From Aquisalimonas sp. (GTDB lineage: Bacteria > Pseudomonadota > Gammaproteobacteria > Nitrococcales > Aquisalimonadaceae), in assembly GCF_007120195.1 (NCBI RefSeq), contig NZ_SKOG01000142.1, positions 1 through 52,996 on the forward strand: a DNA stretch of 52,996 nucleotides, read 5' to 3'. The position numbers were made by a program, and so were the translations under genes. Numbering within the stretch: position 1 is the stretch's first letter; each line of letters begins with the position of its first letter. A model generated the notes under the pieces. That model did no database searches, was not told the DNA's origin, and saw only the letters and a program-made list of their open reading frames with translations. This document shows positions 1 through 52,996 of this stretch, piece after piece.

Positions 1-63
1 AAGCGCCCCCCATCGATTTGCGGCTGACGCCCAACGCCTCACCGCGGGCCTGAATGCTCGTTG

Positions 64-274
64 AATCCCTCGTAGTCCCACGCCCTGAACTCCTGGTGCA
101 TCCGTTCGGCCTCTGTGGCTGCCCCGGCACGCCCAGCGGCCGCTTGCCAGTTAGTCCCGTCACCCCGCGCGGGGGCAGCCATCCGCCCGTCGGCGCGCGT
201 CACGGGTGTGGCTGGCGGCAAATCGTCGAATCGTTGAGATAGATCAATACACCGAAGGAGGTAGTCCGTACGCT
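64..274. repeat. Diverged ~200-bp repeat, copy A
   Basis: Reading both copies side by side, long runs match: the GAATxCCTCGTAG start, CCCGCGCGGGGGC, GCCATCCGCC, and TTGAGATAG-GTCAATACACCGAA-like text at the end. Copy B is at 9475-9676 in the same orientation, also directly upstream of a gene. Small indels separate them, so the duplication is not recent. The frame alignment breaks between copies, which argues against a conserved long protein. Confidence 0.7.
234..247 (+). promoter_or_regulatory. FNR/Anr-type box upstream of the arx-type operon
   Basis: TTGAG-ATAG-ATCAA differs by one base from the FNR consensus TTGAT-N4-ATCAA. A TACGCT hexamer at 269-274 lies where a -10 would be if the box centre (240.5) sat at about -41.5, the class II position. 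The predicted start is near 282, about 22 bases before the ATG at 304. Known of the family: FNR/Anr activates under low oxygen. Regulation here is inferred. Confidence 0.65.
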
Positions 275-303
275 CTATTTAAAGGCAGTTAGGTGATAGA
301 GAC

Positions 304-1461
304 ATGCCAGGGGACCAGCCATCCAACACCAGCGCCCGTGACGCAGGCGCGGCGGTCGGCACGCAGGGCTTCGGCCCGTTGGCGTCGACGGATCCGCGTG
401 TCTCGCTGCTGGCGGATGCCTGTCTTCCCCGGCGCAGTTCTCTGACGCACTGCCAGGCGTGCGTGGACGCCTGCCCCGTCAATGCACTGGACATCTCGGC
501 GGATGGTGGACCATCCCTCACCGGTGATTGCACGGGGTGTGGTGCTTGTGCCGTGGCCTGCCCGTCCGAGGCTCTGGCCGTGCGCGGTTTCCCTGCTCCG
601 GGGGAAGCCTCACTCACGGCGCCTGCGTTCCGGGCCGTTGACTGTGACCGTGTGCCGCCAGAGTTGTCCCCGCAACGCACTCTGCGCGTACCCTGCATGG
701 CCGGGCTGCAGGACGACGAGCTGTTGGCCCTGACGCGGCGCGCAGCACCGGACGCACTGGAGCTTCTGGAGCGTGGATGGTGCGCCGATTGCCCTGTCGC
801 CGGCGGTCACGCCAGGCCAATCGACGAGGCACGCCAGCGCGCGGAGAGGCATCTGCCAGGCGGCAACCGGCCGTCTCCCAGGGTCGTCCGCAGCCCGCTG
901 CCGCCCGCCGTGGCCGAGCCGGTCCGCACGGGCACCAGCGAGCGTCATGCCAATAGCCGCCGGCAGTTTCTGCGCCGTGTGGCGGGATCCGACGATAGCG
1001 CGCCGGCCCCGCCATCCATTGCCAACCCGCGCGCCCTGGTTCAGCCCGAACGCCGGTGGCGTCTGCTGGACGAACGTCAGCGCGCAGGCGTGGATGCCGG
1101 GTCGCTACTGCCTGCGGCCGTGATCTCGGACGCGTGCTGCAATCACCGGGTCTGCGCCGCCGTCTGCCCCACGGGCGCGCTGACGGTGAGTCCGGGTCGA
1201 GACGGCCTGTTTTTCGACCCGGCGGATTGCATCCAGTGCGGTTTCTGCACAGCCGCCTGCCCGGAGCAGGCGATCCACATCGAGTCGACCGGCGGCCAAC
1301 CGGGCCGCCTCACCAATCACCGCCAGGCGCAATGCCAGGACTGCCGGCGCCCGTTCACTCCATCCGGGCAACACGACGTTCGCTGCCAAAGCTGCGAGAA
1401 GTCGCGCCACCTTGCCCGGGGCGCTTTTACGCAACTGTTCCGGCCGGATCCGGGGCAGTAA
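304..1461 (+). CDS. Multi-cluster 4Fe-4S ferredoxin protein, first gene of the arx-type operon (ArxB'-like position)
   Basis: 385 aa, no signal peptide. Two pairs of cysteine motifs of bacterial ferredoxin type are visible: CQACVDACP and CTGCGACAVACP near residues 50-85, and CCNHRVCAAVCP and CIQCGFCTAACP near residues 278-325. A C-terminal CxxC...CxxC knuckle (CQDC, CQSC) may bind zinc. It most likely passes electrons or helps assemble the neighbouring molybdoenzyme. It lies 28 bases before the catalytic gene. In described arx operons an extra FeS gene (arxB') precedes arxA, so the position fits, but this protein also resembles NapF/NapG-type ferredoxins. The start follows the FNR-type promoter; no strong ribosome site was seen. 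Confidence 0.75.
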   Translation: MPGDQPSNTSARDAGAAVGTQGFGPLASTDPRVSLLADACLPRRSSLTHCQACVDACPVNALDISADGGPSLTGDCTGCGACAVACPSEALAVRGFPAPGEASLTAPAFRAVDCDRVPPELSPQRTLRVPCMAGLQDDELLALTRRAAPDALELLERGWCADCPVAGGHARPIDEARQRAERHLPGGNRPSPRVVRSPLPPAVAEPVRTGTSERHANSRRQFLRRVAGSDDSAPAPPSIANPRALVQPERRWRLLDERQRAGVDAGSLLPAAVISDACCNHRVCAAVCPTGALTVSPGRDGLFFDPADCIQCGFCTAACPEQAIHIESTGGQPGRLTNHRQAQCQDCRRPFTPSGQHDVRCQSCEKSRHLARGAFTQLFRPDPGQ

Positions 1462-1489
1462 CGACAATGACAATCCCCGGAGGTTGCCG

Positions 1490-3994
1490 ATGAATATCCT
1501 GCAGACCCTGATTACCCGACGCCGCTTTCTGCAGGCCACCAGTGCCGCGGGCGCGGCCACCGCCATGGGTTACGGCGCGCTCCGCGGCCTCGCACCGGTG
1601 CGGGAAAGCGCCGCCCAGGAACCCGCCTCCATGGAGGGCGAGACACGGATCACCAAGAACATCTGCCACCAGTGCCCCGCGCGCTGCGGCATCGACGTCT
1701 ACACCCGCAACGGGCGCGTGCACGCCATTTACGGGGACACAGGCAACCCGATCGCCAACGGCAAGCTCTGCCCGAAGGGCCATCTGGGCACCTACCTGCT
1801 GTACGATCCGGACCGCTTCGAGGGCCCCATGAAGCGGACCAATCCCAACAAGGGTCGAAACGAGGACCCGGAGTTCGTGCCCATCACCTGGGAAGAGGCG
1901 TTCGATATCGTGGCGGAGCGTCTGAACCGGCTGCGGGAGAACGGCGAGTCCCACCGCTTCGCGCACTTCTACGGCCGCGGCTGGGGCTCCAGCGACGCCG
2001 GCATGTATGGCGATTTCGGCAAGCTCTACGGCACCCCGAACTCCGCCATCGGCCACGCCTCCATCTGCGCCGAGGGCTCCAAGCGCGCCAAGGAGGCCAC
2101 CGACGGCAACAACTCCTACAACGCCTACGACTACCGGAACTGCAACTACATCCTGAACTTCGGCGCCAGCTTCCTGGAGGCTTTCCGCCCCTACAACTAC
2201 CTGATGCAGATGTGGGGGCACATGCGTGTCAAGAGCCCGCAGACACGCATCACCTCCATTGACGTGCGCATGAACCCCACCATGGCGGCGTCGGATCGTT
2301 ATCACATGATCAAGCCCGGAACCGACGGTGCCATGGCGCTGGCTATCGCCCACGTCATCCTCACGGAAGGGCTCTGGGACAAGGAATTCGTCGGCGACTT
2401 CGAGGATGGTGAAAACCGCTTCCGCACCGGCGAGACCATCGACGCCGATGTCTTCGAGGAACGCTGGACCCACGGCATCGCCGACTGGTGGAACGAGGAA
2501 CTCAAGGACCGCACGCCGGAGTGGGCGGAGGAGATCACCACCATCCCCGCCTCCGACATGCAGCGCATCGCCCGGGAGTTCGCCACCACCAAGCCCGCGA
2601 TCGCCCTGATGGAGCGCGGTCCCACGGCGCACTTCAACGGCACCTACAACGGCATGGCCATCCACGCCCTGAACGCCCTGGCCGGCAGCATGTTCGCCGA
2701 AGGCGGGCTGTTCTACCAGATGGGCCCCTCCTACGGGCCGTTGCCGGTGAGCGCCGACGACTACATGGACGACTACGCGAAGGACATGGAAGGCAAACAC
2801 CCGCGCATCGACATGGCCGGCACCGACAAGTGGCCCATGGCTGGGACGATGATGCAGGAGACGGCGAAGCACCATCTGGCCGGTGATCCCTACAAGCTGG
2901 ATACGGCCATGTTCTTCGTCACCAACCCGATCTGGTCGGCGCCGGATCCGATTCTGTGGGAGGAGGCGCTGAAGGACGTCTTCATCATCGACACCTCGCC
3001 CTACCCGGGCGAGACCGCCATGTACGCCGACATCATCATGCCGGAACACACCTACCTGGAACGGCTGCAGGACTCGCCCACCTACCCCTTCGAGGGCTGG
3101 CCCATGTCGGCTCTGCGCGTCCCTGCCGTGGACCCGGTTTACGACACCAAGCACTTCGGCGACATGCTCATCGAGATCGGCAAGCGCATCGACGGGCCCA
3201 TGAGCGAGTACTACGCCGAACTGGGCGATGTGGAGAACATGCTGCGCCACCGCGCCGCCGGCTTCGCCGATGACCCGGGCGACAACGGCGTCAACGACTT
3301 CGAGAGCTGGAAGGAGAAGGGCGTGTGGTACAAGAAGCCCTACCACTGGCGCTACTGGCGCGGCCAGTTCTGGGAGTGGGACGGCGATGACTACACCATC
3401 GAGATGAGCGAGCCCGAAGTCAAGGACAAGCTCATGCCCACCGGCTCCGGCAAGTTCGAGTTCAAGTCCAGCTTCCTGGAGGAGCACGCCGGCTACATCG
3501 CTGAGGAGATGGGCATCCCGGAAGACAAGGCGGGCATCATCCAGTGGGTGGAACCGCGCCACACCGGCGGCGGCGACCTGCACTTCGTCACGCCCAAGCT
3601 GCCACTGAAGGCCGAGGGCCGCAGCGCCAACCTGCCCCAGGCACAGGCGTACATGCAGCCAATCGTCGGCGGCCAGGGCACGGTGTTTCTGGAAGTCCAC
3701 CCCAGGACGGCCCACGAGCGCGGCATCAGTGATGGCGACACCGTCCGCTTGTCGGCGCAGGTGCGCGGCGAGCAGAAGAGCATTACCGCGGTCGCCCGCC
3801 TGATGCCCTCGCACCGCCCGGACACCCTGGTACTGCCCCACGAATACGGCCACTGGGCTCAGGGCCGGTGGGCCACGGCGAACGGGCGTCACGCCAAACC
3901 GGGGAACTCGGGCGAGCTCACAGAAAACCTGTCCGACCCGATTTCAGGGCTCGCCAGCTACTACACCAGCAAGGTCACGCTGGAACGGGCCTGA
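1490..3994 (+). CDS. arxA: Arx-type arsenite oxidase, molybdopterin catalytic subunit
   Basis: 834 aa member of the DMSO reductase family. The start at 1490 is preceded by CGGAGG and gives a Tat signal (TRRRFLQATSAAG, residues 9-21). A 4Fe-4S site is formed by C59, C62, C66 and C94. The sequence YGRGWG at residues 161-166 matches the motif I recall separating ArxA (GRGWG) from arsenate reductase ArrA (RGRY). C193 in ICAEGSK is the likely molybdenum ligand and K198 follows it. The C-terminal quarter has the dinucleotide-binding fold typical of the family. It would act in the periplasm, oxidising arsenite and passing electrons through the FeS subunit to the membrane subunit. Polysulfide/thiosulfate reductase (PsrA/PhsA) relatives are the main alternative. 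Confidence 0.75.
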   Translation: MNILQTLITRRRFLQATSAAGAATAMGYGALRGLAPVRESAAQEPASMEGETRITKNICHQCPARCGIDVYTRNGRVHAIYGDTGNPIANGKLCPKGHLGTYLLYDPDRFEGPMKRTNPNKGRNEDPEFVPITWEEAFDIVAERLNRLRENGESHRFAHFYGRGWGSSDAGMYGDFGKLYGTPNSAIGHASICAEGSKRAKEATDGNNSYNAYDYRNCNYILNFGASFLEAFRPYNYLMQMWGHMRVKSPQTRITSIDVRMNPTMAASDRYHMIKPGTDGAMALAIAHVILTEGLWDKEFVGDFEDGENRFRTGETIDADVFEERWTHGIADWWNEELKDRTPEWAEEITTIPASDMQRIAREFATTKPAIALMERGPTAHFNGTYNGMAIHALNALAGSMFAEGGLFYQMGPSYGPLPVSADDYMDDYAKDMEGKHPRIDMAGTDKWPMAGTMMQETAKHHLAGDPYKLDTAMFFVTNPIWSAPDPILWEEALKDVFIIDTSPYPGETAMYADIIMPEHTYLERLQDSPTYPFEGWPMSALRVPAVDPVYDTKHFGDMLIEIGKRIDGPMSEYYAELGDVENMLRHRAAGFADDPGDNGVNDFESWKEKGVWYKKPYHWRYWRGQFWEWDGDDYTIEMSEPEVKDKLMPTGSGKFEFKSSFLEEHAGYIAEEMGIPEDKAGIIQWVEPRHTGGGDLHFVTPKLPLKAEGRSANLPQAQAYMQPIVGGQGTVFLEVHPRTAHERGISDGDTVRLSAQVRGEQKSITAVARLMPSHRPDTLVLPHEYGHWAQGRWATANGRHAKPGNSGELTENLSDPISGLASYYTSKVTLERA

Positions 3995-4018
3995 GCACGA
4001 TAACGGAGGAGTTGCAAC

Positions 4019-4768
4019 ATGGCTAAGTGGGGAATGGTCATTGACCTGGACAAATGCACCGGATGCCAGGCCTGCACGACGGCGTGCGCCATGGAGAACG
4101 ACACCCTGCCCGGCGAGAGCTGGCAGGACGTGCTGTTCTACAACGAGGGTGAGTACCCGAGCGCACAGATGAAGTGGCTGCCGCGGCCGTGCATGCAGTG
4201 CGAGGATCCCTCCTGCGTGCACGTCTGCCCGACCCGGGCCACCTACAAGGACGAGGACGCCGGCGGCATCGTGTTCGTGGACTGGAACAAGTGCATCGGC
4301 TGCAAGTACTGCATGATTGCCTGCCCGTACGGGGTGCGCTTCTTCGCCGACGAGCAGCCCCTGGTGGAGCCGGACATCCGCGACACCTACCCCGGCGAGA
4401 ACGGCCAGATGTGGAGCCCGCCCTACCAGAACCCGGAGCAGGACTGGCGCCGGGGCATCGGCATCCAGCCCAAGGGCGTGGTCTCCAAGTGCACCTTCTG
4501 CTACCACAAGGTCAGCAAGGCCCCCGAGGGCGTCGCGGACCTGGACGAGGACGATCCGGAACTCAAGGAGTACGTGCCCGCTTGCGTGCGCACCTGTGCG
4601 CCCAAGGCCCGCTTCTTCGGCGACCTGGACAACCCGGAATCCAACGTCAACCGGCTCATCGCCGACAAGAAGGGGGCGCGGCTGCTCGACCACACGGGGA
4701 ACCGTCCGCAGGTCTACTACCTGGGTGCCGGCGCCAGTATTCCGGCCTTCCGCCCACGCGAATCCTGA
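4019..4768 (+). CDS. arxB: 4Fe-4S electron-transfer subunit of the Arx-type oxidoreductase
   Basis: 249 aa, with a GGAGG-containing ribosome site just upstream. It has the four-cluster layout of the DmsB/PsrB/TtrB family: CTGCQACTTAC (residues 15-25), CMQCEDPSCVHVCP (about 59-72), CIGCKYCMIACP (about 92-103), and a last set split between CTFC (about 160) and CVRTCAP (about 193). It lacks its own signal peptide, as expected for a subunit co-exported with the Tat-signal catalytic partner. It lies 24 bases after arxA and 15 before arxC, and should carry electrons between the molybdenum site and the membrane quinone subunit. Confidence 0.8.
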   Translation: MAKWGMVIDLDKCTGCQACTTACAMENDTLPGESWQDVLFYNEGEYPSAQMKWLPRPCMQCEDPSCVHVCPTRATYKDEDAGGIVFVDWNKCIGCKYCMIACPYGVRFFADEQPLVEPDIRDTYPGENGQMWSPPYQNPEQDWRRGIGIQPKGVVSKCTFCYHKVSKAPEGVADLDEDDPELKEYVPACVRTCAPKARFFGDLDNPESNVNRLIADKKGARLLDHTGNRPQVYYLGAGASIPAFRPRES

Positions 4769-4783
4769 AGGGGGTAAGCGGAC

Positions 4784-5980
4784 ATGTCCGACAACAACAT
4801 CATGAAGGGCGGGCCGGGTACCGGCCTGCTGATCCTCTCCGCCGTCGTGCTGGTGGTCTCCTTCGGCTATGTCATGTTCCAGCTCATGACCGTGGGCCAT
4901 GCGGCATTCAACGTGAGCTCCAAGCTCCCCTGGGGCCAGCCCATCTCCACGTACCTCTACTTCGCCCTGGCCTCGTCCGGGCTGGGCCTGATCGCATCGC
5001 TGCCGCTGGTCTTCGGCTTCAAGCAGTATTACGGCATCGCCAAGCGGGCAATCTTCCTGGCCTTCATCATCCTGATCTCCGGCATGGCGGTGCTGGCGCT
5101 GGAGCTGGGTCACACCTTCCGCATGCTCTGGGCGATCCCGTTCAACATGCAGATCCAGTCCGCCATGTTCTGGATGGGCGTCTTCTACGCCGCGGATCTG
5201 CTGTTCCTGCTGTGGAAGTTCCAGAAAATGGAAGCTGGCGACTGGGACAGCAGGAACACGAAGATCATCGGCATCGCCTCGTTCCTGGGCGTGCTGCTCG
5301 CGAGCGGCAACCTGGCGCTGATCTTCGGCATGATGAGTATGCGGCCGTTCTGGTACGATGGCTCCCTGCCCATCTACTTTTACCTCACCGCGATCACCAG
5401 CGGCATGGCGGCCCTGGTGTTCTTCACCTATCTGGCCTACGGCTTCACTCGCAGCAACATGCCGGAGAAACTGCAGATTGTCTTTACCGGGGGCCTGCCC
5501 AAGCTGTTCGCCACTGTCCTCGGGTTGACCATCCTGTTCGTGACCGTGCGTGCGATCACCGGGCTCTACGCCAACAACCCCGAGGTCTACCACGTCTGGG
5601 CGGACTACCTGTTCGCCTCGCCGCTGTACATCCTCTCGCTGGTGTTCGGCCTGCTGCTGCCCTTCGCCCTGATGATGTCGGCCAAATTGCGCGTCAATCC
5701 GCAGATACAGATCCTGGTGGCGGTGCTGACCTTCGGCGGTCTGTTCGCCGAGCGCTACTACTTCGTCGTGGGCGGTCAGGTCATTCCCCTTTTTCAGGGC
5801 ACGTGGGCCTGGGATATGCTCCAGTACACACCGTCGGTCACAGAGTGGGCGCTGACCATCATGGGCGCGGCCATGATGTTCACCCTCTACGTGCTGGGCG
5901 AGAAGTATTTCGATCTGTCTGCCGCCCCGCAATTGGAAAGGGCCCCGCGAACGGCGGAGCCCCGCCAGGCGACAGCATGA
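4784..5980 (+). CDS. arxC: NrfD/PsrC-type membrane subunit (quinone-reacting)
   Basis: 398 aa, strongly hydrophobic with roughly eight to ten membrane segments from residue 14 (GLLILSAVVLVVSFGYV) to about residue 380. The C-terminus is short, soluble and Ala/Glu/Arg-rich. The family (NrfD/PsrC) has no haem and exchanges electrons with quinone at the periplasmic side of the membrane. Here it would anchor the ArxAB pair and reduce quinone during arsenite oxidation. It follows arxB by 15 bases. Whether the flow is to quinone (oxidase) or from quinone (reductase) cannot be read from this subunit. Confidence 0.8.
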   Translation: MSDNNIMKGGPGTGLLILSAVVLVVSFGYVMFQLMTVGHAAFNVSSKLPWGQPISTYLYFALASSGLGLIASLPLVFGFKQYYGIAKRAIFLAFIILISGMAVLALELGHTFRMLWAIPFNMQIQSAMFWMGVFYAADLLFLLWKFQKMEAGDWDSRNTKIIGIASFLGVLLASGNLALIFGMMSMRPFWYDGSLPIYFYLTAITSGMAALVFFTYLAYGFTRSNMPEKLQIVFTGGLPKLFATVLGLTILFVTVRAITGLYANNPEVYHVWADYLFASPLYILSLVFGLLLPFALMMSAKLRVNPQIQILVAVLTFGGLFAERYYFVVGGQVIPLFQGTWAWDMLQYTPSVTEWALTIMGAAMMFTLYVLGEKYFDLSAAPQLERAPRTAEPRQATA

Positions 5981-6039
5981 AGGCAGGTGCCGGGGGCGAC
6001 ACCCTGCCCCCGGTGCCCTCCCCCCAAGGAGGTCATCGA

Positions 6040-6963
6040 ATGCAACCGACCGCAAACGCAACGGCTCCGTCGGACGGCCAGGGGCGTTACCTGATGGCCC
6101 GGGCAGAGCTCTATCATTGCCTCGGCCAGGCATTTGTGCCGCCCATGGACCCGGCCTACCATCAGGCCATGACGGACGCTCTGCCGGCGGATCTGGACGA
6201 GCTTGTGCCGGGCAAAGGCGCAGGCGCGGCGCTGGCTTCGTCCATGGCGGCGACCGCCGATCATCAGTCCCTGCTGCGAGCCTACAGCCGGCTGTTCCTG
6301 GTGCCGCCACGTCCCGCCCCCTTGAATGCCGGCGCGTACATCGACGGCACCATCATGGGCCCCAGCGTGGTAGAGATGGAGCGCTACTATCAGCGCCACG
6401 GACTTGCCCGCGACGCCGACTTCCGCGGCATGCCGGACCATCTTGTGCTGCAGCTGCAGTTTCTGGCCGCGCTGCTCGGTACGGCAGCGCAAATGGATAG
6501 TGCCCGGGCGACGAGCGTACTTCAGGAGGCGCGCGATTTCCTCAACCGCTTCCTCCGCCCCTGGCCGAATGACCTGTTACAACGGCTGGATCACCAGAGC
6601 AGCCGAGACGCGCGGTGCCGCCCCTACGCCGTTCTCGGCCGTCTGGTGCGCGACGCTCTGGATGAGGATGCGCGTTGGCTGCAGTCCCGCGTACCCGCGC
6701 CCGCCCCGCACGCGGCGGAGCCGGACGTCAACGAAAGCCGCGGGGCCGCAAGGGAAGCCGCCTTCGGTGAGCAGTCCCACTGCGGGCACTGTGGCAACCC
6801 GTTCGCCGCCTCCGCCGAGCTGGCCGGCATGATCCGGATCCTGGAAGAAAAGGGCCTCGACGCGGGGCATCTGTCCGTGTGCCCGGATTGCCGGGCCGAG
6901 ACCATGGGGCTTAAGGCAACGAAACCGCATTTCAAGGAGTTGCCTTCCGAAACCGGCTCATGA
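6040..6963 (+). CDS. arxD: TorD/DmsD-family molybdoenzyme chaperone with C-terminal zinc knuckle
   Basis: 307 aa. The start at 6040 is chosen because AAGGAGG lies eight bases upstream; the open frame runs much further back but only as a shadow of arxB/arxC. Residues about 15-190 form the all-helical TorD-type domain (LMARAELYHCLGQAF, LFLVPPRPAPLNAGAYIDG). This family binds the Tat signal of its partner and holds it for cofactor insertion in the cytoplasm. Residues about 250-290 carry CGHCGN and CPDC, a likely zinc ribbon not present in simple TorD proteins. The gene overlaps the next one by ATGA. Confidence 0.75.
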   Translation: MQPTANATAPSDGQGRYLMARAELYHCLGQAFVPPMDPAYHQAMTDALPADLDELVPGKGAGAALASSMAATADHQSLLRAYSRLFLVPPRPAPLNAGAYIDGTIMGPSVVEMERYYQRHGLARDADFRGMPDHLVLQLQFLAALLGTAAQMDSARATSVLQEARDFLNRFLRPWPNDLLQRLDHQSSRDARCRPYAVLGRLVRDALDEDARWLQSRVPAPAPHAAEPDVNESRGAAREAAFGEQSHCGHCGNPFAASAELAGMIRILEEKGLDAGHLSVCPDCRAETMGLKATKPHFKELPSETGS

Positions 6964-7511
6964 CGCGGCGTGGCGCCATTCGGGCTGTATGCCTTGGACT
7001 GGCTCTGTTGCTCTGCCTTGCGCCACACCCTGTCATAGCCGGCATGTCGTATGATCAGTTGGTGGAGCCGACCGATGACGGTATGACCGAGGAGGAGCGC
7101 GAGGCGCGGCGCGAGGCCATTGAGCGCGACCGTCAGGCCGCGGAGGAGCGCCGGCGCGCGCAGGAAGACCAGGCCCGAGTCGAGCGCGAGGCCCAGGAGG
7201 CGGACGATGCCAGCAGACCCTACCCCGAGCGCCTCACGGAGCAACGGTGCATGACCTGCCACGCCGCCAACGACTTCGACAAAGAGCAGCGCAGCTGGCC
7301 CGGCTGGGCGTTCACGGTGTGGCGCATGGAGTTGGCGTACGGTGCGGATCTGGAAGCCGGCGAGTGGCGGGTCATTAGCGACCATCTCGCGGAGGAGCAC
7401 GCTGCCCCTCCGGTCAGAGCCGCCGCTGTCTGGGCCGCACTCGGGATGGGCCCGATGGTTACGGTCGCGCTCATCTGGTTCATCAGACATCGCAGAAGGA
7501 ATGCCCCATGA
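6960..7511 (+). CDS. Membrane-anchored monohaem cytochrome c-like protein
   Basis: 183 aa. A signal peptide (residues 1-24, LGLALLLCLAPHPVIAG) is followed by a highly charged Glu/Arg-rich stretch (about 38-80) likely to be helical or coiled-coil. One haem c site CMTCH (about 97-101) follows. A C-terminal membrane segment (about 157-176) ends in Arg-rich residues, placing the haem in the periplasm. Its start overlaps the stop of the chaperone gene (ATGA) and its stop overlaps the next start (ATGA), so it is translationally coupled to the operon. It may take electrons from, or deliver them to, the arx-type complex; this is inference from position only. Confidence 0.65.
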   Translation: MTRRGAIRAVCLGLALLLCLAPHPVIAGMSYDQLVEPTDDGMTEEEREARREAIERDRQAAEERRRAQEDQARVEREAQEADDASRPYPERLTEQRCMTCHAANDFDKEQRSWPGWAFTVWRMELAYGADLEAGEWRVISDHLAEEHAAPPVRAAAVWAALGMGPMVTVALIWFIRHRRRNAP

Positions 7512-8008
7512 TCATCGCCCACAACACCGTCGCAACCGTCAACTACCAGCTCACCAGCCGGGACGGCGATCCCCTGGACGACAGCGAGCAGTCGGGCCCC
7601 ATGGTCTACCTTCATGGTTACCGGCATGTCCTGCCGGCCCTGGAAGAGGCCCTGGAGAGCGCCGGGCCCGGTGACGAACTGGTGGTGGAACTGGCCGCCG
7701 AGGACGCGTACGGCCCGCGGCAGGAGAACCTGGTGTTCGAGGCAAAGCGGGACGCGCTGCCCGAAGGGCTGGAACTGACGCCAGGCAAGCGCCTGAGCAC
7801 CGGCTCGTACGGACGGCGTTTCTCCCTGCGCGTCGTTCGCCTGACCGACGACGGCGCGGTGCTCGACGGCAATCACCCGTTGGCGGGCCAATGGCTGGCG
7901 TTCCGGCTGAGCGTCCGTGCCGTCCGCGAGGCCACCGCCGACGAGATACGCGCGCAACGTGCCTACGGGGATACAGCCAGCCGGCCGCAGGCCGCCGCCT
8001 GGATGTAG
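7508..8008 (+). CDS. FKBP-type peptidyl-prolyl isomerase, SlyD-like
   Basis: 166 aa. The SlyD layout is clear: an N-terminal FKBP half (VNYQLTSRDGDPLDDS, then GYRHVLPALEEALE), the inserted IF domain (AAEDAYGPRQENLV), and the conserved DGNHPLAGQWLAF near residues 120-132. There is no His-rich metal-binding tail as in E. coli SlyD. The IF domain gives chaperone activity in the family. It is coupled by ATGA overlap to the cytochrome gene, suggesting a folding role for operon products, although there is no signal peptide so it acts in the cytoplasm. Confidence 0.8.
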   Translation: MIIAHNTVATVNYQLTSRDGDPLDDSEQSGPMVYLHGYRHVLPALEEALESAGPGDELVVELAAEDAYGPRQENLVFEAKRDALPEGLELTPGKRLSTGSYGRRFSLRVVRLTDDGAVLDGNHPLAGQWLAFRLSVRAVREATADEIRAQRAYGDTASRPQAAAWM

Positions 8009-8112
8009 AAGCCCGCCAGATTGGACCATGATTGCCTCAGATCAAGATCCGTCCTGCTGCATGCTGCATACTGACAATTCTTAGCAATTTATCCCTGGTT
8101 GAGGTAATCATC

Positions 8113-9291
8113 ATGACGAAGGAAGTCGTTCTCTGCGCCCCTGTGCGCACGCCCATTGGCACGTATGGCGGCAGCCTCAAAGACATGCCTGCCACTGATC
8201 TGGGCGCGATCGCCGTCGCCGAGACCCTGAAACGCGCCGGCCTCAAAGGCGATCAGATCGATACCGTGGTTCTCGGGAACGTGATCCAGGCGGGCAACCG
8301 CATGAACCCTGCCCGCCAGGCGGCCATCAACGGTGGCATTCCGGTCCAGGTTCCGGCACTGACCGTGAACCGGGTGTGCGGTTCCGGCGCCCAGGCCGTG
8401 GCTTCTGCGGCTCAGGAAATCCTGCTGGGTCATGCCAATTGCGCCGTTGCTGGTGGCCTGGAGAACATGGACCGCGCCCCCTATCTTCTGGAGAAGGCGC
8501 GCTGGGGCTATCGCATGGGCGACGCCAAGATGGTGGATTCCCTGCTCGGCGACGGCCTCAACGACGCCTTCTCCGGCAAGCATTCCGGCTGGCACACCGA
8601 GGATCTGGCCAAGGAATACAAGGTCAGCCGCGAGGACCAGGACGCCTGGGCGGCGCGGTCACAGCAGCGCTTCTCCAGGGCCCAGGCCGACGGTCTGTTC
8701 GACGCCGAAATCGTTCCCGTGGAGGTGCCCGGGCGCAAGGGGCCGACCGTCTTCGAGCGCGATGAGCACAACCGCGGCGATGCTACCGCCGAAGGCCTGG
8801 GCAAGCTTCGCCCTGCCTTCCGCGAGGACGGCACCATCACCGCCGGCAACGCTCCCGGTCTGAATACGGGTGCAGCCGCAATCGTGCTTGCGGAACGGGC
8901 GTGGGCGGAGAAGGCGGGCCTCAAGCCCATGGCGCGACTCGTCTCCTGGGGCATCGGTGCCGTGGAACCGGGCATGTTCGGCATCGGGCCGGTTCCCGCC
9001 GTCCGCCAGGCGCTGGAGCGGGCCGGCTGGAGTGTGGGCGACGTCGACCGCGTAGAGATCAACGAGGCCTTCGCCGCCATCGCGCTGGCCGTGCTGCGTG
9101 AACTGGGGCTGTCCGAGGACGTGGTCAACGTCGAGGGCGGTGCCATCGCCCACGGCCATCCCATCGGCGCCACCGGGGCCGTGCTAACGGTCAGGTTGCT
9201 GCACGCCATGGAGCGGACGGGCGAACGCCGGGGCATCGTCACGCTGTGTATCGGTGGGGGTCAGGGAATTGCGCTGGCGCTGGAGCGGTAA
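8113..9291 (+). CDS. Acetyl-CoA acetyltransferase (thiolase)
   Basis: 392 aa, the usual length. The start at 8113 (MTKEVVLCAPVRTP) matches thiolase N-termini; the open frame extends upstream to 8032 but that part is not thiolase-like. The acyl-binding C89 sits in NRVCGSGAQAV. The C-terminal HGHPIGATGA and CIGGGQG hold the catalytic His and second Cys. It condenses two acetyl-CoA or cleaves acetoacetyl-CoA (PHB synthesis, fatty acid or amino acid breakdown). It lies 104 bases after the isomerase gene, with no functional link to arsenite oxidation evident. Confidence 0.88.
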   Translation: MTKEVVLCAPVRTPIGTYGGSLKDMPATDLGAIAVAETLKRAGLKGDQIDTVVLGNVIQAGNRMNPARQAAINGGIPVQVPALTVNRVCGSGAQAVASAAQEILLGHANCAVAGGLENMDRAPYLLEKARWGYRMGDAKMVDSLLGDGLNDAFSGKHSGWHTEDLAKEYKVSREDQDAWAARSQQRFSRAQADGLFDAEIVPVEVPGRKGPTVFERDEHNRGDATAEGLGKLRPAFREDGTITAGNAPGLNTGAAAIVLAERAWAEKAGLKPMARLVSWGIGAVEPGMFGIGPVPAVRQALERAGWSVGDVDRVEINEAFAAIALAVLRELGLSEDVVNVEGGAIAHGHPIGATGAVLTVRLLHAMERTGERRGIVTLCIGGGQGIALALER

Positions 9292-9474
9292 ATCGGGGAC
9301 GTGGATCGTGGATCCTCCACCACTGCGGTGGCGGCCTGGAGCGGGCGGCCGTCGGCCCGGCGTTCGCTGGAGCGGTCCACCAGGTAATCGCTGAAATCGC
9401 GCGTCACCAGCTCCTCCATGACCTCCGCCACGCGGTTATTGGGGATGACGGGAACATCCGTCCGTTCTCGTCGA

Positions 9475-9676
9475 ATGCCTCGTAGGCCTTCGGCACCGAA
9501 CGCCTGGAGAATCCTTTGGCCTCTTTGTCTTCCCCGGAAGGCTCGCCGGGCCGCTCGCCAGTTGGTCCTGTGATCCCGCGCGGGGGCGGCCATCCGCCTG
9601 CCGGCGCCCGTCTTGGGGGTGGAATCGCCGAACACTTGAGATAGGTCAATACACCGAAAGAGGTAGCCGGTACCCT
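9475..9676. repeat. Diverged ~200-bp repeat, copy B
   Basis: Partner of 64-274, same orientation, ending in the same order: CCCGCGCGGGGGC, GCCATCCGCC, FNR-type box, ACACCGAA, GAGGTAG, TACxCT. Both copies end just before a plus-strand gene. The preserved box and spacing suggest the promoter end is the part under selection. Confidence 0.7.
9636..9649 (+). promoter_or_regulatory. FNR/Anr-type box upstream of the Rrf2 gene
   Basis: TTGAG-ATAG-GTCAA, two bases from the FNR consensus. A TACCCT hexamer at 9671-9676 is at the same distance as in copy A, so a class II start near 9684 is predicted, about 27 bases before the ATG at 9711. Confidence 0.55.
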
Positions 9677-9710
9677 GTCAGGGCAACCATGCAGTGACCC
9701 CGGAGGCACC

Positions 9711-10151
9711 ATGCGTGTGACACGGCACACCGACTACGCGTTTCAAGCACTCATCTATATGGGGATGACGCCGGATGAGCAACTCTCCACCATCGGTCGA
9801 ATTGCGGAGAAGTACGACATCTCCCGCAACCATCTGATGAAGGTGGTGCAGAAGCTCGTCCAGCACGGCTACGTGCATTCCGTACGCGGCAGGCTCGGAG
9901 GTGTGCGGCTTGCGGTCTCCCCCCGGGATATTCGCCTGGGCGAGGTGGCGCGCGTCACCGAAGCCCAGGGGTATTTTATTGAGTGCCGGGAAGACACGGC
10001 CGGTCGGCCTGTCCCGCTGCGGCACGCAATGAGCGAGGCCATGGAGGCGTTTTTCACCGCGTTGGATCGGTACACCCTGCACGACCTGCTCGGTTACCCG
10101 GAACGCCTGAGGGTGGTGCGCCACATGCAACGACTGCCGCAGCGGGTATGA
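9711..10151 (+). CDS. Rrf2-family transcriptional regulator (NsrR-like, FeS ligands mostly lost)
   Basis: 146 aa, preceded by a GGAGG-type ribosome site. The start MRVTRHTDYAFQALIYM and the winged-helix segment ISRNHLMKVVQKLVQHGYVHSVRG RLGG-type wing (residues 37-64) are typical of NsrR. NsrR normally holds an iron-sulfur cluster with three cysteines in the 91-102 region; here only C92 remains and the other two positions are not cysteine. It may sense something else, or no longer bind a cluster. It is probably controlled by the adjacent FNR-type box and could regulate the arx-type unit, but no target site was identified. Confidence 0.8.
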   Translation: MRVTRHTDYAFQALIYMGMTPDEQLSTIGRIAEKYDISRNHLMKVVQKLVQHGYVHSVRGRLGGVRLAVSPRDIRLGEVARVTEAQGYFIECREDTAGRPVPLRHAMSEAMEAFFTALDRYTLHDLLGYPERLRVVRHMQRLPQRV

Positions 10152-10282
10152 CGTCTTGATAAGGACACTAGTCGGACTGACGCTATTCATTGCGCGCATC
10201 ACTCACGCACGAGCCGAGCCGCTAGCTGGCATCCTTTAGCTCCCGCGACGATTGACATTTCCGCACGCGGTGCAAGGCATGG

Positions 10283-10492
10283 TCATCCGCTTCGTTTGTG
10301 GCGGTCCATCTGCGCGGCATGCTTGGCCTTGCTCACGCTGTCGAGAGCCGGCCCCACCTGCTCCCAGCAACGGTACAACTGCGCACGCACATGCGGGTAG
10401 TGCGTGACGAAGATCCAATAGGGCCCACTGACGAGCCAGTGCTGTCCGTGCTGTTCCCAGGCGTCATCGTTGGTGCGCGCATACGAATTCAT
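10283..10492 (-). CDS. Small unknown protein, 69 aa
   Basis: The frame is open further upstream, but an ATG at 10492 has GGAGG five bases before it, giving MNSYARTNDDAWEQHGQHWLV and a Trp/His/Tyr-rich body (SGPYWIFVTHYPHVRAQLY) with a basic tail. No signal peptide or membrane segment. I do not recognise the family. A perfect 12-base palindrome lies about 60 bases upstream and may control it. Alternative: non-coding. Confidence 0.45.
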   Translation of the reverse strand: MNSYARTNDDAWEQHGQHWLVSGPYWIFVTHYPHVRAQLYRCWEQVGPALDSVSKAKHAAQMDRHKRSG

Positions 10493-10550
10493 GGCATCCT
10501 CCGGGGCGCTTGGCCGAGCATCGCGCCCGCCTGCGATCGGAAAAATTAAC

Positions 10551-10562
10551 ACGTTATAACGT
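10551..10562. promoter_or_regulatory. Perfect palindrome ACGTTATAACGT, candidate operator
   Basis: A 12-base perfect palindrome in a short AT-rich patch (AAAAATTAAC before, AGCATATAA after) inside otherwise GC-rich DNA. It lies upstream of the minus-strand small gene (start 10492) and overlaps TATAAC/TTAAT text that could be a -10. A repressor site is plausible; the regulator is unknown. Confidence 0.4.
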
Positions 10563-10792
10563 AGCATATAAGACGGCTGAGACACAGCCGCACGCTGCCG
10601 CCGATACAGTTCCCATTGCCACAGCCGCACCAGCGCCTATGCCCTGTCAGCCTCTCGCGTTCGCGAGTCGGCTGGCGCACGCCCCTGAGGCGTGATCCGG
10701 TCGCTGCCGCTGAACCAGGCTAGTCCGGCGGCAGGGCCTGTCATACAGTATGGGCAGTTGGTCGATCCGTAGCAGATTGTGGGAGCCCGCTT

Positions 10793-11599
10793 ATGGCGCA
10801 ATGGCATTTCGACGCTGAAACGGCGGTGACAGCCATCGGCCCCGGGCGCTGGAGCACGCGACTGAGCCCCGCGTGGAACATCGGGGACAACCCCAATGGT
10901 GGCTATGCAGCGGCCGCCGCCCTGCGCGCCGCGTGCCGGGTGACGGAGCAGCCGGATCCGGTATCGGTGACCACGCACTACCTGCGGCCCGCGGTGGCCG
11001 ATCGGGACGCCGAGATCGTGACCGAGTTGGTGCGTAAGGGGCGACGCGCGGTCAATGTCACTGCGTCGCTGCACCAGGACGGCAAGGAACGGCTTCGCAT
11101 GATAGCCGCTGTCGCGGATCTGGAGCGCGCTGCGCCAGACACCGGCCAGCCCGCTCTGAGTCCGCCCATGGTGGAGTTGCCGGCCCCCGAGCACTGCGTT
11201 CCCCGGGACACGCTGGGCCAGGGCGTGGAGCTGGCGATCACCTCCCGGGTGGACGTACGCATCGCACCGGCGCTGGCCGAACCAGGGGCGTCCGATCGCG
11301 CTGAAATGGCCGGTTGGGTGCGCTTTGCCGACGGCCGCCCGGTGGACTCGGCCGCCCTCGTTTTGTTCGCCGATGCCTTCCCGCCGTCGCTCTACAGCCT
11401 GCTGGGCGCGGTGGGCTGGGTGCCCACGCTGGAGCTCACCGTGCATGTCCGCCGACGGCCGGCGCCGGGCTGGATCGCGACACGTTTTCGCACCAGCGAC
11501 CTGGCCGGTGGCATGATGGTGGAGGACGGCGAGCTGTGGGACGAGACCGGTGTTCTGGTGGCGCGCTCCCGGCAGCTGGCGCTGCTGCTCACGGAATAG
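10793..11599 (+). CDS. Thioesterase-family protein (acyl-CoA thioesterase-like, double hot-dog)
   Basis: 268 aa. The segments WNIGDNPNGGYAAAAALRAA (about 23-42) and VSVTTHYLRPA (about 57-67) are typical of the first hot-dog domain of TesB-like and actinobacterial 4HBT_3 proteins. The C-terminal half has VPTLELTVHVRRRPAPGWI and ARSRQLALLL, the second domain. These enzymes hydrolyse acyl-CoA esters; the substrate cannot be told. It stands alone, with about 300 bases upstream and no clear operon partner. Confidence 0.7.
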   Translation: MAQWHFDAETAVTAIGPGRWSTRLSPAWNIGDNPNGGYAAAAALRAACRVTEQPDPVSVTTHYLRPAVADRDAEIVTELVRKGRRAVNVTASLHQDGKERLRMIAAVADLERAAPDTGQPALSPPMVELPAPEHCVPRDTLGQGVELAITSRVDVRIAPALAEPGASDRAEMAGWVRFADGRPVDSAALVLFADAFPPSLYSLLGAVGWVPTLELTVHVRRRPAPGWIATRFRTSDLAGGMMVEDGELWDETGVLVARSRQLALLLTE

Positions 11600-12062
11600 C
11601 TCGCCTTCGCAGTGCTGGCTGACTCGCGGCGGGCGCGTAGCTGTGCGGCCTGCCGTTCGGTCGCCGTCAGATCCAGGTCGCCGCGAATGACCAGGGTTGG
11701 GACGCGGATCTCTGAAGCATCATTTATTGGGCGCGCATTGAAGAGCTCCCGAACGCGCGCGCGCACGCCATGGGGTGCCTTGATGCAGCGGCGGGCCGTG
11801 CCTCGTCGCGCAGCGATCGGGCCGCCGGAGGTCGCCACCGCGGGCCCTTTGCCTGCCACCGTCGGCGATGTCGCCCTCGGCGGCTGCCTGCGTGGGGCTC
11901 TCGACAGCGCCGTGTCTGATGGTATGACGCGAAGGCCAAGCGTCAAAGGTGAACGCGCCTGCCAGACCCGATACCAGCCCCCGCTGGTGGTGATATGCGA
12001 CGGCGCGGGGCTTGTTGCTGTAGGCTCGCCTTTTTCACCAGTTTTGCCAGGACCGGGGCTCG
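11600..12062. other. Gene-poor region with a hydrolase relic
   Basis: Between the thioesterase and the MFS gene. The only recognisable content is the minus-strand alpha/beta hydrolase remnant; the remainder reads as degraded sequence with no start, ribosome site or conserved frame that I can support. Confidence 0.5.
11617..11766 (-). pseudogene. Alpha/beta hydrolase C-terminal fragment
   Basis: A stretch of about 50 residues reads RVRELFNARPINDASEIRVP then TLVIRGDLDLTATERQAAQL. The pattern I-x-VPTLVIRGDxD is the strand carrying the catalytic Asp region in alpha/beta hydrolases. Residues before it are Arg/Pro-rich noise, and the C-terminal catalytic His region is not found. It is most likely the remnant of a deleted hydrolase gene. 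Confidence 0.45.
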
Positions 12063-13397
12063 ATGCTTCACACGTTGTCCCTGCTCTCCTCCCTGCTGAT
12101 TGCGGTCAGCTTTCTGCTGCTCGGCGCTGGACTGTTCAATACTTTTATCGGGCTGCGCGCGTCGGTGGAGGGCTTCCCCCGCGAGCTGATCGGCCTGATG
12201 ATGTCCGGCTACTACGCCGGCTTCGTCGCGGGCGCGCTCGCCTGCGGGCGGCTGATCAACCGCGTCGGCCATATTCGCGCATTCGCCGCGTTCTGCGCGG
12301 TGAGCACGGTCGCGGTCCTCTTGTTTGCGTTCAACAGGGAGCCGTGGTTCTGGTTGTTCCTGCGCGCCGTAATCGGTTTCAACATGGCTGGTGCGTTCAT
12401 CGCCATCGAGAGCTGGCTTAACACCGCCGCCACCCCGCGCAATCGGGCGACGCTAATGGCCGTGTACATGGTTGTCAGTTACCTCGCCCTCGGCGGCGGC
12501 CAGCTGCTGCTGAACACCGGTGAGGTGCATGGCGACAGCCTGTTCATGCTCTCGGCGCTGCTGCTGTGCTTTGCGTTGGTGCCGGTGGCCGTGACCCGGA
12601 GGCGCCACCCGGCGCCTGTGGAATCGCCCACCTTCGGCCCCCTGAGGCTCATCAAGGTCTCGCCGCTGGCGGTGGCCGGTTGCTTCTGCGCAGGGCTCTC
12701 GGCGGGTGCGATTTACGGCATGGGTCCAGTGTACGGTCGCGAACTCGGCATGTCGGTCCCGGAAATCGCGCGGTTCATGGCAGTGTTCGTGGTCAGTGGG
12801 TTGATCCTGCAGTACCCCGTTGGCCGGATCTCTGACCGCGTGGACCGGCGCAAGGTGTTGCTGTGGGTCGTGGGTGCGGCCATGATCGCCAGTCTGGCGA
12901 TGATTGCCCTGATGCAGTACTACACCGTTGTCGAGGACCTCCCAGAGGCGATAGCCGACGTCGAGCTCTGGGCGCAGCATCCCCAGGAAGTGCTCGCGCT
13001 GGCGGCGCTGTACGGCGGGCTCGCGTTCACCATCTACCCGCTCAGCGTGGCCTACGCCAACGACTTGATCGAGGCCTCCGAGATGGTCCAGGCCAGTGGC
13101 GGCATGCTGCTAACCTTTGGCGCGGGGGCGGCCGTCGGTCCGCTGCTGGCGGCGGCCGTGATGCGCCCGATCGGCCCCGACGGCCTGTTCGTGTTCACCG
13201 CGTTGACTGCCGCGGGGCTGGGTGCATTGACACTGTACGGCCTGTGGGTGCGGCCCCATCCGCCGACGGAGTTCAAGCACAGCTTCGTAGCTGCGCCGGA
13301 AATAACGGCGACGCCAATGGACCCGCGCGCCGACGAGGCGATGCACAACACGCCAGCCGAGCCGTCGCAGGCCTCGCCGCGCTCGGAGGCTGAATAA
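12063..13397 (+). CDS. MFS transporter, YcaD-like
   Basis: 444 aa with about twelve membrane segments in two halves. Visible family features are GLRASVEGFPRELIGLMMSGYYAGF in loop one, RLINRVGHIRAFA after segment two (the MFS loop 2-3 motif), ESWLNTAATPRNRA, typical of the YcaD group, and GRISDRVDRRKVLLW in the second half. The substrate is unknown for the group. About 55 C-terminal residues are polar and likely cytoplasmic. The gene appears monocistronic. Confidence 0.8.
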   Translation: MLHTLSLLSSLLIAVSFLLLGAGLFNTFIGLRASVEGFPRELIGLMMSGYYAGFVAGALACGRLINRVGHIRAFAAFCAVSTVAVLLFAFNREPWFWLFLRAVIGFNMAGAFIAIESWLNTAATPRNRATLMAVYMVVSYLALGGGQLLLNTGEVHGDSLFMLSALLLCFALVPVAVTRRRHPAPVESPTFGPLRLIKVSPLAVAGCFCAGLSAGAIYGMGPVYGRELGMSVPEIARFMAVFVVSGLILQYPVGRISDRVDRRKVLLWVVGAAMIASLAMIALMQYYTVVEDLPEAIADVELWAQHPQEVLALAALYGGLAFTIYPLSVAYANDLIEASEMVQASGGMLLTFGAGAAVGPLLAAAVMRPIGPDGLFVFTALTAAGLGALTLYGLWVRPHPPTEFKHSFVAAPEITATPMDPRADEAMHNTPAEPSQASPRSEAE

Positions 13398-13953
13398 CGT
13401 GGGGGCAGCCCATCACCATCATCCCCGAACAGGCGATCGGCGACGCAGCAGGCGGCTTGCAGCTGGCCGCACCCGCATCCGACGACGATGACCCCGAGGG
13501 CGATGGCAAGGGAGAAGTGTCGCCGGGGCGCCCGGGCCGCCATCCTGCCGGCCAGTCATTGCGATTCTGCAGGTCACGGTAGGCGCAGGCACGCTCCATC
13601 ATCCACGCCCTTGTGCTTTCGTATGCCTCTATTCATGACATCACTTCACCATGCGATGCAACGTGCGCAATAACAAAACACCATGCCGGGGCTGACAGGC
13701 CGAGCTACACTATGACGGGTATGCAACTTCCGCTACCGCATTCACTGACATTTGCTACCATTTGCTGCCCCTGAGCCTGTTGTCGCTTGACGCCAAGTCT
13801 CAGTCGTGGAGTATGCGCAACGGAGACTTGGCGGCACGGGTCCATTGCATCGTCCGGGTAGGGTTGGGCGGATTCGCTGTAACGCTGATTTGCAACGTCG
13901 CTCGAGAGGGCAGATATACCAACGCAAGAATTGAGGAACGGAGGAAGTTAGCG
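13398..13953. other. Long leader before the outer-membrane protein gene
   Basis: About 555 bases without a supportable gene. It holds a direct repeat of ATTTGCT around 13750-13766 and a perfect 11-base inverted repeat (13791-13833). No clear sigma-70 promoter was picked out. Confidence 0.5.
13791..13833. repeat. Perfect inverted repeat, 11-base arms
   Basis: CGCCAAGTCTC at 13791-13801 and its exact complement GAGACTTGGCG at 13823-13833, with 21 bases between. No T tract follows. It lies about 120 bases upstream of the outer-membrane protein start, so it could be an operator pair or an mRNA leader hairpin. Confidence 0.5.
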
Positions 13954-14520
13954 ATGAAAAAAAGCACTTTGTCTTTGGCACTTGCCGGTCTGATGACACC
14001 CGGGATATTGAGCGCGCAGTATCTCGATTACACCTGGATACAGGGCGGTGTCGCCTTCTATCCGAGCTTCGGCAACGGCGTGGGCGGTGGCAGCCAGGAT
14101 TTCGCCGGCGTCGATACTGCCGCGAACTTCGCCATTACCGAAGAGGTTTTCTTACTCGGGGGGGTTTCGTTTCTGACCGACGATATCGACTTCACCACCA
14201 TCCATGTCGGCGGTGCCTACCGCCTCCCGCTTGATCCGCGCACGGATCTCTGGGGTGGCCTGAGCCTCGAATATCAGGAATTCAGCAACGACGATAGTGT
14301 GGACGATATCAGCATCGCGTTCCGTGGCGGCTTGCGCCACCGCCTCAGCGAAGAGTGGGAGGTCGGTGGGCAGCTGCGGGTGGTCACCGGGGATTTCGAC
14401 TATGTCGGTGTGCGCGGCACGGCGCGGTATTTCTTCCGCGAGGGCGTCGCCGTGCTGGGCGAGCTGGATATCCTGGATGGCAACCTCGGGGTGATTGCCG
14501 GCGGCACGATCACCTTCTAA
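13954..14520 (+). CDS. Outer-membrane beta-barrel protein (small, OmpW/OmpA-barrel-like)
   Basis: 188 aa. The start at 13954 has CGGAGGAAG upstream and gives MKKSTLSLALAGLMTPGILSAQ, a clean signal peptide. The rest alternates polar and hydrophobic residues in short strands (FAITEEVFLLGGVSF, TTIHVGGAYRLPL, GGLRHRLSEEWEVGGQLRV) and ends in ...GGTITF, a terminal Phe typical for barrels inserted by BamA. About eight strands fit the length. Function unknown. Confidence 0.7.
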   Translation: MKKSTLSLALAGLMTPGILSAQYLDYTWIQGGVAFYPSFGNGVGGGSQDFAGVDTAANFAITEEVFLLGGVSFLTDDIDFTTIHVGGAYRLPLDPRTDLWGGLSLEYQEFSNDDSVDDISIAFRGGLRHRLSEEWEVGGQLRVVTGDFDYVGVRGTARYFFREGVAVLGELDILDGNLGVIAGGTITF

Positions 14521-14529
14521 AGCACCGCT

Positions 14530-14564
14530 GCTGCCCTCGGCCAGGCCTGCTGTGCCGAGGCAGC
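14530..14564. terminator. Hairpin between convergent genes
   Basis: GCTGCCCTCGGC (14530-14541) pairs with GCCGAGGCAGC (14554-14564), with one bulge and a 12-base loop. It lies just after the barrel gene stop and before the end of convergent betA. There is no T tract, so intrinsic termination is doubtful. Confidence 0.35.
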
Positions 14565-14628
14565 GATTGCGGTCGGGTCCGGGTGATCCCGGGCCGGACT
14601 ACTACGAGTCTGCCGCAGTCACGCGGCG

Positions 14629-16320
14629 TCAGCGCACGTCCCGGTCCGGTTCGCCTTCCCGCTGGCGTACCTGCCAATGCTTCGCTGTATACCACGGCCG
14701 GTCGGCGACTAGCGGCGGCGCGCCCCGCACGGCATCCGCCAACTTCTCCGCCATCATGATCGTGGGGGCGTTCAGGTTGCCACTGACGATGCGCGGCATG
14801 ATGGACGCATCCACCACCCGCAGCCCTTCGACGCCGTGCACCCGGCCCTGGCCGTCCACCACGGCTTCCGGATTGCGTGCCACACCCATGGCGCACGTGC
14901 ATGCCGGGTGATACGCGCTCTCCCCGTGCTGACGGACGAAGGCGTCCAGGTGAGTATCGGAGGTGAGCGCCGCGCCGGGTGCGAGTTGCTCTGCCCGGAA
15001 CGCGTCCATGGGCGCCTGGGCCATAATCTCCCGCGTGAGCCGGATGGCCCGGCGCATGTCGTCGCGGTCCTCTGGCATGGCCATGTAGTTGAACAGGATG
15101 CGTGGCGCTGCGTGCGGCTCGGCGCTGCGCAGTGTCACTGAGCCACGGCTCGCCGGGCGCATGGGGCCTACGTGGGCCTGGAAGCCGTGGCGCTGTTGGA
15201 TGCTCTTGCCGTCGTAGCTCACCGCCATGGGCAGGAAGTGGTATTGCAGGTTGGGGTGCTCCACGCCGGCATCGCTGCGGATGAATCCACCGGACTCGAA
15301 ATGGTTGGTGGCGCCGAGCCCGGTGCGCCGCAGCAGCCACTGGGCACCGATCATCACCTTGTTCCAGGGCTTGAGGGCGCTGTAGAGCGTAATGGGCTGC
15401 TTGCAGGCGTACTGCACGTAGATCTCCAGGTGGTCCTGCAGGTTCCGGCCCACGCCGGCGCGGTCAGTGACCACGCCGATGCCGTGCGCGCGCAGGTGCT
15501 CCGCCGGGCCGATCCCCGAGAGCATGAGAAGCTGCGGCGAGTTAATGGCGCCGGCGCACAACAGCACCTCGCCCTCGGCGTGGATGTTCGCGCTCCGACC
15601 GCCCTGCTCCACCTCCACGCCGATGGCTCGCGCCCCGGCCATGAGGATGCGGCGCGCGAAGCTGCGCGTGCGGACGGTGAGATTGGGCCGCCCCATCACC
15701 GGGCGCAGGTAGGCCGTGGCTGTGCTCCAGCGCCAGCCGTCCTTGGTGGTGCGGAACATGGGGCCGAAGCCCTCCTGCTGGTAGGCGTTCATGTCTTCGG
15801 TATGCGGATAGCCTGCCGCGATGGCGGCTTCCACGAACGCGTGGTCGAGCGGGTTGCGCATCTCGCCGGTGGTGACGTGCAGCGGGCCGCCGGCGCCGTG
15901 ATAGGCGTTCTCGCCCTGGTCAAAGTCCTCCGCCTTGCGGAAATAGGCCAGGCAGTGCCTGTAACGCCACTCCTCCAGGCCGAACTCCCGGGCCCAGCGC
16001 TCGTAGTCCAGGGCGTGGCCGCGTACGTAGGCCATGCCGTTGATTGAGCTGGAGCCGCCCAGTACGCGCCCGCGGGGGCAGTACATGGCACGGTGATCCA
16101 TGTGGGGGTCCGGCTCGCTGTGGTAACACCAGTTGTACTTGTCGTTCGCCAGCGGGTAGGCGAACGCCGCAGGCATGTGGATAAACAGGCTCCGGTCCAT
16201 GGGCCCTGCCTCGATCAGCAGCACGGAGACATCCGCATCCTCGGTGAGGCGGTTTGCCAGCACGGCGCCGGCGGAGCCGGCACCGACGATAATGTAGTGG
16301 AAACGCTCCTGGTTCGGCAT
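14629..16320 (-). CDS. betA: Choline dehydrogenase (GMC flavoprotein)
   Basis: 563 aa. The start at 16320 is chosen for the GGAG seven bases upstream and the match of MPNQERFHYIIVGAGSAG to BetA N-termini. The FAD-binding GAGSAG is at residues 12-17, and GMC signature one (GRVLGGSSSINGM) is near residues 85-97. Signature two is GAINSPQLLMLSGIGP, and the active-site YHPACTCAMG and NLNAPTIMMAEK lie near the C-terminus. It oxidises choline to betaine aldehyde (and on to betaine) at the membrane. It follows betB by 87 bases on the same strand and supports osmoprotectant synthesis, which fits a salt-tolerant host. Confidence 0.9.
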   Translation of the reverse strand: MPNQERFHYIIVGAGSAGAVLANRLTEDADVSVLLIEAGPMDRSLFIHMPAAFAYPLANDKYNWCYHSEPDPHMDHRAMYCPRGRVLGGSSSINGMAYVRGHALDYERWAREFGLEEWRYRHCLAYFRKAEDFDQGENAYHGAGGPLHVTTGEMRNPLDHAFVEAAIAAGYPHTEDMNAYQQEGFGPMFRTTKDGWRWSTATAYLRPVMGRPNLTVRTRSFARRILMAGARAIGVEVEQGGRSANIHAEGEVLLCAGAINSPQLLMLSGIGPAEHLRAHGIGVVTDRAGVGRNLQDHLEIYVQYACKQPITLYSALKPWNKVMIGAQWLLRRTGLGATNHFESGGFIRSDAGVEHPNLQYHFLPMAVSYDGKSIQQRHGFQAHVGPMRPASRGSVTLRSAEPHAAPRILFNYMAMPEDRDDMRRAIRLTREIMAQAPMDAFRAEQLAPGAALTSDTHLDAFVRQHGESAYHPACTCAMGVARNPEAVVDGQGRVHGVEGLRVVDASIMPRIVSGNLNAPTIMMAEKLADAVRGAPPLVADRPWYTAKHWQVRQREGEPDRDVR

Positions 16321-16407
16321 AGGGGCTCCGCTGCGGTCATGATGCACGCTGGATGCACGGGCACGCCATCGGACCGACTCGCACGGCGCGTCGCGACCGG
16401 CGCTGCT

Positions 16408-17871
16408 TCAATAGGGCGCGTCCACCGCGCCGGCTGCCACGAATACGCTCTTCAAGCGCGTGTAGTGCGTGAGGGCATGGCGGCTGTTCTCCCGGCCGAT
16501 GCCGGAGTCTTTCACGCCGCCGAAAGGCATCTCGATGGGGGTGAGATTGTAGTGGTTGATCCAGCAAATGCCGGCATCAAGTGCGGCCACGACGCGGTGG
16601 GCGCGGTTGATATCCCGGGTGAACACCCCGGCGGCCAACCCGTACTGGGTGGCATTGGCGCGCGCGATCACCTCGTCCTCGTTCCGGAATGACAGCACCG
16701 ACATCACGGGCCCGAAGATCTCTTCGCGCACGATGGCCATCTCGTCCCGGCAGCCGGCGAAGATGGTTGGGGCCACGAAGCAGCCCCCCTCGCAGCCGGG
16801 CACATTGATTCGCGCGCCGCCTGTGATCAGCCGTGCCCCCTCGGCGCGACCCTGCTCGATGAATGCAAGCACCCGTTCACCGTGGGCCGGGGAGATCATG
16901 GCGCCAATATCGGTAGCGGGATCCAGGGGGTTGCCCACCTGAAGCCTCGCGGTGCGTGCCTGCAGGCGCGCGAGAAAATCATCCATGATCGCTTCATGGA
17001 CAAACACCCGTGTCCCGTTCGTGCAGACTTCCCCCTGGGTGTAGAAGTTGCCCAGCAGCACTCCGGAGACGGCATCGTCCACCACGGCGTCGTCCCAGAC
17101 AATGAGCGGCGACTTGCCGCCCAGCTCCAGGGTCACGGCCTTGAGGGTGTCGGCAGCCTCTCGCATCACCGCCTTGCCGGTGGCCACGCTGCCGGTGAGG
17201 GAGACCTTCGACACGCCCGGGTGGCGTACCAGGGCATGGCCGGTTTCGGCGAAGCCGTGGATGACGTTGAATACGCCGTCGGGCAGGCCGGCCTGGCGAA
17301 ACAGCTCGGCCAGGCGGCGGGCAGAAAGGGGTGTGAGCGCCGCAGGCTTGAACACCATGGTGTTCCCCGCCGCCAGGGCGGGAGCGGCTTTCCAGCAGGC
17401 GATCTGTAGCGGGTAGTTCCAGGCGCCGATACCGGCGCACACGCCCAGCGGCTCGGGGCGGGTATAGAAGAAACCGCCGTCGACCTCCTGGTACTCGCCT
17501 TGCAGCGAGGCGGCCTGCCCGGCGAAGTACTCCAGGCAGTCGGCGCCGGAGTCCACGTCTGCCTCGGGCGTCTCCGCGATCGGCTTGCCGGCGTCCAGGG
17601 ATTCGAGCTCGGCGAGGGCCTGGCGGTGCTCCCGCAGGAGCTCGGCCGTGCGGTGCAGAATCCGCCCGCGTGCGGTGCCGCTCATGGTTGCCCATTGGTG
17701 CCGGGCGGCGTGCGCGGCGGCCACCGCCTGGTCCACGTCGGCCTCGCGGGCCAGCGCGACGTTGGCGAGTAGCGCTCCGGTCGCCGGGTTGCGGGTCTCG
17801 AACCGTTCGCCGGCCGCGGCGTCCGCGTTGTCGCCGTTGATCCACAGGAGGCAGTCTTGAAACGCAGGCAT
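16408..17871 (-). CDS. betB: Betaine aldehyde dehydrogenase
   Basis: 487 aa. The start at 17871 (MPAFQDCLLWINGD) has GGAGA upstream; the open frame extends to 18069 but without family similarity. Aldehyde dehydrogenase features are GIGAWNYPLQIACWKAAPAL, the Glu motif LELGGKSPL and catalytic C283 in GEVCTNGTR. It oxidises betaine aldehyde to glycine betaine with NAD(P). It pairs with betA downstream. No betI regulator or choline transporter is visible in the window. Confidence 0.9.
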   Translation of the reverse strand: MPAFQDCLLWINGDNADAAAGERFETRNPATGALLANVALAREADVDQAVAAAHAARHQWATMSGTARGRILHRTAELLREHRQALAELESLDAGKPIAETPEADVDSGADCLEYFAGQAASLQGEYQEVDGGFFYTRPEPLGVCAGIGAWNYPLQIACWKAAPALAAGNTMVFKPAALTPLSARRLAELFRQAGLPDGVFNVIHGFAETGHALVRHPGVSKVSLTGSVATGKAVMREAADTLKAVTLELGGKSPLIVWDDAVVDDAVSGVLLGNFYTQGEVCTNGTRVFVHEAIMDDFLARLQARTARLQVGNPLDPATDIGAMISPAHGERVLAFIEQGRAEGARLITGGARINVPGCEGGCFVAPTIFAGCRDEMAIVREEIFGPVMSVLSFRNEDEVIARANATQYGLAAGVFTRDINRAHRVVAALDAGICWINHYNLTPIEMPFGGVKDSGIGRENSRHALTHYTRLKSVFVAAGAVDAPY

Positions 17872-17921
17872 ACGTGGTCTCCGCATCGCGCAGCTCGAGC
17901 TGGGTCGCCGGGTGGTCGCGG

Positions 17922-17963
17922 GGCGGCCGCTGGGTCCGGGGCGTCCCAGACCCAGCGGCCGCC
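17922..17963. repeat. 15-base inverted repeat upstream of betB
   Basis: GGCGGCCGCTGGGTC (17922-17936) is the exact complement of GACCCAGCGGCCGCC (17949-17963), with a 12-base loop; both arms contain GCGGCCGC. It lies in the divergent region between betB (minus) and cobU (plus), about 50 bases upstream of the betB start. It may be an operator or a stable hairpin in the betB leader. No T tract. Confidence 0.6.
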
Positions 17964-18115
17964 GCAACCCGTCCGCCTTAATCTGACAGTTTACCGTCCG
18001 TGGGGCACGGCCGAATGTGCAATCCGATCTTACCGCGGAAGTCCGGCCTCGGGCCGGGCATAGTGTCATCTTGCGCCGGCACCGCGTGCGCCCGGGAGCC
18101 TGTTATCATGCCGCC

Positions 18116-18649
18116 ATGCGACACACCCTGGTCCTTGGCGGCGTTCGCTCCGGGAAGAGCGCCCTCGCAGAAACCCTGGTCACCGCCGGAGGCCGCCGCG
18201 TGTGCTACATCGCCACCGCGACGGCGGAGGACGCGGAAATGGCGGCACGCATTCGTGCCCATCGTGCCCGGCGCCCCTCCTCCTGGGGGCTGGTGGAGGA
18301 GCCGCTGGCACTCGGGGGTGTGCTGGACCAACAAGCCGGCGCGTCGCCGAACTTGCTGGTCGATTGCATGAGCCTGTGGCTCGGTAATCTGCTGGCGGCA
18401 GGTGAAGGCCCCCTCGCGCGCGAGCGCACCGCCTTTCTGGAAGCCCTGGTGCGCTATCCCGGGAACGTGGTGATCGTCAGTAACGAAGTTGGGCTCGGAA
18501 TCATCGGCATGGACCCGCTGACGCGGCGGTTCGCCGATGAGTTGGGCCGGCTCAACCAGGATCTCGCTGCGCACTGCGATACCGTGGTGATCTCCATCGC
18601 CGGCATCCCCCAGTGTCTCAAGGGGTCGCTGCCCATGCTCCGGGCCTGA
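18116..18649 (+). CDS. cobU: Adenosylcobinamide kinase / cobinamide-phosphate guanylyltransferase
   Basis: 177 aa, the normal length. The Walker A loop GGVRSGKS is at residues 8-15. CYIATATAEDAEMAARI, LLVDCMSLWLGNLL and VSNEVGLGIIGMDPLTRRFADELG are the family's signature blocks. It phosphorylates adenosylcobinamide and attaches GMP, giving AdoCbi-GDP for CobS. The upstream TGTTATCATG is a possible -10. No cobalamin riboswitch was found before it. The cobT-cobC-cobS unit lies on the opposite strand beyond it. Confidence 0.9.
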   Translation: MRHTLVLGGVRSGKSALAETLVTAGGRRVCYIATATAEDAEMAARIRAHRARRPSSWGLVEEPLALGGVLDQQAGASPNLLVDCMSLWLGNLLAAGEGPLARERTAFLEALVRYPGNVVIVSNEVGLGIIGMDPLTRRFADELGRLNQDLAAHCDTVVISIAGIPQCLKGSLPMLRA

Positions 18650-18685
18650 GACCTTACGCCCGACACGCACTTGGGTTACAGGACA

Positions 18686-19447
18686 CTAGCTCGGCGGCGA
18701 CGCCAGGACGATACAAGCAGTGAGCAACGTGGCGGTTTCCACCACTTCCAGCAGGGCGCCGGCGGTATCCCCTGTGAAACCGCCCAGCAGTCGCTGCATC
18801 AGATGAACCCCGAGGGCGAAGACGGCCCCGGCCGCCACGGCCATGGCGAGGCCCGCCCAACCACCAAGCAGCACCGCCACCAGCAGCGCGGCGGCGGCCA
18901 TGCCCGCCAGGAGGTCCGATCTAAGATGCCTTGCGCCCGCCGCGCCGAGCCCTCCGGCCCGCACGTAGCGCAGCGTAGGGAACAGCAAGGCGCAGGCGGT
19001 GCGTGCGAGCAGCGGTGCGAGCACCAGGCCGACCCAGCCTCCCGGGGTGTCCAGCAGCGCCGCCAGCGCGGCCACTTTGCCGAGCAGCACCATCACCACG
19101 GCGACCACGCCCGCCGGGCCGCAGGCCGGATCCTTCATGATGGTGAGCATGCGCCCGCGGCTCCCCTGCCCGCCCAGCCAGGCATCGGCCGTGTCCGCCA
19201 GGCCGTCCAGGTGCAGCGCGCCGGTGACACCGGCGAGCAGTGCGACCAGGATGACGGCCCCGGCCAGTGGCGGCGTACCGAGCCAAGCCAGCATGGCAGC
19301 GACCAGGGCGAGGGCGCCACCGATGCCCAGACCCACTAGCGGATAGAAGGCAATGGCCGTTCCCTGGTCCCGGTCGTCAATATCCGGCGGCAGGCGGATC
19401 GGCAGGCGGGTGAGGAAGGCCAATGCCAGCAGCACCCCGCGCCACAT
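18686..19447 (-). CDS. cobS: Adenosylcobinamide-GDP ribazoletransferase (cobalamin synthase)
   Basis: 253 aa. The start at 19447 shares a base with the stop of cobC (TGATG), so translation is coupled. Multiple membrane segments, with HLDGLADTADAWLGG near residues 79-93 and the family block GFTGDTAGALLEVVET near the C-terminus. It joins AdoCbi-GDP and alpha-ribazole (phosphate) in the inner membrane, the last assembly step. It is the last gene of the minus-strand cobT-cobC-cobS unit. Confidence 0.9.
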   Translation of the reverse strand: MWRGVLLALAFLTRLPIRLPPDIDDRDQGTAIAFYPLVGLGIGGALALVAAMLAWLGTPPLAGAVILVALLAGVTGALHLDGLADTADAWLGGQGSRGRMLTIMKDPACGPAGVVAVVMVLLGKVAALAALLDTPGGWVGLVLAPLLARTACALLFPTLRYVRAGGLGAAGARHLRSDLLAGMAAAALLVAVLLGGWAGLAMAVAAGAVFALGVHLMQRLLGGFTGDTAGALLEVVETATLLTACIVLASPPS

Positions 19448-20070
19448 CACGCTGCTCCGCCGTGGGCCACGAGGCAGGTGAGCAGCCCATGCTCGGTGCG
19501 GTCCATGCGCACACGGCTGCGGCAGGCATAAGGCACGTGCAGCCCGGCCATGATCCGTGTCGGCGGGACCTCCAAGACTTCGGCGACAATCATGCGAATC
19601 ACTCCTCCGTGGGCAACGAGCAGGACATGCTGGCCCCATAGACGCTCCGTCCAGCGTGCCCAGGCGCCGGCCACGCGGGCGTGGAAGGCGCCGAGTTCCT
19701 CGCCCCCGGGCGGCGGGTTGGCGTCGCCATCAGACCAGAACGCGGCCAGCCGGTCGCCGTCCCGGGCCAGGATTTCCTCGGCCTTCAGGCCCTCCCAACG
19801 GCCGAAGGAGATCTCCTTGAAGGCCGGCTCCACGTGCAACGGGATGCCGCGTTCGTCGGCTATCGCCTGGGCGAACGCGCGGCAGCGCAGTAGTGGCGAG
19901 GTTATCACGGCGTCCCAGCGGTCCCGTGCCCCGACGGCTGCGCGCATCTGTTCCCAGCCCACATGGCTCAGCGGGTCATCCTGGTGGCCGCGATAACGCT
20001 GGCCGCCCTCGGGCTGACCGTGGCGCAGCAGATCGACCCATGTGGAACGCGGGATGTCAGCTACCATCAC
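19447..20070 (-). CDS. cobC: Alpha-ribazole phosphatase (histidine phosphatase family)
   Basis: About 207 aa, starting at GTG 20070 or the adjacent ATG 20067. The phosphatase motif LLRHGQPEGG (about residues 14-23) supplies the catalytic His. EISFGRWEGLKAEEI and VAHGGVIRM complete the active site. It removes phosphate from alpha-ribazole phosphate or cobalamin phosphate. The start overlaps the end of cobT by about ten bases. Phosphoglycerate mutase-like relatives of other function are the alternative, but the location supports cobalamin. Confidence 0.85.
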   Translation of the reverse strand: MMVADIPRSTWVDLLRHGQPEGGQRYRGHQDDPLSHVGWEQMRAAVGARDRWDAVITSPLLRCRAFAQAIADERGIPLHVEPAFKEISFGRWEGLKAEEILARDGDRLAAFWSDGDANPPPGGEELGAFHARVAGAWARWTERLWGQHVLLVAHGGVIRMIVAEVLEVPPTRIMAGLHVPYACRSRVRMDRTEHGLLTCLVAHGGAA

Positions 20071-21109
20071 TCACGCCTGCGGATTCGAAAGTGGCCATTT
20101 CGCGATGCAAACGGCAGGCCGCCTGCATCAGGGGTACAGCGACGCCGGCCCCACTGCCCTCGCCCAGCCGCATGCCCAGATTCAGCAGTGGCTGTGCGTT
20201 CAGGGCCTCCAGTACTGCGCCATGGCCGGTTTCCCGGGAGCGATGCGCGAAATGCAGCCAGTGGGCTGACGCGGGCGCATGGCGTACGGCGATGAGGGCG
20301 GCAATAGAGACGATAAAGCCGTCCACAAGGAACGGCACACGCCGGCGCGCTGCTCCCAAAACGGCACCTGTCAGCGCTGCAATCTCCAGGCCGCCCAGCG
20401 AGGCGAGCACCCCCAGCGGCGCCCGTGCGTCGCCGTGCCGGGCCAGCCCCCGGGCCACAGCGGCACGCTTGCGCGCCAAGGCCGTATCATCCACACCCGT
20501 GCCACGGCCCACGAGGGCTTCCGGCGGCAGGCCGAGCAGCGCACCCGCAACCGCGGCCGCACTGGTGGTATTGCCGATGCCCATTTCGCCACCAATGAAC
20601 AGCTGCGCCTGGGCGTCCGCCGCCCGCTGCGCTGCGGCATCCCCCACGGCGAGTGCTTCATCGCGTTCAGCCGCCGTCATGGCCGGCTGACGCGCCAGGT
20701 TGCGCGTGCCGCGCGCCACGGTCGCCGCGCGGACGCCCGGCAGTTGCGGCAGGGGCGTTACTGTGCCCGTGTTGATCACCTCCAGCGTGGCATGGAGATG
20801 ACGTGCGAGCACGCTGATGGCCGCCCCGCCGGCGGCGATGTTGCGCACCATCTGGGCGGTGACGGCCTGCGTGAATGCCGACACGCCCTCATCGCAGACG
20901 CCATGATCGCCAGCGAAGACCACGATCCGCACGCGCTCCACCGCCGGGAACACGGTGCCTTGCTGGCCCGCCAGGGTGCTCGCGAGGTGCTCGAGCCGGC
21001 CCAGCGACCCGGGCGGCTTGGTCAGACGCGCCTGATGGGCCTCGGCCCGTTGCGAGCAGGCGGCGTTCGGTGTGGGGATGGGCTGCTCCCACGGGTGTGT
21101 CATGGTCAT
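20057..21109 (-). CDS. cobT: Nicotinate-nucleotide--dimethylbenzimidazole phosphoribosyltransferase
   Basis: 350 aa from ATG 21109 (a second ATG at 21103 is equally possible; neither has a strong ribosome site). Family blocks are KPPGSLGRLEHLA (about residues 31-43), VFAGDHGVCDEGVSAF, FIGGEMGIGNTTSAAA and the C-terminal MRLGEGSGAGVA with the catalytic Glu. It makes alpha-ribazole phosphate from the lower ligand base. It is the first gene of the unit, with a 142-base divergent gap to cbiB that shows no riboswitch. Confidence 0.9.
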   Translation of the reverse strand: MTMTHPWEQPIPTPNAACSQRAEAHQARLTKPPGSLGRLEHLASTLAGQQGTVFPAVERVRIVVFAGDHGVCDEGVSAFTQAVTAQMVRNIAAGGAAISVLARHLHATLEVINTGTVTPLPQLPGVRAATVARGTRNLARQPAMTAAERDEALAVGDAAAQRAADAQAQLFIGGEMGIGNTTSAAAVAGALLGLPPEALVGRGTGVDDTALARKRAAVARGLARHGDARAPLGVLASLGGLEIAALTGAVLGAARRRVPFLVDGFIVSIAALIAVRHAPASAHWLHFAHRSRETGHGAVLEALNAQPLLNLGMRLGEGSGAGVAVPLMQAACRLHREMATFESAGVSDGS

Positions 21110-21251
21110 GCCCGCGCATCCGTGTTGGCGCGTCAGCGCAGTGGAGGGCCGGCCCACCCCTGACGGGTGGCAAGCCGGCGCGTACACTACCGCCCCCGGG
21201 GCGGGCGGGTTTCCAGTGCCGTACGCCCGTAGTCCGATCCAGGGAGCCCCG

Positions 21252-22181
21252 ATGCTGACGGTCTTTGTCTGTATTGCCGCATTGCTGCTGGATGCGTTCT
21301 TGGGCGAGCCGCGGCGGCTGCACCCGCTCGCGCTGTTCGGCACCCTGGCAAGCCGCGTGGAGCAGCGGCTGAATACGGAGGGTGCCGACGTTAGCACAGG
21401 GCTGCTCGCGGCGGCCATCGTCATCGTCCCGCCGGTGCTGCTCGCCGCGGTGCTGACCCTGGCATTGCCGCCGGCCGCGCTGGTGGTGACGGAGATCGTG
21501 GTGCTGTGCCTGGCGTTGGGCCAGCGCAGCCTCGCCGAACACGCCGGCGCGGTCGCCCGACCCCTTGCCGCCGGTGACCTGACAAGCGCCCGTCGGGCCG
21601 TTGCTGCCATGGTGAGCCGCGATGCCGAACGACTCGATGCACAGGGGGTTGCCGGCGCCGCAAGCGAGTCGGTGCTGGAGAATGGGGCGGACGCCGTGTT
21701 TGCCAGCCTCTTTTGGTATGCGCTCGCCGGCCTGCCGGGGCTTGTCCTGCACCGCCTGGTGAACACCCTGGATGCCATGTGGGGCTACCGCACGCCCCGC
21801 TTCTCTCGCTTTGGGCGTTGTGTCGCCCGCCTGGACGATGGCCTCAACTGGGTACCCGCCCGGCTGACTGCCCTGGCGTATGCCATGGTCGGCCGAACTC
21901 CGACGGCGTTGTGGTGCTGGTATGTCCAGGCCAGGGAGTGGGAAAGCCCCAACGCTGGCCCCGTCATCGCTGCCGGCGCCGGCGCTCTGGAGGTCACCCT
22001 GGGTGGGCCGGCACCGTATCATGGCGGTTGGCGTGACCGGCCATGGCTGGGTGAGGGCGACGCGCCGGATGCGGCAACCCCCATGGCAGCGGTCGCCCTG
22101 GTGCGCCGCGCGGTTATGCTGTGGGTCGTGGCCATCCTGCTGGGAGGTCTCGCATGGTCCCTGATCACGGCGGGCGGTTAA
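21252..22181 (+). CDS. cbiB: Adenosylcobinamide-phosphate synthase (CbiB)
   Basis: 309 aa. The start at 21252 has GGGAGCCCCG before it and gives MLTVFVCIAALLLDAFLGEP, the usual hydrophobic N-terminus. ESVLENGADAVFASLFWYALAGLPG and NTLDAMWGYRTPRFSRFGRC are strong family blocks. A membrane protein that attaches aminopropanol (phosphate) to adenosylcobyric acid. The 3' end overlaps cobD by 28 bases, so the enzyme that makes aminopropanol phosphate and the one that uses it are coupled. Confidence 0.9.
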   Translation: MLTVFVCIAALLLDAFLGEPRRLHPLALFGTLASRVEQRLNTEGADVSTGLLAAAIVIVPPVLLAAVLTLALPPAALVVTEIVVLCLALGQRSLAEHAGAVARPLAAGDLTSARRAVAAMVSRDAERLDAQGVAGAASESVLENGADAVFASLFWYALAGLPGLVLHRLVNTLDAMWGYRTPRFSRFGRCVARLDDGLNWVPARLTALAYAMVGRTPTALWCWYVQAREWESPNAGPVIAAGAGALEVTLGGPAPYHGGWRDRPWLGEGDAPDAATPMAAVALVRRAVMLWVVAILLGGLAWSLITAGG

Positions 22182-23149
22182 ACCGGGCGGCCGCGGCGTA
22201 CGGTATCGCGCTGGAGCACTGGCTGGATCTGTCCACGGGCATTAATCCCTGGCCATGGCCTGTACCGGCATTGCCGGCGTTCGTTTGGCAGCGGCTGCCG
22301 GAGGCCGATGACGGCCTGGCGGGCGTGGCCCGGGCCTGGGCCGGCGCGCCCGCTGACGCTGGATGCCTGCCCGTGGCCGGCTCCCAGGCGGCGATCCAGG
22401 CCTTGCCGCGTCTGCGTGCCCCCTGCCGGGTGGGCGTGCCGGAGCCCGGGTATGGGGAGCACGCCTGGTGGTGGCGTCAGGCGGGGCACAGTGTCGTTGC
22501 CATCCCCCATGGCGCCGTGGACAGGATGCTGGAGACCCTGGATGTGCTGGTCTGGATTCATCCGAACAATCCCACCGGCCTCGCTGTTTCCGCGCAACGC
22601 CTGCTGCAGTGGCATCGGAGGCTCGCGGCCCACCGCGGCTGGCTGGTGGCGGACGAGGCGTTCGTTGACCCCACGCCCGAACTAAGCCTGACCGGAGCCG
22701 CCGGTAGGGACGGGTTGATCGTGCTCCGTTCCCTCGGCAAATTTTTCGGCCTGGCCGGCTTGCGGGGTGGACTGGTGTTCGGACCCAATGCCCTGTGCCG
22801 GGACCTGAAGGCCCTGCTTGGACCCTGGGCCGTGAGTCATCCGGCGCGTTGGCTCATGGCCCAGGCCCTCGCGGACCGCGACTGGCAAGCGGGAACACGA
22901 CAATGGCTGCCCACCGCCGCCGATGCCCTGGACGTAGTGCTCGCCCGCCACGGCCTGAAGCCCGCCGGCGGCACGGCGCTGTTCCGCTATTGCCCGCATG
23001 GGGACGCTGCCGCTGTGCATGAGGCCATGGCCCGGCAGGGCATTCTCACCCGACTGTTTACCAATCCCCCGGCGCTGCGTTTTGGTCTGCCGGCGGATGA
23101 TGTCGGGTTGAGTACCCTCGATCAGGCACTCCGGGGCGGCCACGGCTGA
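22154..23149 (+). CDS. cobD: L-threonine-O-3-phosphate decarboxylase
   Basis: 331 aa. The start at 22154 follows GGGAGGT. Class I/II aminotransferase fold: the N-terminal block HWLDLSTGINPWPWP, HPNNPTG, VADEAFVDPTPELS, and the PLP lysine K196 in SLGKFFGLAGLR. It makes (R)-1-amino-2-propanol phosphate for CbiB. Called cobC in Pseudomonas-style naming. Histidinol-phosphate aminotransferase is the paralogous alternative, but the overlap with cbiB settles the role. Confidence 0.88.
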   Translation: MVPDHGGRLNRAAAAYGIALEHWLDLSTGINPWPWPVPALPAFVWQRLPEADDGLAGVARAWAGAPADAGCLPVAGSQAAIQALPRLRAPCRVGVPEPGYGEHAWWWRQAGHSVVAIPHGAVDRMLETLDVLVWIHPNNPTGLAVSAQRLLQWHRRLAAHRGWLVADEAFVDPTPELSLTGAAGRDGLIVLRSLGKFFGLAGLRGGLVFGPNALCRDLKALLGPWAVSHPARWLMAQALADRDWQAGTRQWLPTAADALDVVLARHGLKPAGGTALFRYCPHGDAAAVHEAMARQGILTRLFTNPPALRFGLPADDVGLSTLDQALRGGHG

Positions 23150-23241
23150 CGCCGCGACGCTCGCGGAGTACGCTGCAAGCGCCGCGCGCCGCGGGCGTGG
23201 CGGCGGCAAGATGCCTCAAGTTGCGCCCGTGGTCGCAAGCC

Positions 23242-23850
23242 TTACGCGTCTCCTGCCGTCTCCTTTGGAAGTTGCGGCAGCTCGGGGGCGTGGCGCAGGA
23301 GGGCGACACCTTCTGTCATCATTTCCCCGATCACGGTGCAGTAGGACGGACCGTGGAGCTCCACCCGCCTGGTCGGGTCCTCGTCCGAGGGGGACGTCGT
23401 CATGCCAAATTTACTGGCGATGCGGTGCATGCGGCTGTTGTCTGGCTCGGTGACGAGATAGATGTGCGCGACCGACCGATTGCGTGCGTGCATGACCAGG
23501 CTGCGGAACAAAGCGGTGCCCAGACCCTGGCCCTGCCATCCGGCCTCGACGCTGAAGGCCAGCTCGGCGCGGCAGCGGCGCGGGCACGCCCGCTCGAGCA
23601 GCGCAAACTCCCCCACGGCCCGAAGTTCGCCATCCACGAATGCGCCGAACACAATCACGACGAATGGGTCGGCAGCCTCACAGTAGCTTCGGATGAAGGC
23701 ATCAGTGACCTCACCGGCGAAGCGGTGACGCCGGTCCTCTGGACTCAGGCGCAGCAAGTGCGCACACCACTGTTTGCGCTCGCTCCACCAGAGCTGCCGG
23801 ATGACCGGTTCATTGGCCCAGGGATCCTTTGTATCGAATGCATCTACCAT
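23242..23850 (-). CDS. GNAT-family N-acetyltransferase
   Basis: 202 aa. The start at 23850 has an AGGAGAC site upstream. The acetyl-CoA loop WQGQGLGTALF lies at residues 105-115, preceded by AELAFSVEAG. LLRLSPEDRRHRFAGEVTD near residue 32 is the N-terminal signature seen in the GNAT domains of protein-lysine acetyltransferase-like proteins and stand-alone relatives. Substrate unknown. A sigma-factor relic lies directly upstream on the same strand. Confidence 0.75.
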   Translation of the reverse strand: MVDAFDTKDPWANEPVIRQLWWSERKQWCAHLLRLSPEDRRHRFAGEVTDAFIRSYCEAADPFVVIVFGAFVDGELRAVGEFALLERACPRRCRAELAFSVEAGWQGQGLGTALFRSLVMHARNRSVAHIYLVTEPDNSRMHRIASKFGMTTSPSDEDPTRRVELHGPSYCTVIGEMMTEGVALLRHAPELPQLPKETAGDA

Positions 23851-23899
23851 GGAACTGGTCTCCTATAGACAGATCTGTTCATTGGTGCGCTGCAATATA

Positions 23900-24071
23900 C
23901 CCTGAATCGCCTCCTAAAGACAAGGATACTGAAGGGCCAGGACCGAGTCCCCTTGTTCGAATCCCATCGGGACGCGCGGCTCAGCGCCCTGTCCAGCCAC
24001 TCCTGAACGAGATCATCGGCCTCGTCGGGGTTGGCAAGAAGGCTTCTCGCAAGACGGTGCAAATGCGGAAT
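23900..24071 (-). pseudogene. ECF sigma factor region 2 fragment
   Basis: The minus-strand frame reads IPHLHRLARSLLANPDEADD then LVQEWLDRALSRASRWDSNK and RSWPFSILVFRRRF. This follows the N-terminus of ECF sigma factors (IPxLRRYARxL...ADDLVQExLxRAL...LRAWLFTI). There is a stop a few residues upstream, no ATG, and no region 4. It is therefore a truncated or decayed sigma gene; the downstream part seems deleted up to the GNAT gene. Confidence 0.6.
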
Positions 24072-24594
24072 CTATTGCGGTAACCGTAAACACGTGCCAT
24101 CCATCGAATGCACGTAATCCTGCTCGCCTAGGTACGCACCGTCTGTGCGACAGCCGCCATATCAGGGCGCATCTTCACGCCACACACATGGCTGCCATTT
24201 GACTCCCAGATCCCCTCTTGCTAGCTTTCTACGCCTTGCAGCAGGTGTCCCGGCCGTTGTCATACGGTGGATCGGGATGAAACGGGAAGTCGGTACCGGC
24301 CCGCCCCACGGCACGTGGCCATAATCCGACGCTGCCCCCGCAACGGTGTTTGAGTCAACGGCGCCCAATCAGCCACTGTGCCAGCGGTACGGGAAGGCGG
24401 TCGCCGAGAAATGCACGCCATTTCGCTCATCAGCCCGTAGACCGGCCTGCTGTGATGCCGCGCGTTGCGGAGGGCAACGCTCAGGCCGGCCGGACCACTT
24501 CCCTGACCCTGCCAGCCTGTCCGTCTCCTGCGCGCGCCACCACTCGATAACCACAACACAAGCCGTGCGGGTGGCACGGTCAAAGGGGACAACC
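24072..24594. other. Leader region of the btuB operon
   Basis: About 520 bases between the sigma relic and btuB. The first ~165 bases hold no recognised feature. A cobalamin riboswitch occupies 24239-24452, followed by about 140 bases to the btuB start where the expression platform must lie. Confidence 0.6.
24239..24452 (+). ncRNA. Cobalamin (B12) riboswitch
   Basis: Family landmarks occur in order: GGGAAGTCGGT (24284-24294), GACGCTGCCCCCGCAACGGT (around 24328-24347), CAGCCACTG (24370-24378), CGGGAAGGCGG (24390-24400) and the B12 box AGCCCGTAGACCGGCC (24432-24447). The closing stem P1 pairs CAGCAGG (24239-24245) with CCTGCTG (24446-24452). In the family, adenosylcobalamin binding lowers expression. 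The downstream gene is btuB, followed by nine coupled genes. Confidence 0.92.
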
Positions 24595-26394
24595 ATGCAC
24601 GTGTGCACACCCGGCAGGGCCGCCCTGGCGGCGGCATGCCTGATTCCTGCCCACGCCAGCGGCGATGGCCAGGCGATCCAACTCAACCCGGTCGTTGTCA
24701 CGCCGACGCTTTCAACCCAGACGGTTGATGCAAGCCTGAGTTCCGTCACGGTCATCGATCGTGAGACCCTCGACCGCCAGCAGCCGCGGGAGCTCGCCGA
24801 CGCATTGCGCGGGCGACCGGGCGTTGATCATACCTCCAGCGGCTCGTTCGGCAAGAACACCAGTGTTTTCACCCGTGGCACGGGCAGCGAGTCCACGGTC
24901 CTGCTGATCGACGGTATCCGCGTGCGCTCCGCAACCACCGGCTCCGCCCCGTGGCAGTTCATCCCACCCCAGCTGCTCGATCGCGTGGAAGTCGTTCGCG
25001 GCCCCCGGAGCAGTCTCTATGGGGCGGACGCCGTCGGCGGCGTCGTTCAGGGATTTACCCCGGACGGGCGGGATCGGGACGCGCACTGGATTCAGGGCGG
25101 CGCCGGCTCCTTTGGTTCCCACGAATACGGTGCCGGTGTCGCTGGCAGCAGCGGTGGTACGTCCTGGAGCCTGGGGGCGAACCATTTCCACACCGACGGC
25201 ACGCAGATCCGCGAGGACGGCGAGGACAAGGGGTTCCATAACACATCCGGCGTTGGCCGCATCACCCACGCGTTCGACGGTGGCCTGGAGCTGGGCCTGC
25301 TCGGTTTCCGGGCCCAGGGCAATACCGAGTTCGACGGCGGGGACACGGATTTCGTCACCCAGACCGTCGGCGCCACCGCCGGCGTGCCGGTGACCGAACG
25401 GTGGCTTGCCCGGCTGCAGGTGAGCGAGGGCCGGGACGAACAGGAAACGTCGGGCGACTTCGGAGTCTCCATCTTCGACACCCGCACCCGCACGGCGCGC
25501 CTGGAGAACTCTCTCACTCACGGCAGCAACGAGCTGATCGTGGGCGGGGAGTTCCAGCGAGACGAAGTGGACAGTACCACCGAGTTCGCAGAGGACCGGC
25601 GCGATAACCGCGCGGCCTTCGGCCAGTACCTGGTCACAGGTGGGGGCGCGGACATCCAGTTCAGTGCGCGTTTCGACAGTAACGAGGCCTTCGGGGACCA
25701 CGTGACGGGGGCGGTGGCCATCGGCCAGCAGCTCGATGCCTGGCACCGTGTGCGTCTGAGCTACGGCACGGCCTTCCGCGCGCCGACCTTCAACGACCTC
25801 TACACGCCGGATCTCGGCTTTTTCGAGGGCAATCCGGATCTGTCACCGGAGAAGTCGCAGACTGCGGAGCTTGGGTTCCGCGGCCAGTATGGGGCCGGGT
25901 ACTGGGACGTTGCGCTGTTTCAGACCTACGTCGACGACCTGATCCAGAACCAGTCAGACCCCGAAGGTGTGCTGCGCCCCGAGAATGTGGATCGCGCCCG
26001 CATGCAGGGCGTGGAGCTGGGTGCGGGGGCGCGGCTGGGTGCTTGGGAGCTCGCCAGCAGTGCCTCACTCATCGACCCCCGGGATCGTGACACCGGCAAT
26101 CGGCTCGCCCGCCGCTCCACCGCCAGTGCCAGGCTCGACATTGACCGCTCTCTCGGCCATTTTTCCGTCGGCGCCTCGGGGGTCGCCCAGGGAGATCGGT
26201 ATAACGATGCCGACAACGAAGAGCGGCTCTCCGGTTTCGGCCTGGTGAATCTGCGCGCAGGCTGGGCGTTTGCCCGACATTGGTCCACGCAGCTCACGGT
26301 CGACAACGTATTCGACAGGGACTACGAGACCGTCGGCGGTTTCAAAAACGCCGGCCGCAACGCCTTCCTGAGCGTGCGCTACGGGAATCGATGA
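24595..26394 (+). CDS. btuB: TonB-dependent vitamin B12 outer-membrane receptor
   Basis: 599 aa. The start at 24595 has AAAGGGGA upstream and a signal peptide ending near ...AHASG. A TonB box-like NPVVVTPT is at residues 31-38, followed by the plug domain (VTVIDRETLDRQQPRELADA, DRVEVVRGPRSSLYGADAVGG). The barrel ends in ...FLSVRYGNR. It binds corrinoids and moves them to the periplasm using TonB energy. It is first under the B12 riboswitch, and its stop overlaps the start of the CobN-like gene (ATGATG). Confidence 0.92.
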   Translation: MHVCTPGRAALAAACLIPAHASGDGQAIQLNPVVVTPTLSTQTVDASLSSVTVIDRETLDRQQPRELADALRGRPGVDHTSSGSFGKNTSVFTRGTGSESTVLLIDGIRVRSATTGSAPWQFIPPQLLDRVEVVRGPRSSLYGADAVGGVVQGFTPDGRDRDAHWIQGGAGSFGSHEYGAGVAGSSGGTSWSLGANHFHTDGTQIREDGEDKGFHNTSGVGRITHAFDGGLELGLLGFRAQGNTEFDGGDTDFVTQTVGATAGVPVTERWLARLQVSEGRDEQETSGDFGVSIFDTRTRTARLENSLTHGSNELIVGGEFQRDEVDSTTEFAEDRRDNRAAFGQYLVTGGGADIQFSARFDSNEAFGDHVTGAVAIGQQLDAWHRVRLSYGTAFRAPTFNDLYTPDLGFFEGNPDLSPEKSQTAELGFRGQYGAGYWDVALFQTYVDDLIQNQSDPEGVLRPENVDRARMQGVELGAGARLGAWELASSASLIDPRDRDTGNRLARRSTASARLDIDRSLGHFSVGASGVAQGDRYNDADNEERLSGFGLVNLRAGWAFARHWSTQLTVDNVFDRDYETVGGFKNAGRNAFLSVRYGNR

Positions 26395-29300
26395 TGTTGC
26401 GCCTGGCCTTGTCTTGCCTGCTGCTGATACCGGCCGTCGCCTCCGCGGGCACTGTGTTTGGCATTGTCTCCGAGCGCTCCGCCGCCGAGGTGGCGGCGGG
26501 GGCGCACGCGTTTCTCGACGCCTACCCGGATCACGCCGTCGTGCTGCGCACCCCGGAGCAGCTGGCGGGCAAGTCCGACGGCGAAGTGGCGTCGCTGTGG
26601 CAGGAGGCGGACGCCATCTTCCTGGCCGCCGTGTTCGACGATCAGGTCGGGCGGCTGGCACGCCTGCTGCGCCAGCAACCTCCCGGCGCCGATGTGCCCG
26701 TCCTGGCCATGAACAGCGACCGCCGCATCACCCGGCTGTCGCGGCTGGGTGGTGAGTTCGTGCTGGAGAACCTGTCGGACGCAGCCATCACCGAGCTGTC
26801 GGCTAACCCTGACCCCGGCGAGGACCCGCAGAAACACCTGAGCGCGCTGCGGGCACAGTTCCCGGAGCAGGATGCCTGGCTGGTGGGTCGTGCCTTCTAT
26901 CAGGGGCGTAGCCCGGAGCACATTGCGGGCATGTTGCGCTGGCTGCTGGCGCAGGCCGGGCACGGCGTCGACGTGCCGCAGCCGGCACGCCGGGAGACCG
27001 TGCGCTACTACCGCCATGGCGAAGTGCGTGCCGACCCGCAGGCCATGGAACTGGAGGAGGGGCCGGCCGTGGCGCTGCTCGATCTGGACTCCGGCGATCG
27101 TCCAGGCGACCGCGCCCTGCTGGATGCCGCCTGCGCGGCGCTCGAAGAGCGGGGTATCCAGTGCTTCGCGGTATTGGCCCGCTGGGGCGGGGCCAGTGTG
27201 GAGGCCGTGGTCACCCTGGCGCGGCGCGCGGCGCCCGCCTCCCTGGCCGGGGTGGTCAGCCTGCAGGATTTCACGGTCGGCGGCGGCGAGGGCCGGCGGG
27301 AGGTTACCGAAGCCTTCGGCGAGCTGGATGTCCCCGTGGTCAAGGGCATCCGCCTAAGCGACCTCAGCAAACCGCAGTGGCAGTTCTCGGAGGCGGGCAT
27401 TCCCTGGGATGCCGTGCACTACCAGCTGGCCATGCCTGAACTCCAGGGCGTCAGCCAGCCCATGGTGCTCTCCGTGGCGCAGCCCTCGGAGACCGACGAC
27501 GCCACCGGTGTGCGGCTGACACTCACCCGGCCGGTTGACGAGCGCGTCGCCGCCCTGACGGACCGCATGGAGCGCTGGAGGCGCTTGCAGCAGCTCGATA
27601 ACGCCGACAAGCGCGTGGCGCTGGTCTACTACAACCACCCGCCCGGGCGGCACAACGTGGGCGCAGACAAGCTGGATGTCCCGGAATCCCTGTTCGAGAT
27701 GCTCCAGCAGCTCAAGGCGGCGGGCTACGAGACCGGCGCGTTGCCGGAGGACGCCGAGGCTCTGCATGACAAAATCCAGGACCGCGGGATCAATTTGCCG
27801 GATAGCCGTTCGGGGCTCGAGGACCTGGCGGGCAGGGTGCCGTCGCTGTCCGAACCGTCCTACCTGGCCTATTTCGCCAGCCTGCCGGGGGTGATCCGGG
27901 CGGAGCTGCAGCACGGCCCCGTGGGTTATTTGCACGCGCGCTTGCTCGGCGCCAAGGAGCAGGATCACCAGACGCTGGCGCAAGGGCTGCTGGACCGGGG
28001 TCTCGGTGACCTCCGGCACATGCTCGAGAACCACGAGCACGCGTCCCAGCGCCGGGCTCTGGACCTGCTGCGGCAGTATCGGCACGGCTGGGAGGAGCTG
28101 CTCCAGCGCGGCGGAGACACCGATGGCGTCAGCGCTCTGCGTGATGCCCTGATCCGCACAGGCATCCCCGGTCTCACTGGCTGGGGTGAGGCGCCGGGCG
28201 AGGCCATGGTGAGCGATGGCGCGATGGTGTTCCCAGGGCTGCGTTTCGGCAATGTCTTCATCGGTCCGCAGCCGCCGCGGGGCTGGGAAGTGAGCGAGGC
28301 GCTGCTGCACGCCAATACCACCTTCCCGCCCACGCACCACTACGTGGGCTTCTATCACTGGCTACGCGATCATTTCGAGGCCGACGCCCTGGTCTACGTG
28401 GGCCGGCACTCCACCCGCGAGTTTCTGCCCCGCAGGCGCGCCGGGCTGGCCGGTGACGACTACCCGGAGCTGCTGGGTGCCGACCTGCCGGTGATCTACC
28501 CCTACATCGTCGACGGCGTGGGTGAGGGCATCCAGGCCAAGCGCCGCTCCATGGGCGTGATCGTGAGCCACCTGACCCCGCCGCTGGAGACCACGGAGCT
28601 CTATGACGACCTGCTGGAGCTGCGCCAGCTGGTGGAGACGTTCGAGTCGGCCACGGATCCTGAGTCGCCCGCCCGCGCGCGGGCGGTGGACACGCTCCGG
28701 GAGCGCATCGCGGCGCTGGATCTCAGCGACGAGATTGAGCACGAGCACGAGCTCGAGCACGGACACCATCACCACGGCGCGCGCCACGAGGACGCTCAAG
28801 GCGACGACCATCACCACGCCAGCGAGTCGGATCATCAGCACGCGGATGACGCGCTCGGAGGCCTGGCCGACGTTGACGATGAACTGCTTGTCCACGAGGT
28901 GGGCCACTACGTGACCCAAATGCAGGAGCAGTTCATGCCCATCGGCCTGCACGTGTTCGGGCGTGACTGGAAGGACGACGCCATCGAGACCATGCTTGGC
29001 TCCATGGCGGGCGACGATGAACCGGAGCCCCAGTGGCGCGACGACCTGGCCGGGTCGCCGGGGAACGAGATGGCAAACTTCCTGGCTGCGCTGGAGGGGC
29101 GTTTCATACCGCCCGCCCGGGGCAACGACCCGGTGCGCACACCGGGCGTGCTTCCCACCGGCCGCAACTTCCACGCCCTCTCCGGGGACCTGGTGCCCAC
29201 CCGCGTGGCCTGGTCCCTGGGTCAGGCGATGGCGGCCGCCGCCCGTGACCGGGGCGACCCGCAGGCGCAGGGCAGCGAGGCCATCGTGCTCTGGGCTTCC

Positions 29301-30785
29301 GACACCGTGCGTGACGAGGGCGTCATGGTTGCCTTCGGGCTGGACATGCTCGGGGTGCGCCCGCGGTGGAACTCCCGCGGCATCGTCGAAGGCCTGGAGC
29401 GTATGCCGCTGGAGGATCGCGGGCGCCGGCGCGATGCGCTGTTCACCACCTCGGGGCTGTTTCGGGATCTCTACGAGGATCAGCTCGTGTGGCTGGACCA
29501 GGCCGTGCGCCTGGCCCTGGACGGTGCCTCCGAGACCATCCGCGCGCAGCACCCGCAGCTCGCCCGGGCATTGGACGAAGCGCTGCGCACGCTGCCCGAG
29601 GACTGGCGCGATCCGGGTGACGAATCCCTGGCGGACAACCATGTGGCGGCCCGCTGGGTGGCGGACACCCGCGAACTCGTGGACAACGGCGCGGCGCTCG
29701 AGGAGGCCGGTCGCGACGCCGCCCTGCGTGTGTTCGGCACGGCCCCCGGGGCCTATGGTGCCGGGGTGAACCGGCTGGCGGAGCGCTCCGGTGCCTGGGA
29801 GGAGCGCAGCGAAGTGGCCGCCGCCTACCTGCGCCGCATGGGCCACGCCTACGGCAGTGAGGCCAGCGGCGAGCCGGCCCATGCTGCCTTCGAGGCGCGC
29901 CTGCAGTCCGTGGGCCGCACCTACCTGGGCCGTGCCAGTCACGTCTACGGGTTGCTGGACAACGACGACGGCTTCGATTTCCAGGGCGGACTGTCCCTGG
30001 CCGTGGAATCCCTCACCGGGGAGGCGCCGGACAACCGGGTGCTCATGCACGCCGACGTGGACAACCCGCGGGTGGAGTCCCTGCATCGGGCCCTCCTCGG
30101 AGAGCTGCGCCGGCAGAATCTGAACCCCCAATGGCTCGAGCCGCTCATGGACCACGGCTATGCCGGTGCGCGCACCATGGGCGCCGACTTTCTCGATAAC
30201 CTTTGGGGCTGGCAGGTCACCAGCCCGGACGTGGTGCGCTCCTGGGCGTGGGACGCGGTCCACGACGTCTACTTCCAGGACAGCCACGGCATCGGGCTGG
30301 ACGCCTTCCTGGAAAAGGACCACAACGTACACGTGAAGATGCACATGCAGGCCATCACCCTGGTGGCCGCGCACCGGGAATTCTGGGACGCGGGCGACCA
30401 CGTCATCGATGCCCAGGCCCGGGAGTTCGCCGAGCTGGTGGTCGAGCACGGTCTGCCCGGCGGCGGCCACACCAGGCCGGATCATCCCACCATGGACTGG
30501 GTGGCGGATCGCCTGGACGACGCCGACCTGGCCCAGGGCTTCGATGGCGTGCGCGCCGCGGCACAGATGGGTCTTGCCGAGCAGGCCATGGATCCGGCCA
30601 CCGTCGCGGCAGTGGATATCACCGACGCGCCGGCCGAGGCGACCGGGGATGCAGCCGAGGAGCAGGCGGAGGACCACGCCGGCGGGCAGGCCGTCGAGGG
30701 CGGGCGCGTGCTGCTGCCGTGGCTTGTGTTGGGGGCTGCGGTGTTGCTGCTTGGTGGCGGGATCTACGCGGGGCGGCGGTATTAA
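26391..30785 (+). CDS. Exported CobN-like cobaltochelatase-family protein with His-rich insert and membrane anchor
   Basis: 1464 aa from ATG 26391 (or 26394). The CobN/H-subunit chelatase fold is recognised from VAWSLGQAMAAAARDRGDPQ, ASDTVRDEGVMVAFGLDMLGVRPRW-type text and HSTREFLPRR, YIVDGVGEGIQAKRR. Unlike cytoplasmic CobN it has a signal peptide (residues 2-20, LALSCLLLIPAVASAG), a His-rich insert near residues 782-820 and a C-terminal membrane segment with a short basic tail (LVLGAAVLLLGGGIYAGRRY), which place the body in the periplasm. No CobS/CobT or ChlI/ChlD ATPase partner is nearby; instead ExbB-like and DUF2149 genes follow. It may insert, remove or handle metal or corrinoid outside the cytoplasm. 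True CobN of the aerobic pathway is the less likely alternative. Confidence 0.8.
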   Translation: MMLRLALSCLLLIPAVASAGTVFGIVSERSAAEVAAGAHAFLDAYPDHAVVLRTPEQLAGKSDGEVASLWQEADAIFLAAVFDDQVGRLARLLRQQPPGADVPVLAMNSDRRITRLSRLGGEFVLENLSDAAITELSANPDPGEDPQKHLSALRAQFPEQDAWLVGRAFYQGRSPEHIAGMLRWLLAQAGHGVDVPQPARRETVRYYRHGEVRADPQAMELEEGPAVALLDLDSGDRPGDRALLDAACAALEERGIQCFAVLARWGGASVEAVVTLARRAAPASLAGVVSLQDFTVGGGEGRREVTEAFGELDVPVVKGIRLSDLSKPQWQFSEAGIPWDAVHYQLAMPELQGVSQPMVLSVAQPSETDDATGVRLTLTRPVDERVAALTDRMERWRRLQQLDNADKRVALVYYNHPPGRHNVGADKLDVPESLFEMLQQLKAAGYETGALPEDAEALHDKIQDRGINLPDSRSGLEDLAGRVPSLSEPSYLAYFASLPGVIRAELQHGPVGYLHARLLGAKEQDHQTLAQGLLDRGLGDLRHMLENHEHASQRRALDLLRQYRHGWEELLQRGGDTDGVSALRDALIRTGIPGLTGWGEAPGEAMVSDGAMVFPGLRFGNVFIGPQPPRGWEVSEALLHANTTFPPTHHYVGFYHWLRDHFEADALVYVGRHSTREFLPRRRAGLAGDDYPELLGADLPVIYPYIVDGVGEGIQAKRRSMGVIVSHLTPPLETTELYDDLLELRQLVETFESATDPESPARARAVDTLRERIAALDLSDEIEHEHELEHGHHHHGARHEDAQGDDHHHASESDHQHADDALGGLADVDDELLVHEVGHYVTQMQEQFMPIGLHVFGRDWKDDAIETMLGSMAGDDEPEPQWRDDLAGSPGNEMANFLAALEGRFIPPARGNDPVRTPGVLPTGRNFHALSGDLVPTRVAWSLGQAMAAAARDRGDPQAQGSEAIVLWASDTVRDEGVMVAFGLDMLGVRPRWNSRGIVEGLERMPLEDRGRRRDALFTTSGLFRDLYEDQLVWLDQAVRLALDGASETIRAQHPQLARALDEALRTLPEDWRDPGDESLADNHVAARWVADTRELVDNGAALEEAGRDAALRVFGTAPGAYGAGVNRLAERSGAWEERSEVAAAYLRRMGHAYGSEASGEPAHAAFEARLQSVGRTYLGRASHVYGLLDNDDGFDFQGGLSLAVESLTGEAPDNRVLMHADVDNPRVESLHRALLGELRRQNLNPQWLEPLMDHGYAGARTMGADFLDNLWGWQVTSPDVVRSWAWDAVHDVYFQDSHGIGLDAFLEKDHNVHVKMHMQAITLVAAHREFWDAGDHVIDAQAREFAELVVEHGLPGGGHTRPDHPTMDWVADRLDDADLAQGFDGVRAAAQMGLAEQAMDPATVAAVDITDAPAEATGDAAEEQAEDHAGGQAVEGGRVLLPWLVLGAAVLLLGGGIYAGRRY
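28736..28851 (+). other. His/Glu/Asp-rich segment in the CobN-like protein
   Basis: Encodes alternating His-acidic residues (EHEHELEHGHHHHG, then DDHHHASESDHQHADD). Typical of low-complexity Co/Ni/Zn-binding loops in metal-handling proteins. It lies between the N-terminal and C-terminal CobN blocks. Confidence 0.8.
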
Positions 30786-30808
30786 CACGCGCAACGACGA
30801 GGTGAACG

Positions 30809-31252
30809 ATGTTCACATCGGCAACGCTGGACATCATGGACGCGGTGGTCGGCTGGCTCCTGGAGCCGGTGATCATTTCACTGCTGGCGCTGGTGGCACT
30901 GGCCCTCTGGGAGCTGGGTTTGGCGCTCGGGGAACGCACCGGCGGCGTGCGGCGCATGGAAGCCAACGGCGATGCCGCCGCCGTGGCACGGCGCGCGCAA
31001 CGGCGCATCGACCGTGCCGACCTGCTGGCCCGCGTCGGACCCATGCTTGGCCTCATGGGCACACTCATTCCGCTGGGTCCCGGGCTCGCGGCGCTGGGCC
31101 GGGGCGAACTCGATGTGCTGGCCCAGGCCGTCACCATCGCCTTCAATACCACGGTGCTGGGGCTGCTGGTGGGCATTCTCGGCTTTCTGATCGGCCGGTT
31201 GCGCCGGCGCTGGTATGACGCCGCAATGGCGCGGCTGGAGGGTGCGCCATGA
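30809..31252 (+). CDS. MotA/TolQ/ExbB-type proton channel protein
   Basis: 147 aa, three membrane segments (about residues 17-38, 70-90 and 112-134), shorter than ExbB. VGPMLGLMGTLIPLGPGL matches the ExbB/TolQ block APxLGLLGTVxG, and TIAFNTTVLGLLVGI matches the following TxxGLxVAI segment with its Thr residues. In the family this pairs with an ExbD/TolR protein to harvest proton-motive force. It sits 23 bases after the CobN-like gene and overlaps the DUF2149 gene by four bases. Confidence 0.8.
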   Translation: MFTSATLDIMDAVVGWLLEPVIISLLALVALALWELGLALGERTGGVRRMEANGDAAAVARRAQRRIDRADLLARVGPMLGLMGTLIPLGPGLAALGRGELDVLAQAVTIAFNTTVLGLLVGILGFLIGRLRRRWYDAAMARLEGAP

Positions 31253-31548
31253 CGGTGCCGTCTTACCGGCGCAGCCGCTTTGATGCCGGGGATGAGGAGC
31301 CCATGGGGCCGCTCGCCAACCTGGCGGACATCATGTTGGTGTTCGCCGTGGGTTTGATGGTGGCTTTGGCCGCGTCCGGGGGCGGCCGGGAGGAGTTCAG
31401 CCAGGGTGGAATCGATGTGGAAACCGGTGAGGAACTGCCGGACGTGCCCGCCGAGGCCGGGGAAGCGGGCAGCGGCTACGAGGCCGTGGGGCAGGTCTAC
31501 CGCGACCCGCAGACGGGGCGCATGGTGCTGATCGGGGGGGACGACTAA
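31249..31548 (+). CDS. DUF2149-like protein with ExbD-type membrane segment
   Basis: 99 aa. One membrane segment, LANLADIMLVFAVGLMVALA (about residues 22-41), is followed by a small periplasmic domain ending GQVYRDPQTGRMVLIGG. The D27-I-M-L-V run mirrors ExbD/TolR (LxDVMLV), where the Asp carries protons. I therefore read it as the ExbD-like half of a motor with the preceding gene. The start overlaps the ExbB-like stop (ATGA) and the stop overlaps btuF (TAATG). Confidence 0.75.
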   Translation: MTVPSYRRSRFDAGDEEPMGPLANLADIMLVFAVGLMVALAASGGGREEFSQGGIDVETGEELPDVPAEAGEAGSGYEAVGQVYRDPQTGRMVLIGGDD

Positions 31549-32453
31549 TGGCGACGAGACACCGCGTTCTGGCGGCCGTGATCGCCGGCGCCGTCGCCGG
31601 CGGTTTCGCCGGCTCGCCGGTGACGGCCGCCGAGCGCGCCTGCGTCACCGATGACGCCGACCGGGTGGTCTGCCTGGATACGCCCCCGGAGCGCATTATC
31701 GCCCTGTCCCCCGGCGCCACGGAGCTGCTGTTCGCAGCTGGCGCCGGTGAGCAGATCGTCGGCACCGTGAGCTACAGCGACTACCCGCCCGAGGCGAAAG
31801 ACATTCCCCGGGTTGGTAGTTACAAGCGGCTCGACATGGAAGTTCTGGTGGCAAAGCAGCCGGATCTGGTCGTCGGCTGGGTGAGCGGCAATCCCACGGA
31901 GCAGCTCGAGCGCATCGACGCGCTGGGTGTCACGCTGTACCTGTCCGAACCGCGGGATTTCGACGATGTCGCCACGACCCTGGAGCGCCTGGGCACCCTG
32001 GCGGACACCAGCGACCTGGCGCAGGCGCGCGCGCAGGCGTTTCGTGAGGAGATCGCCGCAATTCGCGAGGCCCATGGCGATGCGGACCCGGTGCGGGTGT
32101 TTTATCAGGTCTGGCCGGATCCGCTCATGACCATAAACGACGATCACCTGATCAGCCAGGCGGCGGCCCTGTGCGGCGGCGAGAACGTCTTCGGCGATTT
32201 GGCCAGCCTGACCCCGCGCATCGATGAGGAATCGGTGCTGGCGCGCGACCCGGAGGCCATCGTCGCCGGCGGCATGGGCGAAGCAGACGCGACCTGGCTG
32301 GACCCCTGGCGGCGGTTTGACAGCCTGGAGGCGGTGCGCAAGGACAACCTGTTTTTCGTGCCGCCGTCGAGCATCCAGCGGCCAACGCCGCGGCTCGTGG
32401 AGGGCAGCCGCCTGCTCTGCGAGCAGCTGGAGAGGGCCCGTGAGCGGCGCTGA
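31548..32453 (+). CDS. btuF: Periplasmic cobalamin-binding protein
   Basis: 301 aa. Signal peptide to about residue 28 (AVIAGAVAGGFAGSPVTAA). The BtuF-type fold is seen from ERIIALSPGATELLFAAGAG, VGTVSYSDYPPEAKDIPRVG, LVAKQPDLVVGW and the C-terminal half ending RPTPRLVEGSRLLCEQL. It takes cobalamin in the periplasm from BtuB to BtuCD. It overlaps btuC by 14 bases. Confidence 0.9.
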   Translation: MATRHRVLAAVIAGAVAGGFAGSPVTAAERACVTDDADRVVCLDTPPERIIALSPGATELLFAAGAGEQIVGTVSYSDYPPEAKDIPRVGSYKRLDMEVLVAKQPDLVVGWVSGNPTEQLERIDALGVTLYLSEPRDFDDVATTLERLGTLADTSDLAQARAQAFREEIAAIREAHGDADPVRVFYQVWPDPLMTINDDHLISQAAALCGGENVFGDLASLTPRIDEESVLARDPEAIVAGGMGEADATWLDPWRRFDSLEAVRKDNLFFVPPSSIQRPTPRLVEGSRLLCEQLERARERR

Positions 32454-33465
32454 GGGCGGCGTCTCGCCGGCAGCGGCGGCGCGCCCGGCCATCGGCTCCG
32501 GGCGGTTCGTGCCGCCGCTGCTCGCCCTGTTGTGCCTGGCCGTCACCTCCGTCCTGGTCGCCGTGGCCCTCGGCAGTGTCCGCGTGCCGCCCGCCGAGCT
32601 GTGGGCGGTGCTCACCGGCGACGGCTCGCCGCTGCACCGCACCCTGGTGCTGGAACTCCGCGCCCCACGCGCCCTGGCAGCCTTCGCCGTGGGCGGGCTG
32701 CTGGCGGTAGCCGGAGCGCTGATGCAGGTGCTTCTGCGTAACCCCCTGGCGGACCCCTACGTGCTGGGCCTCTCCGGCGGTGCCGCCGTGGGGGCGCTGG
32801 CCGCCATGCTCGCGGGGCTGGGCGCGGCGGTGGTCTCCGGCTTCGCCTTCGCCGGTGCGCTGCTGTCCACCGTGTTGGTTTTCGGCCTTGCCCACGGCAC
32901 CGGCAGCTGGACGCCCACGCGGCTCCTGCTCACCGGCGTCGTCGTGGCGGCCGGCTGGGGGGCGGTGATCACGTTCATGCTGGCGGTCGGGCCCACGGAA
33001 CGCTTGCCCGGCATGTTGTACTGGTTGATGGGGGATCTCACCTATGCGCGCACCCCCTGGGTGGCCTTTGCAGTGCTGGGGGCGGTGTGCGTGCTGGTGA
33101 TCCCCCTGGGGCGCAGCCTGAACGTGCTTGCGCGCGGGCCGCTGCAGGCCGCCGCCCTGGGGGTGCCCGTGCGCGCCCTGGAGTGGTCCATCTACGTCGG
33201 GGCCAGCCTGATTACCGCCGTGGCGGTGACCACGGCGGGTAGTATCGGTTTCGTCGGCCTTGTGGTGCCCCACATGCTGCGCCTGGTGCTGGGCAACGAC
33301 CAGCGTCTGATTCTGCCGGCCGCTGCCCTGGCCGGCGGCGCGCTGCTGGCGCTTGCCGATACCCTGGCGCGCACCATGATCGCCCCGGAGCAGCTGCCCG
33401 TGGGCGTCATCACCGCGCTGCTCGGCGTGCCCACGTTCCTGTACCTGCTGTACCGGAGCCGCTGA
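32440..33465 (+). CDS. btuC: Cobalamin ABC transporter permease
   Basis: 341 aa from GTG 32440, preceded by GGAGAGG and overlapping the end of btuF. FecCD-family permease with about ten membrane segments. Family blocks are RAPRALAAFAVGGLLAVAGALMQ-type text near residue 70, NPLADPYVLGLSGGAAVGA (about 101-119) and GSIGFVGLVVPHMLR (about 267-281), the loop contacting BtuD. The stop overlaps the btuD start (TGATG). Hemin or siderophore permeases are paralogues, but the locus points to cobalamin. Confidence 0.88.
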   Translation: MSGAEGGVSPAAAARPAIGSGRFVPPLLALLCLAVTSVLVAVALGSVRVPPAELWAVLTGDGSPLHRTLVLELRAPRALAAFAVGGLLAVAGALMQVLLRNPLADPYVLGLSGGAAVGALAAMLAGLGAAVVSGFAFAGALLSTVLVFGLAHGTGSWTPTRLLLTGVVVAAGWGAVITFMLAVGPTERLPGMLYWLMGDLTYARTPWVAFAVLGAVCVLVIPLGRSLNVLARGPLQAAALGVPVRALEWSIYVGASLITAVAVTTAGSIGFVGLVVPHMLRLVLGNDQRLILPAAALAGGALLALADTLARTMIAPEQLPVGVITALLGVPTFLYLLYRSR

Positions 33466-34283
33466 TGGCCGTGCTCGCGACCCAGGACCTGGTGATCGAT
33501 ATCCCGGGGCGCCCGGATGGCGCGCCGCTGGACCTCACGCTTGCGCCCGGGCAGATCTGGGGCGTGCTGGGCCCCAACGGAGCCGGCAAGACGACGTTGC
33601 TGCACACCCTGGCCGGCCTGCGTGCGGCCCGGCGTGGTGCGGTGACCCTGGACGGGCAACCACTCCGGCAGTTGCGGCGCAAGCGCGTCGCAAGGGCCCT
33701 GGCCGTCGTGTTCCAGGAGCGCCAGGACGGTTTCCCGGCCACCGTGCTGGAGACCGTGCTCATCGGCCGGCACCCGTACCTGGCGCCCTGGGATATGGAA
33801 ACGGCGGACGACCTGGCAATTGCCCGGGGCGCGCTTGAGTGCATGGAGCTTGCATCCCTGGAGCCGCGGCTGGTCAACACACTCTCCGGCGGCGAGCGTC
33901 AGCGCGTGGCCATTGCCACGGCTTTGGCGCAAACGCCGGAGTTCTGGCTTGCGGATGAGCCGACCAATCACCTGGATCTGCGCCACCAGGTCTGCGTCAT
34001 GGAGCTGTTGCGTACGCAGGCGCAGGCCCAGCGCGGGGTGTTGCTCTGCCTCCACGACATCAACCTGGCGGCGCGCTGGTGCGATCACGTGCTGCTGCTC
34101 TACCCCGACGGCGAGGCCTGTTGGGGGCCCTCGGGCACCATGCTGGTGCCCGAGGCCCTGGAGCGGCTCTACCAGCAGCCGCTGGCACGCACCGAGTTGG
34201 ACGGCGCCCAGGTATTCGTGCCTAAGGCAACGGGAGCGATCAAGCCCCCGCGGCCGGCTGCACACGGGAGACATAGCCAATGA
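33465..34283 (+). CDS. btuD: Cobalamin ABC transporter ATP-binding protein
   Basis: 272 aa. Walker A GPNGAGKT (residues 36-43), a Q-loop in VVFQERQDGF, the signature LSGGERQRVAIA, Walker B FWLADEPTNHLDL and the switch His in LLCLHDINLA. It powers BtuC. It overlaps cobB by four bases (ATGA), linking uptake to intracellular corrinoid processing. Confidence 0.9.
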   Translation: MAVLATQDLVIDIPGRPDGAPLDLTLAPGQIWGVLGPNGAGKTTLLHTLAGLRAARRGAVTLDGQPLRQLRRKRVARALAVVFQERQDGFPATVLETVLIGRHPYLAPWDMETADDLAIARGALECMELASLEPRLVNTLSGGERQRVAIATALAQTPEFWLADEPTNHLDLRHQVCVMELLRTQAQAQRGVLLCLHDINLAARWCDHVLLLYPDGEACWGPSGTMLVPEALERLYQQPLARTELDGAQVFVPKATGAIKPPRPAAHGRHSQ

Positions 34284-35617
34284 CAGATGCACCCATAACG
34301 CCCCGGGGCACCGCCCCGGCAGTCCTGATCAGCGCCCCCGCCTCCGGCTCCGGCAAGTCAATGATGACCGCGGCGCTGGCGCGGCTTCACCGCAATGCCG
34401 GTCGCGACGTGCGGGTGTTCAAGTACGGCCCGGATTACCTCGATCCCATGGTGCTTGAGACGGCCTCCGGCAACCCGGTCTACCAGCTCCACCCCTGGAT
34501 GACCGGCATGGACGAATGCCGCTGGCGCCTGGCCCGCGCCGCCGCCACAGCGGACCTGGTGCTGGTGGAAGGGTCCATGGGCCTGTTCGATGGTGATCCG
34601 GCCACCGCCGACCTCGCCGCGGCCGCCGGCATTCCGGTTGTGCCCGTGATCGATGCCGCCGGCATGGCACAGACCCTTGCCGCAGTGGCCCTGGGGCTGG
34701 ATCAGTACCGCGACGATGTCTGCCTCGCGGGCGTCATCGCCAACCGCGTGGGCAGTGCGGGGCATGGCCGCATGCTTGCCGAGGCCCTGCCGGAGCGCCT
34801 GCCGCTCCTTGGCGCGGTGCCGCGGGATGATGCCATGAGCATCCCCGACCGGCACCTGGGATTGGTGCAGGCCGGTGAACTCCCGGACCTGGACCGGCGC
34901 CTTGATGCCGCGGCCGAACTGCTGCGCGAGGCCGGTCTGGATGCATTGCCGGCGAGCGTGACACTGGCCGGGGAACCGCCGCCGAAGCCGCCGCGGCTGC
35001 TCGACGGGGCGCGCATTGCCGTCGCCAGGGACGCCGCCTTTGCCTTCATCTATCGCGCCAACCTCGAGCTGCTCGAGGCCATGGGGGCAGACCTGCGGGA
35101 ATTCTCGCCCTTGGCCGACCAGGCCCTGCCCGCGTGCGATGCCCTGTGGCTGCCCGGTGGTTACCCGGAGCTGCACGCCCGGCAGCTGGCGGACAATCTG
35201 CCCATGCTGCTCGCCATCCGCTCCCACCACGCCGCGGGCAAACCCATCCTGGCGGAGTGCGGCGGGCTGATGGCCTGCATGGACACGCTGGTCGACGGCG
35301 ATGGCAAAGCCCACCGCATGCTGGGACTCTTGCCCGGACAGGCGGCCATGGCCGGGAAGCTGATGGGCCTTGGGCTGCAGTCCCTGGCGCTGCCGGGCGG
35401 CGAGCTGCGCGGGCATACCTTCCATCACTCGCGCCTGGAGGCGGAGCTCGAGCCCGTGGCCCGCACACGCCGCCACCGTGGCGGGACACCGGGTGAGGCC
35501 ATCTACCGCGATGGCGCTCTCACCGCCAGCTACTACCATGCCTACTTCCCGTCCGCGCCGGCGGCCACCGCCGCCCTGTTCCGCGGGACAGCATTGGAGG
35601 AGATCGGCCATGCGTGA
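34280..35617 (+). CDS. cobB: Cobyrinate a,c-diamide synthase
   Basis: 445 aa (also called cbiA). P-loop APASGSGKSMM near residues 19-29, VFKYGPDYLDPMVLE (substrate region), VEGSMGLFDG, and a C-terminal class I glutamine amidotransferase domain with nucleophile C327 in LAECGGLMACMD. It amidates carboxyls a and c of cobyrinate. Without ring-synthesis genes in the window it could also serve salvage of incomplete corrinoids. It overlaps cobO by eight bases. Confidence 0.92.
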   Translation: MTDAPITPRGTAPAVLISAPASGSGKSMMTAALARLHRNAGRDVRVFKYGPDYLDPMVLETASGNPVYQLHPWMTGMDECRWRLARAAATADLVLVEGSMGLFDGDPATADLAAAAGIPVVPVIDAAGMAQTLAAVALGLDQYRDDVCLAGVIANRVGSAGHGRMLAEALPERLPLLGAVPRDDAMSIPDRHLGLVQAGELPDLDRRLDAAAELLREAGLDALPASVTLAGEPPPKPPRLLDGARIAVARDAAFAFIYRANLELLEAMGADLREFSPLADQALPACDALWLPGGYPELHARQLADNLPMLLAIRSHHAAGKPILAECGGLMACMDTLVDGDGKAHRMLGLLPGQAAMAGKLMGLGLQSLALPGGELRGHTFHHSRLEAELEPVARTRRHRGGTPGEAIYRDGALTASYYHAYFPSAPAATAALFRGTALEEIGHA

Positions 35618-36221
35618 AAACGCCAAGGATCCGGACCGTCATGCCGCGCGCATGGCGAAGAAAAAACGCGCCATCGACGAGCGCATTGCCCGTGCCCAGG
35701 CGGACAAGGGCGTGCTGGTGGTTCTCACTGGCCCCGGCAAGGGCAAGAGCAGCTCCGGCTTCGGCATGGTTGCCCGCGCCCTGGGTCATGGCATGCAGGT
35801 GGGTATCGTGCAGTTCATCAAGGGCGCGTTCGTCACCGGCGAGGACCGCTTCTTCCGCGGCCACCCCAATGTCACCTACCACGTCATGGGGGAAGGCTAC
35901 ACCTGGGACACCCAGGACCGCACCCGGGATGAGGAGGCCGCCCGTGCCGCCTGGGACAAGGCCGTGGCCATGCTTCGGGAACCCGCCTACGGCCTGGTGC
36001 TCCTGGACGAGCTGAACATCGCCCTGCGCTACGAATACCTGGACCTCGACCGCGTCCTGGATGACCTTCTGGCTCGTCCCGCCATGCAGCACGTAGTGGT
36101 TACCGGCCGCAACGCCAAGCGGGAACTCATTGACATCGCCGACACGGTGACGGAGATGAGCGTCGAGAAGCACGCCTTCAAAGACGGTGGCGTGCGGGCG
36201 CAGAAAGGCGTCGAGCTGTAG
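35610..36221 (+). CDS. cobO: Corrinoid adenosyltransferase
   Basis: 203 aa. The start at 35610 follows GGAGGAGATCGGCC. P-loop [15 protein letters not shown] at residues 40-54, with family blocks [17 protein letters not shown]-like text, [14 protein letters not shown] and [13 protein letters not shown]. It transfers the adenosyl group from ATP to cob(I)yrinate diamide and other corrinoids (CobA/BtuR type). It lies in the riboswitch-led unit between cobB and cobQ. Confidence 0.92.
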
Positions 36222-36238
36222 GCCGGGCGCATGCCACC

Positions 36239-37690
36239 ATGGCCACACTGATGATCCAGGGCACCACATCCGACGCCGGCAAGAGCACGGTGGTGGCCGC
36301 GCTGTGCCGGTGGCTCGCGCGCAAGGGTGTGTCGGTGGCGCCGTTCAAGCCCCAGAATATGGCGCTGAACAGCGCCGTGACCGTCGACGGTGGCGAGATC
36401 GGCCGCTCCACGGCACTGCAGGCCCTGGCCTGCGGCATCGCCCCGCACAGCGACATGAACCCGGTGCTGCTCAAACCCCAGAGTGACCGCGGTGCCCAGG
36501 TCATCCTGCGGGGTCATGTGTACGGCAACATGGATGCGGTCGCCTACCACCGCTTCAAGGCCAGCGCGCGCGAGGCGGTCATGGCGGCCTGGGAGAGTCT
36601 GACAGCCCGCTTTGATGCGGTCATCGCCGAAGGTGCGGGCAGCCCGGCAGAGGTCAATCTGCGCGAGCACGACATCGCCAACATGGGCTTTGCCGAGGCC
36701 GCCGACTGCCCGGTGTTGCTGGTGGGTGACATCGATCGCGGTGGCGTCTTCGCCCAGCTGGTGGGCACGCTCGCGCTGGTCTCCGGCAGCGAGCGCGCGC
36801 GAATCCGTGGCTTCGTGATCAACCGATTTCGCGGTGACCCGGCCCTGCTCGAGAGCGGCCTGGACTGGCTCGAGGCGCGCACGGGGACGCCGGTGGTCGG
36901 CGTGCTCCCGTTCCTCCCGGGCCTGGTGCTGGACGCCGAAGACAGCATCGGGCGCGCCGGCAGCGGCGGCGGCGAGGGCGCGCTGCGCGTCGTCGTCCCC
37001 GCTTTGCCGCGCATGAGCAACCACACCGATTTCGACCCGCTGCGCCTGCATCCGCAGGTGGATCTGCAATTCATCGGCCCGCATCAGTCGCCGCCGCCGG
37101 CGGATCTCATCATACTGCCCGGCAGCAAGAGCACCCGCGGGGATCTCACCTGGTTGCGCGACCACGGCTGGGAGCAGGTGTTGCAGCGGCATTTACGCTA
37201 TGGCGGCCGGGTACTGGGCATCTGCGGCGGCTACCAGATGCTCGGGCGCAGCGTCGCCGATCCGGACGGTATTGAGGGCGAGTCGGGCACGACCCCGGGA
37301 TTCGCGCTGCTGGATCTGGAGACACGCCTGATCGCCGGCAAGCGGCTGCGTGAGGTGACGGGCACGCTGGAACCCGAGGGGGCGGTTTTACGCGGCTACG
37401 AGATCCACAATGGGGTCACCACCGGAGCGGCCTTGAGTCGCCCCCTGCTGCGGCTCGATGGCCGAGTGGACGGTGCCGTGAGCGGGGACGCCCAGGTGTT
37501 CGGCTGTTACGTACACGGCTTGTTCGACCAACCGGATGCGGCCAATGCCCTGCTGGCCCGCGCCGGGCTTGTCGGCGGCGAGGCGGTGGATTACCCGGCC
37601 CACCGCGAGGCCGAGTTGGACCGCCTGGCGGATGCGGTGGAGGCCCACCTCGATCCCGCGTGGTTGCAGGAGGTGTTGACGGTGGGGTAG
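36239..37690 (+). CDS. cobQ: Cobyric acid synthase
   Basis: 483 aa (cbiP). N-terminal synthetase domain with [19 protein letters not shown] (residues 8-26) and [13 protein letters not shown], then the amidotransferase domain with [11 protein letters not shown] and nucleophile C329 in [11 protein letters not shown]-terminal YVHGLFD. It amidates four carboxyls of adenosylcobyrinate a,c-diamide. It is the last gene of the riboswitch-led unit; convergent speE ends 28 bases later. The short gap holds the 10-base palindrome GCAGCGCTGC but no clear terminator. Confidence 0.93.
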
Positions 37691-37718
37691 CCGTGCGTCG
37701 AAGGCGCAGCGCTGCCGT

Positions 37719-38582
37719 TTATTGATCCGTCAACAAGTGCCGGCAAAACTCCGGCACCGCCAGCGCGCCGCGGTGGATGGCGGCGTTGTAATATTGGGTG
37801 CGGAACGGCTTGCGCTCCACGTCCCCTGCGCGAAACTGCGTGAGGTCCGCCCCCTTGCCCGCCATGGTGGCGGACCACCATCCGGAGGGATAGCTGCACA
37901 CCGGGTACTGCAGCGTGACCACGCGCGTAAAGCCGGCCCTGCGCATGGCGCCGTGGAGCTCGCGCAACAGGGTGTCCACGTGCAGGATGGGTGATTCGCT
38001 CTGCTGCACGATCAGGCCGTCGTCGGCCACCGCCCGGTGGACGTCGCGGAAGAAGGCTTCGCCGAAGAGCCCCGCCGCCGGGCCCACCGGGTCGGTGCTG
38101 TCGACGATCAGTACGTCCACGCTGCCGGCCCCCAGGTCCTTGATGTACTGGACGCCGTCCTCGAACCGCAGCGTGGCGCGCGGATCGTCATTGGCGCCGC
38201 AGAGCTCCGGGAAGAAGCGCTCCGACGCCCGAGTGACCCCTGCGTCGATATCGACCTGGGTGCAATGCGCCACGCCCCGGTGCTTGAGTACCTCCTGCAG
38301 CATGCCGCAGTCGCCGCCGCCGATGATGAGCACGTTGCGGGGCGCGGGGTGGGTGAACAGCACCGGGTGGGACATCATCTCATGGTAGGTGAAGTTGTCG
38401 CGGCTGGTCAGCATCACGCAGCCGTCAATTACCAGCAGCCGGCCCCAGCGCGTGGTCTCGTAGACTTCAATCCTCTGGTACGGGGTCTGCTCCTCGTGCA
38501 GCTTCTCCTTTAATTCCAGCGAGAACGCGATGCCTTCCTCACCGAAGGGCTCGCTGAACCAGCGCTCGCTATCCAGTGCCAT
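37719..38582 (-). CDS. speE: Spermidine synthase
   Basis: 287 aa. The start at 38582 has GGGAGG upstream. Blocks typical of the aminopropyltransferase family: YQRIEVYETTRWGRLLVIDG, MLTSRDNFTYHEMMSHPVLF, VLIIGGGDCGMLQEVLKH, DVLIVDSTDPVGPAAGLF with the catalytic Asp, and PVCSYPSGWWS. It makes spermidine from putrescine and decarboxylated S-adenosylmethionine. It is divergent from speA, which begins the arginine route to putrescine. No speD is seen nearby. Confidence 0.92.
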   Translation of the reverse strand: MALDSERWFSEPFGEEGIAFSLELKEKLHEEQTPYQRIEVYETTRWGRLLVIDGCVMLTSRDNFTYHEMMSHPVLFTHPAPRNVLIIGGGDCGMLQEVLKHRGVAHCTQVDIDAGVTRASERFFPELCGANDDPRATLRFEDGVQYIKDLGAGSVDVLIVDSTDPVGPAAGLFGEAFFRDVHRAVADDGLIVQQSESPILHVDTLLRELHGAMRRAGFTRVVTLQYPVCSYPSGWWSATMAGKGADLTQFRAGDVERKPFRTQYYNAAIHRGALAVPEFCRHLLTDQ

Positions 38583-38836
38583 GGTTCGCCTCCCTTGCGC
38601 AGCCCGTATGAGCTGCGTCCAAACACGCAATGGCCGGCGATTATGCGCAAAGCAGCCGGCCGTGACCAGTCCTCGCCGACCGCGCGGCGTCGTGCAAACG
38701 TGAGAAGGCAAGGCGCGTGGCAAGCCGATGGTGTTACCCGTGTTACCCTGATGCGGCGCCGTTACCGGCGTCCGGGGAGCAGCCCCGGTGCACTGTACCC
38801 TCCGCTGGGGAGCGCAAACGGGGACCGATCGGAATC
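38583..38836. promoter_or_regulatory. Divergent speE-speA control region
   Basis: 254 bases between the two starts. It contains two exactly adjacent GTGTTACCC copies (38731-38748) and a further GTTACC shortly after. These could be a regulator site near the speA promoter; no confident -35/-10 pair was chosen. Confidence 0.35.
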
Positions 38837-40717
38837 ATGGGCGAGTGGAGCATCCAGCAGGCGCGCGATCTTTACAACACGGCGCACTGGGGCGGCGGCT
38901 ATTTCGACATCGGTGCCGACGGCCGCGTGGTGGTGCATCCGGACGGCCGTGATGACAGTTACGGCATTGTGCTGACCAGCCTCGCCGAGGCCATTCAGGC
39001 GCGCGGTCTCTCCCTGCCGGTGCTGGTCCGCTTCGTCGACATTCTCCATGACCGCATCGATGGACTCTGTCAGGCCTTCGAGTCCGCCATGGCGGCGCAC
39101 GACTACAGCGCTCGCTACACGGCCGTGTATCCCATCAAGGTCAACCAGCAGCGCCGCGTGGTGGAGGAGATCCTCGCCCACGGCAATCACCGCGTCGGCC
39201 TGGAGGCGGGCAGCAAGCCCGAGCTCATGGCTGTGCTCGCGCTAGCGCCGCCGGGCGGCACCGTGATCTGCAACGGCTACAAGGACCGGGAATACGTGCG
39301 CCTTGCCCTGCTGGGCCAGCAGCTCGGCATGGATGTGCGCCTCGTCATGGAAAAGCGCAGCGAGGTGGAACTGGTCCTCGGCGAGGCCCGGGACCTTGGC
39401 ATCACCCCGCGGCTGGGCATGCGCGTGCGTCTTGCCTCCATCGGCACCGGCAAGTGGCAGAACACCGGCGGCGAGAAATCAAAGTTCGGCCTGAGCGCCT
39501 CCCAGGCCCTGGCCGTCGTCGAGCGGCTGCGCGCCGAAGGCCTGGAACACACCCTGGAGCTGCTGCATTTCCACCTGGGCTCGCAGATTCCCAACGTGCG
39601 TGATATCCGCCGTGGCATGCGCGAGGCGGCCCGCTACTATGCGGAGCTGCGGGCCCTTGGCGTGCCGGTGAGCACCGTGGACGTGGGCGGTGGTCTGGGG
39701 GTGGACTACGAGGGGACCCGATCCCGTAACTTCTGCTCCATGAACTACTCCGTCTCCGAGTATGCCGGCAATGTCGTCCATGCCCTGTGGGAAATCTGTT
39801 GCGAACACGGCCTGCCCCATCCGGACATCATCTCGGAGTCCGGGCGCGCTCTGACCGCTCACCACGCCGTGCTGCTCACCAACGTGATCGATCACGACGT
39901 GCCTGGAGCGCCGAACCCGGAGCCCCCCTCTGCCGATGCCCCGCAGGTGCTCCAGGACCTGTGGCGGAGTGTGGCAGAGGGTCCTGGCCGCTCGCCCATC
40001 GAGCGCTATCATGATGCCGTGCACGGCTTGCAGGAAGCCCAGGCGATGTACACCCACGGGGTGCTGAGCCTGCGCCAGCGGGCTCGGGCCGAAGAGCTCT
40101 ACACCGCGATCTGCCGTCAAGTCCACGGGCAGCTCAGCCCGGCGGCGCGCAATCACCGCGAGGTGCTGGATGAGCTCAACGAGAAACTGGCCGAGAAACT
40201 CTTCTGCAACCTATCGATTTTCCAGTCCATCCCCGACGTCTGGGCCATCGACCAGGTCTTTCCCATCCTGCCGCTGGCGGGCCTGGAACGGCGGCCCACC
40301 GCGCGCGCCATCCTCCAGGACCTGACCTGTGATTCCGATGGCAGCGTGCAGTACTACGTGGACGGCGAGGGCGTGGAGAGCACGCTGCCATTGCCGCCGT
40401 TCCGCCCGGGAGAGCCCTATCACCTGGGGGTTTTCATGGTGGGCGCCTACCAGGAGATCCTGGGTGACATGCACAATCTCTTCGGCGATACCGCCGCCAT
40501 AAACGTGCACCTGGAGGGCGATGGCTGCCGGCTGAGCGACCCGGTCCCCGGTGACACCGTGGAGCAGGTGCTGCGCTACGTGCATTTCGAGCGCGACAGC
40601 CTGCTGGCGGCGTATCGTGACAAGGTGGCCGACGCGGACCTGGATGCGAGGCGGCGTGAGGACTGTCTGACCGCGCTGGAAGCCGGACTGGCGGGATATA
40701 CCTATCTCGAGGAGTGA
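38837..40717 (+). CDS. speA: Biosynthetic arginine decarboxylase
   Basis: 626 aa, normal for SpeA. The start at 38837 (MGEWSIQQARDLYNTAHWGGGYFDI-type text) matches the family; the frame extends to 38717 without similarity. PLP lysine K101 in YPIKVNQQ. Other blocks: EAGSKPELMAVLA, LHFHLGSQI, VDVGGGLGVDYEG, SESGRALTAHHAVL. It decarboxylates arginine to agmatine for putrescine. A short GC hairpin (GGCCGC-GTC-GCGGCC, 40719-40733) follows the stop without a T tract. Confidence 0.93.
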   Translation: MGEWSIQQARDLYNTAHWGGGYFDIGADGRVVVHPDGRDDSYGIVLTSLAEAIQARGLSLPVLVRFVDILHDRIDGLCQAFESAMAAHDYSARYTAVYPIKVNQQRRVVEEILAHGNHRVGLEAGSKPELMAVLALAPPGGTVICNGYKDREYVRLALLGQQLGMDVRLVMEKRSEVELVLGEARDLGITPRLGMRVRLASIGTGKWQNTGGEKSKFGLSASQALAVVERLRAEGLEHTLELLHFHLGSQIPNVRDIRRGMREAARYYAELRALGVPVSTVDVGGGLGVDYEGTRSRNFCSMNYSVSEYAGNVVHALWEICCEHGLPHPDIISESGRALTAHHAVLLTNVIDHDVPGAPNPEPPSADAPQVLQDLWRSVAEGPGRSPIERYHDAVHGLQEAQAMYTHGVLSLRQRARAEELYTAICRQVHGQLSPAARNHREVLDELNEKLAEKLFCNLSIFQSIPDVWAIDQVFPILPLAGLERRPTARAILQDLTCDSDGSVQYYVDGEGVESTLPLPPFRPGEPYHLGVFMVGAYQEILGDMHNLFGDTAAINVHLEGDGCRLSDPVPGDTVEQVLRYVHFERDSLLAAYRDKVADADLDARRREDCLTALEAGLAGYTYLEE

Positions 40718-40769
40718 TGGCCGCGTCGCGGCCTCGGAACCCTAACAGGTGAAACGGAGGCTGATCGTC

Positions 40770-41654
40770 ATGAAAGTCGGCGTGATCGGAATGGGAGCCA
40801 TGGGCACCGGCATGGCCAGGAATCTGCACAAGGCGGGCTTGCTGGCGGCGGTGTGGAATCGCACACCCGAGAAGGCCAGGGCCATTGCCGATGAACTCGG
40901 TGCCGTGGCTGCGGTGGACCCGGCAAGCCTGGCACGCGAGTGCGATGCGATCATCACCTGCGTCTCTCGCGACGAGGATGTGCTGGCGGTCATGGATGCC
41001 ATGGCCGGTGGGTTGTCTGCCGGCAAGACCGTGGTGGATACCTCCACCGTGGCCGTTGACACCGCCAAGCAGTCAGCCGCGAAGCTGGCCGCCGCCAATG
41101 TCGAGTTCCTGGACGCGCCGGTCTCGGGCGGCAAGGAAGGCGCCCAGAGCGGCCAATTGGTGTTTATGATCGGTGGCGATGCCGATACCGTGGAGCGCCT
41201 GCGCCCGGCGTTCGATGCCATGGGCAAGAGCGCCACGCATATGGGTGAGGTGGGGTCCGGCCAGGCCACCAAGGCCGTCAATCAGATCATGGTTGCCGGC
41301 ATCAATCAGGGGGTGACCGAAGCGCTGGCGTTCGGCCAGGCGTCGGGGCTGGATATGGACAAGGTCATCGAGGTGGTAGGCGGGGGTGCGGCCGGTAACT
41401 GGTTTCTGCAGATGCGCGGCCCGACCATGGTCAAAGGCACGTTCGAGCCCGGCTTCAAGCTTGGGCTGCACCATAAGGACCTCACGATCTGCCGGCACAT
41501 GCTGGATACCATGAACGTGGCGTTGCCCATCGTGGAAATGACGCTCAAGCACTACGAGCGCCTTATGGCGGCGGGTCACGGCGATGAGGACATCTCCGCG
41601 CTCTACCGGGACAAGCGCCAGCTGTTTCGTGGCGGCAACAAGAAATCGCTATAG
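40770..41654 (+). CDS. Beta-hydroxyacid dehydrogenase (3-hydroxyisobutyrate dehydrogenase / tartronate semialdehyde reductase family)
   Basis: 294 aa. The start at 40770 has CGGAGG. Rossmann motif GVIGMGAMGTGMARNL (residues 4-19), substrate block DAPVSGGKEGAQSGQL, catalytic lysine in GQATKAVNQIMV, and FKLGLHHKDL at the C-terminus. It oxidises or reduces a short beta-hydroxyacid with NAD(P); the choice between 3-hydroxyisobutyrate and 2-hydroxy-3-oxopropionate cannot be made from this. It is followed closely by the SseB-like fragment. Confidence 0.88.
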   Translation: MKVGVIGMGAMGTGMARNLHKAGLLAAVWNRTPEKARAIADELGAVAAVDPASLARECDAIITCVSRDEDVLAVMDAMAGGLSAGKTVVDTSTVAVDTAKQSAAKLAAANVEFLDAPVSGGKEGAQSGQLVFMIGGDADTVERLRPAFDAMGKSATHMGEVGSGQATKAVNQIMVAGINQGVTEALAFGQASGLDMDKVIEVVGGGAAGNWFLQMRGPTMVKGTFEPGFKLGLHHKDLTICRHMLDTMNVALPIVEMTLKHYERLMAAGHGDEDISALYRDKRQLFRGGNKKSL

Positions 41655-41661
41655 GCGGGCC

Positions 41662-41898
41662 ATGGCCACTGATCCGCGTGTCCAATCGTTCGCGCCGATC
41701 AACGACCTGGAACGGGCCCTTCTGGCGGCGCACAGCGGCGAGGGCAGTGCGCCGGATCTCATGCGCCGCCTGGCCGAGGGGCACGTAGCCATGCTCGTGG
41801 ATCAGGAGTTCACAGAAACCGAACACCCGGAAGGCCTGCGGCCGCTGGTCCTCCAGGGCGCCCGCGCCACCCGTCCTTGGCGGATGGCGCGCCCTTAA
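41662..41898 (+). CDS. SseB-like N-terminal domain protein, short or truncated
   Basis: 78 aa starting at ATG 41662, eight bases after the previous stop. FAPINDLERALLAAHSGEGS, LMRRLAEGHVAMLVDQEF and LRPLVLQGA follow the N-terminal SseB domain, whose members continue with a segment such as GTPVLAVFTS. Here it changes to an Arg-rich tail and stops, overlapping the end of the convergent SPOR gene by four bases. It is probably a truncated gene. Confidence 0.5.
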   Translation: MATDPRVQSFAPINDLERALLAAHSGEGSAPDLMRRLAEGHVAMLVDQEFTETEHPEGLRPLVLQGARATRPWRMARP

Positions 41899-42539
41899 CC
41901 GCGCGTGCGCAGCAGCAGGCTGTCCACTTCCACACCCTGGAGCTGACTGCGCAGTGAATCCACCCGCTCGCGGTCGGAGAACGGCCCGATGCGGACACGG
42001 TGCCACGTCTCGCCGCTGTCCACTTCAACGCTCTGGATGTCCGCTCGCACACCCATGAGTGCGAGCCGGGCCTTGAGCTGGTCGGCGTCCTCGTGGGAGC
42101 GAAATGACCCCGCCTGCAGCATGTAGCGGGTATCCCCCTGCGCCTCCTGCGTCTCCTGCGCGTTGTCAGCTGCCGCAGGCGCTTGCTCCAGGTGCGGCGT
42201 GGCCACCTCCGGCGCCGGCGTCGCGGGCTGTTCGGTCGGTCCCGCGTCCGGCTCCGGCTCATCGGGGACGACCACCTCCATCTCCGAGAGCAGTTCGTAG
42301 AACTCGAAGCGCGGTCGATCCGACGAATCACTACCGTCATCGGCACTGCCGGGCGCGGCGCTCTCCGGCCCCGAGGCGAGGCTGGCGATGCCGTCGTCAC
42401 GCGCGTGGTGCATGTGCACCAGCAGCGCGATGAACAGCCCGGGCAGCAGTCCGCTCAGGAACCAGACCCAGCGGGGCGCGTTGTGTTGAGCGGCTGGTCG
42501 TGGATTGCGCTTGGCGCCGCTGCGCTTGTTGTTTGCCAT
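41895..42539 (-). CDS. SPOR-domain cell-division protein (FtsN-like)
   Basis: 214 aa. A short basic cytoplasmic N-terminus, one membrane segment (WVWFLSGLLPGLFIALLVHM, about residues 24-43), a Pro/Glu/Ala-rich linker, and a C-terminal SPOR domain from about residue 137 (YMLQAGSFRSHEDADQLKAR, VRIGPFSDRERVDSL). The SPOR domain binds denuded peptidoglycan at the septum. Length and layout fit FtsN. It lies 18 bases after argS, an arrangement common in gammaproteobacteria. Confidence 0.82.
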   Translation of the reverse strand: MANNKRSGAKRNPRPAAQHNAPRWVWFLSGLLPGLFIALLVHMHHARDDGIASLASGPESAAPGSADDGSDSSDRPRFEFYELLSEMEVVVPDEPEPDAGPTEQPATPAPEVATPHLEQAPAAADNAQETQEAQGDTRYMLQAGSFRSHEDADQLKARLALMGVRADIQSVEVDSGETWHRVRIGPFSDRERVDSLRSQLQGVEVDSLLLRTRG

Positions 42540-42557
42540 GCTCTCTTCCGTTGTCCG

Positions 42558-44318
42558 TTACATCGCTTCCGGCGCGGAGACACCGAGTAGGTGCAAGCCG
42601 TTGCGGATGACCTGGCGGGCTGCCAATACCAGATTAAGGCGCGCATCACGCAGATTTCGCTCATCAACCAGAAACTGGTGCGCGTTGTAGTACGTATGCA
42701 CGTGGCTGGCGAGCTCCCGCAGGTAGTGGGCGACCTGGTGCGGTTCCCGTGCAGCGGCCGCGATCTCGATGAGCTCGGGGTAGCGGCCGATGGCACTAAC
42801 AAGCTCCGTCTCGTGGGACTCGGTGAGCAGCGTCAGGTGCCGGTCGCCGTTGACCGGGTCGTAGGTGAGCCCTTTTTCGCGCAGCTGGACCAGCACACTG
42901 CAGATGCGCGCATGGGCGTACTGAATGTAGTAAACGGGGTTGTCGTTGGACTGGGATTTCGCCAGTTGCAGATCGAAATCCAGGTGCTGCTCCGGCTTGC
43001 GCAGGACGTAGAAGAACCGGGCCGCGTCCGCGCCGACCTCCTCGCGCAGCTCCCGCAGGGTGACAAACTGCCCGGAGCGCGTGGACATGGGCATGCGCTC
43101 GCTGCCGCGATAGAGAATGGCGAACTGCACGAGCCGAACATCGAGCTGCTCCGGGGGCCGGTCGAAGGCCTTCAGCGCGGCGTGGACCCGCGCAACGTAA
43201 CCGTGGTGATCGGCGCCCCAGACGTCGATGCACGCGGTATGGCCGCGCTCGAATTTGTTCAGATGATAAGCGATGTCGGAAGCGAAGTAGGTCACGGCGC
43301 CGTTCTCGCGGCGCACCACGCGGTCTTTTTCGTCGCCGAAGGCACTGGAGCGAAACCAGGTGGCGCCGTCGGCCTCGTAGAGGTGGCCGGCTGCATGCAA
43401 GCGCTGTAACGCGTCATCCACGGCGCCGGATTCCGTCAACGAGCGCTCCGAGAACCACTGATCGTACGTGACGCCGAACGCGGCCAGGTCGTCGCGAATG
43501 TCCTCCAGCACGGTCTCCAAAGCGAGGCTGACCACCGCTGCGTACGCCTCGGGGCCGAGGAGGTCCTTGGTGCGGGAGACGAGCGCGTCGATGTAGTCTT
43601 CCTTGTCGCCGCCCTCGGAGCCGTCCAGGGGCAGCGACGCCAACACCACCTTCGCCGGGTGGAAGAAGCGGTCCTGCGCGCTGTTCCGTAGCCGTTGGGC
43701 GATGTCGCGGACGTAGTCCCCGCGGTAGGCATTGTCCGGAAAGCGGATCGCCTCTCCTTGCAACTCCAGGTGCCGCAGCCAGACGCTGGTGGCGAGAATG
43801 TCCATCTGCCGCCCGGCGTCGTTGACGTAGTATTCCCGGTTGACGTCGTAACCGGCGGTGGTCAACAGGCTCGCCAGCGTGCCGCCGAACGCCGCGCCGC
43901 GGCCGTGGCCCACGTGCAGCGGGCCTGTGGGGTTGGCGGACACAAACTCAATGTTGATCCGCTCGTCGGCACCCTGGTTCGAGCGGCCGTAGCGCGGCCC
44001 CTGCTCCAGGGCGTCACGCACCGCCCCGTAGGCCGCTTCGAAAGTGATGTCGATGTTGATGAACCCGGGACCGGCGATGGTGACGCCGGCAACCCCCGCG
44101 TCCTGCGGCATTGCCGCGACAAGGCGTTCCGCGAGTTCCCGCGGCTTCCTGCGCGCCTGTTTCGCCAGCACCATGGCCGTATTCACGGCATAGTCGCCGT
44201 GGGATTTGTCACGGGCGCGCTCGACCTGGATCTCGACCCGGGTGTCAGGCGGCAGCGTCCCGTCTGCGACGAGGCGGTCCACGGCGGTGGCAATGAGACT
44301 GCGAAGCTGTTCTTTCAT
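42558..44318 (-). CDS. argS: Arginyl-tRNA synthetase
   Basis: 586 aa, full length. The N-terminal Add-1 domain ([22 protein letters not shown]) is followed by the HIGH motif variant in [18 protein letters not shown]. Later [18 protein letters not shown] stands in place of KMSKS, as common in ArgRS, and the C-terminal anticodon-binding domain ends [11 protein letters not shown]. It charges tRNA-Arg. The SPOR gene follows and priA lies upstream on the same strand, 113 bases away. Confidence 0.95.
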
Positions 44319-44431
44319 GCGCGTAGCGGCGGCCGTTGCTCTTCAGGTGGTGGCGTATTATCCCGGTTCCCGGGGCGACCCACAAATCTGCGCCGCGGCA
44401 GCGCCATGCGCTGCGCCCGGCAACGCACCTG

Positions 44432-46627
44432 TTAGAACATCTCTTGCGGGTCCACGTCTATGGACCAGCGCACACGACGGGCACCGGGCAGGTCCTGCAT
44501 TCGCGGTGACATTCGGCCCAGGAGTTCTTGCAGGGGTGGCCGGGTCGCGGCCTGCAGGAGCAGCTGGGCGCGGTATCGTCCGGCGCGCCGCTCCATGGGG
44601 GCGGGCACTGGCCCCATGAGCAGCACCTTCGGGTCGGCGAGGGACTCGCCGGCCTCGCGGACGGCGGCGAGATACGCGCTGGGCGCCTCGGCATCCACCG
44701 CCTCCGCCCGGATGAGCGCCAAGTGGGTGTGGGGTGGCAGTGCGGCCTCCCGGCGCTGGGCCAGCATCGTGCGCGCGACGCGAGCGTATCCGTCGCGCAG
44801 CAGCACCTCCAGTAATGGGTGTTCCGGGTGGTGGGTCTGCAGGAGCACCTCGCCCGGCCGCTCGCGGCGGCCGGCCCGTCCGGCGACCTGTGTGACCAAC
44901 TGGGCCATGCGCTCCGGGGCGCGGAAGTCCGCGCCGAACAGCCCCTGGTCGCAGTCCAGGATCGCGACCAGACTAATACCCGGCAAATCGTGGCCCTTGG
45001 CGAGCATCTGCGTGCCCAGCAGGATGCGCCCTCCACCGTCTCGGGCCCGGCCCAGGAGATCGCTGATGGCCCCCCTGCGCCGGGTGCTGTCGCGGTCGAT
45101 ACGGATGACCCCGGCGTCGGGGAAGCGCTTGTTCAGCGCCTGCTCCAGCTTTTCGGTGCCCTGGCCGACATCGCGAAGATCGGTGCTGCCGCAATCCAGA
45201 CAATGGCGGTCGACGCCCCGTTCGTGGCCGCAGTGGTGGCAGCGCAGGCGCCGAGCATGCCGGTGCCAGGTGAGGCGGGCATCGCAGCGCGGACAGCCCG
45301 CGACCCAGCCGCAGTCGTGGCACAGCAGCACGGGCGCATACCCGCGGCGGTTGAGAAACAGCAGCACCTGCCCACCGCTGTCCAGGTGCTGATCCATCCG
45401 CGCCAGCACCAGCCTGGAGACGCCGGCTTCCAGGGGTTGTCCACGGACGTCCACGAGTTCCAGGCGTGGCGGATGGGCCGCACCGGCGCGACGGGGCAGA
45501 TCCAGCAACTGGTAGCGTCCGGTGACGGCGTTGTGCAGGCTCTCGAGCGACGGCGTGGCGGACCCCAGCACCAGTGGCACGCCGAGGTTGCGGGCGCGTA
45601 CCGCGGCCAGGTCCCGGGCGTGATAACGAAAGCCGTCCTGCTGTTTCAGCGACGTATCATGTTCCTCGTCGACAATAATGAGCCCAGGTCGGGGTAATGG
45701 CGTAAACAGCGCTGATCGCGTTCCGATCAGGACGTCCACGTCGCCGTCTGCGGCGGCAAGCCAGGCGGCCTGGCGTTCGCCCTCCGCCAGGCCGGAGTGC
45801 AACACAGCCAGACGTCCCGGCACGCGCGCATTGAAACGCTCGATAAGCTGGGGTGTGAGTCCGATTTCGGGGACCAGCACCAGCACCTGTTCGCCGCGCT
45901 CGACCACGGCATCCATCGCCGCGAGATACACCTCCGTCTTGCCGCTGCCGGTGACGCCCTCCAGAAGGTGCGCAGTGAAATTGCCCAGGGACGCGACGAT
46001 GCGCACGGCGGCCGCACACTGCGCCGCGTTCAGGGTCGGGGCGCTGCCGGCCCGCGGCGCACTGACTGATGGCACCGCCGGCGTCACCAGGCCCTGAGCA
46101 TGAAGGGTGCGCAGGGCGTTGCGCCAGTTGCCGTCCAGGTTGGCCAGCGCCGCGGTGGGCAGGCCCTCGGGGTTTTCTACGAGACGTTCTATGACGGCTG
46201 CCTGTCGCGGGGCCCGGCGGCGCAACTGCTCGGGGTCACACGCCTGACCGGTGCGCGTGAGTTGCCAGCAGTCCGCAGCCCGTCGCCGCGCTGGACGCCC
46301 CTTGCGCAGCGGGGTAGGCAGCATGCCGGCCAGCACCTCCCCGGGGGGGTGGTGATAGTACGCGGCAGCCCAAAGGCCCAGCTCCAGGACGTCGGGAGGC
46401 AGGATGGGGGTGTCATCCAGCAGTTCCTGAATGCATCGCAGGCGTCCGCCGTCCACCCGCGCCCGTGTGTCACTGCCGGTGACCACGCCCACCACATGCC
46501 TGCGGCCGAATGGTACCCGCACCCGCATGCCTGGCGCCGGCTGCTCCCCTGAGTCGGGCGGCAGGTAGTCAAGTGTGCGGCCGAGTGGCGCTGGGACGGC
46601 CACCTGAATAACGAGCGCATGAGGCAT
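44432..46627 (-). CDS. priA: Primosomal protein N' (replication restart helicase)
   Basis: 731 aa. N-terminal DNA-binding part (VAVPAPLGRTLDYLPP, GMRVRVPFGRRHVVGVV), Walker A in EGVTGSGKTEVYLAAM, DEEH box in LIIVDEEHDTSLKQQDGFRYHARD, and paired zinc-binding cysteines (CHDCGWVAGCPRC, CHHCGHERG, CLDCGS) followed by helicase motifs V-VI (GTQMLAKGHD, QVAGRAGRRERPGEVLLQT). It restarts stalled replication forks. Two DnaA-box-like sequences lie about 100 bases upstream. Confidence 0.95.
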   Translation of the reverse strand: MPHALVIQVAVPAPLGRTLDYLPPDSGEQPAPGMRVRVPFGRRHVVGVVTGSDTRARVDGGRLRCIQELLDDTPILPPDVLELGLWAAAYYHHPPGEVLAGMLPTPLRKGRPARRRAADCWQLTRTGQACDPEQLRRRAPRQAAVIERLVENPEGLPTAALANLDGNWRNALRTLHAQGLVTPAVPSVSAPRAGSAPTLNAAQCAAAVRIVASLGNFTAHLLEGVTGSGKTEVYLAAMDAVVERGEQVLVLVPEIGLTPQLIERFNARVPGRLAVLHSGLAEGERQAAWLAAADGDVDVLIGTRSALFTPLPRPGLIIVDEEHDTSLKQQDGFRYHARDLAAVRARNLGVPLVLGSATPSLESLHNAVTGRYQLLDLPRRAGAAHPPRLELVDVRGQPLEAGVSRLVLARMDQHLDSGGQVLLFLNRRGYAPVLLCHDCGWVAGCPRCDARLTWHRHARRLRCHHCGHERGVDRHCLDCGSTDLRDVGQGTEKLEQALNKRFPDAGVIRIDRDSTRRRGAISDLLGRARDGGGRILLGTQMLAKGHDLPGISLVAILDCDQGLFGADFRAPERMAQLVTQVAGRAGRRERPGEVLLQTHHPEHPLLEVLLRDGYARVARTMLAQRREAALPPHTHLALIRAEAVDAEAPSAYLAAVREAGESLADPKVLLMGPVPAPMERRAGRYRAQLLLQAATRPPLQELLGRMSPRMQDLPGARRVRWSIDVDPQEMF

Positions 46628-47075
46628 TGTGCTTCCAGTTGGGGCGGAACCCGCGGGCAGTCTACCGATCTTTGGGCCGTCGATGTCAGCGTCGGCGTGT
46701 TTGTCATGCCTACACAGAGCCTGTGGACAACTCTGTGGATTTATTTTCCGGATTGCGACGGAGTTCCTTGTTTCATGGGTACCATTGTTGTATAGAGCAG
46801 ACAGCGGCGAACGAGTGGCACATCAGTAAAACAATGACTTATGTGCGCCTCCAAGTGTGACGGGGCGGGTTGCGCCAGGATCAGGGTCTTTGCTTAGGGA
46901 CGGGACGGCGGTGTGTATAACCCGCGGCTTTTGTCAACCTCGGATCGCGCCCGGTTGCACTGGGGCGATGGTTAACACCGCGCCGATCAATGCGGTGCGA
47001 CGCCTGTGTGAGACCTGGAAGGGGCTGGCCCACGGGTACGGCACGGCATGCGCGCGGCCTGACCGGAGAGCGCTG
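46628..47075. other. Divergent region between priA and the TIGR02444-type gene
   Basis: About 450 bases. It is less GC-rich at 46735-46850 and holds two DnaA-box-like nonamers (46722-46742). The frame of the next gene is open through part of it but without similarity before the chosen start. Promoters for both directions probably lie here. Confidence 0.45.
46722..46742 (-). promoter_or_regulatory. Two tandem DnaA-box-like nonamers
   Basis: TGTGGACAA (46722-46730) and TGTGGATTT (46734-46742), twelve bases apart. Read on the minus strand they are TTGTCCACA and AAATCCACA, one and two bases from TTATCCACA. They lie upstream of priA, a replication gene. Confidence 0.35.
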
Positions 47076-47594
47076 ATGGATGATTCCCTGAACAAACGGG
47101 ATGCCGCCTGGGCTGGCCTGGCCCGGCTGTATGGCGAAGCGGGTGTGAAGGAGATTTGCCTGCTGCTTCAGGATCGGGCGGGGGTGTGCGTTACAGCCCT
47201 GCTGACCGTTGTCTGGAGTGCGGCGGCCGGGCACGGGCCGCTTCGACCCGAGGCGGCCGCCGCGGTGGTCGCGATCAGCGAGCGTCTCGAGGCCGACGTG
47301 TTGCGCCCACTGCGCCGGGCCCGCAACGGCCTGCGGGGGGATGCACGCCGGGATGCACAGGCCGCTGCACTGCGCCAGAGTCTGCTCCAGCGGGAGTTGG
47401 AGGTGGAGCGTTTAGTCCAGGAGAGGGTGTTGGCGCGGATTCGCCCGTGCGGCCGTCGGGATCACCCGGGGGACGCGGGCGATGATGCCCGCGTGGCCCT
47501 GGAGCGGTACCTGACCAGCCTGGGTGTCGCGGCCACGGCCGGGTTGCGGGCACCGTTGCGGCGGATTGTCACGGTCGCCGTGGCGGCGCGGTAG
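47076..47594 (+). CDS. TIGR02444-type protein of unknown function
   Basis: 172 aa from ATG 47076, preceded by GGAG at good spacing. The segment WAGLARLYGEAGVKEICLLL plus QDRAGVCVTALLTVVWSAAAG matches the conserved core of this small gammaproteobacterial family (WxxaLxlYgxpGVxxxCLxLQDxxGvdVNlLLw). The C-terminal half is helical and Arg-rich. No catalytic motif is known. It shares a terminator region with convergent pntB. Confidence 0.7.
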   Translation: MDDSLNKRDAAWAGLARLYGEAGVKEICLLLQDRAGVCVTALLTVVWSAAAGHGPLRPEAAAAVVAISERLEADVLRPLRRARNGLRGDARRDAQAAALRQSLLQRELEVERLVQERVLARIRPCGRRDHPGDAGDDARVALERYLTSLGVAATAGLRAPLRRIVTVAVAAR

Positions 47595-47602
47595 CAGGGC
47601 GA

Positions 47603-47626
47603 AAAAAAGGCCGCCCGGAGGCGGCC
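47603..47626 (-). terminator. Rho-independent terminator after pntB (possibly bidirectional)
   Basis: Stem GGCCGCC (47609-47615), loop CGGA, GGCGGCC (47620-47626). On the minus strand seven T follow the stem (the A run at 47602-47608), a textbook terminator 27 bases after pntB. On the plus strand only CCTTT follows, weaker, for the TIGR02444-type gene. Confidence 0.85.
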
Positions 47627-47652
47627 CCTTTCGTGCGGCAGGCACCAGGCTG

Positions 47653-49062
47653 TCAGAGTTCCTTGATCGCTGCCGCCATTTGGCTGCCCACCTTCTGGGC
47701 GTCGCCGAAGACCATCTTGGTCTTGTCGCCGAAGAAAAGATGGTTCTCCACGCCGGAGAACCCGGTACCGCGACCGCGCTTGATCACCAGCACGTTCTCG
47801 GCGTCTTCCACCTCCAGAATGGGCATACCGTAGATCGGGCTGGACTCGTCGGTCTTGGCCGCCGGGTTCACCACGTCATTGGCGCCGATGACCAGCACCA
47901 CATCGGTGAGCTTGAAGTCCTCGTTGACCTCTTCCATGTCGAAGATGAGATCGTACGGGACCCCGGCCTCGGCCAGCAGCACGTTCATGTGCCCCGGCAT
48001 GCGGCCTGCCACCGGGTGGATCGCGAACTTGACGTCCACGCCACGGCCCTGCAGCCCCTGCACCATCTCCCAGATCTTGTGTTGCGCCTGAGCCACGGCC
48101 ATGCCGTAGCCCGGAACAATCACCACGCGCTCGGAGAATGCCATGAGGTACGCCGCATCCTCGGCGCCCATCTCCTTCATTTCGCCTTCGGGGCCCTCGG
48201 CGGCCGCGACGGCATGGGTACCGAAGCCGCTGAAGAGCACGTTAGCGATCGATCGGTTCATGGCTTTGGCCATCAAAACCGTGAGTAGCATACCGGCCGC
48301 ACCCACCAGAGTACCGGCGATGATCAGGGCGGCGTTACCGAGCACGTAGCCCTTGAAGCCAACCGCTAGCCCGGTGAGGGCGTTGAACAGCGAAATCACG
48401 ACCGGCATATCGGCGCCGCCGATGGGAACCGTCATGAACACGCCGAGCACCAGGGCCAGGACGAAGAATACAAAGATCGAGAACACGCCACCGGAGAAGA
48501 ACACCCAGATCCCGGCCAGGACCACCGCCGCAAACAGGACGATGTTCACAATCTGCTGCGCGGGCATCAGGCTGTTGCGTTGCATGCGCCCATCCAGCTT
48601 CGCCCAGGCGATCAGCGAGCCGGAGAAGGCGACGGAACCGATCAGCCCGCCCAGCACGGCCAGTACAGCGACGTCGGCACCCATCTGCTGAAAGATGGCG
48701 TTATCGCCGGTTTCCACCAGCTTGCGCTGGGCCTCCAGCAGTGCTACGGCACCAATGCCGCCGGCCGAGCCGCCGCCCATGCCGTTATAGAGCGCCACCA
48801 TTTGCGGCATCTCGGTCATCTGCACCTGCTTGGCGGTGACCCAGGCCAGCCCCCCGCCGATGCCGATGGCGATGATGATCAGGAGGTAGTTGGCGAATCC
48901 GATAATCGTCGGATCAAAAAAGGTGACGAGCGTCGCGAGCACCATGCCCACGCCAGCCCACATGACGCCCTTGCGCGCCGTCCTCGGCGAACTCATTGCC
49001 TTGAGCCCGACGATAAACAGAACGGCTGCCAGGAAATAACTCAATTGCATCAGCGTTGCCAT
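47653..49062 (-). CDS. pntB: NAD(P) transhydrogenase beta subunit
   Basis: 469 aa. An N-terminal membrane domain with about eight to nine segments is followed by the NADP-binding domain III with VVIVPGYGMAVAQAQHKIWE (about residues 312-331) and VKFAIHPVAGRMPGHMNVLLAEA. Conserved GADMPVVISLFNALTGLAVGF is present. With PntA it couples hydride transfer from NADH to NADP+ to proton entry. It lies 17 bases after pntA2. Confidence 0.94.
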   Translation of the reverse strand: MATLMQLSYFLAAVLFIVGLKAMSSPRTARKGVMWAGVGMVLATLVTFFDPTIIGFANYLLIIIAIGIGGGLAWVTAKQVQMTEMPQMVALYNGMGGGSAGGIGAVALLEAQRKLVETGDNAIFQQMGADVAVLAVLGGLIGSVAFSGSLIAWAKLDGRMQRNSLMPAQQIVNIVLFAAVVLAGIWVFFSGGVFSIFVFFVLALVLGVFMTVPIGGADMPVVISLFNALTGLAVGFKGYVLGNAALIIAGTLVGAAGMLLTVLMAKAMNRSIANVLFSGFGTHAVAAAEGPEGEMKEMGAEDAAYLMAFSERVVIVPGYGMAVAQAQHKIWEMVQGLQGRGVDVKFAIHPVAGRMPGHMNVLLAEAGVPYDLIFDMEEVNEDFKLTDVVLVIGANDVVNPAAKTDESSPIYGMPILEVEDAENVLVIKRGRGTGFSGVENHLFFGDKTKMVFGDAQKVGSQMAAAIKEL

Positions 49063-49079
49063 TCCCGTGCCCCCTTACC

Positions 49080-49364
49080 TTAGCTCTTGCTGCTCTTGAA
49101 CATCTCGAGCATGCGTTCGGTGACCACGTAACCCCCGACGGCATTACCGGCACCCAGAAGCACGGCGATGAAGCCGATGAGCTGCTCCATGGGCGTCTGC
49201 GCGTGTCCCAGGACGATCATTGCACCGATGACGACGATGCCGTGGATGAAGTTGGAGCCGGACATCAGCGGCGTGTGCAGGATGACCGGAACCCGGGAAA
49301 TCACTTCATACCCCGCGACCGCGGACAGCATGAAGATGTAGAGTGCAGTGAAACCCTCGATCAT
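49080..49364 (-). CDS. pntA2: NAD(P) transhydrogenase alpha subunit, membrane part (PntA2/PntAB)
   Basis: 94 aa with three membrane segments (about residues 6-22, 34-52 and 60-78): LYIFMLSAVAGYEVISRVPV and LMSGSNFIHGIVVIGAMIVL are typical of the alpha-subunit C-terminal domain. In E. coli this part is fused to PntA; the split form is common in alphaproteobacteria and some gammaproteobacteria. Its start overlaps the stop of the preceding gene (ATGA). Confidence 0.9.
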   Translation of the reverse strand: MIEGFTALYIFMLSAVAGYEVISRVPVILHTPLMSGSNFIHGIVVIGAMIVLGHAQTPMEQLIGFIAVLLGAGNAVGGYVVTERMLEMFKSSKS

Positions 49365-50497
49365 GACTTCTTGCCTCCTTCCAGGCGTTCACGGGTCGGC
49401 CCGTGCTTGATTTCGCCGGCGTGCGTCAGGCAGCTATCCGCCTGGACCTGGTCGTTCCAGTCCAGTGCGAGCTTCCCGTCCTTAACAATCAGCGCCAGGA
49501 AGTTGTACAGGTTGCGGGCATACATCTCGCTGGCATGCTGGCATAGCGCGCTGGGCACGTTCTTGGGCCCCGAGACGGTGACACCGTTGTGGTCCACGTC
49601 CTTGCCGGGCTTGGTGACTGCGCAGTTGCCCCCGGTCTCGGCAGCAAGGTCAATGATCACTGCGCCGCGCTTCATGCGCTCCACGGTGGCCTGGTCGATA
49701 AGCTTCGGCGCCGGCTTGCCTGGAATGGCCGCTGTCGTGATGACGGCGTCCGCCTTGGCCACGTGATTCGCGAGCACATTGGCCTGCTGTTTTTTCTCGT
49801 CCTCGGTGAGTTCGCGGGCATAGCCGCCTTCACCTTCCGCCGTGACGCCCGTCTTGATGAACTTACCCCCCAGGGATTCGACCTGTTCCTTGGTGGCGGA
49901 GCGAACGTCATAGGCTTCCACGATGGCGCCCAGGCGCTTGGCGGTGGCTATGGCTTGCAAGCCCGCCACCCCAACACCGATGACAAGCACGGTGGATGGC
50001 CGGATGGTTCCGGCAGCCGTGGTCAGCATCGGAAACAGCCGTGGGCTCAGGTTCGCCGCCAGGAGCACGGACTTGTAACCGGAAATCGATGCCTGCGATG
50101 AGAGGGCGTCAATGGACTGGGCGCGGGTGATGCGCGGAACCAGCTCCATGGAGAAACTGGTGATTTTGTTCTTGGTGAATGTCTTGACGCGTGTGTCGCC
50201 CTCGTGAGGTGACATGAACCCTACAACGACACTGCCCTCTTTGAGCTTGCCGGCTTCTTCAACGGTCGGCGGCTGGACCTTCAGGATAACGTCGGCATCT
50301 TGGTAGAGATTGTCAGCCGAATCCACGATTTTGACGCCCTGGTAGGCGTCGTCGTTGAAGCCGCTCTCCATGCCAGCGCCGGATTCCATTAGAATCTCTA
50401 CGCTCAGCTTGTCGAGCAGCTTGATCACGCTCGGCACCAAGGCCACCCGACGTTCTCCTGTCTGGGTTTCCTTGGGCACGGCTACACGTATTGCCAT
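49361..50497 (-). CDS. pntA1: NAD(P) transhydrogenase alpha subunit, NAD-binding part (PntA1/PntAA)
   Basis: 378 aa. The start at 50497 (MAIRVAVPKETQTGERRVAL) matches the alanine dehydrogenase/PntA N-terminus; the frame extends to 50662 without similarity. GVGVAGLQAIATAKRLGA is the NAD-binding Gly motif and VITTAAIPGKPAPKLI a second conserved block. First of three genes. A candidate promoter lies at 50703-50731. Confidence 0.94.
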   Translation of the reverse strand: MAIRVAVPKETQTGERRVALVPSVIKLLDKLSVEILMESGAGMESGFNDDAYQGVKIVDSADNLYQDADVILKVQPPTVEEAGKLKEGSVVVGFMSPHEGDTRVKTFTKNKITSFSMELVPRITRAQSIDALSSQASISGYKSVLLAANLSPRLFPMLTTAAGTIRPSTVLVIGVGVAGLQAIATAKRLGAIVEAYDVRSATKEQVESLGGKFIKTGVTAEGEGGYARELTEDEKKQQANVLANHVAKADAVITTAAIPGKPAPKLIDQATVERMKRGAVIIDLAAETGGNCAVTKPGKDVDHNGVTVSGPKNVPSALCQHASEMYARNLYNFLALIVKDGKLALDWNDQVQADSCLTHAGEIKHGPTRERLEGGKKS

Positions 50498-50873
50498 GAT
50501 GGGTGTCTCCCCTCTTCTCAACAGGGTTGGTTCGAGTAATCGGCAGCGGTAGGCCTTGGCCGCCACCGAGGCTTTGTCAACTCCTAGGCTTCGGTGACGG
50601 ATGGTGCCCTTGCCATGGCACCTGCTATGGGCCTGCTCTCCCCCGACCGCAGTCCCGTACAAGTAAAACGCGGTCGGATAGGCCGCCCGCGCTGGCAGTT
50701 AGAGGATAGCTCATGTTCCCGGGGTTTTGAAGGAAAGGTCTGATGAATAAAGGGGCAATCTGTCGACGGTAGCAGGCGGGAAAGGCCAGGCCCTGGCACG
50801 CCCTTGAACTCGGGTTCTGCCGGCGGCATTAGTGGGAAATCCCGACAGCAGGCACTAGGGGTGGATGGCTGCC
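50498..50873. other. Upstream region of the pnt operon
   Basis: About 375 bases between the cyclase gene end and pntA1, both on the minus strand. No gene is supported. It contains the candidate pnt promoter; no convincing terminator for the upstream cyclase gene was found. Confidence 0.5.
50703..50731 (-). promoter_or_regulatory. Candidate sigma-70 promoter for pntA1-pntA2-pntB
   Basis: On the minus strand TTCAAA (50726-50731), a 17-base spacer and TATCCT (50703-50708), each hexamer matching four of six consensus bases. This would leave a leader of about 200 bases before pntA1. Confidence 0.35.
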
Positions 50874-52565
50874 TCAGGCGTAAATCGTCACTACCTGGTT
50901 GCGGCCTGCAGCCTTGGCACGGTAGAGCGCAGAGTCGGCGCGACGCAGCACGGCCCGCGTGGTCGGATCGTCGGGGCGGAGAGCAGTCACCCCGAGGCTG
51001 GCCGTTATCCGACCGACAGTCTCGACGTCGCGACTGCAGACGCACTCGCGCAGGCGTTGGGCGATGCCTGCTGCATGCTCAATGTTGGTCTCAGGCAGTA
51101 ACGCCACGAACTCTTCACCGCCCCAGCGGGCGAGGGCGTCCGGGCTTCGCAGGATAGCGCCCAGACGTCGGGCAATCTCGCGCAGGACGGCGTCACCCAC
51201 ATCATGTCCGAATGTGTCATTGACGCGCTTGAAATGATCGATATCCAGCAGGATAAGGCTTGCTGGCGAGTGGTACCGACGGCAACGATCGAGCGCGTCG
51301 CGGAATTTGATATCGAATTGGGAGCGGTTCCAAAGCCCTGTTAGCGGATCGATGGTTGCTCGTCGCTCCAGAATATCCTGCGCCTTTTTTGCGTCGGTAA
51401 TGTCAACGATCGTGCCGACAGTGCGGCCTTGCTCGTGATCAACGGGATAGGAACGCGCACGCACCCAGCGGATTGTGCCGTCGGGCCGGACGATTCGATA
51501 GGTTTCGTCGAATGCGACCGGAGTCTGCTGCGCGCGCGCGAACGCGGTCTCGACTCGACGCCGGTCGTCCGGGTGTACGCCCTCCAAATAGCCGGAAGGG
51601 TCTGCATACAGCAACTCGCGGCTGCGTCCCCAAATACGCTCATAGGCCCTGTTAACGTAGAGCAGCGCGTCGCTGGTGCGAAGCCAGACCACTTCCTCAA
51701 TACTCTCGGCAATCTGCCGAAGCCGCTCCTCGGCTTCTTTTAGCTGTTGAACATCCGTGTGCGTGCCCGCGATCATTAGTGGCTGCCCCTCCGGCGTCCT
51801 GCTCACGACTTTGCCGCGGTGCTGAATCCACTGCCACCGCCCGTCCGCTCGCCGGTAGCGGAGCTCCTGGGAGAGAGAATCGCCGGATTGCAGTTGCACC
51901 CGGAACTCGTGCGAGGCGGCCTCACGATCATCGGGATGGATGAGCTGCAACCAGTCCTCGTAAGTCAGCACGGTTGATGCCTGGTCGCCGTCATGGCCGA
52001 GTAGCTGCCACGATACGACGTCCCATTGGCCACGATCCCTGTCAACGTCCCATTGCCACAATCCGAATCGGGTCGCCTCCTGGGCCAGGCGGAACCACTC
52101 GTACACCTGCTCCAGATGTCGCCGCGCATGAAAGGACTCGGAGATGTCCTCGAGCGCGATGACGACTCGCTCAATTGCGTCGTTGGGCCCACGTATGGGC
52201 GCCGCATTCACTCGGAGGTAACGCCGCGGCCCGTCCGCCAAGGCAATGGCGTATTCGGCACCGCGAACGGGCTGCCCCGTGGCCATGACTTTCGCAAAGG
52301 GCTGATCCTCGCACGGCACAGAGTGTCCATTGATGTCTGCGATGTCCCAGTTCTGGTCGTGGTACCGAGAGTTGACAAACAATTCACGAGAGCACTGAAG
52401 GAGGTCCACGGCCGCGTCATTGACGTAGGCGAAGCGACCGTCCGGCTCGATGACGAGAACGCCGAACAGGTTTGTCCGAAAGACCTGTTCGAGGTCATCG
52501 CACTGTCGACACCGCCCCGCTGCTTCAGGTACGCAGAGTTCCCGCGGGATTTCAGGTTCACGCAT
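50874..52565 (-). CDS. Diguanylate cyclase with three PAS domains
   Basis: 563 aa, no membrane segment. PAS 1 (about 25-140, GVLVIEPDGRFAYVNDAAVDLL), PAS 2 (about 150-275, FGLWQWDVDRDRG, YRRADGRWQWIQHRG), PAS 3 (about 280-400, YVNRAYERIWGRSRELL, DETYRIVRPDGTIRWVRARS) and a GGDEF domain (about 405-563) with RWGGEEFVALLPE. The product-inhibition I-site RSPD sits five residues before GGEEF. No EAL domain. It makes cyclic di-GMP in response to signals sensed by the PAS domains, which are likely cytoplasmic. The ligand is unknown. It appears to be a single-gene unit. Confidence 0.9.
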   Translation of the reverse strand: MREPEIPRELCVPEAAGRCRQCDDLEQVFRTNLFGVLVIEPDGRFAYVNDAAVDLLQCSRELFVNSRYHDQNWDIADINGHSVPCEDQPFAKVMATGQPVRGAEYAIALADGPRRYLRVNAAPIRGPNDAIERVVIALEDISESFHARRHLEQVYEWFRLAQEATRFGLWQWDVDRDRGQWDVVSWQLLGHDGDQASTVLTYEDWLQLIHPDDREAASHEFRVQLQSGDSLSQELRYRRADGRWQWIQHRGKVVSRTPEGQPLMIAGTHTDVQQLKEAEERLRQIAESIEEVVWLRTSDALLYVNRAYERIWGRSRELLYADPSGYLEGVHPDDRRRVETAFARAQQTPVAFDETYRIVRPDGTIRWVRARSYPVDHEQGRTVGTIVDITDAKKAQDILERRATIDPLTGLWNRSQFDIKFRDALDRCRRYHSPASLILLDIDHFKRVNDTFGHDVGDAVLREIARRLGAILRSPDALARWGGEEFVALLPETNIEHAAGIAQRLRECVCSRDVETVGRITASLGVTALRPDDPTTRAVLRRADSALYRAKAAGRNQVVTIYA

Positions 52566-52996
52566 GTTTTGGTGAGTCCAGGTCGCGCATCAAGCGGTTG
52601 CGCTGTCTGGCCCCGTGCCACGCCAGGCAGCATACATCGGCTCTATCCGCAGCTCCGAGTTCCCATGGGTCAGGGGTCCTGTACGCCCGACGCGTTGAAC
52701 GAGCGCGGGCGTTCGGCAGTGGCACTCAATACTATCTCAGGTTACTCATGCCGGCGAAGCCACCGCTGGCCGCAGGAAGGTCGGACCGGCGTCAAGGCGG
52801 TCCCGCAGCTTCAGGCGCTGCCCCAGTCCAGTATACCCGACGGATACAGGAGCCTAGTGTCCTGTGCCGCAAATGACGTTACGATTGTCGCGGCCCTGAC
52901 GGCCCCTGGCGGCGTTGCGCCTCCTCGCCGTAGTCCCCGCTACGCCTCGTCGGCGCGCCTTGCCAGGAACCGTCAGGATCCACGCCAATTTTCGCA
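52566..52996. other. Right-edge region without a supported gene
   Basis: About 430 bases upstream of the cyclase gene. It should contain that gene's promoter. No conserved frame is recognised. The last 100 bases hold a long imperfect inverted repeat that may extend beyond the window. Confidence 0.45.
52895..52977. repeat. Imperfect inverted repeat, 16-base arms
   Basis: CCTGACGGCCCCTGGC (52895-52910) and GCCAGGAACCGTCAGG (52962-52977) pair at 14 of 16 positions around a 51-base GC-rich loop that can itself fold (GTAG-TCCCCG-CTAC in the centre). It resembles an interspersed palindromic element or a structured RNA; the family is not recognised. Confidence 0.5.

Follow-up and report, generated by a model that had tools for sequence, protein, structure and literature searches.

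The closest described relative of the protein reported here is HmuS from Bacteroides thetaiotaomicron (PDB 9D26; best PDB sequence match, 6.4e-102), encoded in the hmuYRSTUV operon. HmuS removes iron from heme in an NADH-dependent conversion to protoporphyrin, with His538 as its catalytic residue (PMC12583661), so that the statement of the initial annotation that no function had been assigned to such neighbourhoods is outdated. The published model assigns the ExbB-like HmuU and the DUF2149 protein HmuV to the TonB-dependent receptor (PMC12583661, PMC10100974). Recombinant HmuS without its transmembrane regions or HmuU/V halts after 1–2 turnovers, and in cell fractions ATP gives no activation (PMC12583661). 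The name BtuS, traced to Rodionov 2003 in PMC6460266, denotes BtuS1 and BtuS2 of Bacteroides fragilis and was linked there to metalloporphyrin salvage; the HmuS of B. fragilis is identical to BtuS2 (PMC13227078). By annotation, PA1922–PA1925 of Pseudomonas aeruginosa comprise the same four components as the locus described below (TonB-dependent receptor, CobN, ExbB, and DUF2149 protein), yet are controlled by Zur (PMC9431628, PMC4542158). Cytoplasmic CobN and ChlH share fold and cavity with the protein described here but are driven by AAA+ partners (CobST or ChlID) and belong to ring biosynthesis. ExbB/TolQ/MotA motors drive receptors, envelope upkeep, and motility; with the exception of Zorya defence (ZorAB plus effector proteins), we know of none that drives an enzyme.

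The operon and its exported CobN-family protein

The window, i.e., the whole stretch of 52,996 nucleotides of Aquisalimonas sp. DNA that was analysed (NZ_SKOG01000142.1), carries a cobN-exbB-DUF2149 cassette within a btuB-btuFCD-cobBOQ operon that is under vitamin B12 control by a riboswitch:

24226–24464, +, cobalamin riboswitch aptamer RF00174 (103.5 bits, full model 1–189), 5′ of btuB-cobN-exbB-DUF2149
24595–26394, +, BtuB-like TonB-dependent receptor (PF00593, 3.8e-46); start inferred as the first ATG past the riboswitch
26391–30785, +, exported, C-terminally anchored CobN-family protein of the HmuS/BtuS clade, window-type subfamily (PF02514, 1.6e-235; fold; tree)
26391–26447, +, predicted signal peptide, CobN-like residues 1–19
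28407–28409, +, His673 of the CobN-like protein, equivalent of HmuS His538
28737–28850, +, histidine-rich loop, CobN-like residues 783–820
29967–29969, +, Asp1193 of the CobN-like protein, His in HmuS and ChlH
30711–30779, +, C-terminal transmembrane anchor (model helix), CobN-like residues 1441–1463
30809–31252, +, ExbB/HmuU-like proton-channel subunit with GPMLGLMGTLIP motif (PF01618, 8.5e-10; alignment)
31249–31548, +, DUF2149/HmuV-like protein (PF09919, 3.1e-9)
31548–32453, +, btuF-like periplasmic binding protein (PF01497, 3.3e-24)
32500–33465, +, btuC-like permease, start approximate (PF01032, 1.7e-82)
33465–34283, +, btuD-like ATPase (PF00005, 5.9e-31)
34280–35617, +, cobB, cobyrinate a,c-diamide synthase (NF002204, 426 bits, cut-off 254)
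35610–36221, +, cobO, corrinoid adenosyltransferase (TIGR00708, 208 bits, cut-off 168), starting at a checked in-frame ATG
36239–37690, +, cobQ, cobyric acid synthase (NF001989, 647 bits, cut-off 273)

The btuB reading frame as listed (24346–26394) runs into the riboswitch, and its start was therefore moved to the checked ATG. The riboswitch is absent from the initial annotation. TIGR01779 is the best NCBIfam model for the receptor, although the score of 474.9 bits stays below the cut-off of 599.7; the riboswitch supports a corrinoid as its substrate. Overlaps of 4 nt (btuB/cobN and exbB/DUF2149) and 1 nt (DUF2149/btuF) connect neighbouring genes. The order originally described, with the motor genes directly 3′ of cobN, was retained, but the overlap claimed for them applies to exbB and DUF2149, whereas cobN and exbB are separated by a 23-nt gap.

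The CobN-like protein comprises 1,464 residues with PF02514 as its one Pfam match. By eye and hydropathy its N-terminus, MMLRLALSCLLLIPAVASA/GT, is a likely Sec signal peptide, and an AlphaFold model of residues 300–1464 ends in a disordered linker followed by a single terminal helix (1441–1463). Of 62 complete exported homologues, 61 have a hydrophobic helix at the C-terminus. The exported proteins (n = 88) form a single clade (support 0.975) in which the signal-like N-terminus and the helix are conserved, archaea included; prediction thus agrees with the export signal, anchor, and periplasmic placement proposed earlier. A misreading of signal and anchor, with the protein being an ordinary CobN that relies on an ATPase encoded far away, is very improbable. 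While it matches PF02514, and relatives are labelled cobaltochelatase in public plasmid records, this clade-wide conservation argues against such a view, as do a score of 487.1 bits against the CobN equivalog model TIGR02257 (cut-off 822.05) and the host genome, where CobT (PF06213) has no match and the best TIGR02442 match reaches only 1.7e-6, so that no ChlID partner was detected.

With HmuS, the window protein shares the class I chelatase fold (Z 32.5–32.7, compared with 33.3 for Mycobacterium tuberculosis CobN), the signal, the anchor, and an operon encoding ExbB (HmuU) and DUF2149 (HmuV) proteins; a further likeness to the lack of ATP dependence in HmuS is that no ATPase partner was detected. 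His673 and shared cavity motifs are kept in all 11 window-type proteins. However, the LSLDHxxEFMGG motif of HmuS (His1209) is replaced by LLDNDDGFDFQGG, and all 11 have Asp at the His1209 position, as do most cytoplasmic CobN proteins aligned. The column of His254, which together with Met79 belongs to the head/neck heme site of HmuS, holds D, N, or G in 11/11 window-type proteins and H in the three HmuS aligned, in a neck that aligns less surely than the body. A crude measure showed no methionine-rich stretch like the domain IV insertion of HmuS in window-type proteins (at most 7 Met per 100 residues), but two of three HmuS comparators are low by it as well (8 and 9). The operons diverge as well, the window having a B12 riboswitch and BtuB-BtuFCD, with no match to an HmuT model. 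Since its active-site motif is CobN-like and the heme-site histidine is missing, the window protein is, judged by sequence, a member of the known but thinly studied HmuS/BtuS de-chelatase clade, yet not HmuS; in the tree it forms a separate deep branch from BtuS2/HmuS.

The client of the ExbB–DUF2149 pair

The ExbB-like protein scores 38.9 bits against PF01618 (cut-off 22.9). The model of the DUF2149 protein contains one confident helix (residues 20–46) enclosing Asp27, which is invariant in 22/22 aligned sequences. The ExbD-like character initially ascribed to this protein stands as a membrane aspartate motif but not as homology: hhalign against the ExbD profile gave a non-significant probability of 2.9%, although the Asp residues align, and PF09919 was the only family matched, ExbD (PF02472) giving no match.

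Among 274 genomes of the class, 18 carry DUF2149, and in each of these PF02514 lies at most 4.0 kb away on the same contig (Fisher 7e-19, a test that ignores relatedness), so that the neighbourhood recurs as stated in the initial annotation. The absence of an ATPase partner was likewise corroborated: a ChlID-type partner (TIGR02442 at E ≤ 1e-80) was found in 0/18 DUF2149 genomes versus 16/17 genomes with CobN/ChlH but without DUF2149 (Fisher 4e-9). CobT matches (PF06213) nevertheless occur in three of the 18 motor genomes (G143, G089, and, below cut-off, G140), on contigs other than that of cobN. A second DUF2149 group among the genomes presumably represents relatives of PA1922–PA1925, another subfamily. 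All 80 ExbB-centred loci encode DUF2149 and 72 encode CobN; 57 of the 80 contain a TonB receptor, 11 contain TonB_C, and 3 contain canonical ExbD. The association has exceptions on both sides. ExbB-DUF2149 pairs without CobN in the fetched stretch occur in 2/80 loci (Acidobacteria L119 and L156) and in 6/11 archaeal loci, several of these CobN-less loci being short contigs. Conversely, an exported CobN without motor genes was found on a Marinobacter plasmid; here the anchor is missing together with exbB and DUF2149, which favours a link between chelatase and motor.

The published assignment of HmuU/HmuV would make the pair an additional ExbB/ExbD set energizing TonB for the BtuB-like receptor, with the exported CobN uncoupled from energy. 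This is a serious candidate, if an unlikely one. A TonB receptor is present in 81/108 loci, and tonB lies inside some operons (btuB-tonB-cobN-exbB-DUF2149 in L062; likewise L084 and L086). TonB_C genes, however, occur in only 16/108 loci; 11 of these 16 loci contain no canonical ExbD, which means that TonB may be the client of the motor in some bacteria. The host genome has five ExbD places, all outside the window, and four TonB_C places, all on other contigs, including two ExbD-ExbD-TonB loci; Trichlorobacter also has canonical ExbD-TonB sets besides the cassette. In three genomes (G236, G121, and G155), the cassette directly follows its own riboswitch with no intervening btuB. Sphingobium SYK-6 that had lost exbB3 (SLG_10800, which from its position is probably the exbB of locus L158) grew on the aromatics tested, and converted them, no less well than before (PMC8599685), though these tests concerned aromatics and not the substrate of the cassette itself; moreover, the CobN of L158 has no His at the catalytic position.

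The cassette is also found in methanogenic archaea (11 loci, with CobN in the same locus in five and PF02514 in 10/11 genomes). TonB receptors (PF00593) were detected in 0/11 of these genomes versus 2/2 Acidobacteria in the same search, and in the control Methanosarcina acetivorans DUF2149 and PF02514 match whereas TonB_C, ExbD, and PF00593 do not. As no TonB receptor was detected there, the archaeal motor must have another client, of which the anchored chelatase is the likeliest. For this reason, we now prefer the reading that the motor serves the chelatase. To a machine made up of motor, chelatase, and corrinoid we assign a probability of roughly 0.6, with the direction of the reaction left open; the cobalt-stripping and corrinoid-grabbing alternatives discussed below share the motor with it.

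In such a machine, the C-terminal helix would hold a class I chelatase in the periplasm, and the ExbB-type channel with DUF2149 would constitute its own proton-driven motor, filling the role of the AAA+ ATPase (ChlID or CobST) that serves CobN and ChlH in the cytoplasm. The motor might exert a pull or twist on the anchored enzyme via the flexible linker and so reset it between rounds through opening and closing or product release. As in ExbB-ExbD-TonB, TolQRA, and MotAB, an ExbB-type channel and a small-subunit membrane aspartate would act on a singly anchored periplasmic client; here, however, the client would be a C-terminally anchored enzyme, and DUF2149 has no demonstrable ExbD domain. The original proposal that proton-motive force replaces the ATPase draws strength from the missing ATPase partner and the archaeal cassettes, but is qualified by HmuS chemistry, which runs without the motor for 1–2 turnovers and for whose low turnover its authors list other causes. 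Moreover, protoporphyrin was still formed in a B. fragilis mutant lacking both btuS1 and btuS2 (PMC6460266). If correct, the machine would offer a reason for the stalling of purified HmuS, mean that the published model wrongly links HmuU/HmuV with the TonB receptor, and, operating in bacteria and archaea, define a proton-powered class of metabolic enzyme. It would also point to a common plan by which complexes of heme, nickel, zinc, and B12 are loaded with metal or relieved of it outside the cytoplasm.

Substrate and direction of the reaction

No match to the corrin-ring markers CbiC/CobH and CbiD was found in the host genome, which is listed as 100% complete; the organism therefore seems to be a corrinoid salvager. 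The substrate of the window protein is very likely a corrinoid. It would enter via the BtuB-like receptor, and the product would pass through BtuFCD to CobB, CobO, and CobQ.

By analogy with HmuS and heme iron, the motor could drive metal harvest, in which corrinoids or other complexes of cobalt are stripped of this metal; we consider this a credible though unlikely alternative. Sister operons resemble metal harvest (the Zur-regulated PA1922–PA1925 and the nickel contexts in Runella and Azospirillum), DUF2162, a “predicted transporter,” occurs in 30/80 loci, and cobalamin riboswitches are present in 5/8 hand-picked metal-harvest-like loci (4/5 of those with DUF2162) as well as the Trichlorobacter locus. 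L064, a window-type locus in the ring-making genome G236, gave a hit with the HupE/UreJ permease model. However, single- or three-sequence models of DUF2162, HmuT, and HupE found no match in the window or in 8/9 related window-type loci, and 7/10 window-type genomes lack CbiC, leaving no ring to receive the cobalt, while B12-starved cells would destroy the vitamin they seek. As the organism seems unable to make the corrin ring, stripping would be self-defeating, and insertion or exchange of metal, making imported corrins usable, fits better, albeit speculatively.

A rather unlikely further alternative is that the exported CobN no longer alters the metal and acts as a motor-driven grabber passing corrinoid from a receptor or binding protein to BtuF. 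The head and neck domains of class I chelatases resemble periplasmic binding proteins (PMC12583661), and 14 of 57 further exported relatives aligned lack His at the catalytic column, suggesting that some family members may bind without chelating; the conservation of His673 and the cavity motifs in 11/11 window-type proteins speaks against it.

A more specific version of the machine we favour is a forward cobaltochelatase outside the cytoplasm, powered by protons through ExbB-DUF2149, which loads cobalt into scavenged metal-free or wrong-metal unfinished corrins for completion by BtuFCD, CobB, CobO, and CobQ, allowing a bacterium without the corrin pathway to live on intermediates that escape from aerobic producers of B12. 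We consider this improbable, and periplasmic insertion would require a supply of such corrins. It would, as far as we know, be the first metabolic enzyme with a catalytic cycle on an ExbB-type motor. The histidine-rich loop (residues 783–820), disordered in the model, is unique to the window protein among the 11 of its type.

The operon and its exported CobN-like protein

The cobN-exbB-DUF2149 cassette belongs to an operon encoded on the forward strand:

24226-24464, + strand: cobalamin riboswitch (103.5 bits)
after this riboswitch, + strand: BtuB-like receptor, operon member
26391-30785, + strand: CobN-family protein with signal sequence and C-terminal helix
30809-31252, + strand: ExbB-like protein, family core GPMLGLMGTLIP kept
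31249-31548, + strand: DUF2149 protein, one confident helix (residues 20-46) with Asp27
behind the riboswitch with the cassette, + strand: BtuF-, BtuC- and BtuD-like proteins, then CobB, CobO and CobQ

The initial annotation had proposed an exported, anchored CobN followed by a TolQ/ExbB-like channel and a DUF2149 protein, and both proposals agree with the gene order and with predictions for the CobN-like protein. A clear signal sequence is predicted at its N-terminus and a single hydrophobic helix at its C-terminus, the latter comprising residues 1441-1463 past a disordered linker in a model of residues 300-1464 (mean pLDDT 81.7). In structure alignments of this model, the body is matched by Mtb CobN (Z 33.3, rmsd 2.6, 852 residues) and by HmuS, the heme de-chelatase of the hmuYRSTUV operon (Z 32.5-32.7, rmsd 2.6-3.0, 880-914 residues), so that the two are tied as fold matches of the modelled structure. 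Membership in HmuS was rejected on the basis of the motif and the His254 column. As to the methionine-rich insertion of HmuS, the window type (the subfamily of exported CobN around the window protein) contains at most 7 Met per 100 residues, but by this crude measure two of three HmuS comparators also score low (8 and 9). In domain IV, a histidine-rich loop of 38 residues (28737-28850) is possibly a metal store; its equivalence to the HmuS insertion was dropped, as 10 of 11 window-type proteins do not have the loop.

As to the likeness of the DUF2149 membrane segment to ExbD, the alignment pairs the helix Asp with the ExbD Asp, but the profile comparison reaches an insignificant 2.9%, leaving DUF2149 unsupported as a provable ExbD homologue. 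Asp27 is invariant in 22/22 aligned proteins and lies in helix 20-46, the only confident part of an otherwise poor model. Among the DUF2149 frames from the matches listed, Asp was found at this position by pattern in 104/109, a count preferred to the 108 obtained with a looser pattern that admits chance matches. The other five comprise two with Asp by eye (loci L060 and L157), a Glu in Runella (L070), and two unreadable frames (L083, masked, and L119, translated in a wrong frame). At 304-5980 the window also encodes respiratory enzyme components with no relation to the cassette: a molybdopterin oxidoreductase, two Fe-S proteins and an NrfD membrane subunit.

Distribution of the cassette and of ATPase partners

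Among 274 genomes of the class, DUF2149 occurs in 18 and PF02514 in 35, and all 18 DUF2149 places have a PF02514 match at most 4.0 kb away on the same contig. A ChlID-type partner (TIGR02442) was detected in none of these 18 genomes, called motor genomes here after the putative motor of ExbB-like and DUF2149 proteins (best E value there 3.3e-13). Of the 17 genomes with a CobN/ChlH not adjoined by DUF2149, 16 have such a partner and the remaining one is 58% complete; the threshold of E<=1e-80 is our own, the curated cut-off being passed by only 1/35 genomes. About five of these 17 probably carry bacteriochlorophyll BchH, judged by split partner genes. Fisher tests give 7e-19 for the co-occurrence of DUF2149 with PF02514 and 4e-9 for the ChlID partner, although both values overstate the evidence because the genomes are related. 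CobT (PF06213) is matched in 6/35 genomes, three per group; in the motor group the matches lie on contigs other than that of cobN, and one is below cut-off. Missing CobST beside such a CobN has been remarked for Geobacter lovleyi in excerpts of PMC3403914.

Because DUF2149 offers no conserved stretch, an ExbB alignment served as the probe for a wider scan of named genomes, in which 80 loci were kept among at least 597 matching stretches. This ExbB-centred set favours loci of the window ExbB type, is unthinned (L122 and L124 come from a single genome, and L139 and L140 look almost alike) and was annotated with locus models built from few sequences. Among the matches listed, DUF2149 adjoins ExbB in 80/80 loci and CobN is present in 72/80, always on the same strand and in 62/80 with a gap of at most 500 bp; the neighbourhood recurs in other prokaryotes, archaea included, as the initial annotation had stated. 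Of the same 80 loci, 57 contain a TonB receptor, 30 DUF2162, 11 TonB_C and three a canonical ExbD, and all 108 loci examined, these matches included, contain CobN in 99, a receptor in 81 and TonB_C in 16. Gene fusions were not found: no open frame in the 108 loci matches two of the models for CobN, ExbB, DUF2149, DUF2162 and receptor. By our own threshold, a C-terminal hydrophobic helix is present in 61 of 62 complete C-termini of the 80-locus set, among the matches listed; a glycine near the anchor end (79/87) is too common in transmembrane helices to be informative.

In a tree, 88 sequences classed as exported fall into a single clade apart from 21 cytoplasmic CobN/ChlH proteins (local support 0.975). 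The 11 window-type sequences, which besides the window protein itself are 47-61% identical to it, form a separate clade that branches deepest within the exported group. The catalytic column lacks His in 14 of 57 exported relatives (L122-L125, L129, L133, L135, L139, L140, L142, L147, L148, L153 and L158), which carry Gln (9), Asn (4) or a doubtfully aligned Phe (1). Their cavity motifs are altered too and the genes of the putative motor retained; judged by sequence, and with Sphingobium SYK-6 among them, they may possibly represent a non-catalytic or different-ligand subfamily.

The probable client of the motor

The ExbB-like and DUF2149 proteins could instead be an extra pair energising TonB for the BtuB-like receptor, the exported CobN working without energy coupling. 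HmuU (ExbB-like) and HmuV (DUF2149) are drawn as serving the receptor HmuR in the excerpts of PMC12583661 and PMC10100974, and tonB lies inside some operons, in the order btuB-tonB-cobN-exbB-DUF2149 in L062 and tonB-DUF2162-exbB-DUF2149-cobN in L084 and L086. However, ExbD-ExbD-TonB loci occur twice in the window genome, along with a lone tonB and an apparent Tol locus; an ExbB-ExbD-TonB set immediately adjoins the cassette in Trichlorobacter; and in three window-type genomes (G236, G121 and G155) a separate riboswitch precedes the cassette without an intervening btuB. Moreover, excerpts of PMC8599685 report that deletion of exbB3 in Sphingobium SYK-6 left growth on and conversion of lignin aromatics undiminished, although exbB3 is equated with the exbB of L158 by gene position only, the strain was tested on these aromatics rather than on the cassette's own substrate, and the L158 CobN falls in the group without the catalytic His. 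We regard this TonB assignment as unlikely.

That the chelatase is preferred here as the motor's client is chiefly owed to archaea, which keep the cassette without detected TonB receptors. These archaea have no outer membrane, and a TonB energiser would be purposeless there. Eleven of the 80 loci among the matches listed derive from ANME-1, Methanothrix/Methanosaeta/Methanotrichaceae, Methanosarcinales or Methanophagales records, and five of them (L144, L146, L149, L151 and L160) combine CobN, DUF2162, ExbB and DUF2149 in one stretch, the CobN having predicted signal and anchor. PF02514 is matched in 10/11 archaeal genomes. None of the 11 has a match to PF00593, the barrel of TonB receptors, whereas both Acidobacteria of the same search have many. 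In Methanosarcina acetivorans, which served as the control, DUF2149 and PF02514 are matched but TonB_C, ExbD and PF00593 are not. DUF2162 may nevertheless be the motor's client, or the motor may be shared with TonB in bacteria. Four archaeal genomes (G276, G278, G283 and G284) have several CobN-family frames each, some above 1,500 codons and up to 1,932, a hint that the family of exported chelatases has expanded in methanogens.

The view that such a CobN has no assigned function is superseded, HmuS activity being already in print, as are the exported CobN clade and the likeness of HmuU/HmuV to ExbB/ExbD. According to excerpts of PMC12583661, recombinant HmuS without membrane regions yields 27 µM protoporphyrin from 20 µM enzyme and 200 µM heme in 30 min, i.e., only 1-2 turnovers, and requires NADH, which in cell fractions ATP neither replaced nor boosted; conversion was ~80% in the membrane fraction vs 36% in the soluble one. 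De-chelation chemistry is therefore independent of the motor. Continuous turnover might be the step needing it. Against a simple picture, a btuS1 btuS2 double mutant of B. fragilis still formed protoporphyrin (excerpts of PMC6460266). None of the open-licence papers found describes an action of ExbB/DUF2149 on CobN or HmuS, a CobN-like subfamily that is dedicated to corrinoids and has a motor to itself, an archaeal test of the TonB assignment or the mutual exclusion of motor and ATPase partner. Coupling, if proven, would constitute a new kind of proton-driven enzyme.

Anchor and motor are missing together on a plasmid of Marinobacter sp. M3C, where a window-type CobN with signal peptide (61% identity) lies in the order btuB-btuFCD-cobB-cobN-cobO-cobQ-bluB with a cobalamin riboswitch and without C-terminal anchor, exbB or DUF2149. 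On this plasmid, neither the window ExbB-like protein (limit 1e-3) nor the window DUF2149 protein (limit 1) found a match; tblastn with the former finds nothing in the whole plasmid collection, missing even the distant Trichlorobacter ExbB, and its silence therefore counts only against a close copy. The joint loss is a single case and perhaps reflects gene decay.

Substrate and direction of the reaction

A cobalamin riboswitch is present in 8/10 window-type loci as well as in Marinobacter. In genome G143, which has none, genes for a signal-peptide CbiZ and a CN-hydrolase directly follow the window-type cassette (L060:6962-9063), apparently a periplasmic set for corrinoid breakdown or remodelling, so that a corrinoid substrate is again indicated. 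To our knowledge, CbiC is needed in every known corrin-ring pathway. It is lacking in 7/10 window-type genomes and in the window genome, where CbiD was not found either; CobB exceeds the cut-off in 7/10, among them four of the seven without CbiC. An ordinary cytoplasmic CobN was rejected on the export signals, the lack of a detected ATPase partner of the ChlID or CobT type and the missing corrin-ring markers. Direction left aside, we put the joint reading of motor, chelatase and corrinoid at about 60%.

As to direction, we lean towards metal insertion or exchange, since stripping cobalt would waste the vitamin in B12-starved salvagers and since the active site is CobN-like, with Asp at the HmuS His1209 position. 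Motor-driven removal, by which cobalt would be harvested from corrinoids or other cobalt complexes, has a family precedent in HmuS, which takes iron out. Other cassettes are under Zur control or accompanied by nikR, hyp or DUF2162 genes; of eight such loci scanned, five have a cobalamin riboswitch, as does Trichlorobacter; and a HupE/UreJ-like permease match (64 bits) in the window-type locus L064 of G236, a CbiC-bearing ring-making genome, hints at a metal-uptake version. We regard such harvesting as unlikely, too.

Several other loci deserve mention. In Runella (L070) the cassette lies amid hydrogenase maturation/urease accessory genes, and in Azospirillum (L073) it neighbours nikR and has a cobalamin riboswitch (L073:9429-9646); both are likely nickel or cobalt versions. 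Two successive cobalamin riboswitches precede the cassette's receptor on Trichlorobacter pGLOV01 (L071:1708-2174), and two lie upstream in L107 (2174-3864). A window-type cassette of G256 that has no cobalamin riboswitch is followed by a TPP riboswitch and by the gene of a TonB receptor (L061:10346-10476). Finally, a Spirosoma plasmid (L173) bears a compact cobB-cobN-ChlID-cobQ cluster with no ring genes in the 11 kb covered, a possible ATP-driven counterpart of the proposed corrin finishing.
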